The position numbers and the translations under genes were made by a program. Source: Polytrichum commune (Eukaryota > Streptophyta > Polytrichopsida > Polytrichales > Polytrichaceae). Taken from it: a DNA stretch of 64,000 nt. The stretch covers positions 29,450,001-29,514,000 of the forward strand of contig OX485803.1 of NCBI GenBank assembly GCA_950295325.1, read 5' to 3'. The notes beneath the pieces were generated by a model. It saw only the letters and a list, made by a program, of their open reading frames with translations, made no database searches and was not told where the DNA came from. Positions 1 to 64,000 of the stretch are shown in pieces (the first letter of the stretch is position 1; each line of letters begins with the position of its first letter).

Positions 1-3000
1 TACTCTATTGGTATATGTGAAATCTGCATTATAGATTTATGATTGCTAATATAAAAAATAACACTACTCTAACACCGATGAAAACAATGATTACTATGGA
101 GAGCATGGGAATTGCTATTTTAACCTACTTGTTTTTTGAACCAAGGGTGGAGACATTGCATTAGTCTGCTCATGCAATTTGGGATGACTCTATCACAATG
201 ACTTTATAAGGGCATCCTCCTACCCCCCCCCCCCCCCCCCCCTCCATTTGGTAAGTGTTATGAACTAGAATTTTAAGTTGTGTGGGCGAGAGGGAAGTAA
301 TACATAAGAGCTTGCCTCTCATTCATCCCACAAAAGCACCTTGAAATGATATGTGGGTTGGAGGATGTCTTTAAAAGATAAATTGACACCAAAAGTAGTT
401 TCAAAGACCCGGAATTAGTCGGGTAGGGCATACTTGAAATGATTTCATCACAAACCTATGGCATGAGGTTAGTTTTTAGCATGGATAGACGAGGAATACA
501 TTTGTATGCAACAATCCCTTTCATCATTTGTGTGGCACATGTGCTTGAACATGTGCTTGCTTTTATCAAATATGTCCTACTTAGTGATTGCTACATAGTT
601 GAATGAGGAAGAACGCCATTGAGAATTTCACAATCAAAGGTTAGCTATGCCCCTTATGATCCATAGTCAAAGTGACGGTTTCATAATTTGTAAAGTGGTC
701 ATGTTTAAGGGTTCGCATATGCTTTTTGTATGTGCCTATTTGCGTGACACACAATATCTAAAGAATAGTCTACCACTTTTGGACAAGCATATCTAGTGTT
801 TGAAATTTGGCTATGAGACGCCTTAAGTGGTGACAATAGAATGCTTTGTTCTTTCCTTGATTGGAAGTGGTTGCAAAGTGATTAGACTACTTCTTCAACT
901 GTCAGCAACAAATTAAGCATTGTCTTTTAGGTTATGCAAGTATGTTCAAAATGACACGATCAATTCATGCATACATATAATCATAAAGTAACCAACGTGT
1001 ATGCATGTGCTTGAATTCGGGTTCAAACCCAAAAATTTACACTAAATATGATATTTAGTGTCATATGGCATTTAATGTCAGTATGGTAAGTTTTTGGATG
1101 ACACTTCTTATGAATAAGTGAACATATATTGTCATAGATTGATGGATGAGTTCATCCATTCGCAAAACACTACATTCTCTTGTCAGCAACTTGTGATGAA
1201 GTTTTGTCATGGATGGTTGAAAATCGGATGTGAATACACTTGGTAAGTCTATTGACAGTGATTGCAACAATGTAAATCTATAATCCCTCCAAAAGTTTAC
1301 AAGGAATGACAAATAATGTTGGGTTAACATTTGGTGTTGATGCCAATATACCACGGTTTATGATTAGTATTGAGAAAGACAATTAGAATTGGTGAGACTC
1401 AATACCATATGTAGTGTAGCTAGCCATCAAAGACATGTAATTGAACGAGGCATACATACCTTAGCAACATGGTCAAGTCCTCCCCAAGAAGCTAGAATTT
1501 ATTTGCAATGGCTAGGCAATTTGAACCTCCATGTCAAACTTCATCTAAGGTAGACAACCCGTATTCAATTACTTTTCTTATTAGACAACTCTATTTGAGT
1601 GGTATGCGGTTCGGTGTGGCACAAGAGTGAAGAAAGGCTTGACATTAGTTTTTAGCTTGCACACAAAGTAATTGGGTATGTGCCAAAAGTGGTGGGCCAC
1701 ACTCTAACATATAACTTTAGCCAAGGAACATGGTAGGTGAGTAAATGGCAATGATGACATGGACCTATACACCCCCCCCACTTTCCATAGTTAGGTGAGT
1801 TGTAATCCTTGAGGTGTCCAATATGTTCATTATATGTCATGATTTCTGAACATTGTTGCATGTAATTGTTACATTGCATGCCGACAAGACGTCATGAAAT
1901 ATGGTGACATATTCATCCAAGTCATGTCATTCATCTACATGACCCATGAATTACATATGAAATGGGTGGGTTCCTACTCATGACATTATTCAGATCCATA
2001 ATAGTGTTATGTGGGATTGATAGGTTTCCACAAAATATTCCTGGATATTTTTCACAAACAAGTAGATATCAACGGCATTCAAAGAAGTGGACTATGTGTA
2101 ATCAATTGCGCACAAACACTCGCAATGTATTGATGATTCAAGGTTTAGGGTTTAAATACCTCAACTATGTTGTGTTGGTGTCATCCACACGCCAAGATAC
2201 TTGGTGTCATTCATCCGGTCACTAAAAACACGACTAGAATTCGTCATCCACCAATCTTCATCAACTAAACCCGTATACGCATTAAGGATACAAAATGCAT
2301 TGGATCCAACTTTGGATAAATTTGACAGGCCTACTTTAGTTCTAGAAAATTTAAATTAAAGTTTTATTTTTGGCAAGGCTATTGTAGATATTTAAAAAAA
2401 AAGTAATGTCACCTACCCTTCATTATTTATAAAATTCAATTACCCGATTATGGTGATGCTAATTTACTTCCAAGCATTTTCTAACTTTTAGACCAAGGTA
2501 ATTATAATATCCCTTCATTTGATTGCACACTAACAAGAAAAAAAGTGGGAGTGCTCCCCCCTGAGAATGAGGGCGGTGACATGTGATTGTGAGATACTGA
2601 CCAACTTGTATTGTGGGTATTCTAGAATGAAAAACCAATTTGGCAACATTTTATCTTATATATGACAACTTTAGAGACATAACACAACCAATATTGGCAT
2701 TAAATTTGGTTTTCATCGTCAAATCACCCATGTAGAATATGTTAGTGATGTCATCTACTTACACAACATTGAACAATAAAAGAATTCGCCCCCTAAAACA
2801 CCAAATTGGGAAGTAGAGACTCTTTGATTCCAGAACCTAGATTAGCACCTTCCTCAAGTCCAATTTTAGCTTTGGTCTTGATTCACAATTGCTAACTTGC
2901 TTAAGCTTCTAATGCTCTAATCTATCAGCTGGATGATTCCACAAAGCTAGAGGTGTCTACATTAACCTTCTTTACCTTAGACAATGGGCCGTCTTACACT

Positions 3001-3218
3001 GAATGGTATTCTTAGAACCACATAAAGTGACTCTGTTTGACAAAGATGAAAGTCAATTGCCTTGGGCTTGGAGATGAGAATACGTAGACGTTATGAAACC
3101 CAAGCATGTATTTGGGAGGTTAGATTCTATCATACTAGTTTGGACTTATTGGAAAATAATGTAAATGAACATAATACTTTGAGCTTGCCCAATAAGAAAC
3201 TCTGATAAGGTATAGTGT
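1..3218. other. Gene-free AT-rich stretch
   Basis: I see no coding region here that I can support. The longest open frames (1061-1354 and 1652-1879 on -, 1962-2225 on +) show no recognisable motif and have the low-complexity look of chance frames. A run of 20 cytosines lies at 223-242 and a shorter C run near 1770. Probably old, decayed repeat sequence. Confidence 0.6.
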
Positions 3219-3689
3219 AACCCCAATAATATGACACTCGATAATACAACACTTGGATTATATGATGCATTTCCCGCCAAACTTTCTAGTGGTAATCTAC
3301 CCCGATATTTTGACTACAACGCTCGTAATATGACATTGTTAGGCCCAATTTGTCATAAAATAAAGGTAATCAATGTGTGCATGTATTGGGACACACACTA
3401 GGACTTGCCTTGGGATTGGAGAGTGGATGGTGAATTCATCAACGAATTAGCTTAAGTTAAAGAAATAAAAAGAAAAAATAACACCCGTAGCCAGGTACCG
3501 GCGTGACTATGAGCCCGTTGGCTTGATGCTCATCATGGATGTCCGTGATGCAGCATGAGGTGTTATGCCTCTTGTGAGGTGGGCTCGTTTGGTGTACAAA
3601 TTGGTCCAGTTCATTAAGGTGGTGGGACATGTGCTTGTTTGTTTTCAAGTTTCCTTTTGTTGAGGATGAGGTAGGTGAGGTATTTGATG

Positions 3690-5625
3690 GCGTTCTAGTA
3701 AATATTTTTCATGAGAGTTTTGATGGTTGATTTTGGAATTTTAAGGTTGGTGAGTTTGTCAATGGAGTGTTCATGTATGGCACCTCTTACACTTGTTGTG
3801 ATGGTAATAAGGGGGTTGGTTTTCCAGCCATTGTTTTGTATGGTATTGATTAGAGGGTCGTATTTACCGTGTGAGGGCTTGGTCCGGGTATCTATCATGG
3901 CAATATGTGAATTCAATGAACTGGGTTGTGATTGCGGGGGATGGTGATATTGTTGTTTGTGCATGGTTCGGGGCTCCAATTAGACATAAGATGTATGGTC
4001 TTAGTTTGGCGAGGCAATGGCATGTTGTTTGTGAACATGTACATTTAAGGAGCCATAATGGGGTTGTGTTGTTCGGGTGGTTTGTTGTTAAAGTTGCCGG
4101 CATTAGTTATTGTGAAGAATCGGGTGTTTTTGTTTGCTCGTAGGGTTTGGGTAACGAGGTGTACCGCTTTGTTGTGTGGTACGTTTCTTTGGCCTTTTAA
4201 GTATGGATGTTCACATGTTGATAGGAGATGGGGCCACGTGTCTTTATTGTTCATATGTCATAGCGTGCAGTTGGGGTTTTTATGTGTGAGGGGTCAAAAT
4301 ATGGTCTTCCTATGGTTACCCATGTATTATGCATATCAAAATTTGAGCGTTTACGTGATTTGGGCATCTATCACATTTTCATTTTTCCAGAAGTGGTTGG
4401 AAAGTTTTTGTTGTATTTGGGTGTTTGATAACCTATTGTCTACGTATGGGAATTTGGTTTTGGCAGTTGTTGATTTGCAGTTTCGGTGTTCTTTTGTTAT
4501 AAATGTATGTAGATTGCGGATGACTCCATCATGGGTGGTTGTGGGGCAACTTGCTAGCTAGTAGGGGGTAAGATGTGTTGGGTGTATGTATTGGGTGTGT
4601 GTATTTGGTGTTGGTTGGGTTTTCTTTGAGCGTACCTTCGTTGGCTAGTATGTCAACTATTTTGTTCTTGGTAATACCCGAGTGTGCACGTACTTTATAT
4701 ATGTGTATGGTATGTGGGGTCCAATATATATGGTGTATTATTGATGTTATTAGCAGTTTGTCCGGGTGGTGGTGTTGTGATGTCGGGTGTTGAATGTGGT
4801 TGTTGATTAACAATATGCTATTTGAGTTGTTTGTGAATATATGTGTGTCAATTTGTGTGGATTGTATGTATTTTATGGCGATTAGTATTGCATTGAGCTC
4901 GGCTCGTAAGATATTTTGATAACTAGGAAGTTGCTCTGCTATTTGGGTGTTGTTGTTGGGGTTTTATACTCCTGAGCCTGTTGTATTGCATTCTATTTTG
5001 CCCTCAAGGTTTTTGGTGGGGGGGGGGGGGGGGGGTGAATGAGCCATGTATGTAGATGCATTGTTATGGGTGGTATTTAAGGGGGGTGAATGTGGTTGTA
5101 TTTGTATGGTAGGGGTGTCTTAGGGTATTTATCAGGGTCGGGATGGTTGTTATGGGGGCATCTTTCCTTGCTTTGGAGATTTTGATGTGATAGTTTGTGG
5201 GTGTGGGATTAATGGGGTCTATGTCTACGTGTGTATTGATTGTGGGTTTTAAAAGGTTTTGTAATTCTTGTGGGGTTTGTAGATTCATTGTTGGGTTGGG
5301 TTGGTTTATGTATACATATTATTGAGGTCAGGTTTGGTTCCACATGTTGGTAGTATTTGGGCCATTCTAGCGTGGGGTCATAGCGTATGGCATGGGGTGG
5401 GATGGTTGCTATTATATGGATGTCTACATTTGTTTGGATTGGGAGTTGTTGTGGTATCCAATCGTTGTGGTTGATTATGAGAACCGTGGTTGTGTGTGTG
5501 TCTTCTTTGGCTGCCATACGAGCCCAATGGATGGCTTCTAGGGATGTGTTGTGGTCTGTGGGGTATGCTAGGCCTATTCCTTTCCATCTAGAGGCTTTTG
5601 CATGTCCCATGGAGCCAAACATTGT
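3690..5625 (-). pseudogene. Non-LTR retrotransposon relic (RNase H + REL endonuclease), copy 1
   Basis: Read from 5625 downward on the minus strand. First comes a block with INHNDWIPQQ and IIATIPPH (5622-5209). Next is an RNase H segment beginning IHGSFTPP near 5065 and ending KVRAHSGITKNKIVDILANE (4813-4529). Then comes DTWPHLLSTCEHPYLKG (near 4240), and finally LRPYILCLIG, IEFTYCHDR and a GW...SVRGAIH block (4100-3720). The last blocks resemble the PD-(D/E)XK-type endonuclease found C-terminal in some non-LTR elements; the expected RPD is RPY here. No reverse transcriptase core is visible, so it has probably been deleted. Frames shift several times. An 18-G run at 5018-5035 sits in the proline codons after GSFTPP. 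A second copy lies at 21.96-26.19 kb on +. Confidence 0.75.
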
Positions 5626-5944
5626 GTCGCGGGTGTGGGGTGAGTTGTATTGTGTTAGTTGGATGGGGCAGGTGAACGGAGAGGAGTAGTATGAGTGTGT
5701 GATTTCGAAGGATTTTATTTATAGTTTGGTGATTTTCGAATGTAGTGTGTGGTGGTCATTGTTGGGTTGTATAGTTTTTGGTTTTTTCTTAGGTAATTAA
5801 GTTATGTATCTTTGTACGAGCTTAAGTTAACTTAAGTTATTGTTTTAAACCTTGGTTTCAAAACAAAAGTTGCACTTTTGAGTCTTTGGGTTTGGATGGA
5901 CGTTAAAAAGTTCGAGGATTTCTGGATCTATATATTAGTATTAT

Positions 5945-6790
5945 GAAGTTGTTGTTGATTAATTTGCTTGATTCAAAAATTTCCCTCACACTTGAACCCC
6001 GCATGTATTTAGATTGGAAATTTCAATCCTCACTGACTTATACTCCTAAATTTGCCCATGACGCTCTTCAATTTCTTGGCTTTGGAGGTGATGGCAGTCT
6101 TGAGTGGTGGATACTTTACATTTTGGTTCTAATTTCAACAATTTTGGTGTTGCTGACCAAGCCTGGACACAAACAACTTTCATACAATTTGGTAAGCATT
6201 GACCTCCTTCCCACTGGTTATGGCACTAACAAATGTTTACAATGTGGTTGAGACTAGTTTATTTTGTTGTGCCCAACCAAACAAGACAATAAATTTAAGA
6301 AAAAGTTTGTGGGTGCAAAATTCAGAAGGATTGTTTCACATTTGCTCTTGCTGTGAACACAACATGCATCAAAAAGTTGAAATGTGTGATTATTTACAAG
6401 TCTCTACGCCCAAGATGCTTTGGAAGGTGATTGCCAACAAATTACGTGTGGTGGTTTGCATACCAAATGACATGGATGACATCAAATGTGTTTGAGAGTT
6501 GGATGATCATCCTCAACGCACATTTCAAATTTAAAAAACAGAAGGTACCTTTATTATGGACAATTTTGCTAGTCATTCCCTTAAGCATGTTGGTAGGGGT
6601 GAATCATTTGGTTTTTTGCAATCTTGCAATCGAGCAATTATACTTACGTTTTCTTACCACCTAATGTTAAAAATATGGTACAATCATTGGATCATGATTG
6701 AATTGCTTCATTCAAAGTTCAAATTAAATTTTTTTTGGAATGGGTTTTCTCTTAGTTCGATTCTTTCCCTACTCACCATGACTTGAGGAG
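5945..6790 (+). pseudogene. DDE_1 (pogo/Tigger-like) transposase relic
   Basis: Three overlapping frames together follow the DDE_1 transposase core in order. A block reading NVVETSLFCCAQPNKT matches the first catalytic region (family NADETG, with the catalytic Asp changed to Val). It is followed by WMTSNVFESWM, then MDNFASHS (second catalytic Asp retained), then FLPPNVKNMVQSLDHD and ASFK, matching the family pattern PPNTTSxxQPLDxGxIxxFK. Frames shift at least twice and stops are present, so it is dead. The family cuts and pastes DNA using three acidic residues. Its start lies just downstream of an inserted retroelement fragment. Confidence in the family is high; the limits are approximate. 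Confidence 0.8.
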
Positions 6791-7135
6791 AATAGTGCCT
6801 AGTGCAAGGCAAGATATTACGTGGTGATTGTGGACATATTTCTTTAATAAAATTTCCATACCTATGTATCTTCATTGCGTATGAAAAATGACATTTTAAA
6901 TCGAAATAGGCTAATTCCTTGAAAAACTTCGATAATACAACATTTTAGGTTAAAATGTTAAAACGTCATATTATGCAGAAATGACATTCGGTTATTACGA
7001 CACTTTCTTGCGCGACCAAACGTGTCATATCAAAGGGGGAGAACAGTACCCGGAGAAATTAGGCTGCCCGGAAGGGCCGGGCAGGCACCAGAAAACGTAG
7101 TCGTCTCGCTCGCGGGGGAGGTTGGCTCCACGCCA

Positions 7136-7149
7136 AAACCCTAAACCCT
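7136..7149 (+). promoter_or_regulatory. Telo-box in the RPL23A promoter/5' leader
   Basis: AAACCCTAAACCCT lies 70-83 bases before the RPL23A start codon. Telo-boxes (AAACCCTA) are a known hallmark of plant ribosomal-protein gene promoters, so the position fits. The surrounding 7040-7220 is also markedly more GC-rich than the flanks. Confidence 0.75.
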
Positions 7150-7218
7150 GCGTTTCGTTTCTTCTCTTTTGCTGCCTGAGGCCGCCGCACTGCACCCTTG
7201 ACCTCGCTCTTGCCAGCC

Positions 7219-8122
7219 ATGGCGCCCACGAAGGTCGCCAAGACCAACCCCCAGGCCGCTAAGGCTACGAAGGCGGCGAAGGCCCTGAAGACGGCCACGC
7301 CGTTGAAGAAGAAATGGAGGAAGGTGCGCACCTCGGTGACCTTCCATCGCCCGAAGACTTTGAAGAAAGCCAGGGCGCCCAAGTATCCACGCATCAGTGC
7401 TCCCCCCAGGAACAAGCTCGACCATTACGAAGTGCTGAAGTACCCCTTGACCACCGAGTCGGCCATGAAGAAGATCGAGGACAACAACACTCTGGTATTC
7501 ATCGTGGACGTTCGGGCCGATAAGAAGAAGATCAAGGAGGCTGTGAAGAAGATGTACGACATCCAGACCAAGAAGGTCAACACACTGATCAGGTGATTAT
7601 TTCATTTCCATATCTCCTCATCTGATTGGATTTGCAATAAGTGCCCCCCGAATTAGGGTTTGGAATTAGGTCACGAAATTTGTAGGTTAGTTGGTAGTGC
7701 ACTGGAAGGTTGACGAGGGTGTGTTGGTGGTGTTATGAATCGGCCTTTCACTTGGTCACAAGTAGGTGTGAAGGGGACATGGTCGTATTTTGACATTGAT
7801 GATAATATGGCTTAACTGGCTTCTGGGAAACTCTTGAAAGAGGCGTCATAGATTTTATATGCATCAATTCTTCCCAATTCACGTGCTTCCGGGCTATGTT
7901 GTCGCATTTGAGAGTTAGCCGGTTGTCCGTTCTTGCAATCCTGAACCCCTAAGACGACACAATTCTGTGGAAGACTAATGTTATGAGTCTTGAAATAAGC
8001 GTTGTGAGGCTGATATGTAGTCGTGTCTGATCTGCAGGCCTGATGGAGCAAAGAAGGCGTATGTTAGACTGACAGCTGATTACGACGCCCTGGATGTAGC
8101 TAACAAGATTGGCATCATCTAA
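7219..8122 (+). CDS. RPL23A: 60S ribosomal protein L23a (uL23), two exons
   Basis: Cytosolic large-subunit protein uL23, which binds 23S/28S rRNA near the peptide exit tunnel. Exon 1 is 7219-7592 and exon 2 is 8038-8122. The intron begins GTGATT and ends CTGCAG and splits the Arg codon of TLIRPDG. The product is 152 residues, the normal plant length. It has a lysine- and alanine-rich N-terminal extension (residues 1-35), then the conserved core with [69 protein letters not shown] and the C-terminal [11 protein letters not shown] chose the ATG at 7219 (context GCCATGGCG); the frame is open a little upstream but has no earlier ATG. The gene looks intact, and a candidate AATAAA follows at 8314. 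Codon use is GC-rich compared with the flanks. Confidence 0.97.
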
Positions 8123-8449
8123 ATTGGTACAATGGATATGAACATTGTATTGAGTGTTGTAATGACCTCAAATTCAAAAGATTGGTCTGGTGTGTGGCTC
8201 ACAGTGTATTACATGGAGAGTATTTTGAATGTGATGCGGTGGATGTGGTTGATATGTGAGCGCAAATTACGTGGCCCTGAAATGTCCTTGTACTAAATGG
8301 ATATGGAATGCAGAATAAATTAGAAAATTTAATATTGTGGAGGCAGAAGTCCATTGGGTTCGGTGCTGTTTTGATGATGTGTTTCCAGAAAGTGAGAGTT
8401 ATGCATCTGCTTAAATCTTTAGTTGTTGTGTTCCATAAAGATTGGTGAG

Positions 8450-8695
8450 TAGTTTGCATTAGAAAGGCAGGGGTACTTGGTCCCAATGATAGGGATGGCA
8501 GAGGCTTAATATGTTGAATGGAAGGTGAGAAAGAGAGATGAGCACAGCATTGAGCGAGAGAGGGGTGAAGCATTGATTTGGAGGCATTGGGTAGGTCCAC
8601 TTGCATCCACATGGAGTGCTGAAAAGGGTTGTTGTGCATTTCCAATGAGGTTAGGTTGTTGGTGAATATTTGTCCTGGCTTGTGCCTCACTGTGT
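8450..8695. repeat. Diverged duplication, copy A (copy B at 9835-10085)
   Basis: Matching landmarks in the same order include CATTAGAAAGGCAG versus CATTGGAAAAGCAG, GGCTTAATATGTTGAAT versus GGCTTGATATATTGAAT, GGTGAAGCATTGATTTGGA versus GGTGAAGCAATGATTTGGA, and GTCCTGGCTT versus GTCCCGGCTT. Direct orientation, about 1.39 kb apart. No coding content. Confidence 0.7.
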
Positions 8696-9008
8696 AGATT
8701 GTAGCGGTCTCTAAAGTATAGTGGTGATACTCGGTTAGTGATTTCTTGTTGACTAACAGTGACATGTAACCACGGTTTATGGTGTTACTGAGTTTACTTC
8801 TTCATCTAATGACATTACTCGGTTAGTTTGCTACATTGTCCACTTTCTGATGAGCAGAATAATCTCATGAGGCTTGTGTTGACTTGTCACATCTATGACA
8901 AAGGATAAGAATTCATGGGATCAGTTTGAACGCTCCTTGATTTACTGATCACTATCAAATCTGCATGTGTGCCGATGGACTGTAGTATAGTGGTGATACA
9001 CGGTTAGG

Positions 9009-9134
9009 ATTCTATTGTCTCCACATTCTGATGAGCAAAAGTACATCACGACACTTGTTGCATTATCAAATATTCTATCGTCTCCACATTCCGATGAGCA
9101 GAAGTACATCACGAGACTTGTTGCATTATCAAAT
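9009..9134. repeat. Two tandem copies of a 63-bp unit
   Basis: Units 9009-9071 and 9072-9134 share GTCTCCACATTC, GATGAGCA and AAGTACATCACGA, then ACTTGTTGCATTATCAAA, with only a few substitutions. A more diverged third relative lies near 8835-8900 (CTTTCTGATGAGCAGAATAA). Confidence 0.85.
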
Positions 9135-9289
9135 CTATAACGAATCGTAAGCAAAAAGATATTGAAGATTGAGCCCTCGATTTAGTGATTATCATCAAAT
9201 GTGCATTTGTGTCGATTCTTTACTGGAAGACCTAGGTCCCCCAGTTGTGTTGACTACTGAGTCTAATTATTTATTAAATCTTGAGTACG

Positions 9290-9435
9290 TTGCAGTGATC
9301 GGGGAGATTTTTGGGCATAATCGGTTGAGATCCTAGTGTTTGCAAGTCCAACTGGTTACATGTTGACATCCTTCGGTTTTCCTTCACTAAACTGTGGTAT
9401 ATTCTATAAATTTCTCTGAAGTGATTGGTAATTTT
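9290..9435. repeat. Dispersed repeat, second copy at about 38945-39090
   Basis: Both copies read GGGGAGATTTT(T/G)GGGCATAATCGG followed by TGAGATCCTAGTGTTT and AAGTCCAAC, then a shared run to GATTGGT. Same orientation, 30 kb apart. Confidence 0.8.
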
Positions 9436-12400
9436 CCTACAGTCTTGAACTTCAACCGGTTAGTTCTCAAACTCTACCGGTTCATCTGTAACTAACTGCC
9501 GGTTCTCCCCTATCAGAGGTATGTTGTCCAATTTCCCATGAAGTCTTAATTCCGTACCTGACCTCATCACTCAAACACAGGTGACCGATTATGGCCTACA
9601 TACTTTATTTGGATGTTTGTTGATGTCTTCTATGGTTGAATGTTATTGCTGTCCCAAACTTGCAATCTCCTTATGGTAATGCATGTGGAATACATGAAGT
9701 GGTGATACATTTTAGTGATGGTGGGGATGGACTTTCTACTGGCTGCTTTGATGCTCTGAATTAGATTCTGTATATTTCTCCACGAATTTAATGTCAAGTT
9801 TTTCCAGGAATACATTGCTAAATCTGTGTCATCTTGCAGTAAGACTTGTATTTAATTCACATTGGAAAAGCAGTTGTATTTTGTTTTGAAGCGGTGGTGC
9901 ACAGGCTTGATATATTGAATTAAAGATGTTGACAAGAAGTGATCACATCACTGTCTTAGGCAGAGGTGAAGCAATGATTTGGATCCATTAGGCAGGTCTC
10001 TGCATACATGCGCTGAAAACGAATGCATATGTGTCTGGCGAGGTTGTGGTTACTGAATAAATGTCCCGGCTTCTGACTCAAACTGGGTTTTGTATCCGAA
10101 TATTTTGGATGTGCTTCATTTGAGTTTGCAAATCTTTGCATCACTAAATCTGAAGCAAAATGGTTGCTGTATGCAATTGAAGTGCGTCTAGGTCCTTGAT
10201 TTCTAGGTGTGAGTAACAACGGATTAAATGCAACTTGCGATGTGGGCCCCTTTTTTGTGTCCAATGTTGCCTAAAAGATTGACTCCAGTGTGTTTGTAAT
10301 GAGATCCATAGACATTGCTGGACTGTTTCCTCTACATTGACAAGGTTTCCATGTACATCAGAGAATATAATATTTTCTAGCAGTCCCAAAAATTTGCTTC
10401 CTGTGGTCTTGGTAGACCATTTCGTCTATTTGCTTGGCGTCAATTTGCACAAGAAGTTTGATGGTGGCCTGCTTTCGAGAACTGAAGCAATAGGGTACAT
10501 GGGCCTCTATGGCAGGCTTGTAGTAAAAAATGGACGTGTGAAAGACATATGTGCCCAAAATGTAGACGGCATACAATTCGACAGTTAACATAGTTGGAAG
10601 GGCCTATGGATATATAAAGGGAAAGGAAATCTTCACTTCGCCCTTGTGTAACTATGGTAGACAAACCCATTTTGGATAACCGCCCCAATCTTTATACATA
10701 GAGTTTCTTAAAGATGTAAGTTTCACACATATACATGTCATTCTCTAATTTGGAATGTTGGAAATAGGTACTGAATAGGTGAGAGAGGAGTTATTGTTAT
10801 TGAGGAGTTCAATGTGATGAAAAATGTATGTTAAAAGGGCATGGATTTGGGTTCCTTGAAAAGGGTATTGACTACACTCAAGTTTTTGTCTACTAGCTAT
10901 ATTAAAAAAAAATCGGCCTATGTTGTGAATAATGGGTTGGGAGATTATATTGCCTTTGAAATTGATTATAATCTCAATACTTCAGATAAAATTGTGATTT
11001 AATTTGTGAAAACGTTGTAATATCATTTTCTAGGCTTGTAGGAAGCCACTCCATTATCACATACGCACAACACACATGCTTTAATTATTGGAAATGAGTT
11101 TGTCTACCTTAGATGAAAAATTTGCCGATGTGGTCACGTACATAATATTACTTAGTGTTCAACTCTCGTTCTGTGGGCTCTCAGAATATAACAAGTAGAT
11201 GCTTGAAAAGTTGGGTAGGGAGACTTGGATCTTGATTGAGCTCATAACATCTCAGTGTTATCTTTTGACTGCCCACGTCATTGAGTAACGTTATGTACTA
11301 ATGCATGGAAAGACATTATGTATATGCAAACCTAGTATATGAAACTCATGGGCGCCCGCCTTCATAAGGAATTTCAAAAGGGGTCGGTTGGGTATTTCCA
11401 AGAAAAGAGGAGTTGAAGAAGGGGTTGGATGACTCCTTCTCTAAATAAAGGAGGGCACCAACAGGAAACCGCCTTCACCACCGCTGCGCCCTTTTTCCAC
11501 AGTGTTGAAGTGGCACCACAGACCAATTGTCACGTCACACGACACTGCCAGATCATCCCTTTACCGCTTTACCATGCCACTTGGCACTCCTACCGAGAGT
11601 GTTTGGAATCGTCAATGTTACTCTGCCAGATTGACAGCCTCAAAGAATCACACATCCACACAAACTGTTGACTTGGCTCTCCTACTTATATCTACCAGCT
11701 CTCTGTTCATCATAGCGATCCAAGTGCAGAGTGTGGTGGAGTTGGAATTACGTTTTGCATTACTGTCTCCATAGGCTCCACTGCAGTGACAGAAGAGTGC
11801 ACTGCCAATTTGCAAGCTTGCCATCCAACCCAGTGCACAAGGTTACATTAACTTGGCGAATTTTGGAGGTTTTGCAGAGTCTTGGATCGACAAGTACGCA
11901 ATTTTTCTATCTGTTATGGTTTTCTTTGGTCTAAGTGATGGCTTGCTGACTGGTATTCCTATTTGATCAAGCGTGTTGTAAAAGACTTCTCATGAGCAAG
12001 AATAGCACTTGGCCTCAGCACTTTCAAAATCGTATTATCCAGTAAGAATTAGAGAACACATCATAGAATCTTTGGGATTGCAAGCGATGGTCATGGAAGT
12101 TGATTGAATCTAGATTGTCATGAATACGAAGCTTATAAAGTATCAGGACGGACGGAAGTAATCATGGTTAGTATGTTCAATTTTGACTTGATTGAAGCAT
12201 TTGGGGATGACCGGTACACATATGTAAGGTTCGGATTAAATTACTGCTCTGGATTAGCGATCCGCTAGCCGGAATTAATCCATATATGATGAGCTTGAAT
12301 AGATTGACGCATCAAGGTAGATAGCAGTGGGCTATTTCCTCCTGGGCTTGCACGAGAACTGAAAGAGCACCATACCAACATCACATGCAATTAATATCTG

Positions 12401-12663
12401 CTCACTAGAAAGTGTCGAACATTATTAATGTCCTTGTCTCCAGCAATAGTCCATCTATAATTTCATACTCGCCCGGGAGTAGTACAAACCCACAAAACAT
12501 TTCTAGCGGAATAGGGATTTAGGTAAGGTGGTTGTTGGTGGTATGAGCAATAATCATGCTGTGCCCAGACTCCAGAGCATAACTGAGTGTTGCCCTCCAT
12601 TGAGAGGTCACAAGCTCTTGAATTTCGTAAGGTTCCATTGCCGAGGTTGTCGGTGCAGATAAA

Positions 12664-12793
12664 TCAGGGGCCCTAAAGTCCATCACCCCGTCTCAATATC
12701 TAGGATCTTAGCAGATGCACCACTTTCACCACTGTCACGTCTACATCTGGCCAAGATACTGGAGAGAGGTGATGGACTTCAGAGGGCCTCTGG
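12664..12793. other. Long imperfect hairpin (miRNA-precursor-like foldback)
   Basis: The left arm (about 12664-12706) and right arm (about 12744-12793) are reverse complements over about 42 bases. They include a perfect 11-base core, AAGTCCATCAC, paired with GTGATGGACTT, plus several G:U pairs and a 2-base bulge. The loop is about 37 bases. Size and pairing resemble a plant MIRNA foldback, but I cannot fold it or check expression. It lies 240 bases upstream of the CASP-like start codon. Confidence 0.5.
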
Positions 12794-13031
12794 GTCGGGT
12801 CCTCCAGCCCACTTTAGCCTTCTGAAACTGGTTATATGTAGTCATGCGATGTGATGTAACCTTCGTAAATTCCACATCTTGTTAAAATGGCTTGTGTTTT
12901 CAGCTTTCAGGATGGGTTTCTGAATATTGTTCTTGTACTGTGTTGATGATCAACAGGACAGCAGGGACGTCAGCTAAATAATAATTTAATCCTTGTTGGC
13001 CTGTAAGCTGTGTGGGAAAGATTAAGACAAG

Positions 13032-15038
13032 ATGTCAGCTGTTCCAGTAAGCGACCCTTATGGCACGAAGAGGGCACCTGTGTATTCAAATGGAGCGGGA
13101 GGCGCTCCATACGATGGGGAACCCAGAAGAGCGCATCGAGCTCACCATTGTCTCAGCTTCATTCTACACATGTTAACGGCCCTGGCCACAGCAGCCGCGC
13201 TCATCACCATGTTGAAAGCTAATCAAACGGTGATTGTCGGGGGATCTACCGTCCGAGCTCGATGGAACGATTTCGGTGCCTTCAAGTAAGCAACACCACT
13301 CTCCTTCTTTGTTGGCCTGTTTTGCTTATCACTGCAAGCATACAAGTCTTGGGCACTTGACCTACATCACTGAAAACTTATCCTTTGTCATTAGAAAATT
13401 ATATTCGAAAAATTCGGCATAGTGATAGATTTGCACTGTTCTTGCACTGATGTAGGACGATCGCCTAGTACTCATGTGCTGGTAGTGTACTCTAGGCCTT
13501 CTTAAGAGAATAGTGTGCGTTCATATTTGATTGAGCATGTGTATGTCTAAATTCAATTTTCATGTCATTTCTTGGGAAGCTTGATCAATTACATGATGAC
13601 ACGTGCCATTTTTTTGGGGAAGGATTATGTTATGGCAAAAAGTATAATATATGCATTTTTTTTTACTCTTGTTAGTTTTCTTTAATATTATTAAAGATGT
13701 GTATATCGATGAGAATTTTTTTGCACACATGGGTTTGGTGGAGGGTCTTGTTTCATTGATGTTGTTACCTTTGTTTGTGTAGGTGGTTTGTGCTTGCAAA
13801 CGCAATCGTTTGCGCTTATTCAATCTTGGCAGCGATCGCTGCATTGCTGGGTATATGTACCCCAAGGGGCCCCTTCAGTGTCTCTCCCGTTGCATGGCTC
13901 ACTTTCCTGGTTGACTTTGTAAGTTTTCTTAACCTTGGCAATTAATCTATTTTATTTATTTATTTAAGTAAGTGCGGGTTGTTAGTTTGAGCGTCGTAAG
14001 GGTGCTTTATGTAAGCGTCCTACCAAACACCCACATGCTTGCAAATTTCCTTCTGGCTACTGACTACGGTGCCATACATATGAACTGTCTGTCCTTATGA
14101 AGTCACTTGGGAAAGAAGAGAATTTGTGCAAATATTTATCGCATAATTTCAGAAAAATTGTGGGTGGAATTTTAAACTTCACGCTCTAGACTTGACATAA
14201 CCTTCTCAAGGGGCATAAAGTTTAATATATTACCTTTGTTCAGTATCTGAGATCAGGCTAGATGTTAGCACTCTTGAAAGTAGTACTATCCTAGACATTT
14301 GATAGGGATGATGATCTAACTTCAGGGGTCTTTCCGTTTGTCTAATGAACAATCTAGAGTGATTATTCTTCGACATAGGCAAAAATGTGTTATTCTGGAT
14401 AGTTTTCTCTCTGCACCCACTTCTTGTAGGATTTGAAGCACGCAATGAGTGCGAGATGATTAGCAAGTCCAAATTGTGCACTTAACTCGTTTGCCTCATA
14501 ATATTATCAGCTTGGAAGATTATTTCACTCATTGTCAAAGTGAAGACTCTCCTGCTCGTTAAGTGGTCATACAAGTTTTCATCATGTTGAGAACTGAATT
14601 TAGAATGGTCAGGATATTTTCCGCATACAGTCCAATCTCCTTTAATTACATGTCTTTTTAGTGTCCGTTCTTAGGTCCACTCTTAACCGTGCACTGAAAT
14701 TTACGGTGTGCAAAAGATTGCCATGTTCAATTAATGCGTTTACTCTTTTCATGTTGGCATAACTAATTCTCTGTGTCTTGGATGGTTTTAAACATCAGCT
14801 CTTGGCAAGCGCTTTAATGTCAGCCGCTGCATCGGCTACAACTTTGGCTTGGATCGGTTACAAGGGCCAATCGACTGCCGGGTGGGCATCTACTTGTGGC
14901 ATTGTACACGGTTTCTGCAGACGCGCTGGCGGAGCCCTGATTGCGAGTTACATTGGTTGGGTGTTTTTGGCTCTGTCCACCATCTTGGCTGCGATGGCCA
15001 TCCACAGGCTTCAACGCCGCAGAGCTGCATACGTTTAG
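13032..15038 (+). CDS. CASP-like (DUF588) four-helix membrane protein, three exons
   Basis: The family scaffolds plasma-membrane domains, best known at the Casparian strip; CASP-like members have broader, less known roles. Exons are 13032-13285, 13783-13918 and 14799-15038, with GTAAGC/GTGTAG and GTAAGT/CATCAG introns. The phases join cleanly to 209 residues, a normal family length. There is a polar N-terminal tail, then helices at about 41-62, 86-107, 121-149 and 178-200. Family marks include the Asp of FLVDF in helix 3 (residue 129) and the second-loop Cys pair in [12 protein letters not shown]. The Arg usual in helix 1 appears as His in FILHML. The family match rests on topology and these marks, so the subfamily is uncertain. 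The gene looks intact. Confidence 0.88.
14415..14665. repeat. Repeat in CASP-like intron 2, also at 38618-38880
   Basis: The intron segment and the distant copy share CACTTCTNNTAGGAT, GAT(G/-)NTTAGCAA, CCTCATAAT, TTAAGTGGTCA versus TTAAATGGTCA, GAATNTAGAATG and CAATCTCCTTT/CAATCTTTTCT then ACATGTC, in the same order. It is a dispersed repeat that sits within a host intron. Confidence 0.65.
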
Positions 15039-15422
15039 AACAACAAACAAGCAATGGTTTCGACCATTCGATGTTTGAAAGTTACAGGGGCGATCGATGA
15101 ATTGCTGGGGTTTATTAAGTTGCTGCGAACTAACTAACGACTAATTTGTAGATACTTGAATTGGACTTCGATTCTGCTGCGAGCGAGTTTATAAGCAACG
15201 TGTAATTATAAGCTTTAAAGTCGGCGTCTTTGGCGATTGATCGAAGAGTTTGGGATATCATCTCCCACTCGTACACAGAATGTGAGGATTATACCTTTGG
15301 AGGTGTTGCCTTGTAGATGCAAAGAGTAAATTTGAATAGTTGAGTTGATTCATTGGTTTTGATGGATTAGAGACATATAGATTTACACACAACCATCAAT
15401 GCAGTTTGATGTGGTATTTATC

Positions 15423-15428
15423 AATAAA
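15423..15428 (+). terminator. Candidate poly(A) signal of the CASP-like gene
   Basis: AATAAA lies about 385 bases after the stop codon in an AT-rich context and is followed by GT-rich sequence. The position is plausible; there is no direct evidence of use. Confidence 0.4.
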
Positions 15429-15438
15429 AGTTGCGTTT

Positions 15439-16961
15439 ATTTCGGCAATCGATGTTTAGAGCCGTGGCAAAATTTCTGGGGGTTGTAGTTTTTGTAATCA
15501 CCTACTCTGTACACAGCTTCATCACAACTTTAAGAGCACTTCTGTTGTAAAGGGTCTCTCAAACCAATTAAGTGTGAAATCATTCACATCAATCTTATAT
15601 TTAATTAAAGTAAGTGCATTTGAGATTTAATTAGCCTTAATTACTTCAGTAACCCTATTTTTAAAATTTTAATTAGCCTTAATTGCTTAATGAAATTTAA
15701 TCTCACTTATTTAGTTCGAATGTGTATGAACATTTGTGTAAGTATAAGGAATCAAGAAAACTATCATAAAATAAGGTAACATGGTTTTACCATGAGAGGC
15801 TCTATTCTAAAATGACATTTTAAAAGTAATTATTTTGAATTACTCACTCTTTCATATTAAATTGGAAATTTTGGTGAGCTTCCACCTACTTTCACCAAGC
15901 CTTATTCATTCTGCCATGCATTACTCATGCCCTTTTACTACTCAAAAAGGCAATCTACACAATGTCTCTATCCCATGACATGGAATAAAGCGAATGAAAA
16001 ACTAAAAATAACACACTAATTTAATTTTCATTTTAAAACAACAAAGACCCTTTCAAATGGTGTCGCATAAAATATAAGGTCCTCAATGAAAATGAGGATT
16101 TTGTAATATTTTAGACTTCAAGTTAATTATATGCTTTATTGACGGTGTCACTTCAGGAATGTAATCCTAATCAATTGCATATTTACTAGGGGGTAGTGAA
16201 CAAACATATTGGATTTTGAACCTTGAAAGTGAAGAACACTTAATATTGGTTTTGTTGACAAGTGGCCATGAAAAATGCAAGGGCAATTTATTTTTTGAAG
16301 TTAGACAAGGTGGGCAATAATTTTTGGTCGGGATGAGAAAGTTTCGAATTTGATGGGGTCATGGCTTGGCAAAGTTGGGCCCATGCGGTTTGGCATGAAC
16401 TCTAGCCCCCAACTCTCTATTTGGAGGTTTTGGTTGGATAAACAACCTCATATTTTTTAGAGCAAGGTTTACAAAAAGAGGCTCTTTTAACCATCGATGA
16501 TAAATATATTTTCCCATCTATGATATGAAAACTTGCCACCTTAACTTTGAAATCTCAAATAATTGATAATAACAAGAGAAATTTGGGGGATTTGATGGAC
16601 ATCATAAATTTAAAAATTGTGAAGGTTAATCATCTTTTGATTCCAAAAAGATTTTGACTTTGGTATTGACTATTTGTTGAAAACAATTAGTGACAAAATC
16701 TAGAACACTCTATGGATGTCATAAAATTCTCAAGGTCAAATTACTATAATACATCTAAGTTGTTCACATTTTCATCTATTGCCACATTCTTAAGAATGTG
16801 CAAGAATGCTCTCTTTCTATTTAGACTCAAGAAGTAATCCAAGAATCAAGGTAAGTTACATGGATGAATGCCAGAAATAGTATAAGTGACAAGCTCTTAG
16901 TGGTCGATACTATATTGTTACTTATATATGCACAAAGCCTTCGACCATCTACTCAGCTTAA
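15439..16961. other. AT-rich stretch without recognised features
   Basis: I see no gene or bounded repeat. A short internal repeat, TTTAATTAGCCTTAATT, occurs twice near 15.63-15.69 kb. Confidence 0.5.
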
Positions 16962-16969
16962 CCCTTGAA

Positions 16970-17379
16970 CACGGGGGGATCACACCCCTTTACATTTCAT
17001 AACCACGTGCGATAAAATTTTGCTACCCTATATTACATGCCATAGATAAATTTTAAAATTATGATATTTTTTCTACATACACATAACCATTGATAATATC
17101 TTTTGTATATTTTTTTGAAATTTTTAGTCATCTTCATTTTTTGTAGTAATTTGTTTAGTTCAATGTTGCGTCATTCTAGTTAGAAACGGTATGTTTTAGA
17201 AAAAAAACAAATCATCAAATTTGGGTACCAATTTTTACTATGTAATAGATACTATGTATATCTACTCAAGAAAAAAAAATCATAAACTTTTGAACCATTT
17301 TGGTGATGCTTTATGTAAAAAGTAGATTTTGTTTTATCGCACGTGGTGTTCAACTTGACAATGAAGTGCACCCCCCGTG
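16970..17379. mobile_element. Small non-autonomous DNA element (MITE) with 8-bp target duplication
   Basis: The direct repeat CCCTTGAA flanks the element at 16962-16969 and 17380-17387. The element starts CACGGGGGG and ends CCCCCCGTG. Further in, CACGTGCGATAAAA (near 17004) is the inverted match of TTTTATCGCACGTG (near 17331). An 8-bp duplication fits hAT and also some Mutator-type MITEs. It is 410 bp, with no coding frame. Confidence 0.85.
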
Positions 17380-17856
17380 CCCTTGAAGATTCACTTGGTG
17401 TTTTTCAATATCAAGATGACTTAAGATGAATGCTTTTTAATGCTCTGTGGGAGCCCAATATTCTACGGAAATACGGAAATACGGAAATACGGATCCATTT
17501 TCCATATTTTACCCTGCGCGTATGAGGACAATAGGGTCTCTTAGGGTAAATTAATTGTACTAGGAAATAGGGCATTCTAAATCCGCCTCGCACGATAAAA
17601 ATGATAAAAAGGGGTATTGTTACCGGTCCGGCAAATTGGACCAGGAGGACCATTTGATTATGGTCCGGACCGCTGGTCTGGACCAAGTAACGATTACGCC
17701 ATGTTTACCCAACGGTCCGGCTGGTAACGACAATTACAACGGAATTGTGGCGGTTGGGGGAAACCATTGGGGAACCGTTGTGAAACCGTCGGAAGACGGT
17801 TGGCTACCGTTTTCGTTTAAAACGAACGGTAACAGGGGAAGGAAGAGGGAGGAAGG

Positions 17857-17864
17857 ATATTTAA
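17857..17864 (+). promoter_or_regulatory. Candidate TATA element of the CCGGA-rich unit
   Basis: ATATTTAA in an otherwise GC-rich region, about 245 bases before the gag-like start codon. Confidence 0.35.
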
Positions 17865-18101
17865 GGGTCCCTTCCCCTTCCTCCCCACTTTTTCGCAAGA
17901 GGAAAATTTGTTGAGAGAACGAGTGGTGAGGTTGGTTTTTTTTTTTTCTCGAGCCGCCAGCAGTTGGATTGCTGGGACTCCGCAATTTCCAGTTACCGGC
18001 AGTTGGCTTGCCGGGACTCCGTGGCAATTGAGCGGAAGAGGGGAAATCCGGAGGGGAGAGAATTTCCGTAGCTGTAACAAAGGTTGAGAGAAGAAAGGAA
18101 A

Positions 18102-20048
18102 ATGCCGGAAGCACGGGAAGAGGATTGGAGGGAATCCATTCCGATTCCGCTCAAAGCCCTCATCCTTGCAATTCCGAGGGAGGACGGGGAGCTGCAGGAG
18201 TTAGCGGAGGATCTCCGGGTTATGGGTTGCGCGGGGTTGCTCGCCAAACCCTGGAACCTCCGAGCGGAAGATACCCTCCGGGAATTCAAGTTCGAGAGAG
18301 GAAATCAGTGGCTGGGAACTAAAAGGAGGGATCCGGATAGTTGGACTCCGGAAGTCTGGAATAGGGTTTATGGGTTTCCGAGAGGAATTGCAGAGGGAAG
18401 GGCCGGCCGCCGCAATGGCCTGTTCGCCGGAAAGTTTAGAGGGGACGCGGACCCGAAGGACGGCTTCCACCCCGGGAACTGCCGGAACCTTAGAGAGCGG
18501 AGGGTATTAGAATTCCTCCTACCCATCCTTAACCCGGACAAGCCTAAGCGGATCAGCCTTACCATGGCTAACACCCTGTTCGGTGCTATGTCCGGAATCC
18601 GGCCCGTGAATTGGGGGTTGATAATTCACGAAGTAGTAGGGCGGGCCCTCCCCAATATAGGCCGGAAACCCTCCTTCCTCTCCCCCTACATTCTGCACCT
18701 CTATCAGCACTTTGACTGCATCACGGCCGAGGAGGAGGACCTGCTGACTATAGCGGCGGACGAGGTCACCTACAAGCTCCATCCGGAAGTTGAAGACATC
18801 GAGACGGAAACCTCAAGCGACCCCATCATTCCGGAAGCGCCTCCCTCTTCACCCGGAAGTCCGCCGCCGATCCTCCAGAGACCAACCTCTCCTCCCCCTC
18901 ATTATCATCCGGAAGCCGGACCCAGCCGGGAAACCACTTGGCGGAACGTGGATCTCTCCGCTTGGGACTTTTCGGAAAATCCCTTCAAGCGGGTCCAGGA
19001 GGGGCTGGAGGATCTGCAGAACCAGTACTTCCGGTTGGAACACATCGTCCGAGGAGCGAACTAGGCCCTGGACGACTGCGGACCCATAAATATTCTCCGG
19101 GAGTTGGCGAAGAGGGCGGATAGGAAGGAGCTCGAGTAAGCCAAGACGGAAAACACTCACCTCACCGCGCAGGTAGCAGCCATGACTCAGGAGCTGAGTT
19201 AGAAGAGCGAGGAGATCCGGAAGTACCACGCGGAGCAGGCAGTGGTCTTCAGCCGGATCCGGGAGCTGGTGGGGCATCCGGCAGAGATCGTCAACAAGGC
19301 GCATCTCAACGACCGGATGATGGAGTCCGGAGAACCAGCCTCCGCTAGGCAGACCCTCCCCATCCTCGTGAAATACTCACGAACGATGAAGGATCTCCTG
19401 GCGGAAATCCAGAGGGTGATTCCGCCAAGCGGAACACCCCGGCGGGTACTCTATCCGGGTCCGCCCGGGTCACCAACCGGAACCCTCTATGAGGTAGTTG
19501 GTGAAGTCGCCTTGGTCCAGAATCCGCCAACGGCTGCAGGGCCCAGCCAGCAGGGAGGCGACTCTCGGCCTGCCAATTCCGAAAGAGCTCCGGAAAGGAT
19601 CCGCTCTCCCCAAGTGAGGCAGAAAAGCACCGGGTCTGTTAGATCCGGACGAGGCCAGTCCCCTGTTCCACGGACCTCGGATCGGTCCCAGACTCCGGAC
19701 AGAGCTCGGACCCCTATAAGGCACCAAACTTCGGATCGAGAGGCGACTCCGAGTAGGGGTAAGGCCCCTATGACCCAAGCCTCGCCGTCGTCTCCTCCGG
19801 ACTGCCAAATGGTGAACTCATTCCCTCCGCCACCCTCAAGGGCGGCCTCCACCAGGGATCCGCGGACTACCTCGATCTCGGGAGGACAGAATCCGGAACA
19901 GCGCACCGGAAGCGATCCTTCCCCGATCCGGAGCGTCCGGAAGGGAAATACAGTTTCCGGAACACCACGGACAGAAGGAGCAGGGGACTCGGAGGATGAG
20001 ATTGCCCCTTCTCCAAACATGAGGAGGATGCTAACGCGGCTACAGTAG
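18102..20048 (+). pseudogene. Gag-like retroelement protein with three in-frame stops
   Basis: One continuous frame of about 648 codons is broken only by TAG at 19062, TAA at 19137 and TAG at 19200. The start is the first ATG (MPEAREEDWR). The N-terminal half is globular: IPLKALILAIPRE, WNRVYGFPRG, GLFAGKFRGDADPKDGF, then NTLFGAMSGIRPVNWGLIIH and PYILHLYQHFD, about residues 90-230. That pattern resembles gag-like proteins repeated in plant genomes, but I cannot name a family with certainty. A Pro/Ser-rich linker follows. A predicted helical, charged stretch spans the stops. The C-terminal third is Arg/Ser/Pro-rich, low complexity, ending MRRMLTRLQ. There is no CCHC knuckle. Each stop is one C-to-T step from Gln (CAG, CAA, CAG). 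Confidence 0.6.
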
Positions 20049-20580
20049 GCATCACCGGGAGGGGGCTCATCCGCCGTCAGCGGCCTCGGCAACCATTCGA
20101 AGGAGGGAGCAGCTCAGAAGAAGCACCGCTCTTCTTAGCTTTGGACGGTAGTTAGATTAGTTAGGCAGAATAGAGATAGGAAGATAGGACTTAGGAGTTT
20201 TTGAAGTTGAGGAATAAAATTCTCCCTTGGGTTTTGTCAGCGGAAAATCCGGATCTCGATCCGGAAAATCCGGGAGGACAGAAGCAGTTAGGGTTTTCTT
20301 AGGGGCGGCCGCCTGCAGATTAGGGATTTTGGGCCTCTACTTAAGGCTGAATAAGGAGTTGGAGAGGGGTTCCTTCTCCATTGTTGTATTTTGATTGCTC
20401 CTACTCTAATAAACTTCTTGATTTCTCATTCCTTGACTTTCCTTGATTAATTTTGTGTACGAATGATTCGGAGATTGTTAGCGGAGGAGAGAGAGCAAAA
20501 GGGGATAGGAGTTCCGGATAGGACATGGGAGAAGAGACCCGGATCAGATCTAGTTATTGCCTTGCGGATCCTCTCTGTGT

Positions 20581-21040
20581 GTAGTGGGAGGGAAACCTCA
20601 CTATTCCGGATGGTTGAGTAACGTCTAGGTGGGATAGCCGCTGGGAGGATTGGGTGAGATCCGGAAGGGGTCCGGACTTACGCCATCCGAGCTTCTGAAG
20701 AGGTCCCACCGCCCTTAGACGGACCAATCCGGCAAGTGGTACGGATCGCCCAGTTAACTCAGATTGAGTAGAGCCCAAGGTAGTGGTAGCTGGATCGATC
20801 CGTCAGAAGGAGGAGGGAAGGACCGGAACAGTTAGGATTCCGGGTCGGAGGCCATCTCCGGAGTGTAGTGGGAAGGGGACCTCATTGTTCCGGGTGTCCG
20901 GGTAACGTCTAGGTGAGATAGCCGTGAGGAGGACTGGGTAAAGATCCGGGAGGGATCCGGACTTGCGCCAATCTGATCTTCTGAAGAGGTTTCACCGCTT
21001 TTGGATGGGACAATCCGGAAAGTGGTACGGATCACCCACT
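20581..21040. repeat. Two tandem copies of a 175-bp segment, period 284 bp
   Basis: Copies at 20581-20753 and 20865-21040 share GTAGTGGGA, GTAACGTCTAGGTG, GATAGCCG, GATCTTCTGAAGAGGT (GAGCTTCTGAAGAGGT in copy 1), CAATCCGG and AAGTGGTACGGATC. Copy 1 follows a GGATCC and copy 2 a CCATCTCC. They lie downstream of the gag-like frame, probably in its 3' untranslated or LTR region. Confidence 0.85.
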
Positions 21041-22603
21041 TATTCCGTCGAGCCAGATCTCCGGGTGGAATCTGGAATACTCCGGTCGTTGTAGTCTTAA
21101 GATATAATCCGGATTTCCTTGTGTGACCTACCAAGACGGATTTGGCCAATCCGGATTGGTTGTGAGGGAATATCTGGATCCCAATCTTATAAGGGACGTC
21201 TTCACCGGAAGAAACCAACTATTCTAGAGGGTAGAACGTAGAGGGGTAAATCTGGACCATAGGGGTGAGTAAGTATTATAATTAAGACCTAAAAGATACA
21301 ATCCGGAAAGGCAAAATCCGGAGGAGGAAAAGTTTCCAAAAGACCGGAAGGCCGGAAACCGGAGTTTCCGGAAATTCGGCTAAGGAGTGGAAGATAAGTG
21401 GGTACGGAGAGTTCTCGACCTCCTACACTTCACAGAATCCCCGGACGATACTAGGGTCATCTGGACAAAACCGGATTAGGCACTTAAAAACGCCAATCCG
21501 GATATTTTGGTGTTCGTGTGTTCCCACATGCTCAAATGTTGTTCACACCAAAAAACATATATTGTTACAAAACACATAGAGATTATGTCCATATGGTTGT
21601 ACCTAAGTTTTACATCTTGACATGGCATAAATCCACATACAAGATTTTGATTATAAATATTTACCATTCATGTCAAGATATAGTATAACAAAATTGTGCT
21701 CAAGGATCAAAACTAACACGTGCACAACATAGTACAACATATTGGGAAAAAAATATACAAACATCTATCACAACAATCAAACCAGAAGATGTTGTCTCTA
21801 CCGCATAGTTTGTGGAAACAAATGTTCCATGAATATCCTAATTGATGATGCCGATTCTTGCTTCAATGAATTAATTCTTCACTTCCATTACCTTTTTCTA
21901 TATAAGTGTACTAGGGTGAGTGGGCTTAATTGATTACTTATCTTAATCAATAATGGTGGAGCATAATTCTTTCCACAATTAAATTACCAAAGAAACTTAT
22001 GATCTCCTACCGCAAGAACCCTCTACATACTAAAAAGAAATACTACAACGTCCATAGAGATTCAATAGACATCACTTTCCGCCTCAACAACTCACTTTTA
22101 CACAACAACCGGTACCAAAGCCCATTCTACACCTCCCTCATTGCCTATCACAAATTAAACACAGAGAAATTCCTCAAGAAACTTGCCTCATTTAACATCA
22201 CAACCCTCCCCAAACTCCAAGATCTTACTAGTTTCCGCATACTCACACTTAATGAATTCTCATTAAAATTCCACACAAAATCTAGGCTCATTAAGAATGT
22301 CCTTCAACAAGCCGCCACGGTATTCCCCCCAACCACCCACTACACACCTACCAACACTCAACACACACTCCCACCCACACCGCTACCACAAAATCTCCAC
22401 ATCCCACATACCTCCTCCCCCCCCCCCCCCCCCCACAATGAAATACCTACACACAACCACTAGGCACCCCTATAATACATACATCAAACTTCAAACCCTC
22501 CTACCGAAAGACAAATGGGGAGCCAAAAAATGCACTTACCAATTTCAATGCCACTAGCAAACACCTCACAACAACTTCGTGAAATGGATATCTCTAAAAC
22601 ATA

Positions 22604-23157
22604 CTCCCTCTGTTTCATATCAAAAGTTACGTTTGGACATAATTTGCGTTACGAAACAAAAGATACGTTTGGTGAAATTTCTTTCAAACTTCGTCAAACG
22701 AATTGGAATGTTGCTATAAACAATGTAAATGTTGTTGCTGATGAACTACCAAGTCAATCAACTAACAATTTACCCAGGTTGGGCTTTTTCTTGTTGTTCA
22801 CAATGGGCTCCATCTCCACTCCGTGAGCATCACCGTCAACATCGATTTCATCAGAAATGGACATCGCCATGCCGTTTCTTCTCAAAAACCCTAACCCTAA
22901 ACACAAACCTTAAGGAGCACGAGTCTCAACCTCACTACTCATTAGCAAATGAGCTTCGGTGCCATCCGCCCAAAATGACGGGCTTCCAATGAAATTGGCG
23001 TTAAAAAAAATTTGATTTTTTTTTGGACACCCCTAGCTCACCGGAAAGTGCTTAGTGAGAGCTATACAACGCACACAATTTCGTGCTAAAAATGCGAAAA
23101 ATGACCTTAATCCCACATATTTAGTGAAACGTAACTTTTGATATGAAACGGAGGGAG
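22604..23157. mobile_element. Stowaway-type (Tc1/mariner) MITE nested in the retrotransposon
   Basis: The 27-bp inverted ends begin CTCCCTCTGTTTCATATC and end GATATGAAACGGAGGGAG, flanked by TA on both sides (22602-22603 and 23158-23159). CTCCCTC(C/T)GTTTC and a TA duplication are the accepted Stowaway signature. It is 554 bp, with no transposase. The retrotransposon sequence resumes immediately after it, so this insertion is younger. Confidence 0.95.
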
Positions 23158-23900
23158 TACCTCCTTAACCCCAACAACATCCTCTATGAACACAACCTAT
23201 TACTCATGTCAAAACTCTCACAATATTTTAATTTTAGAAAAAAAACTATAAATAAACACACTACCAGATAGTCAAAATCCCCCAACAACAGATAGATGAT
23301 TTGTTTGACCTAGCTTTAACATCCCACACCTCACACTCCACCCAACCTAGATACATGACAAAAATGACAACTACTAGACTACTACCATTAGAAAGATTAA
23401 TGTGGCTATAGGAAAAATATGCTACATACATAGCCTCACCCAAGCAAACCATCTCTCCCCCTCCTCAAGACTTTGCCACATAAATACACCTTTTAATCAA
23501 CCGTTATATAAAACCACTACACAGACATGCACCCCCTACCATCCCCCACACCCATAACCACCACACACACTCCCACCATCTATACTCGATAACCTCACAC
23601 TAACTAACTAACTAACTAACTAATTCACTCACTTATACTTTTCTAGTCTACTCACCTTTCCCACAACCTTCTAACACTACCACTCCCCACATGATAGAGA
23701 CATAATTTTTGGCTCACTTGGCCTGACATTCTCCTCTCACTAGACATGAAATAGGTACGCTCACATCACAGACTTGGATCTCCTACCCAAACTTATAAAA
23801 TGGGGAAGATTTGCAACCTTCCACAACCAAATTCAATCACGATAATCACCATCACCCATGATGATTGGTCAAGTAATAGAATCAATCTTATTCAATAGTT

Positions 23901-24397
23901 CCCAGGGAGTGCACTGTTCAAGTACTGTATTTATACACGTGGGTGCACAAAAAGGGGTATTATTTAAAACAAACATGTACAAAATGTACGTACAAGAGAC
24001 ATATTGCTATTAAGCAAGAAGTAGATATACATGAGGCTATAGAAAAATATATGTAAAGTACACATTTACGCGTTTACGCGTTCAAGTCAGACCTGGACCA
24101 AGAATCATGTGTTTTTTCATCCACTAAGTAACGACTTTATAACTAAAAATCCATGATTTGATATTATACATATAATAGGGCCATATTTTTGCATTTCCAA
24201 ACATTTGTACACATGTTATATACAAATTCTGTATTTGTTTTTGGACCCTTGTGTACATATGGAAATGTATTTTGAAGCAATGAGATTTGTAAGTATATTG
24301 CTTGATTTTAGCAAAAATAAAATGTATACAAGGGTATTTTAATAAGGGGCATGCACGCACGTGATGCTTGGTTTTAATGAATAGTGCACTCCCTGAG
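23901..24397. mobile_element. hAT-type MITE nested in the retrotransposon
   Basis: The perfect 8-bp target duplication CAATAGTT lies at 23893-23900 and 24398-24405. Inverted ends are CCCAGGGAGTGCACTGTTCA on the left and, read inward from the right, CTCAGGGAGTGCACTATTCA. It is 497 bp, AT-rich inside, without a coding frame. An 8-bp duplication with CAGGG-type ends fits the hAT superfamily. Confidence 0.92.
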
Positions 24398-26190
24398 CAA
24401 TAGTTGCATATCTAACCCATAATCACCATCCCACCACTCAATATGTAGTATCCCCTATCTACAACCCTCTCCGGGTATTACTACAATAAAAATAAACCCC
24501 TCCTCAAATCAATACTAATCATATCCCACACCACAACTCTCCCAAGAATTCCCATCTTCATCCAACACCTCCCCCTTGAGATCTTCCATGCCAGTACCAC
24601 TTACCCCATCAACCCTACCCCACCCACCCATGCACCAATCCCCAAAGCATGGCACACAAACCAACCTCCATCAATTACACCTACGCTAACTAACACCCCT
24701 CCCCTCGCCCTTAACAAATATACGACCACTACAATTCCCACCCTCAACTCGTATTACATGGACGGTTCCTTCACACCCCCTGATGGAGAAGGTAACGTCA
24801 ATATTGTGGGTGTGGGTGTATTCAATGGATTGAGGCAAATCAATATAGTTGTCCAATTTCCAATATACCCAAATATCCTTTGAGCCAAATTGTACGTCCT
24901 ACCCCTAGTCATAGAACATACAAAAATACTCTCCACAAATACATTCATATACACAGATAGCCTTAATAGCATTCACCTCCTTCTTAATCACATCAAGAAC
25001 CCATCCTCCCAATTCAACCATCTTGACAAACTCCTCATAGCACGTATTGTCAACACAACAAAATTCTCACATCATAACATCACCATCCAGAAAGTATGAG
25101 CCCATACAAACATCATGGGAAGCGATGAAGCCGACAAACTCGCCAAAAAAAGAGCAGAGGAAACCCGTATCATGGCCACTCCCTTTCATCTCATTGGCCA
25201 CACAACTCCATATTGGCCATCAATCCCCCTTACCTATACACAACATGATGGCTCCATTTGCCACCCCAAGAGCTACATCAAGAAATAATATGTAAGTGCA
25301 CTAATATCACAAGGCAAATACACTCTCCCCTACGTAGATAAATGGCTCACCAACACCGACATCCATCTAAAATGGTCCAACCTCTTTTGGAATACCCACT
25401 GGTACAATGACGCACAATTCATGCAAATCCTCAAATTCCAATATGGCATATACTTAGGAAATTACCGAAAAAAACACGTCCTCAAACAAGACATAACCCC
25501 CTCCCCCCCCCCCCCCTCTTTAACTTATGCACCCACAACAAATTGACACATGTCTCCACTTGTTATCTTGTTGCACTAACAAACACATAAATAACCTTAG
25601 AACCAACCACAAAAATAAGTAGTGTATTAACTCGCAATCACCCTATTTAGCCATCCCCACAACAAGATGGTTTACACTGATAAATGCCGGCTAATGGGTA
25701 ATCGTGCACCCGACAACACCATACCCTCATGGCTACTTCATTACACATGCTATGTCCCTTGCTATCAATGCCCTATAAGATTGAGACTAGACATAGTATG
25801 TATTATAGGCGCTCCCCCCACAACGAGACCCCCCTTGACAACACACACAAGTGACAAGTGTCAAAGTACAAATATTTGAATTCACCTACTACAATGACAT
25901 GTTCTCCAATGAAGCCACCACCTAAAAACTAGATAAATACATCATTCTACAACCACTTTTAACCCAACAAAAGGCTGGGAAGTATTATTACCTATCATTA
26001 TTGTTGTAAGCATTTGTGGAGCAATACATACCACCACAACCAAATGCCTCCAAGGCCTTCACATTTCCTACAATAAATTCCACAAACTCATGGCACATTC
26101 TCACGAATAGCCATAAGATACTTGACACCCATCATTCTCAATAAAAAGAAACTTGAAAAGATACAAGCCCCAATCCCTCTAGACTAAAGT

Positions 26191-29100
26191 AGTAACTATA
26201 GATCACCTTGTTTAGCTTCTTGGCAAACATTTATCCATGATCTGCCCATGAAAATATGCATTAAACCATCTCACCCTTTATTTCTCAGCGGATATGTGAG
26301 GGAAATGGCGAAAGGACATGCATGTCAATGCAAGAATTGTATTGATGTTACTTTTATTTTATTATTGTCGTAACATTTCTAGATTGATGCCTGAAAGGTG
26401 AAATATTGTGTAAATAATAGTTTCTTTCCACTATGTGGGCCTTACTTCATTTTGGGCCATTATTGTGGGTAGCCCTATAAATATAAATATGAAATAAATT
26501 ATCAACAATTAATGAGACCAAGGGGCACAAACATGCATGGAAGCTAGAGATTACACTAGGATAATTTGAGTAGAGACAACTTAGGTCATGTGCACATTAC
26601 TTGAAAAATCCAGATCATTGAAATAAAATAGAAGGAAGGCCTTCATTGCACCTACATGTTTTCTAATATCCTTGATCATTTCATTTTTTCTTGCATTTTT
26701 TCTATGCTTTATCCTTGGTACACATAATCATGACTCTTCAAACTTGTTAGAGCTTATTTCAACACGTAGAGAGAGAGACTAAATGTAGTCATATTTTCAA
26801 TGGTGTGAAACCTCTATGAAAATCTCTCTAAAAATTTCACTACAAGAAACTATGGACATTTCAACAAGGTCTTAATGCAAAGACTTGTGCCTTCTTGGAC
26901 ATGCTTGTTTAGGAAAATGTACTTATTTGACCTCATTTATCTCACCCTTTTGTGGACATCATGAGAAGAGAAAAAGTTGTTTTTTTAAAGTAGTTTTACA
27001 AACTACACTATGTATGGTATGAATTGTGGGCCGCACTATATACGAGGAAACCAACACTAAAAACATTGAAAATAAAATTGTGGGTGGCCTTTGTGTTTCA
27101 ACCTTCAGTATATAGCATTGCAGACCTATCTTGTCGGTCGCAATATTTCAATGGGATGAGAATTAGTGTGTGTTATAGCGACTTCCAACAAAGTGGGATG
27201 CAATTTATACCCGTCCTTCTTGGATGCACATGTATACTTAATTCAAATACACATGTACTTCAAATGGACAGGTACTTTGAACAAAAAGTTAGAGTATTTA
27301 TTTTACTTCCAAAATTAGAATTCAACCAAATTGAAAAAACAAATTTCCAAAATTTTCTATGTTTAATGTTATTGTCTAGAAATAGAAATTTCACCTACCC
27401 AAAATTCATGCAGATTCTATTTTATATCCCCTTAAGTATAAGGTTACAAACTATTTAAGTACGTGATGGTATATACTATGGGCCACAATATAGTAAGGTT
27501 TAGTCCCACTATAAGTATGCCCACAATATTTACTAGAAACTATATAGTGAATGTGACATCATGATAACTTAAAATCTATTTAGATATTCTGGTTGGTAAG
27601 GAAAAAGTATTCCTATTTGCATTTTCTTTAGACTACATTGCCATATATGACATACTTACCTTGTCAGTTTAATTGAAAGACCTCCCAACACAAGCACCTT
27701 GACTTCATAGAGTTTAGAATAACCCCACACCAACCCATGATTGTGTATGTATAACTATGTCAAAAAATTGTGTCCGCTTTCTAGGTGGATTGGAATTTAT
27801 TTTAGATATTGATGTGTTTCTCTACACTAGAATGTATTTTTGATAAAATATACTAATTTAGTTTCTATATTTACTTATATAATTGTGTTGTTTCAATGTT
27901 CAAAATAAATATGAAGAGGCTCGCAAACCCTTCACAAATGTGGTCTTGCCATTGACTCTTTAACTTTGGAATTGACTTGATATTAATCATTAGTCCCAAG
28001 GAGGTCATTCTCTGAAAGAATGAAACCAATATAAATTGTCGGCTAAACTACATCTAAAGAGATGACATTCACAAATATTGACATAAATATAAGGTACTGT
28101 TTTATGAAAAAGTGCTTAGAAAAAAACATCAATTCACATTTCTATTTTTTTCAAGTTAATAATAGGGGTGTAGATAATGAAGGGGTTGCATAGGGGCAAT
28201 GTGTTAGAATATGATTTGAGGAACCCCTTTGGCCCAAGTTGACGATGTTGTGGATGTCAAGAAGCAACCTTGAATGTGGAGGGAGAGAGGGTTTTGGGGC
28301 TCTTCTCTTCCTCTCTTGTGGATAGTGTCAAGTATACAATGGACTCTAATATATTTTGTTTTTGGTACTAGCAATTTGAGAATAAAAACATATAATGGCT
28401 TATTACAATTTATTTATCCAAGTGATTAATTAATTCATTCATTTTACTTGCAAAATTTTAAAATACAAAGATTGACTCCCCCAAAGTCACAAGTAAAACA
28501 ATCAAGTTCAAATGAGATGGCCAAAGATTACGTTATAAAACGGAATGTAGCTCATTTTTCTTAATATACTCTCATACACCCTTTAATTGTATTTGGTTTT
28601 TTTTGGACATTTTTTCTTAAATGACTTGCTGCATTCTAAGGGAAGCTAGCATGTGAGCCGTGAGAGTTGAGCGATGAGCAGTGAGCAATAACATGAGGTA
28701 TAAGTATATATCCTAAGAATATACTCCATGAAATTTCAATAATGTGGCTATAATGGAATGCAAGGGGACATTTGACATTCAAGAAATGAACCTTAAAATT
28801 GTAGAATTCATGCTCTACATCTTGTCAAAGGGGTCTATTATTATGTTATCAACCTAGCATTTGTACATCTAGAAATAAGCCTAAATATGTTAGTGTAGCT
28901 TGAATGCTAGTAAGGGGACCTCAAAAATGGCTACAATTACCTACATATTTTGAAAGTTCATAAAATCTAGATATATCAACAATGTACTAATTATATATTA
29001 TTGACTATTAGTGCTCAACAATAATTACAACCCTATGTGATGCGGGTACGATGCAATGACCTTGTTCTAGTTTAAAGTTACGGCCACATACATGAAAGTG

Positions 29101-31504
29101 TCTGCCATCACGTGTAGTCAACCTTTCATACATGATACATATGTGTTTGTAGTATAACCCATTGGAAATTCTTCCCCACTGTGGCATACATTGTAAGTGT
29201 TGTACTCTCCCATTTGTTCCTATGTTTTGCAGTATGTGCATTTGGATTGTGCCAACTTATCTTGGAGTAGCGGGTGGTGGGGTGGATGTCTGAACTGGAT
29301 GAAACTTAGATATGAGAACAAAATTAAGGGATGTTTAAGATATATATAAACATTTGACATGATAATAATATTCTCATATTTATGGTTAGAAACCAAGATC
29401 TTCTAGATTAAATATCTCATCCTAAAGTTCGCTTACAAATTATATACTTCATCCCCAATCTACTTTCACTTTCAAATTTGAGAAAGGTTTGAAAGGATTT
29501 TTCACCCACATAATGTAGCTCATGATGATTTAACCATGCAACATCCGTCATTGAAGCTAAGGAATGAAAACATCTAGATTAACCAAAAACTAATCATTTA
29601 AGTCATATGGTAAGTACAAATATTATGAATTTTTTCTCTAAACTTTAGGATTGTGATTTGTACATCTACCTCTACTTTAAAATTTTCAATAGCCATTATA
29701 TTTGTAGATAATAGAAAATTATGGTAAAAATTAATTCCCCCTTACATATATTATGTACATGAATGCCTCTCAAAATCCCCTTTTAATACAATGATGTTAC
29801 TTAATTTGTGATGTACAAAGAATATGGTTACCTCCACCAAAAACTTCATAGCACCCTATTGATTTGTACAAAACTAAATGAAACAATACCCCTTCTATAT
29901 GTATACTTTGTAAGTCAAATTTCAATAGAAACCTTAGCTACTACATTGTAGTGTATATACTTTGTATATGTTATGTTGGGTTGCTGAATGCAAGCACATA
30001 TGTTCTAGAACAATAACAATTATTAATTAAAAACTAAATCTTGCAACCACTAGAGCATGCTGTGAATTTACGTCACCTACACCATCTAAGTAACAATAGG
30101 ATCAACAAAATTGACAAAGAATGGTGTACTGTGTAACAATTGGGTGCATTCAAATCAAGAGCATGTACATAATACCCCTCAAATAAATACCCTCTTAAGG
30201 CATAGGTATATCACAACACATATTAGTTGTCCTTAGCAAGAACCCACCAAGTGTGACCAATCCATCGTTTGTAACAAAAAGGCTACAATCTCAATTGTTT
30301 TGAAAGATTATGAAAGCCTTCGTTTGTGGCTGCACTAGAATATAACCACCAACATAGAGTGACATGGTATTAAGTTTCAACATCCTTCATTATATTGTGT
30401 ACATCTAATCCTTGCAAGGTTTTTGTGTTGAAACTGCAACAAACATTGCATGTGTTTTTTGGTGATATTGTTGATGTTGGTAGAACCCTTAAAAATTTAC
30501 ATTCATGATCCTCTATGGCTACAATGTAATATTAAATTTGTAAAATTTTCATGTTGCAATCCACTTCACATGGACATTGCCCGACATGAATACCTAAAAA
30601 TCTATGAGAGAGCATCATTCATAACCATTATCTATTAGAAGGTTTTCCAAATCATCGTTGGATTGGAACATCTTTGAATTGTGTATCATAACAATCAATC
30701 ATTCATACTATATATTATTTGCTATCACACCATGACCTAAGATTGTGGTTTTATCCCTCAAATATTGGCCATGGTCACATTTTTCAAATGCTCAAAATTC
30801 AAACAAGAGTAGTCCTTAAGGACCATGATATGAATGATCCATCATTCAAAAACCCATTGGAATGAAATGCTTGAAGTTTTAAACATGTCAAGGTTGACAT
30901 TCAAAATTTCTTGCAGGAACATAGTTTTGTACTCTAGGTGGTACTCAACATTTAACTTGAATGTTTCCCCCAAAAATAGAAGTTGAAGTCCTTATGAAAA
31001 ATAAACATTCAATGTTTGAAGCACTCAAAAGTTGGTTTCAAATTTACACATAGTTTTCTTAATTGCTTTACAAATGGCCTAAACAAAACTTTCCAAGAGA
31101 TTGGAATGGCTTTGAATGAAACCCAAAAAATACAGTTCCTCACCTCAATGCCAAGGATATAATTATCAACATTTTGGTAATTGCACTCAATTCAACATGT
31201 AATTCACTCTAGATTGAGGAGATTTTGGTGATGACTATGGAATTTTATAATCACCACAAATTTCTAGGCATGGACCCAACTCTAGGTCTATGTGCTCCAA
31301 ATATGATGAGCATTCTAGGTTATATAATCAACATTATTGCAAGAACCTATATGACCACTTAATGAGCACAAAAACTTGCACTTTCACAATGAATAAGAAA
31401 TCTATACAAACTCTATAAATTATGAGGAAAGTGGCTATGGCCTTGAGATTATGATGTCAAAACAATTCTAAATATATGTCTTGGTGCCTAGATTATGATT
31501 TCAA
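26191..31504. other. Long AT-rich stretch without recognised genes
   Basis: I see nothing supportable. The longest frame (27024-27458, +, 144 codons) has no motif, is rich in Leu/Phe/Ile codons as AT-rich chance frames are, and has no relative in the window. Probably old repeat debris. Confidence 0.55.
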
Positions 31505-31905
31505 TTTTTTTGGACACATCGGAATTGGTTCCAAATATTAATAATTGTTTAGAAACTCATTAAAAATGACACTCTTAACACTTCCGAGGGCGATCTCAGG
31601 GCCTCTAAAAGATGTCTAGAAATTTGAGAAACACCCTCTCTATGCCAAGAGGAAGTATTCAAACATTTTGGACACATTTGAAGTTGGTTTTTTTTTTTCT
31701 TTTTTTTTGGATTCTTTGAAAATGATCCTCCGAAAGCTTCCGGTGGTCTTCTTAGGTCTTTCGAAAAATGCACAAAAATTTCAAAAACATCCTCCCGGTG
31801 CCAAAGGGGTGTTTTCCGACATTCTAGATACATTGAGGTTGGTTCAATTTTTTTTTGGAATTATCTAAATATGACACCCCAATGCTTTCTAGATGTGGAG
31901 GTGGT
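31505..31905. repeat. Diverged tandem repeat, about three units of 150-160 bp
   Basis: Units begin TTTGGACACATCGGAATTGG (near 31509), TTTGGACACATTTGAAGTTG (near 31671) and TAGATACATTGAGGTTGG (near 31823). Each continues through a T-rich run to TGA(C/A)NCNCC, a CTTCC-type segment, and ATGCCAAGAGG or GTGCCAAAGGG. The minus strand reads as a repeated peptide (WHRE motif), a by-product of the repeat. Confidence 0.7.
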
Positions 31906-34042
31906 GTTTTCACGAATTCTCCATACTTTTCTTTTATATTTCTGAACTTTTTTATGTGTCTTTGTGGGCTCTAATCTGGTCATCACCCCAATGGCAAGAG
32001 CTCCAATGTGTTGGGGTTCCACTTGTTAATGTTGAATCTTACAAGGCTCACTAGTTATTCAGTTCTAACACAAATGACTTCATTTTGAAATTGCATACTT
32101 AAAAGAAAACATATGAAACTTATGAATATAGCAAACGTAGAGAGAAAAAGACATGACACCAACCACATGTGTGGGCGCGAATGAGGGATGTTTCATCTTG
32201 ATCATAGCTGCGAGCTCATATGTAGCCCGGAGTAGGTTTATTAAGCAGGGCTTTGAGACAAGTGCTACTGCAAACTGTCGGAGGTGGTCCCTATTAGTAC
32301 CAATGACGGGGGCACTGTAGGCTCATTAGAGGGAATATGGGTTTTTGTCTAGTAGTGTTGTGCATCTCAAGTGTGGGTGTTATGAGGGCATGGTGTTTTA
32401 ACTTGCTACAACCTAAGTTGGATTAGATTCTTGGGGGTGTCTCCGGGAGGTTGTTTTATCCCTTAGTTTGAGCCAATCGACTAGGTTTAGGCATCATGTT
32501 GGAAGATTCATTCTTGGGATTTTGATGTGTGTATGTGGTTTTGGTGCTTGCTTAGATGGGGTCCAATACTAGTTGTTGTTTGTCGCGCACCTCTCCATGA
32601 GGAGTGCCCGCAACACCATGGGCACAAGGGGGACCCCGGAGTGACACCCGGGACTTGTGGCGCCATTGGTGAGAGGGCCCAAGTATTCTTGGTGTGGGTG
32701 AGGGCCCCGGGCGTTGAGAACGCCTCTCACCCACGGGGACTAAGAGTCATGAGGGTAAGGCCATAAGTTTTGAGGAGCTTATGGTGGTGGAATTCTAGAA
32801 TGCTAAGGAACACCTCAATCGGAGGTGCTAGCTAGGAGATATGGCCATTTGAGTGGGGCGCTGTCCCGGGACAGCACCCTGGGACAGCAGTGACCTGGGA
32901 GTGGTGCCCGGGACTGCCAAGGTTTGAAGAGCCATAACTTCATCAATACTTGCCCGAATGAGGCAAGCAAGGGGTCCATTGGCATCTACGGAAAGAGTAG
33001 GTGACGATAGAGTGGTCGCTTGAGAGCATCAGACATCATATGTAGAAGTTATTGTGGTCTGAAGCTGCTGGGGGGGTTCTAGCCCCAGCGGCTAAGGGAA
33101 AATGTCCACTTGGCCCCAACCCTTGTAGAGAGACAAAAGGATACTTGATGGTGGGGTAGGGGCCCCGCCCAAAGTCCTAGAGGCTTATATGGGTGAGGCG
33201 GCTTAGCCGACCGACCCCCCCGGAGCATACTTGGCAATGTGCTCCGGGTAGTTGTAGTGTTGTTTTGGCAACACGATGATCAACTTAAGAGTGGACTTCC
33301 ATGGATGGAAGTCCACCTTAGCCATTGGCTACCTACGAAGGGGAGAGTCCCGAATGCATGTGTAGGAGGGTTTGGTGACCTAGCCATGAGCTTGAAGGTC
33401 CGCGGTTTTGGGAGCTAACCATGCATGTGCGTGGGATGTGCAGGTTAGCGCTCGTGGCACTTGCTAGGTTGGAAAGGCGGTCAAGCTAGGTGAAGGAAAA
33501 CTAGCAAGGGTTGCGACATTGTTGGTTTTCTAGTCTACGTTTGTTGAGCATGAGTAGTGTGAGGTATATGATAGCTATTAGGTGGATTTGTTGCATGCAT
33601 GTATGTGCATTAAAGGGATGTCACATTATTCAAATGGGTCGGTGATGTTGTTTGTGTGTATGCCTCATCAAATGCCCAATGTGAGGTTGGTGAGTGTTAC
33701 ATGCCATCTGGCCTCTTCAGAGGTGTCCACCAATGTTTGGTATGTTAGCTTCTTCCTTTGAATTGTAATGGTGGGGTCACAATCTTGGCATAAAGCAAAT
33801 TCATTGATTTGTAAACTCGAGTTTTAGGTGGTAACAAATGCATAATATATCGTCTTTTTTTTTGCTTCCAAATACACTTTTTAATTAAAAATATAATGGT
33901 TATAGGATACTAGTGCATGTAAAACCATGAACATTTTCTTGCTCACCATTTCACTGCTCACATGATAGCATTCCCCGTTGAAACCCCCATCCTTTCTTAT
34001 AGCGTTCTACTATCTCTAAATATTTAGGTTGAAGGTGATTGA
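31906..34042. other. GC-richer stretch without coding frames (about 32.15-33.7 kb)
   Basis: The composition rises clearly above the flanks, but no frame is convincing. It contains a perfect 16-bp palindrome, GCTGTCCCGGGACAGC (32860-32875), and a hairpin, GTGGGTGAGG...CTCTCACCCAC (about 32692-32732). It could be part of an LTR or other repeat, but I found no ends. Confidence 0.4.
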
Positions 34043-34466
34043 GGGTTGCTTTACACCTAGAGGCCGGGCCAATTCGTTGTATAAGAGGCTTGAAATCCTC
34101 ACTTGTGATTGGTCAAAAGGTTGAAATCGGTCCCCTTTACCCCTTTACACCTAAAGGCCGGGCTGATTTGGTGGTATGAATTCTTTAATTAAAAAAGACA
34201 TGGTCTGACATGGCCCGAGCTTGTTGAATTGGGTGCACCGAAAATGAAAGGCCTATTCTTGGTCTAGGGGCCAATGTCAAATTTCAATAATAATTTTTCA
34301 TATTAAAATATGTTTTTTTTCAACGAATCAGATCCGTTAGATTATGTGGAAATCTGAACGGCTCTTATGGTTCATCGTGATTTTTTTCTTTTCTTTTCTT
34401 CCCCTTAGGGTTTCTCTTGCTTTTTTTTGCGCTTGTTCAATTGTTGCTACCATTTGTAGGGATAAC

Positions 34467-35734
34467 ATGGAGGGATCTTTAGAGAGAAGTGGATGGAATT
34501 CTAGTGACGTGTATGAGGTCATGCAAAGGTATCAAAGTGCTCAAGCTCAGGATTTTTAGCCCTTTCAAGCTCCTTTCCAAGAACATGTAGGTAGTGTAGG
34601 GGTCCCCGAATTTCTTCAACCACCTCGTGGAGTCATATTCCTCTTCTGCCTCCGTTGATTATGGACATGTGTACAAGTAATTTGAAGAGATTGGCTATGA
34701 AAGAAATTAGAGATGAAGATGTTCAGATTGTAGCTCCACTGCTGCCGAAGAAGAATAAAGATGTAACTTCAAAAAAACCTCGAAAGAAGAACGTGAAGGA
34801 CATGGAAGAAGATGGAAATCCGACTAAAAGAATTGGAAGGACTGTGACGTAGAGACGATGATTGCATTTCGCGGTAAGATGAAATCATAATTTGTGAAGA
34901 ACGCAAAGAAACAAGATAAATTTTTCGTATACCTAAAATTTTGAAAAAAAAAATCCGATTTTAGATTTGGCCTTTTTAAAGGCCTTTGCCTTTGCCTTTA
35001 GCCCCCCCTTTCTCCCAAGCTTAAGAGGGAAAGGAAAATGACTCTTTCTCCTTAGCTAGGAGTTGATCCCCCCACCTCGTGTGCGCGAATATGAGTCACT
35101 TTCAAAGGTACTCCAAGTTTTCCATCGTATCCACAATGTCTAATGCATCGAATATGTGATAATTATACTAAAACCATTACTCTAATTTAGAGCCCTTATG
35201 ACACCAATATCATTTTTTCTACTATGTATTCAACCAATACATGTGATGTGCAGATATACTTGGTTGAAATTACATGCTCGTTTGATTGTGGTAAAACCTA
35301 GACTAAATCAAATTGCTGAGGGTTGCAAAATAAACTTCAATACCTTATACAAGTTATACAAAGAAGACAAATTGATAAATAAAATTTTAGGATCAAATTG
35401 TCACGCATGTAAGTTTTATGATTATTTTGATCAATGGTGACATTAAACTGGAACCATGATGAAGCATGTGATAGCGTCCGCTTATAATTATATTAATGTC
35501 AAAGATAACACCACAAACATTAAGAACAATCAACATTCAAGTGACACTCCAATTACAAGTGCAACTCCAAATTCAACAACCAAGGTTGACAAAAAGAATT
35601 TTCATGAGTGTTGCTATAAAAAATTTATACAAATGGCCGAAAATAATTCAATCATGATTAAGAATTTTGAGAAAACCAATATTTTATCAGAAAGGGTAGA
35701 CCAAAAGATGGATAGGCTTATAAATAAATTTTAG
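34467..35734 (+). pseudogene. Harbinger ORF1 (Myb/SANT-like) relic
   Basis: The pieces in order are a start-like frame MEGSLERSGWNSSDVYEVMQ (34467 on), a basic segment KPRKKNVKDMEEDG (near 34780), and a block WLKLHARLIVVKPRLNQIA with KINFNTLYKLYKED (near 35250-35380). After these comes a C-terminal region with KNFHECCYKKFIQMAENN (near 35600). That arrangement fits PIF/Harbinger ORF1, a DNA-binding partner that helps load the transposase. Stops separate the blocks (for example TAG after QAQDF at about 34557). Confidence 0.65.
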
Positions 35735-36179
35735 ATACAATCCTCTTCTGAATTAGATGCATCGTAATCACGAGGAAAAAAAAATTTCCCTCCATTGTCA
35801 AATGTGATTGCCAAAAGATTGAGCTAGTAATTTATATGTTTGTGTAGTTGCACAAATAAATTTTTAATCCTAGCATCTTTGTCTTTTTTTGTTCATACGA
35901 TCTCCGCACTCTCATCTTTATCTTCTTCTATATTTTCTAATTCATTTATCACAATTTTTTCAAGGTCTTTAATTTGCATAGTTTATACTTCAACTTCGTC
36001 CATTTTCAAGTATTTTTTCTTATCTCTTTTACTACTTCTATAGCTGCCATAAATATATCAACATTATCTAGTTGTCCCAGTTGATTTGTACTCTACATTT
36101 ACATAATTATTTCTCCTTACTTTATGCATTCATCATCAAACTTGTCTCAATATATTATGCACAAGTTATAAAGGCAAAT

Positions 36180-37294
36180 ACAAGTGGTATCCACATTAGA
36201 TACAAGTCGGAAAGGCATGTCAATTCTCTTCAATAGAATCCTCCACCTTCTTTTTAATATACTAAAAGTTCTTTCTACCATTATTCTTGTTGATGATTGG
36301 ATAAAATTGCAATGAACCTTTGCTCTAGGTTATCTATCTTTTTTATCTTTAGAAAAAATAAGAACCGTGGTCTGATTGGATAAGCCGCATCACCCATAAG
36401 TTTGTAAGGTAATAACTCACCTTTTATCACTCTTTTCCAATATCAAAATTTTGGAACAAGGTCCAATCATGATAACATCCAATCCATCCAAAATCGTAAT
36501 TCCAAAACCTACATTTGCTATCCACTATACCTTAAAGTAGAGCTGAATAGAATTTTTTTTCTATAATAATATGAGGTTGGATTCATAGAAGGAACAATGA
36601 TAGGTATATGACTACTATCAACCGCTCCAATCACATAAGGTAATTTCTTAAACTCCTCAAACTTGGTTGCAATTCTGTTTAATATAAGTCTAGATTGTTT
36701 CTCAATCAATAATGGTTTTAAATGTTTCTCAATTACTGCACAAAATTTCCTAACAATAATAGATGCAACATTTTCATCAATTTCATAAGTTTAAGCACAA
36801 CCACATAATGAATTACCACTACTAAGTCTTTTAAAAGGAAGAGCAATATGATTTCTAAGAGGAATGAATGCTCTAAAATTTGTATCCTTACGACTTAATG
36901 ATGAAGATAAGACACCGCACAAATAATCAAAAGTTTCAGGAAACAACCTTGTATGTTGTTTGAACAACTTTACCGAATAACATCCAAATAGTAATATGTC
37001 CGCAAAAATAATACTCTGGTCATACACCCAAATACTCCGTGTCCTCCTAGACGCACTACTCTCCGCAACCATTACATCAAAAACTATTGTCATGGCAACA
37101 TAATGTTGATACAAAGCAAGGTTTTGTAAAATTGCAACAACCGCCATAGCATGTCGCACGGCCATGAAGAACACTAGAGCCACTAAAATCTTTTGTCTCT
37201 GTTCATCCGTCTTGTACAAATGACAATGAAAAGAAAGAGAGCGGGCTTGAAAATTTTCTCCATTTATTGAATCGGCTTGGCTTCTTGGCCCCAA
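36180..37294 (-). pseudogene. Harbinger transposase (DDE_Tnp_4) relic
   Basis: Reading down from 37294: LFKQHTRLFPETFDYLCGVL and SSLSRKDTNFRAFIPLR, then KRLSSGNSLCG ending at TAA near 36791. A second frame from 36709 follows with KLPYVIGAVDSSHIPIIVPS and NPTSYYYRK, then DSKCRFWNYDFGWIGC and HDWTLFQ. Further down come LLPYKLMGDAAYPIRP and a degenerate VERTF block near 36290. The catalytic Asp of AVDSSH, the Asp of GDAAYP and the Glu of VER match the family triad. Frameshifts and stops show it is inactive. This is the DDE endonuclease of the surrounding 34.0-37.4 kb element. Confidence 0.85.
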
Positions 37295-37441
37295 GACCTT
37301 TACATATGGGAAAATTGGCCCCTATTATAATCTTATTCTAGTGTGTAGTTGAGGCTAGCCTCCAACCCAAAAAGTGCTCAAATTAGGAGCAATCGGCCTC
37401 AAGGGGAATTGGCCTGACCTCTAGGTGTAAAACGGCCCTCA

Positions 37442-39460
37442 TCATTGGATACCAAGGTGTTACATGTTGCAATTCCTCACAAACTTAAATTTAGTATTGT
37501 ACACTATACCCATGGTTTAGTAGGCATCAAAATTAGGTTGATGTGCAATGTTGATGAAGTGAGGGGTTCATGACTTGTTTTGCAGTAGCAAGTGTCCTAT
37601 GCCACCCTCTATCTATGTTCAGGGAAAACTGACAGCTAGTTCATTATCAACCGATGGATTTCCCCTCATGGCCGGTCCAAATTTCCAACCATCGGATGGC
37701 AATCCGACTGTAATTTCAATCCTCCGGCAATTAGCCGATGGACCAGAAAATGTCCCGGAAATGTAGCCGATTCTTCTTGTGAGTTACTGGATTTCAGCCG
37801 GAAGCATCCAGAGCGCTATTTGTCTGGGGCATCTGATGATGCACTTGAGGAGTACCCTAAACCTTAAACTTTTTGAATTATGCAACCTTTCCATGACCAA
37901 ATCCAATTGCTTCTATGAAGAATTGGGGAACCCTTGGCCTTCAAGCGGTGAAGCCATTGCTAGGTTCAATTCCTGCCAAGGATATTAACTCTTCAAATTT
38001 AAAGTTTTGAACATGCCTTTCTTTTTCACTTATTCAAGATTTTGTACTAAGAAATGATTTCTAATAACTTTTCATACATTTTTTAAACAATTAGTGCCGA
38101 TATGAATTCCATTTAATTGGATATTGGCCAATGAAAATATGAAAATATAGGCAATTGGCCGATTGATTTTACCAAAGACCGGCTCTTGCCGATGTAAATT
38201 GGAAAAAATCCGACCCTTCGTAGCAACTACCGGCAATTAGCCACTAAGGCTTCAAAACCTTCCCGAACTCTGCCCTCTATGGTTGCCATCCATTGAAGAT
38301 AAAACTTTAAAGTGGATCAATAATGAAAAGTGTGAGCTACACTAAATCAGATGTTTATTGTAGCCTTCTAGCCTCGTAAGTTTGCCAACCGTTTTGTAGC
38401 ATAAACTTGACCTCAAAGTCAAAAGAAGAGCGGGATTCTTTCATTGTGAAATTCACCTGAATCTTCCAATCAAGGATTTCCTTTAATGATTGGTGGGGAC
38501 CTGTTCTCTTTGGTGACTGAGGCAAGTTATTGATACCACCGGTGATGGGCCTTGCGGCCCTTGCCATACACATTTGATGCAAGGTCGATGGGTCTTAAGT
38601 GGTTACTATTTCCGACTAGCCAACTTCTCCTAGGATATGAAACACGGGATTAGTACACGATGGCTAGCAAATTCAAATTTAGGCCGTTGCCACTTTCCTC
38701 ATAATTTTCGGAACTCATATGAACATCTTAGTCGTTATCAAAGCGAAGATTATGGTGCTCATTAAATGGTCACATGGGTTTCCCCAAGTAAGTTGACTAT
38801 TGAATCTAGAATGATTATCATATTTTTAGCACACAATCCAATCTTTTCTAAACACATGTCATTTTGATATTTTCTCTTGAAACCATGCAAAACCACATAC
38901 AGGTGTATAATAAAGTTAAGTAGCTCAATTAGGCACATCTACCTCAATGTCCGGGGAGATTTTGGGGCATAATCGGCTGAGATCCTAGTGTTTCCAAGTC
39001 CAACCAGTTACGTGTGGTCATCTTTTGGTTTGTCTTTATTAATTTGAAGTATATTCTCTAAATTCCTCTACAACGATTGGTCATTTTTTTTGAAGTCTTT
39101 TTAAATATCTTTTAGTGTAGTGACAAATGAACCGGTTGAGTTTGTGGGATGACCGGTTGAAGATATTTAAAATAACCCTATAAAAGATATTTAGTGTTTG
39201 ATTATATTTAGTGTTGTTACCACCCTACCCTGCTCAACATTAATTTTCAATTCCTTGACAATTAGTGTTAGACATAAATGTGCCGCTACCTTCCCTACTG
39301 CCACCTCCTTTATTATATATATTTTTCATATCCTTACTAACTATAATTCAGACATGTAACTTCTACATATTACCATAGTTGATATTTAGTGTTTGAGTTT
39401 ACATTTAATGTTACTTACTTTCATAGGGTTATTGATATTTAGTGTATGCGTTCGTATTTA
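37442..39460. other. No gene seen; contains two dispersed repeats
   Basis: Nothing coding can be supported. Segments 38618-38880 and 38945-39090 are copies of sequences in the CASP-like intron 2 and in the RPL23A downstream region. Accggtt-type short motifs (ACCGGTT, CCGGC) recur near 37.7-39.2 kb, as they do near 9.3-9.5 kb. Confidence 0.55.
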
Positions 39461-40044
39461 GGGCCACTTCACACACAAGACTGAAGGCCCTTGACCATGG
39501 CAATGTAAGAGCTCTCATTGGTCAAAAAGGCGGAGACCGTCCAAGTTCACTTCACACTAGGAGGTGAAGGCCTAAAGGCCCAAAGAAAAGTTTGTGGATG
39601 AAAAGTCTACATGGAGTCCTACATGGCTGGTTGTGGATAAGGGTGCATGGTCTACCGGAATTTGCGTCAGACCCACCTCCAAGAGGTGTGCTTGACGCAA
39701 ATTCCGGTAGACCATGATTTTTTTAATATTTTTTTTCCCAGCAAGACAATTTTCAGGACATACTACATGGCAGATTCCAAGACAGATTCCAGAACATACA
39801 AACACCACAAAGTAGTTATCTTAAACTTGGAGACATATTATATTAAACCAAATCCTCCTCTCTTTTCCGCCAACAAAATATGCAATGATCCCGCAACATG
39901 GTTCATTCTCACTTCACACTATGCTTGAGGACCAAAGACTACATAAAATGGCTTTCCCAACACCCATGGTACGGCCGTTGGATGAGAGTCAAGGGTCCTC
40001 ACCATTACAAGGTCATGGCTCTTGGCTCATGTGTGAAGTGGCCC
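39461..40044. mobile_element. Tourist/PIF-type MITE with internal hairpin
   Basis: The 15-bp inverted ends are GGGCCACTTCACACA and TGTGTGAAGTGGCCC. They are flanked by TTA on both sides (39458-39460 and 40045-40047), the classic Harbinger-type duplication. It is 584 bp. At 39647-39715 it contains a 23-bp perfect inverted repeat (ATGGTCTACCGGAATTTGCG then TCA) around a 23-base centre that itself pairs CACCTC with GAGGTG. The inverted repeat makes near-mirror open frames on both strands (MVYRNLRQ...), which I regard as by-products. Confidence 0.9.
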
Positions 40045-40269
40045 TTAGTGTATCAAACACTACATAGTGTAGTGGCCAGTTCTCCCCAGATAGATAGATA
40101 GAAACTCCAACCCCTTTCAAGCAAGAGGCCGGCGTGAATAAAGTGTCCGTTCGTAATGCCAATGACCCGATGCCCACTAGACAAGGGGACATTGGGACAA
40201 TATTACTCTCCCCTTTCGAGGATGGACACTATAGTGACACACTATACAAGTTCCTAGCTAGCCACTAGT

Positions 40270-40445
40270 GCCTTGAAGATACCGGACATGGCTTTGAGGT
40301 ACCCATACAACAAGGTCCAAGGACCCCCCACCATAGTTGGGTGGACTAAGGTGGTGAGCACCACGCTGACATGGGGAATAGAACCCACAACCTCCTCATT
40401 GGGGGTCATGAGCCCTAACCACCAAGCCAAGGCCCGTGGTGCCTC
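40270..40445 (-). mobile_element. tRNA-derived SINE fragment
   Basis: On the minus strand an A-box-like TGGCTTGGTGG (40429-40419) is followed by a B-box-like GGTTCTATTCCCC (40386-40374) at about 40 bases spacing. That is the internal RNA polymerase III promoter layout of tRNA-derived SINEs. The matches are imperfect and the 3' limit is not defined. Confidence 0.6.
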
Positions 40446-40879
40446 AGTTCCCCTAACATTACCAGACCCAATGGTATTTACTGAGTTGAGGAAATCGAGG
40501 CCTTGCAGTCGGGTGTCAGCTGGGACCCTACTTCATCGAAACCTGCGCTGCCGAGGACACCCGCACAGGCTAGCCGGTCCCATCCCGGCTCGGCCTCCAC
40601 CCGTCCATGCCGCCAACCTGTACCCGTCCCCGCCACGCTAGCAGCCATGGCACCTGCCACGCTGGCTGCCACGTTGGCCAACCGTTCAAGTGGACGGCTC
40701 CATCCCACCTCCCGAGGTCACAATGGACCTCCCATCATGAGCCCATGCCTTGCATCATGGCATTGTCTTGGATGGAGTATCATGTGGACCATCACCCACA
40801 TCCATCGATGGGTGGTAATCCAATCGCCCTCGGGGATTGTGCTAGAGATAGGTGTTTTCAAACTCCCATTCAACCACCC

Positions 40880-41655
40880 CACTTGATTCTCTGTAACCTG
40901 CTCCTTCAATACACACTCCGGATTTCTTCCACAATGGAGCGTGTTGCAATTGCATCAATGATGGACTGAATGGTTTTGGGAGATCGCAGTGGAGGAGTTA
41001 GGGAGATCGCACTATGGAGTGTTTGCTTTGAACACGGTGGTTACAGCAAAGGTGAGTGACATCACTTCACAATTTTGCTTAAACCTCCAATCAACCATCA
41101 GTTTTTCTTGATCGTAACCTGCCCTTTTGTTGTACAGTCCGGACCTGTGCCGCAGTACACTGTCTTCCTTGAACTGATAGATTGCAATTATGATGTGCCA
41201 AAGCGTGAGAAGGAAGATCGTGTCATGACCATTGCCATGTACCGGATGTATTTGCGGCTTCTGTTTTGAAATAAACCTCCTTTTTGCCACCCCGCTTGAT
41301 TCTTTGGTTTCTGATCCTTCAATAGACACTCCGGATTTAGGGTTTAGGAGTGTGTGGCAATTGCAACAATGATGGAGTGAAGGGTTTAGGGAGATCGCAC
41401 TGTGGAGCGCTTCGAACACGGTGGTTACAGCAAGGGTGAGTTACATCACTTTACATTTTTTTCCTAAACCTCCAATCAACCATCACTTATGCTTGATCGT
41501 AACATACTCATTTGTTGTACAGTTTGCTTTTAGGGCGCACTTGAGTGTTTTCCTTGAAGTGATAGAATGCACCTATCATGTGATAAGGTGTGAGTAGGAA
41601 GATCGTGTCATGACGATTGCCATGTACCAAATGTCCTTGCTCCTTGCGTTTTGTC
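40880..41655. repeat. Tandem duplication, period about 400 bp
   Basis: Two copies run from CTTGATTCT(C/T)TG through CTTCAATA(C/G)ACACTCCGGATTT, ATGATGGA(C/G)TGAA, GGGAGATCGCACT, GAACACGGTGGTTACAGCAA, CCTCCAATCAACCATCA and TTTGTTGTACAGT to GATCGTGTCATGAC. Each contains a GTGAGT-like donor after CAGCAAGG and a TTGTACAG-like acceptor about 110 bases later. It could therefore derive from a duplicated exon-intron-exon piece, but the peptide after the acceptor (SGPVPQYTVFLELIDC) is not one I recognise. Confidence 0.75.
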
Positions 41656-43611
41656 ATAATGCAGTCATGTTACACATCACATAATTGCTTTCATGAACTT
41701 CTAATTGATGCATAAGTTTCATTGACTGAGGTCGTCATTGTCTGTGTTTAGGGCTGAAGTACCAGGAGAAGCAGGGAGAGCTACCATTTTAGCGCAGTAC
41801 GTCAATGGGAGCATGAGCGCAAGCTACATATAAATGTGGTTACAGGGGGCAAGGAGCTTCTTGTTGTAACAAGTCATTCCTTCACACGTTTTCCCTGCAT
41901 TTTTCCCCTCCATCCTCTTATGCTGTGGCGTTTTCATGCATTTGGCGTTTTGGTGCAGGTTCAGGCTTTCTCTGTGAATAATTTAGTTCTTTCTATGTCT
42001 TCCCGGCACTTCTCTCCGGAATCCTCTGATTTTGTGGCACCGCATAGGTTTAAGTCATTGATGTTGTTATGATCTACAGAGTGACGTGCACGTGGCTTTG
42101 TTATCTAACTACATGGTATGTATTGAATGGCTACTTGGAGGTAAGGCTGTGACATACTTGTTTTTTTTGTGGTCCACTTTGAAGAATCCCCATGCAACAG
42201 TCTTCTTCCACATTTTTGTTGCGATTTGCACTGTCATAGTATTAGGGATTTATATTTACAACAACCAAGTCGCATGATCTCATCATTTGAATCTTTGGTT
42301 GTATCCACTTTGGAGACATCTGTGATTCCGTTACTGAACTTTCTGTAACATGTTGTCATGAATGAAGTTTGTCTACAGCTGCTGCTCGCCTAAGAACTGT
42401 CCCGCCTGTGGTCGTCATCCATAGTGAATCCGGAGGTCTAATTGACCTCGTCCAGGTACATTCTCACACGCATATGGACATTGTGAAAAGAAATTTACCC
42501 AAACTTGTATAATGCAGAGTTATTGTGTATTTAAACCAATATAGAATTCTATTTTCTTTGACGTAGTTTATGTATCAATTTTTTAAAGGATGTTACATTA
42601 GGGAAATGTTAGGGTCTTCCAAGGATCATTCGTCTTTTGTAGTGTGTTGTTTCTAAGGACACCACATATTAGTTCAAATGTGAATGGATGTTTGTCAATA
42701 ACGTATGTAACCCTGCTAATTCTACTTGATAAATCTACCTGCTAAATCAGTACATGGTATGTATTGAACAGCAAATCTGAGGGACGTTGACTGGGAGGGT
42801 GCTAAAAAAGGTAGTTACAACGGCCAAGAAGCGTGCGATCTTGTAACATGTGAGACCTTCACACGTTTTCCCTGCGTTTTTCTCCTCCCTCCTTCATGCA
42901 TAGATGCTCCATTTTCCTCCTCCCTGCTCTTCTTCTTTTCCTGTGCATATGGCATGTAGGTTGCATGTTTAGGCTTTAGGGGTGTATTTTGTACTTCATT
43001 ATATCACTTCCCTCAATTTCTTTCCGACATCCGACTTCTGTAGCAGCATACACTTCTGTGCGGGCCCCTCATTTTCGGGAGCAGGCGCCACTTCTTTCCC
43101 ACCCATTCTGTCTTTCTACCAACCCCCGCTTGTTTCCGCCTACCCTCCTCGCGTTCTGTGCCAGCGGGCACTTTTGTGGCGAATCTTCTTCTTTTGTGGC
43201 ATCCGGCACTTCTTGCCGGATCCTCTTTGTTCGCAACATCCAACACTTCTACCCACAAGCCTCATATTGTGTGCCACCTGGCACTTGTTTCCTTTCCCGA
43301 GCTGCTCCTCTGCCATCGCATATCACGTTCGGAATGCATTTAGGGCATAGTTTTGTTTAGGGTCCATTTCTGTCTGACATCCTCAACTTCTTTCGCCGCG
43401 CATATGCCATTTAGGGTGTTTGCTTAGGGTTTCTCTGTGTGTTTAGGTACTTCTTTTCTTTGTATATTGTTGTAATTGTTTTTCTTGTGTGTTTAGGTAC
43501 GATTTTTTCTTGGGTGTTTAGGTTCCTCTTTTTCTTCAAGGCATTGCACATCTATGTCTATGGTATTCAGGGTTTAGTGTCCGCTGCACGCTGTCGCTCA
43601 CCTTGGTAGCC
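41656..43611. other. Upstream region of the 43.6-kb gene, no coding region supported
   Basis: The phrases TTCACACGTTTTCCCTGC and CATGGTATGTATTGAA each occur twice about 0.6-1.0 kb apart, indicating another local duplication. Pyrimidine-rich sequence and GTTTAGG repeats (TTAGGGT, GTGTTTAGGTAC) fill 42.9-43.6 kb, which probably holds the promoter and leader of the gene starting at 43612. Confidence 0.45.
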
Positions 43612-45177
43612 ATGGCCGTTGGCGAGGTGAAGCCCATGGGGGGCACCGCCTACCTGAGACCTCGCACGCTGCCAGACGCAGCCTCTGTATCACCCACTCA
43701 TTTCCCTCCATTCATGCTTGCGCCTGAAATGGCGTTGTTTCTGGCTATTGACCTGCATTGTTCTTTGCAGAAAATGAATTCTTATGCAGGAGCGCCCGAA
43801 GAAGACGAGGTTACATATTATGTGAACAGGGATTCGGTTGGTTGGGTGGAGCAGCGTGTGAGGAGGCGTGTCTACATCGAATTGAAACTAGAGTGCACTC
43901 GCAATCGATGTAGGGATAACCAGAAAGCCAGAGATGATTGGTTATGTGTGTATTGCAGGGCATCCTTTCCTAGCAAATTGCGTTTGACAGACCATCGCGT
44001 GGTAGGCTGCCCGTGTGGACCCGTGGACTCAACAGGGTGCAAGTGGGAGCTCCCTGTGTACCCGAATCTGAAGACGGCAAAACAAGGCAAGGACCTCAAA
44101 CTTGCCTTGCAGCGTGGCGATGGGTCTGTATGGGGCAGCTTGCACGACAACTCCATCTGGCTTGACCTTAATCCCGAACTAAGGGACGTCACCTACCCTC
44201 CCCCTGGAGCCAGAGTACAGATGCGACGATTCTTGGAGCCCACGGTGGAGAATTTGACTGCTTCAGCAGCCCATGCAGGAGATGTGCGGCCACAAGGTAA
44301 GCTTAAACCGGAACGCCCCCCCAAGCAACATCTTGCATCCACGGCACATGATTTCGTGATCATTGAAGATGATGACGACACTGAACCTGAGACGCCTCCT
44401 ACCCGGCCGAAAAAACGATCGCATGCGCATATGGCCGATGGTCACCGAGTGTATCATTCCAGCAGGCAATTCAAGTCTTCACCAAGGAAACATGCCCCTA
44501 TGCCACATCGGCAGCATGTTGAGGGTGAACGGCATTCACCGCACCCGCCAGGACGTGCGCGTCAGGCAACTGCGGATGGTCTCCACCGACGACCGCCTCC
44601 CCACCCTATCCATGTTATGCCTATCCAATCCCGCAGCCCCTCCCCACAGAGAATTGCCATTTTGCCTCCTCCTGCTCCTAGTCCTAGTCCTAGTCCCCCT
44701 CCTATGCCACATGTTACGCCGGTCTCCCCTATGCAGAGTTCCTCATGTTCACAAGATTTGGCTGCAGGGCTCCGGAAGGATAGACAGGCTTTCTATGTTA
44801 AAGTTGCAGCTGGCGCGCGTGCGTCCGTTAAAATGGACATCCCCAAGCCTGCTTTGAGGCCCCCAATTCAACCTCCAGGTTTGTGGTATTTGATGGCGTG
44901 TGGATTGTTAAAATTTGATTTGGAGTGCGGTGAGTTTCAGGCATTTCAAGACGAGGTTGAGAAGTGGCAGAACGACCCACACTTCACGGACAGATTGTAT
45001 GTAGCCTATGGGAGATTCTACGCTCCTTTGCATCAGGTACAACCTGCGCCTTCTCCCCTTGCATTCATGTCTGTCATATTTATGGGTTACAGAAATACAA
45101 TATGGCTAAATTTCTTGAAACAACGTCTGATATATTTATGCATGTTCAGAAAATGGGTTACAGTTCTAGGTCAAAAG
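43612..45177 (+). CDS. C2HC-type zinc-finger and proline-rich protein, 5' exons (gene interrupted by transposon)
   Basis: I do not recognise a named family. The start is the ATG at 43612 (AVGEVKPMGG). A long exon runs to 45036 (donor GTACAA after PLHQ, phase 0), and a likely second exon at 45093-45177 begins KYNMAKFLETTSDIFMHVQK. Residues about 95-125 contain CVYCRASFPSKLRLTDHRVV followed by GC, a C-x2-C-x12-H-x5-C finger. FVIIEDDDDTE near residue 250 looks like a SUMO-interacting motif. A His/Arg/Pro-rich low-complexity middle follows (PSPSPSPPP) and then a folded block (DEVEKWQNDPHFTDRLYVAY). The rest of the gene probably lies beyond the 17.3-kb transposon, at 62960 onward. It may itself be part of an older repeat family. 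Exon limits inside the N-terminal 60 residues are uncertain. Confidence 0.55.
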
Positions 45178-45503
45178 GTGAATGAGATTTTACATGAGCC
45201 TCCAGAAGTATGTTCTACAATTGGTAATCCACTCAGAATCTGTAAAGTTATGCTTCCAGGAACAACGATAATTTGTCCCTGAAATGGTTGATCATTATTG
45301 CAAGGTCCCGGCTTCGGTCCCTCCTTTAGGCGACCAATTTGCTTAAGATTCATTCTCATTTTATTTCTATGTAGGACATCCATATGAAGTGCACTAAACT
45401 ACTACACTGAAACACAGATGAGCCACATAAAATTGAGTTCCATTTCGTTTGGTGTTAATCTGCGTCAAGGTGTTACTTATTATAGGGATATTCCTAACAA
45501 GGG

Positions 45504-45513
45504 GCAGTTTCTG
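45504..45513. repeat. Left target-site duplication of the giant MULE
   Basis: GCAGTTTCTG, identical to 62788-62797. Ten bases falls within the 8-11 bp range known for Mutator-like elements. Confidence 0.9.
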
Positions 45514-46501
45514 GGGAAACTCAAGTATGTGAGCGGAGAGCGGAGATTGGAGAGCGGAAAATTTAGATTTTGTTGGGTAATTTTAGGAGAAGCAGTGCCT
45601 ATTTCCGTGGAATTAGAGATAGTTTGAATTCTATATTTGGAAAGGTACCCCCATTCCCGTGGACATAATAACCCATAATTGTTTGAGAAACCAACGGATC
45701 CTATAGGTGTGGAAGATTGCATTTGTTATCAAACATCTTATAGTATATGTTTTCAAATGTATCATATTAAATTAAGGCTGACGTCACCAAATTGAAATCA
45801 AAATACCATACACAAAATATTTTATTGGTTAACAAAATGTAGCCAACCTCAAGACTTACAAAAATGGGTAGTTAGTTAAAATAGCTATATATTCTAGTTT
45901 AGGGCCATCTACACCCTATCTGCCGGGCATGTCCAATATGGGTAAAATGATCCAAAGAACATGCCATAAAACTCCGTCGCACCATAACAGCCTTCCAATT
46001 CAGTCCTTAGCTTAGCCAAAAACCTTAAAGACAAATCCCCCAAGTCCAACCTTAGAATCCTCTTGGAAATTTTTGAGGTGACGTGCCGGCTCTTTGAGAA
46101 CAACATGAAGTTCAATTTAAAAAGTTTGACGAGGTTATGTTCGCGTGCCAAACAAAACTTCCAATTGCTATATAGCAATTGGGATTGGAAGACGGCCAAT
46201 GTGATTAGTGTGCACAACCATAAAATAAACCATCCACACTAATAGAAAGTATGGTTCCCCTATAACTAAGATCTCACACTAAGAGCCGAGAGCTAGATTG
46301 TTTTGTGACTAGAAGTTAAGAGATCCGAACGATGAAGAAAAAATAAAGAATGCAATGCGGATTGACATTATGAATATGAAATAATGGAGAGAAAGAATGA
46401 AACTTGCGCCGGATATCAAAAATAAAACCAACACACAACTTTTATTAAAGCCGGATAACAACAACAAACGGAGTTATAATCTCCAAAACCAAAATGATAA
46501 A

Positions 46502-49500
46502 CTAGGGGCTTGGAGAACATTCCCTATCACTCTCCTCACCCTCATTTGCTTCTAACAAGAAAAGATTTCGTGTCCCACGCGAGAAATGACGAACGCGAGG
46601 AGGAGATGGGGACTCCGCCTTCGCAAAACAATCCGCCATTGCACTAGCATACGGGGGAAGCTCAAGCGGCTTCGGAGGACTTGAAAACATGTCTCGACGA
46701 ATGACTGCGACCTCCGCTGGCTCTCTAAACACCCAAGCAAAAGGATTAGAAACATGATGACACTAGAAAATGAGAATTTGAAATCAAGGCAAACATGGCA
46801 AAATATAGAAAGCAAACTTACGCACAAAGGAATCCGAATGCCCTCTTGGTCATCTTTTGAGGAGGATAAAAGATAGATGTAGACGGTGCGGTAACTGAGC
46901 GAGATATACGTGCAGGCTGGGGATCGCGCATGGGGAGTAGGAGTGAATTGAAAATGACGGAGTCACTCTCAAGGGCCACAATATGCCGCTCAAGGGAGCG
47001 ACATGCTGTAATCGAACCACCTAAAGCAACGAGAGGTAAAATGTTAGTATGGAAACTAGTCAAGGAAAAATAATGGAAAATTCAAAGTAAGGATGAAGTT
47101 GAAAAACAAGACGTACCTACACCACACTGCTAGTCCATAATAACATCATTCTTGTCGGTGAAAGTAGCGAGAAGGATGGAAAAAAAAATAGGATGCTTCT
47201 CATGGGCACCTCGCCAAGGTACCCCATCACTGCGCATCGTCTGGCTGTTCTCATCGGTGAAGGTATTCAACCATCCATCTCGTTGGAGGTTGTAACCATA
47301 CTCTTGTATGGCCTCCTCCCGCACTCTAAGAACGGAGTTAACACGAACAAGAACTTTGATGCTGAACTTCCGAGTCTGCAACAATGAAAATGAAATTGAA
47401 TTGAAATGAAATGGAATTGAAATTGAATTGAAATTGAAATGATAAGCAATACGGAAGGGGAAGAGAGGGAGACTTGCTTACCACTCCAGAGGGAACAACG
47501 GGAGATTGGAGGTCCAAATCATTCATTCCAAACCAATCTTCCGCGACGTAGAAGTCATAAGTGTGTGCCCAATCGAAAATACTCCTAGAAACACTGGCAC
47601 TCGCACAATGGGCAAGAACAAGGACACCATGATCATAGAGGTTAGATTTCGCAAATGCAAAAATACACTCATAGTATGATTCATGGAGCTTGTTCCAAGC
47701 AGGAACATCGGTGGAGATGTTCGGCACCGGCAAATTCTCGGGAATGTCGGCGAAGAGCAAATCGAGGCCCTTGTGAGTTGTAGTCGAGGTGTTCACACGG
47801 GAACGACCTGCCCCAACCTGCAATTGAAACTTCATGAGAAAACAAGAAGGAAAGAAATAAGCAAAGCAAAGGAAAAAAAATTGAGAATTGACGAAGGCAA
47901 GTATACAAACCTTGGCAATGAACTCTTGGATGCGGGTATATGCGGGGAGGGGACCTCCGGCAACCTTGGAATCCAGCATTAGTTGAACCATGTCCACATT
48001 TTCGATGAGGGAAAGCGTGTTAGGGGCATCCGAAGAGGTGGCACTGGTATCCAAGAGAGCGGCCTTCATCTTGCGAGGCAAAGAGAGGAGAGAAGTGCCA
48101 CTATGAGATGGAGTGGCAAGAGATTGTGGATGAAATGCAGATGGAGTAACAGAGGGGGCAAGAGAGGGAGCAACGGAGGGAACGATAGATGGACTGTGTG
48201 GGAGGGTGGGTGGCTCAACCGGGGTCTTAGAAGTAGACCGAGTGAGAACTTGGGAAGATGTTTGAGTGGCGGTCTTCTTTGCTCTGCCCTTTCTCCTTGG
48301 TGCCTTAGAAGGAGGAGGGGGAAGCTCAACGATGTCAGGCTCCTCCAAGGTAACAATGTTATCATCCGGAGCACTACCCACAAGGCTAGCAAACAAAGCC
48401 TTCTCTTCCCCGGGGACAAATCCTGCAGTACAATCCAAGTACCATCCACCACCTTGCAAGTGCAATTCGGAGAACTTGTTTGTTTGCGCGGTCGTGTACA
48501 CGCAGAGGCTAGAAAAAATATTCACCCAGTCCGAGAGGTAGTCCGGCAAGGAAAATGAGGCCAATGCATTCTTCACAACTAATTCTCTCATGATATACCT
48601 ACATGACAAAACAAGAATGTAAGAAAACCAAGAAAACGAGCAAGAAATGAAATTAAGGAGAGGTGCAAAGTGGAGGATAGATGTATTACCGATAGGCCAC
48701 ACGCTTGATAGCGAGAGCCCCCTCCTCGAACTCCAAGAGATTATCACCTTTGGCAAAGGCGATGTCAAGCTTATCGCCGAGATAAGGCTTGAAGGCCTTG
48801 TCCCAAAGGACAATCCGCCAATGATCAACGTACTCACGAGGGCGCAAAATAGTTTCTGATGCGTCTCAATCAATGTCGACGGAGAGGCTCTCCTCTAAGG
48901 TCTTAATTTCAACCGCGACTTCTTTCTCCAACTGCAGAGAGGGAGATGATTAGATATGAGATAAATGGAATAGAGGAAAATGAAAATGAAGAAGGCCGAG
49001 GAGTGGATTTACCTGAGCCCAGAAGGACGCCTTGTGTAGCCAGTCGTCCAAAGCCCTCTCCCTCATAGGCTTGTCGACGGGGAACTTGTTATCTAACCTT
49101 TCACGAAGGGGGGCGTTCCACCAGTAAAGCCACTTAGCTTTGAACGAAGCTTCGACCGGGCATGTGACAATTTTTTGCAATTTTTCAATTGTCATGTCCG
49201 TCGAAGAGAACTCATTAAAATGGCGGTCAATCTGTGCACAAAATAAAAATGATTTGAGTTCAAAAGAGTAATAGAGTTGAAGAGTGATTTGGATGAATTG
49301 CGTTTAAGAGTGATTTGAGTTCAAAAGAGTACCTCATGAAAGAAATCCTCTCCATTGTCAGGGTGTGCAACGGATATGTATTTCTCAAAAGAACGGGCCC
49401 GAATACTTTTGATTGTCCTCTCCTGGGCCTTGGTCATAACATTCCAAATCTCAGTGGCCGACCTCTCCGCAACGGGTGTGGTCTCACGGTAATGCCTAAC

Positions 49501-50702
49501 TGCAAGGTCTGCTTGAGCCGAAATGTCTCTATGCAAGAAATGATCTTGTGAGTTCATATAATCGGCATGGAAATTATCTATGTTGGAAGCTCTAAATGAT
49601 TGAATGCACAAAACCATACCTTGTAAAGAAACTTAACGAACACATCCGCGGTCAAGATGTACCAAGTTGGACGACTCTCCTTTATCTTCTCGCATGCTTT
49701 GTAGCCAGATGGCGATATGAGATCCTTGAAGGTGGACAACTCTAACCTTCCAAAAGTGCGGATTCGAAGGAGCTTGGCCGGAATGTTTGCCTTGACATAA
49801 TCATGCTCGGTTGACCTGAGAGAAAATATGTGAGGAACGTGAGGTGAAAATAATGGAAAAGAATTGAAACAAAAATGAAAAATGAATGAAAAAAATGAGT
49901 GAGCTTACCAATTAATGTCGCTCATGACATTGAGAAATACACCGGTGTATCCTCTAAGGTCAACAACAATGCAATCCACCGAGATATGCCAACTCTTGTC
50001 ATCGGCGTGGTGGTTATTAATGTGTCTCCACCAAGCGGTGAGACGATGATTGCCTTCCCAGACGAAGAACATCTTCCCGGCGAAATGTGCAAGATCCGGA
50101 TCCTCCTTGAGCTTGGCGTCAAATTCTGCGGAGGCCTCTTGCCAGAGAGGGCTCCAAGAGGCCATAATGCCAGGGGGAATGGGGAGGTCCACGGGAACGT
50201 CGTTGAAAGCAGACACTTAAAGAACCCGATCACCCTCTCGGTATCCCATTACAAATTCACATTCCAAGCGCTGCACCTCAACCTCACTTATAAGACGGAC
50301 GAGAGGGAGGGCTCTCAAGCGGCACAAAGGAATGGATAAGCGGGACTTACAGGTTGGCTTAATCCGGAGGCGTTGGATAACACCAATGGAGTCCTCCTTT
50401 TGTGATTTCCGAAGCTCAAGCTCACACACCACGGGATCCGTGTCGGCAACTGCTTGAACGGCATCTTCGCTCATTGCGAGAGCCTAACAAAAACACAAAT
50501 AGTAAAACCATGCTTAGAAAGCTAGAACTCAAAAAACTTGCTCAACAAATTATTCAACAACTATCCAACTCACCTCTACTTGTAATGGGCCCTGCGAATT
50601 GAGACTCTCAACCTGCACAGCTTCAACTTCAACCGCGGGGGCCGCAAGAACAACATCCTCTCCAGATTGGGGTTGCGATTGCGCAACCTGTGAAGAGTCC
50701 AT
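46502..50702 (-). pseudogene. ParB-like / beta-class DNA methyltransferase-like gene, 11 exons, disabled
   Basis: Exons (descending): 50702-50574, 50483-49909, 49815-49620, 49499-49333, 49231-49013, 48931-48690, 48598-47911, 47817-47482, 47375-47117, 47020-46822, 46724-46502; AATAAA at 46446. Nearly all GT-AG junctions keep phase; only exon 3 to 4 does not. Exon 2 carries FFVWEGNHRLTAWWRHIN, like the ParB/Srx GxHR box, then ISVDCIVVD and FLNVMSDIN. Exon 7 holds a Ser/Pro/Thr-rich linker. Exon 8 has GLDLLFADIPENLPV, DHGVLVLAHC and FYVAEDWFGMNDL, matching motif IV (DPPY/W changed to DIPE) and the following strands. Exon 9 has HEKHPIFFSILLATF (family TEKP) and DKNDVIMD; exon 10 continues GGSITACRSLERHIVALESD (motif I). 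The order IV-X-I is the beta class. Stops: TAA 50217-50219, TGA 48866-48868, TAG 47130-47132. The ParB assignment is tentative; the methyltransferase fold is firmer. Confidence 0.72.
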
Positions 50703-51559
50703 ATCCTAAGAACATGGAGAAAATGAGAATTTCACAAAGAAAAGTCAATAACTTCGTAACTATAAAGAAACAAATCCTCACAAAAACAATACAAGGCCGA
50801 GAGCAAACTACAAATGGAAATGGCCGAATGCTAAGTCAAGTGGTAAACTCTAGCACTAACCTACCTACGAATGAGAGGCCTCGGATCCGAGGCCTCTTTT
50901 CCTACCTCCTCCTTATGCACTACCCAAAAGAAAAAAACCAAGAGAAATCTTATGTGAACATAGCAGTTTGACTTTTAAAGCCCATACATTGTCTCCAAAA
51001 TGAGGCCTCGGATCCGAGGCCTCTTCACAAACCTCTTACTCATGTAATACCCAAAACAAGAAGGCCGAGAGCAATCTTACACGAACATAACATTTTAATT
51101 TTTCTAGCATAAAATTCACACAAACATGAGGCCTCGGATCCGAGGCCTCTTCCAAAACACATACTTATTCACTACCCAAAACAAGAAGGCCGAGAGCATT
51201 CGAAAATGAACATAAGATTTTCATTTTTCAAGCACATACCTTGACACAAAAATGAGGCCTCGGATCCGAGGCCTCTTCACAAAATACCTACTTATGCACT
51301 ACCCAAAACAATAGGGCCAAGCGCATTAAAAAATGAGCATAACATTTTAACTTTTCATGCACATACCTTGACACAAAAATGAGGCCTCGGATCCGAGGAC
51401 TCTTCCGAATGCCCCTCCTTATGAAATACATACTACAGAAAATGGCCGAGAGAATTCAAAAATGAACCTAACATTTTCATTTTTCAAGCACACAACCTGA
51501 CTAAAAAATGAGGCCTCGGATCCGAGGCCTCTTCCAAATGCCCCTCCTTGATGATTTTA

Positions 51560-52012
51560 AAACCTAACCAATTTACTTGTTACATGGCTCACGGGTGTTC
51601 ACCCGTGATGTTCACATTTGATGATGTTCCAGGGGAGGTCACTCCATTGCCAAGTTGCATCACCAAAATGGGTCAAAATTTTTTCAAATGTTTTTGGAAG
51701 GTAGATATACATGATATCTATTACGGAGTAAAATATCATGACCAAATTTGATGATCATATTTTTCTAGAAAACATACCATTTCTACCTAGAATGACGCAG
51801 AATTCAACTAAAACAATTACTAGGAAAAATGAAGATGACAAAAAATTTCAAAAAAATAACCAAAAGATATAATCAATGGTTATGAATATAGAGAAAAACA
51901 AATCATAATTTTTAAAAATATTTGACATGGAGACATCTCCCCGTGATGATGCTAAATCCTACCCAAGTTACCTGTTACATGGCCCACGGGTGTTCACCCG
52001 TGGGGCACACAT
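51560..52012. repeat. Recurrent hairpin unit CACGGGTG/CACCCGTG within the array
   Basis: CACGGGTGTTCACCCGTG, preceded by TTACTTGTTACATGG, occurs near 51587 and 51986. A variant CACGGGCGTTCACCCGTG occurs near 55202. It forms an 8-bp stem with a TT loop and marks places where the regular palindrome spacing breaks. Confidence 0.8.
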
Positions 52013-52237
52013 TTGATCATGTTAAAACCTAACTTTTCATGCACATACCTTGACACAAAAATGAGGCCTCGGATCCGAGGCCTCTTCCGAGTGCCCCTCC
52101 TTATGAAATACATACTACAGAAAATGGCCGAGAGAATTCAAAAATGAACCTAACATTTTCATTTTTCAAGCACAAACCTTGACACAAAAAAAAGGCCTCG
52201 GATCCGAGGCCTCTTCCCAAAGCTCCTACTTATGCAC

Positions 52238-52950
52238 TTAACAAAATACAATCCCCCCCCCGCAGCTTCAGACCTCCATATCTTCCACGTGTGGTCTCCG
52301 AATCTCACAATCAACCACTCTATCGTCATCTACGTGAAATGTAGATGCCGATGGACACCTCACTTGCCCCATTTGGGCAAAAATCAAGGAAGTTATGCCT
52401 GTTTAAACATTCGCAGTCCCGGGAACCACTCCCAGGGGACTGCTGATCGAGGGCACTAAAAGGAGGCCTCGGATCCGAGGCCTCATTTTGAAACTAGTGT
52501 ACATACTCAAAAACAAGCAAAGTGCCTCATTCATACAAGCTATACGTTGAATCAAAAAACCTCAAGTGGCCTCGGCTGAGAGGCCTCCGATCCGAGGGCT
52601 CACACACAAAGTAATTTACGTACTCCAAACCAACCATAGTGCCTCATCCGTACACTAGTTTTGGAACACATAAAAGAGGCCTCGGATCCGAGGCCTCTTC
52701 TCCTAGCTCCTACATATGCACTTAACAAAACACATTTCCCCCCCCCCGGCAGCTTCAGACCTCCATATCTTCCACGTGTTGTCTCCGAATCTAACAATCA
52801 ACCACTCTATCGTCATCTACGTGAAATGTAGATGCCGATGGACACCTCACTTGCTCCATTTGGGCAAAATTCAAGGAAGTTATGCCTGTTTAAACATTCG
52901 CAGTCCCGGGAGCCACTCCCTGGGGACTGCTGATCGAGGGCACTAAAAGG
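52238..52950. repeat. Two near-identical 220-bp segments, 484 bp apart, inside the array
   Basis: Segments starting near 52250 and 52737 begin with a C run and share GCAGCTTCAGACCTCCATAT, TCCACGTGT, ATCAACCACTCTATCGTCAT and GCAGTCCCGGGA. Both end at a palindrome (52463 and 52950). They are a higher-order unit of the array, not a gene. Confidence 0.9.
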
Positions 52951-53102
52951 AGGCCTCGGATCCGAGGCCTCATTTGCAAACTAGTTTACATACTCAAAAA
53001 CAAGCAAAGTGCCTCATTCATACAAGCTATACATTGAATCAAAAAACCTCAAGTGGCCTCGGCTGAGAGGCCTCGGATCCGAGGCCTCATTTTGAAACTA
53101 GT

Positions 53103-54321
53103 CACTACAAGGAAATGTGTGTATAATTGACAAAAATGTGACACTAAAATGTCCGAAGTGACAAAATCAGCTCAAAGCTATGAGTTTTTGTCAATTCGGA
53201 CATTATTCAAAATTTGTGTCAATTTTCTGTCATCAAATTTATATATTTCACGTTTAACTTATTCCCTTCACCTGAGCATGTGTCTCATATTTATTAACAA
53301 CAAAAGGTGTTACAAAAGGTTTTTAATTATTGTAATTACTAGTATAAGTAATTAATATAAATAATGTATTTACTATAATTAATGTAATAACTAATTTAAT
53401 TAATTAATGTAATAACTAATTTAATTAATTAATGTAAATACTGAAATTACCAATTTAAGTAAATACTGAAATTACCCTTTTGAGTAATACTGAAATTACC
53501 AATTTAAGTAAATACTGAAATTACCAATTTAACTACTGAAATTTGTTAATTTAAGTAAATATTGAAATTTTCTAATTTAGGTAAATACTGAAATTTGCTA
53601 ATTTAAGTAAATACTGAAATTTTCTATTTTCAGTAAAATACTGAAATTATTGTAATTAATGTAGTTAAAATAATTACAATAATTACTGTAATAATGTTTA
53701 GGAGTATTTTTGTAAATTGTTTTTAATACAAATACAATACGTACTAATTAAAAACAGTAAATACATTAATTCTATGCTTGTTTTTACTTTCACTAATTAA
53801 AATATATATATACATAAGTTTATAAGTCTTATGGCTTCTTCATACAAAATTCTTACATACTTGGCCTATATCATGTAATGAGCGGTGGCTTAGTGGCTAA
53901 GGCCTTTACACTATAGCCAAGAGGTTCAAGGTTTGATCCCCTTGACCCCTCACCCTTGGCTTTGCCTAGGGTAGGTAGGTGGCTTTGTCCATTAGCCTAG
54001 GTTAGGTGAGGTGGCCCTTCGCCCTTAGACCTATGTGAGTAGGCCCCGAATGCGAGGGTGGATTACTAATTTAGGATTTTTTTACTAGTATAACTTGGAC
54101 ATTAAATCACATCACCATGGGTAAATGACGAGGTAAAGAGAATCCAACATGGCAAGGGGGCCGGAGTAAATGGAATCCTACGTGTATAATTGTCCCAGAT
54201 GACAAAGAAGTTGACAGAACTCTGTTAATTGTATGACCGAATCAAGATGCCCTATATGACACCCAAATTAACAGAATTTCGTCACATTTTTGTCAAATAG
54301 GTCATATAAACTCTTGTAGTG
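53103..54321. mobile_element. CACTA-type non-autonomous element inside the palindrome array
   Basis: The ends are CACTACAAG (left) and CTTGTAGTG (right). Inverted TTGACAAAAATGTGAC blocks lie just inside both. AGT is duplicated at 53100-53102 and 54322-54324. CACTAC ends and a 3-bp duplication define the superfamily. Inside, 53440-53650 is a simple repeat built on ATACTGAAATTACC and AATTTAAGTAA, and 53880-54060 holds a SINE-like segment. There is no transposase. It is 1,219 bp. The palindromic array continues on both sides. Confidence 0.93.
53879..54060 (+). mobile_element. tRNA-derived SINE-like segment
   Basis: An A box TGGCTTAGTGG (53886-53896) and a B-box-like GGTTCAAGGTTTGATCC (53923-53939) lie about 37 bases apart, as in RNA polymerase III internal promoters. 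Related to the minus-strand fragment near 40.4 kb by the TGGCTTNGTGG start. It lies inside the CACTA-type element; its 3' end is not defined. Confidence 0.6.
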
Positions 54322-56657
54322 AGTGTACATACTCAAAAACAAGCAAAGTGCCTCATTCATACAAGCTATACGTTGAATCAAAAAACCTCAAGTGGCCTCG
54401 GCCGAGAGGCCTCGGATCCGAGGCCTTACACACAAACTAGTTTACATACTCAAAACCAACCAAAGTGCCTCTTCCGTACACTTGTTTTGGAACACATAAA
54501 AGAGGCCTCGGATCCGAGGCCTCATTCACAAACTAGTTTACATACTCAAAACAAACCAAAGTGCCTCATCCGTACACATGTTTTGGAACACATAAAAGAG
54601 GCCTCGGATCCGAGGCCTCATTCACAAACTAGTTTACATACTCAAAACAAACCAAAGTGCCTCTTCCGTACACTTGTTTTGGAACACATAAAAGAGGCCT
54701 CGGATCCGAGGCCTCATTCATAAACTAGTTTACATACTCAAAACCAAGCAAAGTGCCTCTTCCGTACACTTGTTTTGGAACACATAAAAGAGGCCTCGGA
54801 TCCGAGGCCTCATTCACAAACTAGTTTACATACTCAAAACAAACCAAAGTGCCTCATCCGTACACATGTTTTGGAACACATAAAAGAGGCCTCGGATCTG
54901 AGGCCTCATTCACAAACTAGTTTACATACTCAAAACAAACCAAAGTGCCTCTTCCGTACACTTGTTTTGGAACACATAAAAGAGGCCTCGGATCCGAGGC
55001 CTCATTCACAAACTAGTTTACATCCTCAAAAACAAGCAAAGTGCCTCATTCATACAAGTTATACTTTGAATAAAAAAACCTCAAGTGGCCTCGGCCGAGA
55101 GGCCTCGGATCCGAGGCCTCACACACAAACTAGTTTACATACTCAGAACCAACCAAAGTGCCTCATAAAGACATGCCTAACCAAGTTACTTGTTACATGG
55201 CCCACGGGCGTTCACCCGTGGGGCACAAGGCAGAGAGCAAGGAATCAAAATTGGAAGAAAGTTGACATTCCATTAGTTTGAGAAATCAAGAACCTCACCT
55301 CTCTCAAAACCCTACCTCTCACATACTCAAACTTACACAAATATGAGGCCTCGGATCCGAGGCCTCTTCTCCTAGCTCTTTCTTATGCACTACACAAAAC
55401 GAGACAAGGCCGAGAGCAATCGATGTGGACATAACATTTTGATTTTTCAAGCACAAACCTACCCACAAATAAGAGGCCTCGGATCCGAGGCCTCTTCCTA
55501 TGGCTCCCACTTATGCACTACACAATAGAAGAAATGGCCGAGAGCAAGAAATCAATAAAGCAAGAAAGTTGACATTCCATTAGTTTGAGAAATCAAGAAC
55601 CTCGCCTCTCTCAAAACCCTACCTCTCACATACTCAAACTTACACAAATAAGAGGCCTCGGATCCGAGGCCTCTTCCCCGAGCTCCTTCTTATGCACTAC
55701 ACAAAACGAGACAAGGCCGAGAGCAATCGATGTGGACATAACATTTTGATTTTTCAAGCACAAACCTACCCACAAATAAGAGGCCTCGGATCCGAGGCCT
55801 CTTCCTATGGCTCCCACTTATGCACTACACAATAGAAGAAATGGCCGAGAGCAAGAAATCAAGAAAGCAAGAAAGTCGACATTCCATTAGTTTGAGAAAT
55901 CAAGAACCTCGCCTCTCTCAAAACCCTACCTTTCACATACTCAAACTTACACAAATATGAGGCCTCGGATCCGAGGCCTCTTCCCCTAGCTCGTTCTTGT
56001 GCACTACACAAAACGAGACAAGGCCGAGAGCAATTGATGTGCACATAACATTTTGATTTTTCAAGCACAAACCTACCCACAAATAAAAGGCCTCGGATCC
56101 GAGGCCTCTTCCTATGGCTCCCACTTATGCACTACACAATAGAAGAAACGGCCGAGAGCAAGGCATCAAGAAAGCAAGAAAGTTGACATTCCATTAGGTT
56201 GAGAAATCAAGAACCTCGCCTCTCTCAAAACCCTACCTTTCACATACTCAAACTTACACAAATATGAGGCCTCGGATCCGAGGCCTCTTCCTATGGCTCC
56301 CACTTATGCACTACACAATAGAAGAAATGGCCGAGAGCAAGGAATCAAGAAAGCAAGAAAGTCGACATTCCATTAGTTTGAGAAATCAAGAACCTCGCCT
56401 CTCTCAAAACCCTACCTTTCACATACTCAAACTTACACAAATATGAGGCCTCGGATCCGAGGCCTCTTCCCCTAGCTCATTCTTGTGCACTACACAAAAT
56501 GAGACAAGGCCGAGAGCAACATGATGTGCACATAACCTTTTGATTTTTCAAGCACAAACATACCTTTCCTGACATGTTCCTAAACCCAAATCAGGACAAG
56601 GCCGAAAGCAAGTCAAGCTGATATTCCAAATACTATGAGAAATCAAGGTGATAGGAA

Positions 56658-57657
56658 TTAAGCAAAAACGTTGGCGAACATAGCTTGGCCGAGATCCCGA
56701 CACCTTGCCAGAATTTGGAGTATGCCCTCCACTGAAGCCCCTATATTGGCGCCACTATCTTCCGAGGTCCCGTCCTCTGTCGGCGTTATTGGAGTGCTTC
56801 TCGAATCTCCGAGGTTTACTTGCGCCATTCCTCTCCCGCGGCCACGCCCTCGCCTTGATGTTTGTTGTGTTCCGCCCGCCTTGCTTCGCTGAAATCTTGA
56901 AGCAGGGGTCACAACATCCACACTTAGGGTTTCTGCGCATGGGTCTCCTCCTTCAGCTCTTTCGTGGCCTCCCAACAAATTTGATTTCAGATCTTCCTTT
57001 GCCGCTTTCCTCTTGGACGCCTTCATTTTGTCTCTTGCTTGAATCGTTGGTTGTCCCGACATCGGTTCTCGCTCTTCTAACGCCTTCTCAATTTGTTGTG
57101 CTACCTCCTTGTTGTCTTCTTCGTAGATATTTCCACTATCTCCACTTCCCCCTTCTTCCTATATTTAAGATAAAACAATGTTTATAACAATGATGGCAAA
57201 CCATAATATCTAAAAGAAAAGTTGTTTCACAGTTGAATATGTTCTACCATTTTTATTATGTGCTCAAACAACTGAATATATGGAGAACCCGAAGAATACG
57301 TACGACACTTGTAGAGTTTGTCTCTTCGCGTGAGTCCTCTTGGATGCTGTCGTTTCCCAACTCCTCCACTTCTGCCATTGGTTGCGCTTTACTTCCGTCC
57401 GCCTCTTCTACAATCGGTGATAAATGAAAAGGCCGAATCCCACAGTCTAGCCTCCACGAAGGTTTCCGCAGGTCCTTTATGCTTTGGCTCAAATCCTCGG
57501 GCGTCCCACGGCCCTCGATTGGCGCTTTCCTTGCCTTTGACTTTTGTGTCCTCACTGTCTTTCTCTTCTTATCAATGTAATGTGTAGACGATCGCCTCCT
57601 CTTCTTTTTCTTAGATGGTTCCGTTGTCGGAGGTTGTGAATTGCCTATTTCCTTCAT
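56658..57657 (-). CDS. MULE accessory gene A, basic nuclear-type protein, two exons
   Basis: Exon 1 is 57657-57304 (donor GTACGT) and exon 2 is 57158-56658 (acceptor AAATATAG). The phase-0 join gives 284 residues with no stop. I do not recognise the family. Residues 17-45 are strongly basic (KKKKRRR, KKRKTVRTQKSKARK), a likely nuclear localisation signal. The middle is acidic. Exon 2 begins EEGGSGDSGNIYEEDN, then KMKASKRKAAKEDLK, then RRGRGRGRG, and ends with an Ile/Leu helix GILQILARCRDLGQAMFANV. It is transcribed away from the transposase gene, the two starts lying 320 bases apart, so they probably share a promoter region. It is the only cargo frame here without a stop. A structural or DNA-binding helper of transposition is one guess. 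Confidence 0.6.
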
Positions 57658-57976
57658 GTGTTCAACCCTCCCGCAATTCAGACCTATTCGCTCTATTTCC
57701 TTTCCACAACCTCACCACATCAAACTCACACATTGGAAAGAAAGTGAGCAATCGCATTCTTCTCAGTATATAATTGCAATACCTCCCGATGGGAGGCGCG
57801 CTTTACTATCTAACAACCATCTTTGTAATTAGGGGTATCTTTTTTTAGGATGCCTGACAGTTTTGTCTCCTTCCTGATATTCATGCGTATTTGTTTATAA
57901 CTTCATCATCATCACCATTCTCCTTCTCTATGCATCTTTGCATCTTTGTTCCTTCACGTTTGCTTTCTCTGCCTTC

Positions 57977-60900
57977 ATGGCTTCCACCTCAATTCTTCCT
58001 CCCGTCTCTGAGATGGCCGAACTTCGTTCACATGGCATCGGGGTCCCTATTATATTCCCCATTGGTGCACAAGGTATTGTTGTTGTCTCGGAGCTTCATC
58101 TTAGCATTAGGTTCTCTTTGAAAGCTAGTACAATATGGGTAGAGCGTGAGATCTACCATCCTGATACTGGATTGCTCGTTCATACCTTCCATGAGACCTC
58201 CAAGGTAACTGACAATGGCAATGTAGTGTGGGAGCTTGGCGCGGGAAAGTATAGGGTTTGTGGCTGGCCAGATTCTCAGATGGGAGTGTCAACAGAAATC
58301 CTTCCTCCTCTTCGATCATCCACTGTTGCCTTTAGCATACCCCCGGTAATAAGCGTCAAGACCGAGCCTGGTGTAGACAACGTTATAGACTTGTCTGATT
58401 CTTCGAGTGAAGATGTACCAGTGCATAAGGCTGCTGTCCATGATTCCCCTCATTTGTTTCCCTTTGCATCCTACGTAACGCCTTCTCCATCTAGCTCTGT
58501 CCCTTCAACTACTTCGGTCCCTACATCTAAACCTCCTCAAACTATTGTTCAATGTCTTCGTCGTCTTGGCTCTATGCCCGGTAGTAAGAACGTCCTCAAG
58601 AAAATAGATTACGATAAAATCAAAATCCAAGAAGTTAATCACCTTCCCCCTCGTTTCGATGGCACCCAGTTATTTGTCCTCCCTGCAGCAAAAGTCTCTT
58701 CATCTCAAACCAGGGCCAAGTCGTTGGACGGCATGGACAAGCAATATGATGGCCATGTTTGGACTAAGACTCAAACCACCAACATTACAAACGACGTTGG
58801 CCTTGCATTTCGTTCCTCTACCTGTGTTGGCCATCTCCAATGCCAAAACCCGAGTTGTGATTACCTTCAACGCGCCCATCGTACCTCTAAGGTCAATGAC
58901 ACAGAATTTGAAGGTTTCACTAAAGATCCTTTCCCTCTCTCTGGCATTGTGCCATCCGGATCTACTCTTGTCTGCAGGATTTGTAAAGAGCCTCCCAAAT
59001 GCATTGCACTATGCGAGGCCAAAATCTTCTACGTCCATGGGAAGGAGTCATCCCAAAGAGCCTGCATTCATCTCGGTTCTCATCAACATCCAGTGAAGGT
59101 TGGAGACTGCAGAGATAGTCGGAAGCGTATCAATGCACTTCTTGAGGAGCACGTTGAACGTACGCCTCAAGCCACCCACAGCAAGATCGTCCTTGAAGCT
59201 AGCAAGGACATTGTTGGTGAGTTTCTCCTTTCTGGCGATAATGACACACACCGTCTCTTCTCTTTAAAAGAGCTTGAACCTGTTTTTGAGAGCTGTAGAG
59301 AGTTGAATTCCCCAAACCTTCGCTCGAAGGTTACCTCTTTCAAATATTTGCGGAGGTTTGGTGTTATGGATGGCATCGCGAAGCTCCGAGGCGTTAGCAA
59401 TTGGGCCTACGTCCAACGGAACCAATTCCCAGGACAAGGTGACGATACAGACAAGGTGTTCGTCTTCAAGATGTCGGAGGTTGGTCCTGGAAGTGGAGTG
59501 GATTTGGTTCGTCGGATGCAACCGGGTGGGGACCTGGAGAACGCGTGGATGATGTCCGATCACGTGAAGCGGGTCAAAGGGTGGACCACCATGGCCGCTC
59601 ATGTGTACGATGGGACTTATCAACGGGTCATGACCATTTCATGTTGTGATTTCCAATCGGAGGATAAGGATGCCCAAGTTCTCTTCTGGCAGAACCTCAA
59701 CCACGTCATGGCCCGACACGGTATCCCACATCCAAACTTTATAGGCTTCATGGCGGACAGTGCCCAAGCCAATTGGAACGATGTTCGCATTGTGTATGGT
59801 TCAGGGGATCCCAAAGTTCCAATGGAGGGTCGTGAGCGCACTTGTTTTTTCCATTGGAAACAATCGCTCGAAAAACATACGAAATCGTATATAAAGCATG
59901 AGTTACAAGACCAACATAGACATCTTTGCCTTCAATATCGAAATGCGTCATCTATGGAAGAGGCTGAGACTAGGTACCTAGCTATCAAGGCTTGGTGGGC
60001 GTCATCGAATTGTACAAGTGAGGACGGTCTCAAGCATCTTCAGCTCTGGCTTGCTTTTTGGCACTTCCGCTACCTTCAATGGGGTGGTTTCATGGAACTG
60101 GTACATCTCCTTTATAATTCATTATTGGTTTTTCTTGGATTCGATTTCCTCTCTCTGTACATTTATATTAATACTTGATTTCTCCAATCAGGAAAAGGTT
60201 TTAACCCAAGACCAATTGGCCGAGATGCCGTCGTGCAATCTTGCGGAGTCCGTCCACAACAAGTGGCTTCAAGCCTCCGGCAACAAGGGTGGAGATCTAT
60301 ACGTGGCTACGGTTGACGACTACATTCGCGCCTTCTTACAAGTTGTTGCATACTACTAGTTCCTTAAAGGTGGAATTGGCGGAGATGGTCCAAGCAAAGA
60401 AGAACTAAAGCTCAGGGGTGCTCAACGTCGAGCTCAGCGTACTGGCGACCCCACAGTGTTGCAGAAGGTCTTGCTTGACATGTCCGGTGGGGAAGAATTT
60501 TGCACTCGCGATCCACACCTTGAGGGCGCCGAGGTGTTTGGATCGCAGAAGCGAAGACCAGACACTCCAATTGGTGATGATGGCGAGACCCACCGCCCCG
60601 ATACCGTGAACTTCTCTCGCCCTCCCCCCGATAAGCGTGTCACTCGATCTCAACCAGAAATACTACCCACTATCATTGAGGAGTCTTCCCCCTCTGTACA
60701 AGAAGTTCAAGTGCCTTCACCTGCAGGACTTGGTTTCCAGCGTGTCACTGTCGTGCAAGAAACCAAAGTAGATGTCTCTCTTTGGCATATTGCCCGCATA
60801 CCCTATACGTCTGGGAAGTCTTGTTGGGCTAATCATGCGGGCACGAAGAAGAAGTGCACCGCAAGAATCGTCACTAATAATAAGAGCGTCCCTGCGCTGA

Positions 60901-61649
60901 CCTACACCGGTATGTGGCATCATTACAAACTCCAATCTATGAAGCGCATGGACTTTGTCTTTTGCCCAGACAACATTGAGCGTTGCGTGAAGGGCCCTCA
61001 TCAGAAATGGGTCATGCAGTTCTCTGCTGATGACCAGAAGCCTCCTATTCCCCCAATCTGGCCCGTGAAGATTGGTACCAACCTCACCCACTCGGAGATC
61101 TTCGCCCTTGAGAACGCAGGTTTTCAACTCCCACCAAAGGAGCGCATCACACCGACTCAACTCTTCACCAACTCTGCTCCCCCGCTGGATATGTCTGGAA
61201 TCCGTATTCCAGAAAACCCCGACATGATCCCTCCGACAAGATTGTCCAAGCTTGTTCGGCGATCCAGCAGCGCACCTTCGGCAAAGCAGAGGCAAATGGT
61301 GGCCTCTGCTGAAGCTATGCATGGTACCGTTCTGAAGTTAACTATGATCCCTCAACCGGGATTTGGTTGCATTATCACACTGCAGTCCAAATCAGAACCC
61401 CAACCACCGATCTACCAAGTGACAGCCAGTTCTCTTCCAGAGTGCAACTGCGCATACTTCTTGGATATGATTTCCAAGTTCAGCCGCAAACGAAATTCTT
61501 ATCTGAATTGTAAGCATTTGTATTACATTTTCATCAAGGTTTCTAATTTGGATGCGGAAGTGAATTTGTTCATTCACGCCCCGACATTTAGCTTCAACGA
61601 AGTCAAACTCATCCTCGAAGGGGGTCTTTTGACAAAGTCTACTTCTTAG
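57977..61649 (+). pseudogene. Mutator-like transposase with SWIM zinc finger, one in-frame stop
   Basis: Exon 1 is 57977-60100 and exon 2 is 60192-61649 (GTACAT/AATCAG, phase 0), 1193 codons with a single TAG at 60357-60359 (YY*FLKGG; one C-to-T step from CAG). The start is the ATG of MASTSILPP; an ATG 39 bases upstream in frame is also possible. VKTEP and VIDLSDSSSED near residues 130-145 resemble a SUMO attachment site and a SUMO-interacting motif. A Cys cluster, CVGHLQCQNPSC, starts at residue 283. The DDE region has YDGTYQRVMTISCCD (Asp 545), GFMADSAQANW (Asp 594) and RERTCFFHWKQSLEKHTKSY. The C-terminal SWIM finger CNC...CKH (C-x-C-x19-C-x-H) starts at about residue 1126. DDE plus SWIM is the known MULE layout, and it agrees with the 10-bp target duplication. 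Confidence 0.88.
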
Positions 61650-61733
61650 GATTTATCTCAGCCTAGCAATACTTTGGGCTATGATATATGTATCCATTTC
61701 TGGACCTCTTGTGAAGCAATAATTGATTGATAT

Positions 61734-61739
61734 AATAAA
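61734..61739 (+). terminator. Candidate poly(A) signal of the MULE transposase gene
   Basis: AATAAA, 85 bases after the stop codon in an AT-rich stretch, just before the convergent accessory gene B ends. Confidence 0.5.
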
Positions 61740-61770
61740 GGTATAATCTCAATGATTATTTTTATTTGCT

Positions 61771-62319
61771 TCAAAATTTTGTATTACAATGCTTCCTATG
61801 TCTATCAACTTTATTCCGTTTTGCATACTTCTTAGATGATTGCGAGGGAGGTGGACCCGGTCGAAACAAATCCATATAAGAAACTGTCTTATCTCTCTTT
61901 CGATCCTTCAGCGGAAGATGATGCGGCGTCATTCCTCTCATCCGTTCGCGAAATGAAAGAGACTTCGAAGATTCCCCTTCCACCTTCACCTCCTCCTCCA
62001 TTTCGTTTTATTTGTCTTCATCCAAATCAGCATCCTTCTCCGGTACATCTTCCTGCCTTTTTTCTTTTTTCTCATATTTTTTTGGCTCCTCCCGCACCCT
62101 CCACCTCCATGCTTGTGTAGACTGCGAAAATGGAGTCAGCTCGTAGTCATCACTACTTCGATTTCCAGCAGCAAACTCAAATTCCGGCGATGGATTAACC
62201 GGAATATGAGGATCTGCTAGACTTCTAATTTCCTTATCCCATCCTAATCCAGCAAACATGTCTTTCTCATCTCCCATTGTGTGCAACTGTATATACAATG
62301 ATGTTGGGTATGAGTCCAA
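61771..62319 (-). pseudogene. MULE accessory gene B, charged protein with one in-frame stop
   Basis: A single minus-strand frame of 183 codons from the ATG at 62319 to 61771 is broken only by a TAA at 62008-62010. It reads DLDEDK*NEMEEEVK, one C-to-T step from CAA. I do not recognise the family. The N-terminal half has MFAGLGWDKEIRSL and PSPEFEFAAGNRSSDDYEL. The centre is very acidic and basic by turns (KKYEKKEKRQEDVPEKD). The C-terminus is basic (KKYAKRNKVDRHRKHC). It lies between the transposase gene, convergent with it, and the right inverted end. A second ATG follows two codons after the stop, so a shorter product is possible. Confidence 0.5.
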
Positions 62320-62787
62320 TTTATAATCTATTCGGCCACAAACGATAATTGCTAAAGTCTAAGCTATAGAATAGACTCACATATAAGACAAAGAGAAAAG
62401 TGATGAATAAAAACCAAGCAAGTTTATTATTTTGATTCCTTTGTATTTTGATTGACTCATTCTTCAATTATACCAATCTCAAAAAATCCATTTTCATTGA
62501 TTTTTTCTTGTAGTCATCCTTGGTTTTAATAATTCAACCACCTCACGGTTTCCAAACTTAATGAGACCATTTCAAATTCAGGATTTTTATTTTATTTTAT
62601 GACCTATACATCCCACGGAAATAGGTCCAATTTTTTTACTATTATTGTCAGATTCTGGAATATTCTTGGAATATTCTTGGCTATTTTGAAATATCCTAAT
62701 TTTAATCTGACAAGTTTACTATTTTTATTTCCTCTACGCTCTCCGCTGTCCAAATCTCCGCTCTACGCTCACATACAAGTGTCGTCC

Positions 62788-62797
62788 GCAGTTTCTG
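62788..62797. repeat. Right target-site duplication of the giant MULE
   Basis: GCAGTTTCTG, identical to 45504-45513. Confidence 0.9.
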
Positions 62798-62959
62798 TAT
62801 CGTATTGTGACTGCCTGAATTACACTATAACCATTACATGTTGTCTGGTTCAATGTGATTTTGTGCCATAAAAACCCACATTTTGTTGCACTAACCACCC
62901 ACGTTTACATTCTTACTGAATCCTGACTTTGTAACATGTGATGCCTCATGCTCATGCAG

Positions 62960-64000
62960 GCCAGACCAGACGTGGGACCTCAAATCACAGAGGTTGTTGT
63001 CGCCACTATTAGCAAGGTCCATGACATGGCCGCCGTGGCAGCTGAGGTTGCTGCTCTTGTGAAGTATGTCGAACACACTTTCCTCATGCGAGAGGTGTTG
63101 AAACAACGTAAAGAATGGGAGGACAACCGCAAGGCTAAGATCACCGAGGCCATTGTCAGGGCAATGAAAGTGTGGGATGATGAGCATTATCCTCGCTTGT
63201 TGCAGGCCACTTGGGGTTGGCATCCGTTCTACTCCGCCTTTGTAGCAAATCCGCTTTGCCTTGACTTCAGACCCCCCTACCCTTTGTATCACTCAATTGT
63301 TGAAAGTTCAGATGTGCATGGACTGGTCTTGCAACAAACCCATGTTACGAGGGTTTATCCTGTGCCTTGGTCAGTCCTCCTTCTCCGTTGTTTCCTTAAA
63401 TATCACACCATCTTGCCCCCTGTGGTATCACACCCTACCAATGGTTCAACTGTTGCCAATGTTACGGAATGGTCGAAGCTCGCACAAGCAGTCGATGGTG
63501 AAGGTTCGCGTGCGTGGCAGCTGGCAACCACGTACTTGAAAGAGGAAGGTTTCCTCGTGTTTGCAGGCGCAAGACCGGTGCAATCGCATGAGCAATGGGT
63601 GGCAGAAGTGGACGATGCTACTCAAGATTTGATAAATCTTACCACTAACTGGTGGGCGGAGTTGCACATGTGGTGTAACGTAACCCGCTTCAGGGCAGTC
63701 CAAGACATGGCCTTTCACGACAGGCAAACATGGCTCAATGCATGGGTGATTCGTGATCAGCCCCCTTCCTCTTCTCCCCCCCTCGCATGTTACGAACGTT
63801 GGCTACAACATCGAGAGGACCTTGACATTGGTTATGTACTTGCAAACCCAGGTATGTTTTGGTTATTTCTTATGTTACTTGAATGTTATGCCTCAGAATT
63901 CCCCACCTAAGGAAAACACAATGACTATACCAGTGTTTGTCTTGGTTTGGCAGATATCATGGTGTCCCCGCTAGAGCGTAGCGAGTACATGTACGAGCTC
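62960..64000 (+). CDS. Downstream exons of the transposon-interrupted gene (partial)
   Basis: The exon at 62960-63850 starts after a TGCTCATGCAG acceptor and ends at a GTATGT donor after LANP (phase 1). The next exon starts at 63955 after TTGGCAG, continues DIMVSPLERSEYMYEL and runs off the window. About 300 residues are visible with no stop. I do not recognise the family. The start is a helical, charged stretch (ITEVVVATISKVHDMAAVAA, LKQRKEWEDNRKAKITEAIV), then a globular, Trp-rich part (ATWGWHPFYSAFVANP, TNWWAELHMWCNVTRF, YERWLQHREDLD). Without the 17.3-kb element this exon would lie only about 0.6 kb downstream of the 43.6-kb gene's last visible exon, on the same strand, so I infer one gene. 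The exact joining exon is not resolved. Confidence 0.6.

Follow-up and report, generated by a model that had tools for sequence, protein, structure and literature searches.

The C-terminal third of an accessory protein encoded by a transposon of Polytrichum commune descends, as profile similarity and motif order indicate, from prokaryotic-type β-class amino-methyltransferases. This methyltransferase domain is under purifying selection with an acidic residue in place of the catalytic aromatic residue. The element is a MULE-like land-plant transposon with two divergent genes, for the transposase and for the accessory protein, which are separated by tandem arrays rich in a palindromic word. The position of a methyltransferase gene beside palindrome arrays suggests that the protein helps the element to mark or protect its own DNA. 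All coordinates refer to the window, that is, the whole stretch of 64,000 nucleotides that was analyzed (GCA_950295325.1, contig OX485803.1, positions 29,450,001 to 29,514,000, forward strand).

The element and its two genes

The features of the element are as follows.

45504..45513, no strand: target-site duplication, left copy (GCAGTTTCTG; identical to the 10 bases after the right end)
45514..62787, no strand: MULE-like element, 17,274 bp, ends defined against two other copies; short terminal inverted repeats GGGAAACTCAAGTATGTGAGCG... / GGACGACACTTGTATGTGAGCG...
46502..50702, minus strand: accessory gene, 11 exons, about 1087 codons, from spliced alignment to another copy
46502..46724, minus strand: exon 11, fast-evolving C-terminus
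46822..47020, minus strand: exon 10, end of motif I and beyond (GGSITACR...RHIVALESD)
47117..47375, minus strand: exon 9, PWRGAHEKHP and start of motif I (VIMD)
47482..47817, minus strand: exon 8, methyltransferase motif IV region (DLLFADIPEN)
47911..48598, minus strand: exon 7, Pro/Ser-rich linker
48690..49231, minus strand: exons 5 and 6 plus the intron between, uncharacterised middle region
49333..49815, minus strand: exons 3 and 4 plus the intron between, uncharacterised middle region
49909..50483, minus strand: exon 2, ParB-like box domain (IPLCRLRALPLVR...YVS...MFFVWEGNHRLTAWW...CIVVD)
50574..50702, minus strand: exon 1
50875..56466, no strand: tandem arrays, periods 127, 96, 307, and 179 bp, between the accessory and transposase genes
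57878..61649, plus strand: transposase-like gene, ORFs 57878-60178 and 60360-61649
62788..62797, no strand: target-site duplication, right copy (GCAGTTTCTG)

The window element has both the 8–11-bp target duplication and the terminal inverted repeats that are traits of Mutator-like elements. The 10-bp duplication was found at two of three copies (the window copy and C3) and was absent at C4. The plant host proposed in the initial annotation agrees with matches to the LEAFY SAM domain at four places in the genome. The two ORFs of the transposase-like gene share 50% and 44% identity with an open frame of 1241 amino acids in L028. A Pfam scan of this gene gave no MULE match, and its matches below the cut-off were to FERM_M (E 0.008) and zf-MYND (E 0.096). 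By eye, its product has D...D...C..H and, at the C-terminus, CxC...CxH, which looks SWIM-like.

The accessory gene runs antisense to the transposase-like gene. Its exon numbers and coordinates stand as first annotated: exon 2 has FFVWEGNHRLTAWW...ISVDCIVVD, and the motifs of exons 8 to 10 (DLLFADIPEN, GAHEKHP, and VIMD*QCGVGGSITACR...ALESD) are present between 47817 and 46822. The window copy is broken at four places, by in-frame stops in exons 2, 6, and 9 and by loss of the exon 4 acceptor. Among 18 aligned stretches of the accessory gene, 13 carry one or more stops or frameshifts, and two are free of breaks. Such damage would suit a captured passenger gene that has no role for the element and is decaying. 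However, dN/dS values between subfamilies are low (0.06–0.15 for the box domain, 0.10–0.21 for the methyltransferase domain, and 0.28–0.48 for the linker), which already largely refutes that reading. Two further observations count against it: a genome search with exon 2 gave 150 scored matching places among 1074 first-look candidates, and most of the places among the matches listed are stop-free inside the match; in addition, the two-part architecture is common to families F23, F36, and F37. We consider a decaying passenger scarcely credible.

Methyltransferase domain: descent and altered motif IV

Two profiles of the methyltransferase domain were used, one built from seven diverged relatives (A7) and a larger one of ten rows (A3). 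In hmmsearch against the PDB, A7 matched DpnA across the whole domain (E 3.6e-10) and CcrM (E 2.5e-5), and A3 matched the same two enzymes at E 3.3e-12 and 1.9e-7, respectively. Profile–profile alignment with hhalign gave a probability of 89.9% (E 1.7e-6) for A7 and three prokaryotic or phage enzymes, versus 0.6% and 0.3% for mismatched pairs, and 96.5% for A3 and four enzymes, versus 0.3% and 1.7%. One diverged relative, L023, matched PF01555 above the cut-off (32.4 bits versus 26.7; E 1.1e-7; positions 1–216 of 221), and the Pfam N6_N4_Mtase cut-off was exceeded by two copies of one diverged family. These matches uphold the methyltransferase half of the initial annotation. The β-class motif order that it described, with motif IV followed by EK(H)P and motif I, is likewise real and not due to chance, because it is retained in families that are only 25–37% identical to the window family.

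The domain resembles DpnA, CcrM, and MboIIA in its whole-domain profile match, in the order of motifs IV, X, and I, and in having motif I preceded by a stretch like EK(x)P, whereas it differs from them in a motif IV of the form DxP(E/D), in a coding sequence that occupies three exons in the window family, and in residing in a eukaryotic mobile element. The ancient acquisition that had been proposed is plausible in view of the divergence between families, but two pattern-limited contig scans (A3, 38 pattern matches; A6, 19), from which absence does not follow, yielded no confirmed prokaryotic relative that could be the source. A phage tblastn search with the methyltransferase domain (72 records) covered, among the matches listed, only the last ~40%, with a best E of 8e-4.

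The catalytic motif IV of β-class enzymes has the consensus (D/N/S)PP(Y/F/W), and the SAM-binding motif I has the consensus FxGxG. The initial annotation raised the question whether other copies keep DPPY or DPPW; instead, Glu or Asp stands in place of the catalytic aromatic at 44 of the 47 motif IV sites that were read, and these sites span several families ~25–37% alike. The three remaining sites end in Y (L023), A (L077), and Q (L079). The aligned rows retain the Asp and Pro of motif IV as well as the final Gly of motif I; in A3, this Gly occurs in 10 of 10 rows, and the position of the first Gly is occupied by G, A, S, or T. The window copy had been suspected to be dead because of its DIPE. 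It is indeed broken, by stops and a lost acceptor, but DIPE is not the reason, because almost every member read has an acid at this position. Survival of an intact motif IV in F23 was considered and rejected: L023 has DIPY, but eight other copies read have DIPD.

Given an acid in place of the aromatic and nevertheless purifying selection, the domain has probably lost standard methylation of exocyclic amines. It would probably act instead as a module that binds a cofactor, a base, or DNA; alternatively, the conserved acid could mark an altered yet active enzyme. Active self-modification, in which the protein would bind the arrays and methylate the element that encodes it, producing N6-methyladenine or N4-methylcytosine, would agree with homology to active amino-methyltransferases and with the retained Asp, Pro, and Gly, and it has been proposed for a similar 1104-aa brown algal protein in an excerpt of PMC12477816. 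We regard it as rather unlikely: besides the acid at 44 of 47 sites, a change of SPPY to APPA abolished the activity of bdelloid N4CMT, according to an excerpt of PMC8885841. N4CMT and the Marchantia 4mC methyltransferase are, like the present domain, bacterial-type amino-methyltransferases acquired by a eukaryote. Unlike the accessory protein, N4CMT depends on its SPPY motif, which is intact (same excerpt), and the excerpted descriptions of the two enzymes do not present them as transposon-encoded.

The ParB-like box and the palindrome arrays

The ParB half of the initial annotation, for which the GNHR box and the order of strands are the grounds, gained no support from profile tests. By eye, GNHR is present in six of the seven A6 rows and GNHP in the seventh, and other copies have GNLR (L019) and CNYR (L021). 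No ParB match to the box domain was found in Pfam, NCBIfam, or PDB profile searches. In hhalign comparisons with eight prokaryotic and phage ParB domains, 142 of 200 shuffled-column controls scored as high, and there was no support with or without the 44-column insertion that precedes the box. The PHROG profile “ParB-like partition” matched one family at E 0.28 in the stretch that covers its GNHR box, and phage tblastn searches with the box domain gave nothing better than E 3 and 0.5 among the matches listed. Other weak matches to the box region were PHROG 20480 (unknown function; E 0.0031) and PHROG 6476 (E 0.16) in F23, PHROG 38631 (E 0.087) in F37, a glycine/sarcosine methyltransferase model (E 0.01, one of seven members), and MFAP1 (E 0.13–0.17). 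AlphaFold prediction of the window exon 2 alone gave a mean pLDDT of 37.7.

The word repeated in the arrays between the two genes is CTCGGATCCGAG. The palindrome GAGGCCTCGGATCCGAGGCCTC occurs 29 times in the window arrays (≤3 mismatches; 0 expected), and 1903 exact copies were counted genome-wide, versus 0 for the reversed control. Upstream of six other accessory genes, the same word was found in two cases, a related word in three, and a different word in one. The core CTCGGATCCGAG is repeated 33 times upstream of the diverged copy L049, where the repeat unit is otherwise different, and eight times upstream of L062; CTCGGAACCGAG occurs 10 times at L061 and 16 times at L063, and CTCGATTCCGAG 11 times at L060. 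The DNA upstream of L018 (L048) has CGAGTGACACTCG in a 34-bp repeat and CTCGGATCCGAG once.

The arrays might serve the host or the transposase (in replication, recombination, or RNA-directed repeat silencing) and be unrelated to the accessory protein, since tandem repeats arise spontaneously, L018 has another word, and words do not simply track the N-terminal half. What makes this explanation rather improbable is the half-site CTCG...CGAG: five of the six other accessory genes read have it as a repeat in their upstream DNA, in units that otherwise vary. A strict tracking of the N-terminal half by the array word was rejected: by third-position identity, L018 is closer than L015 to the N-terminal halves of L013 (69% versus 59%) and L022 (66% versus 59%), yet L022 has the word of L015 and L013 a third word. 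This lack of simple tracking, the arrays of L060 and L062, which consist mostly of palindrome-free repeats, and the failure of ParB profiles speak against the VANC-like, array-binding protein considered below.

Possible roles and known systems

VANC proteins of Arabidopsis VANDAL elements are, like the accessory protein, second proteins encoded by MULEs, with different motifs in different families. An excerpt of PMC5735166 states that they induce hypomethylation and that the short motifs to which they bind have multiplied into tandem repeats; unlike VANC motifs, those described here are palindromic. Pfam matches to DUF1985 or DUF287 were absent from the stretches scanned, which for the window family comprise exons 2–4 and 8–10. 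We tentatively give slightly less than an even chance to a VANC-like accessory protein that would bind the arrays, would no longer be a standard methyltransferase, and would act against silencing or in a transposition complex. Its N-terminal half, with the ParB-like box, may recognize the palindromes of the element (CTCGG-WW-CCGAG and relatives) in the arrays that precede the gene. Many such proteins on the arrays might then keep host silencing off both gene promoters, as in the VANC/VANDAL system, or array-bound protein might assemble a complex needed for transposition.

A transposition helper similar to MudrB/MutB, which would hold element DNA or transposase at integration with the arrays as sites of the complex, seems unlikely but worth weighing. 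MULE second genes with roles in integration or DNA binding are known (mudrB and mutB; excerpt of PMC6446971), and the accessory gene is retained in diverged families and, in the window, is encoded on the strand opposite the transposase. However, the arrays are central and not at the ends, so that promoters fit better than synapsis of ends. A defense resembling parS or centromeres, in which a ParB-like protein would load at the arrays, spread, and exclude silencing while the acid pocket reads a flipped or host-methylated base, is highly doubtful. By eye, the element resembles ParB/parS in its GNHR-type box, and it likewise has palindromic sites in series, but it differs in the absence of profile similarity and in the 44-column insertion.

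ParB–methyltransferase accessory proteins of algal transposons are already reported. An excerpt of PMC12477816 cites similar proteins in green and red algal transposons, credited to Iyer et al. (2011) and Petroll et al. (2025), and presents Sola1-1_Ec32 of Ectocarpus, which encodes a ParB-like and N4/N6 methyltransferase accessory protein of 1104 aa. Compared by description, both systems have a two-part protein of ~1100 aa encoded antisense to the transposase in a large DNA transposon. The algal proteins appear to have a land-plant counterpart, in many copies and several families. The methyltransferase domain of such proteins can persist under selection although its catalytic motif departs from the standard, and the sequence of the element itself reveals candidate target sites, which makes their function testable. 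Features that differ from Sola1-1_Ec32 are the land-plant host, the MULE-like elements, the palindrome arrays, and the mosaic halves; the present proteins also have the acid-for-aromatic change. Within the literature searched, the land-plant MULE setting, the acid-for-aromatic change, the arrays, and the mosaics are new. Four accessory-gene copies are mosaics of two subfamilies, and mosaic breakpoints of other copies lie near the start of exon 7 (codons 520–580).

The element and its genes

Comparison with the genomic copies on contigs C3 and C4 places the ends of the element at 45514–62787 (17,274 bp). GCAGTTTCTG flanks it on both the left and the right, and GTATGTGAGCG is common to its two terminal repeats. 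A different 10-bp target duplication, CGGATGGATG, flanks the C3 copy, and comparison of the ends of the C4 copy revealed none. The element carries two genes:

57878–61649, plus strand: transposase-like gene, with two stretches 50% and 44% identical to an open frame of 1241 aa at locus L028
50702–46502, minus strand: accessory gene, 11 exons and approximately 1087 codons (spliced alignment to the model of the C4 copy)

For the transposase-like gene, Pfam yielded no transposase match, only FERM_M and MYND below the cut-off, and the term “MULE-like” is therefore based on how long the duplication is and on motifs recognized by eye. At L028, the 1241-aa transposase-like frame (363–4085, plus strand) lies just upstream of a methyltransferase gene (4961–6691, plus strand), both in the same orientation, whereas the two genes are divergent in the window. 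Directly left of the element, a 586-codon open frame (43522–45282, plus strand) encodes a zinc-finger-like stretch, CVYCRASFPSKLRLTDH, and has no Pfam match.

The window copy of the accessory gene is broken: exons 2, 6, and 9 contain in-frame stops, and the splice acceptor before exon 4 is lost. Among 18 aligned stretches, two (the C3 copy and L020) keep an unbroken frame from the first codon to the last, 13 contain at least one stop or frameshift (some possibly alignment artefacts), and three are covered only partially. In the 408 Mb of genome searched, exon 2 matched 150 scored places among 1074 first-look candidates, copy counts that are lower bounds. LEAFY is a marker of the streptophyte line; its SAM domain was matched at four places in this genome and in none of 14 control genomes.

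A methyltransferase with a replaced catalytic residue

Searching PDB with an alignment of six close relatives (A1) gave two matches, both to DpnA (E 0.027 and 0.028), and one of the six members matched Pfam N6_N4_Mtase at E 0.12. When the genome was searched with PF01555, 118 places scored E 10 or better. Three strong matches lie on small contigs (C10 and C12) that resemble bacterial contamination, two dispersed matches on large contigs exceed the cut-off, and the other 113, mainly short, fall under it. The two on large contigs (L023 and L024) belong to a diverged family, F23, of which L029 is a third copy; F23 is homologous to the window gene across exons 4–10 (tblastn E 8e-21 for L023 and 2e-22 for L024). 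L023 matches PF01555 over its full length at E 1.1e-7, and the three other family proteins scanned (L034, L037, and L039) gave no match to it.

An alignment of ten rows drawn from several families (A3) retrieved 16 PDB sequences, led by DpnA (3.3e-12) and CcrM (1.9e-7). N4-cytosine and MboII enzymes came next (0.006–0.05), then further DNA methyltransferases up to 0.82 and, at 0.88–1.6, six arginine methyltransferases. As the A3 rows included some imperfect ones, the search was repeated with seven clean rows from diverged relatives (A7), which gave 28 sequences. DpnA matched across the domain at 3.6e-10, ahead of CcrM (2.5e-5) and N4-cytosine enzymes (0.0035 and 0.012), and the remainder lay at 0.5 or above, mostly arginine methyltransferases matched only around motif I. 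In hhalign, A7 aligned with three prokaryotic or phage ParB-associated enzymes at a probability of 89.9% (E 1.7e-6), compared with 0.6% and 0.3% for mismatched pairs; A3 reached 96.5% with four enzymes, compared with 0.3% and 1.7%. Six PHROG families were matched by five or six of the ten A3 members, four of them labeled “DNA methyltransferase” and two “methyltransferase.” The methyltransferase identity proposed in the initial annotation is thus borne out by the match of A7 to DpnA and of L023 to PF01555, and the C-terminal third of the accessory protein is of methyltransferase descent.

Motif IV was legible at 47 sites, which are copies of perhaps eight families and not 47 independent events, and its last residue is Glu or Asp at 44 of them. 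The window family and its subfamilies account for 16 sites (DIPE, DVPE, and DMPE), F23 for nine (DIPD in eight, DIPY in one), L025–L028 for five, L034, L036, L038, and L043 for four (one DISE), and L035, L037, L039, and L040 for one each. Nine more came from 20 further fetched pieces, using a pattern with an acid first, Pro third, and the last residue free; five of the 20 did not match it and were left out. The count also omits L014, L016, and L019, where the site was not covered, and L041 and L042. DPPY is found in the contaminant and phage enzymes compared. The catalytic residue has thus been replaced almost throughout in the accessory methyltransferase. The earlier suggestion that DIPE marks a possibly dead copy holds insofar as this copy is broken, but the acidic residue is not peculiar to it. 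In bdelloid N4CMT, changing SPPY to APPA abolishes 4mC activity (PMC8885841). Standard catalysis has probably been lost here, judging from the motif.

Selection was assessed by Nei–Gojobori dN/dS for subfamily pairs with a finite synonymous distance, saturated pairs yielding no ratio. The ratios were 0.06–0.15 for the box domain, 0.065–0.12 for exons 3–6, 0.28–0.48 for the linker (exon 7), 0.10–0.21 for the methyltransferase (0.16–0.21 at synonymous distance below 1, the lowest value resting on a distance of 3.1), and 0.30–0.90 for the C-terminus. The accessory gene has thus been under purifying selection. Near-identical copies (window–C3 and C3–L007) gave 0.18–1.87, values that reflect few changes and the window copy's decay.

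The ParB-like box and related proteins

Exon 2 carries IPLCRL..LPLVRP, YVS, and MFFVWEGNHRLTAWW in that order, which by eye is the order of a ParB N-domain. This stretch also lies upstream of the methyltransferase in the diverged families F23, F36, and F37; no such stretch was detected by profile in fetched pieces L025, L026, L027, L046+L039, L047+L034, L041, L042, and L035, which need not include it. The ParB-like identity proposed initially was not upheld by any library or profile test of the exon 2 region. After removal of a 44-column insertion, the real ParB alignment was equalled or beaten by 142 of 200 column shuffles in local mode and by 181 of 200 in global mode, although the reference set of only eight sequences makes this weak evidence against ParB too.

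Beside the F23 ParB-like exon, upstream of the F23 gene, L030 contains kinase-like fragments (2600–3761, plus strand), possibly from another gene of that element. PF00069 matches them at E 0.21, short of the cut-off, and HCDLSFTNIIF and IGDWG can be picked out by eye. Small contigs C10 and C12 have strong N6_N4_Mtase matches, and ParB_N matches occur on C10, C12, and C23; these contigs probably entered the assembly as bacterial or phage contaminants. On C10, which appears to be bacterial, a 722-aa ParB–methyltransferase ORF (L032, 13000–15500) has, by eye, an intein-like insertion between methyltransferase motifs that begins with C and ends with HNC.

Proteins of this kind are already known. 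The 21.5-kb Sola1-1_Ec32 encodes a 1104-aa ParB-like and N4/N6 methyltransferase protein antisense to its transposase, and similar proteins are cited in green and red algae (PMC12477816). Second genes of MULEs are listed in PMC6446971, in whose main text no word begins with “methyl.” Among the papers listed in the literature searches, from which subscription papers were mostly absent, we recognized no other account of such proteins in eukaryotic transposons, and within that literature the present variant appears to be new.

Palindrome arrays and mosaic copies

Between 50875 and 56466 lie 29 occurrences of the palindrome GAGGCCTCGGATCCGAGGCCTC, allowing up to three mismatches, where shuffles expect none. 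Genome-wide there are 1903 exact copies and none of the reversed word; among the first places listed, three clusters (C1 at 2.25, 12.94, and 13.97 Mb) lie near listed exon 2 copies and one single site lies away from them. Upstream DNA of six other copies (4–5.2 kb each) contains the core of this word in two, a related word in three, and a different one in the sixth: a 39-copy array of 128-bp units with CTCGGATCCGAG 33 times (L049), CTCGGATCCGAG eight times (L062), CTCGGAACCGAG 10 and 16 times (L061 and L063), CTCGATTCCGAG 11 times (L060), and CGAGTGACACTCG five times with CGAGTGTCACTCG and CTCGGATCCGAG once each (L048). No such repeated palindrome was seen in the F23, F36, and F37 pieces examined (L030, L044, and L045), those of F36 and F37 being partly intragenic.

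Four copies of the gene (L013, L014, L019, and L022) are mosaics. Their third-position identity to the C3 copy is 32–47% up to codon 520 and 50–95% beyond; for the three also compared with L015 (L013, L014, and L022), identity to L015 is 41–70% before codon 580 and 26–53% after. Over codons 85–520, the N-halves of L013, L014, L019, and L022 are closest to L018 (66–70%), then to L015–L017 (58–62%), and distant from the C3 copy (40–41%), whereas over codons 580–740 they are closest to the C3 copy (56–72% versus 29–41%).

Given the box and the position of the arrays, we infer that the N-half may read the array, the protein being a putative array-binding factor. VANC21 binds YAGTATTAY, a motif arrayed as tandem repeats (PMC5735166), and by analogy the accessory protein could have an anti-silencing role. 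We do not claim that the array word tracks the N-half, since the words upstream depart from the order of N-half similarity: L022 and L015 share one word, a related word precedes L013, and that of L018 is different.

Elsewhere in the window, at 18078–20048 (plus strand), two open frames of 328 codons (without Pfam match) and 281 codons, within GC-rich DNA, resemble part of a retroelement.
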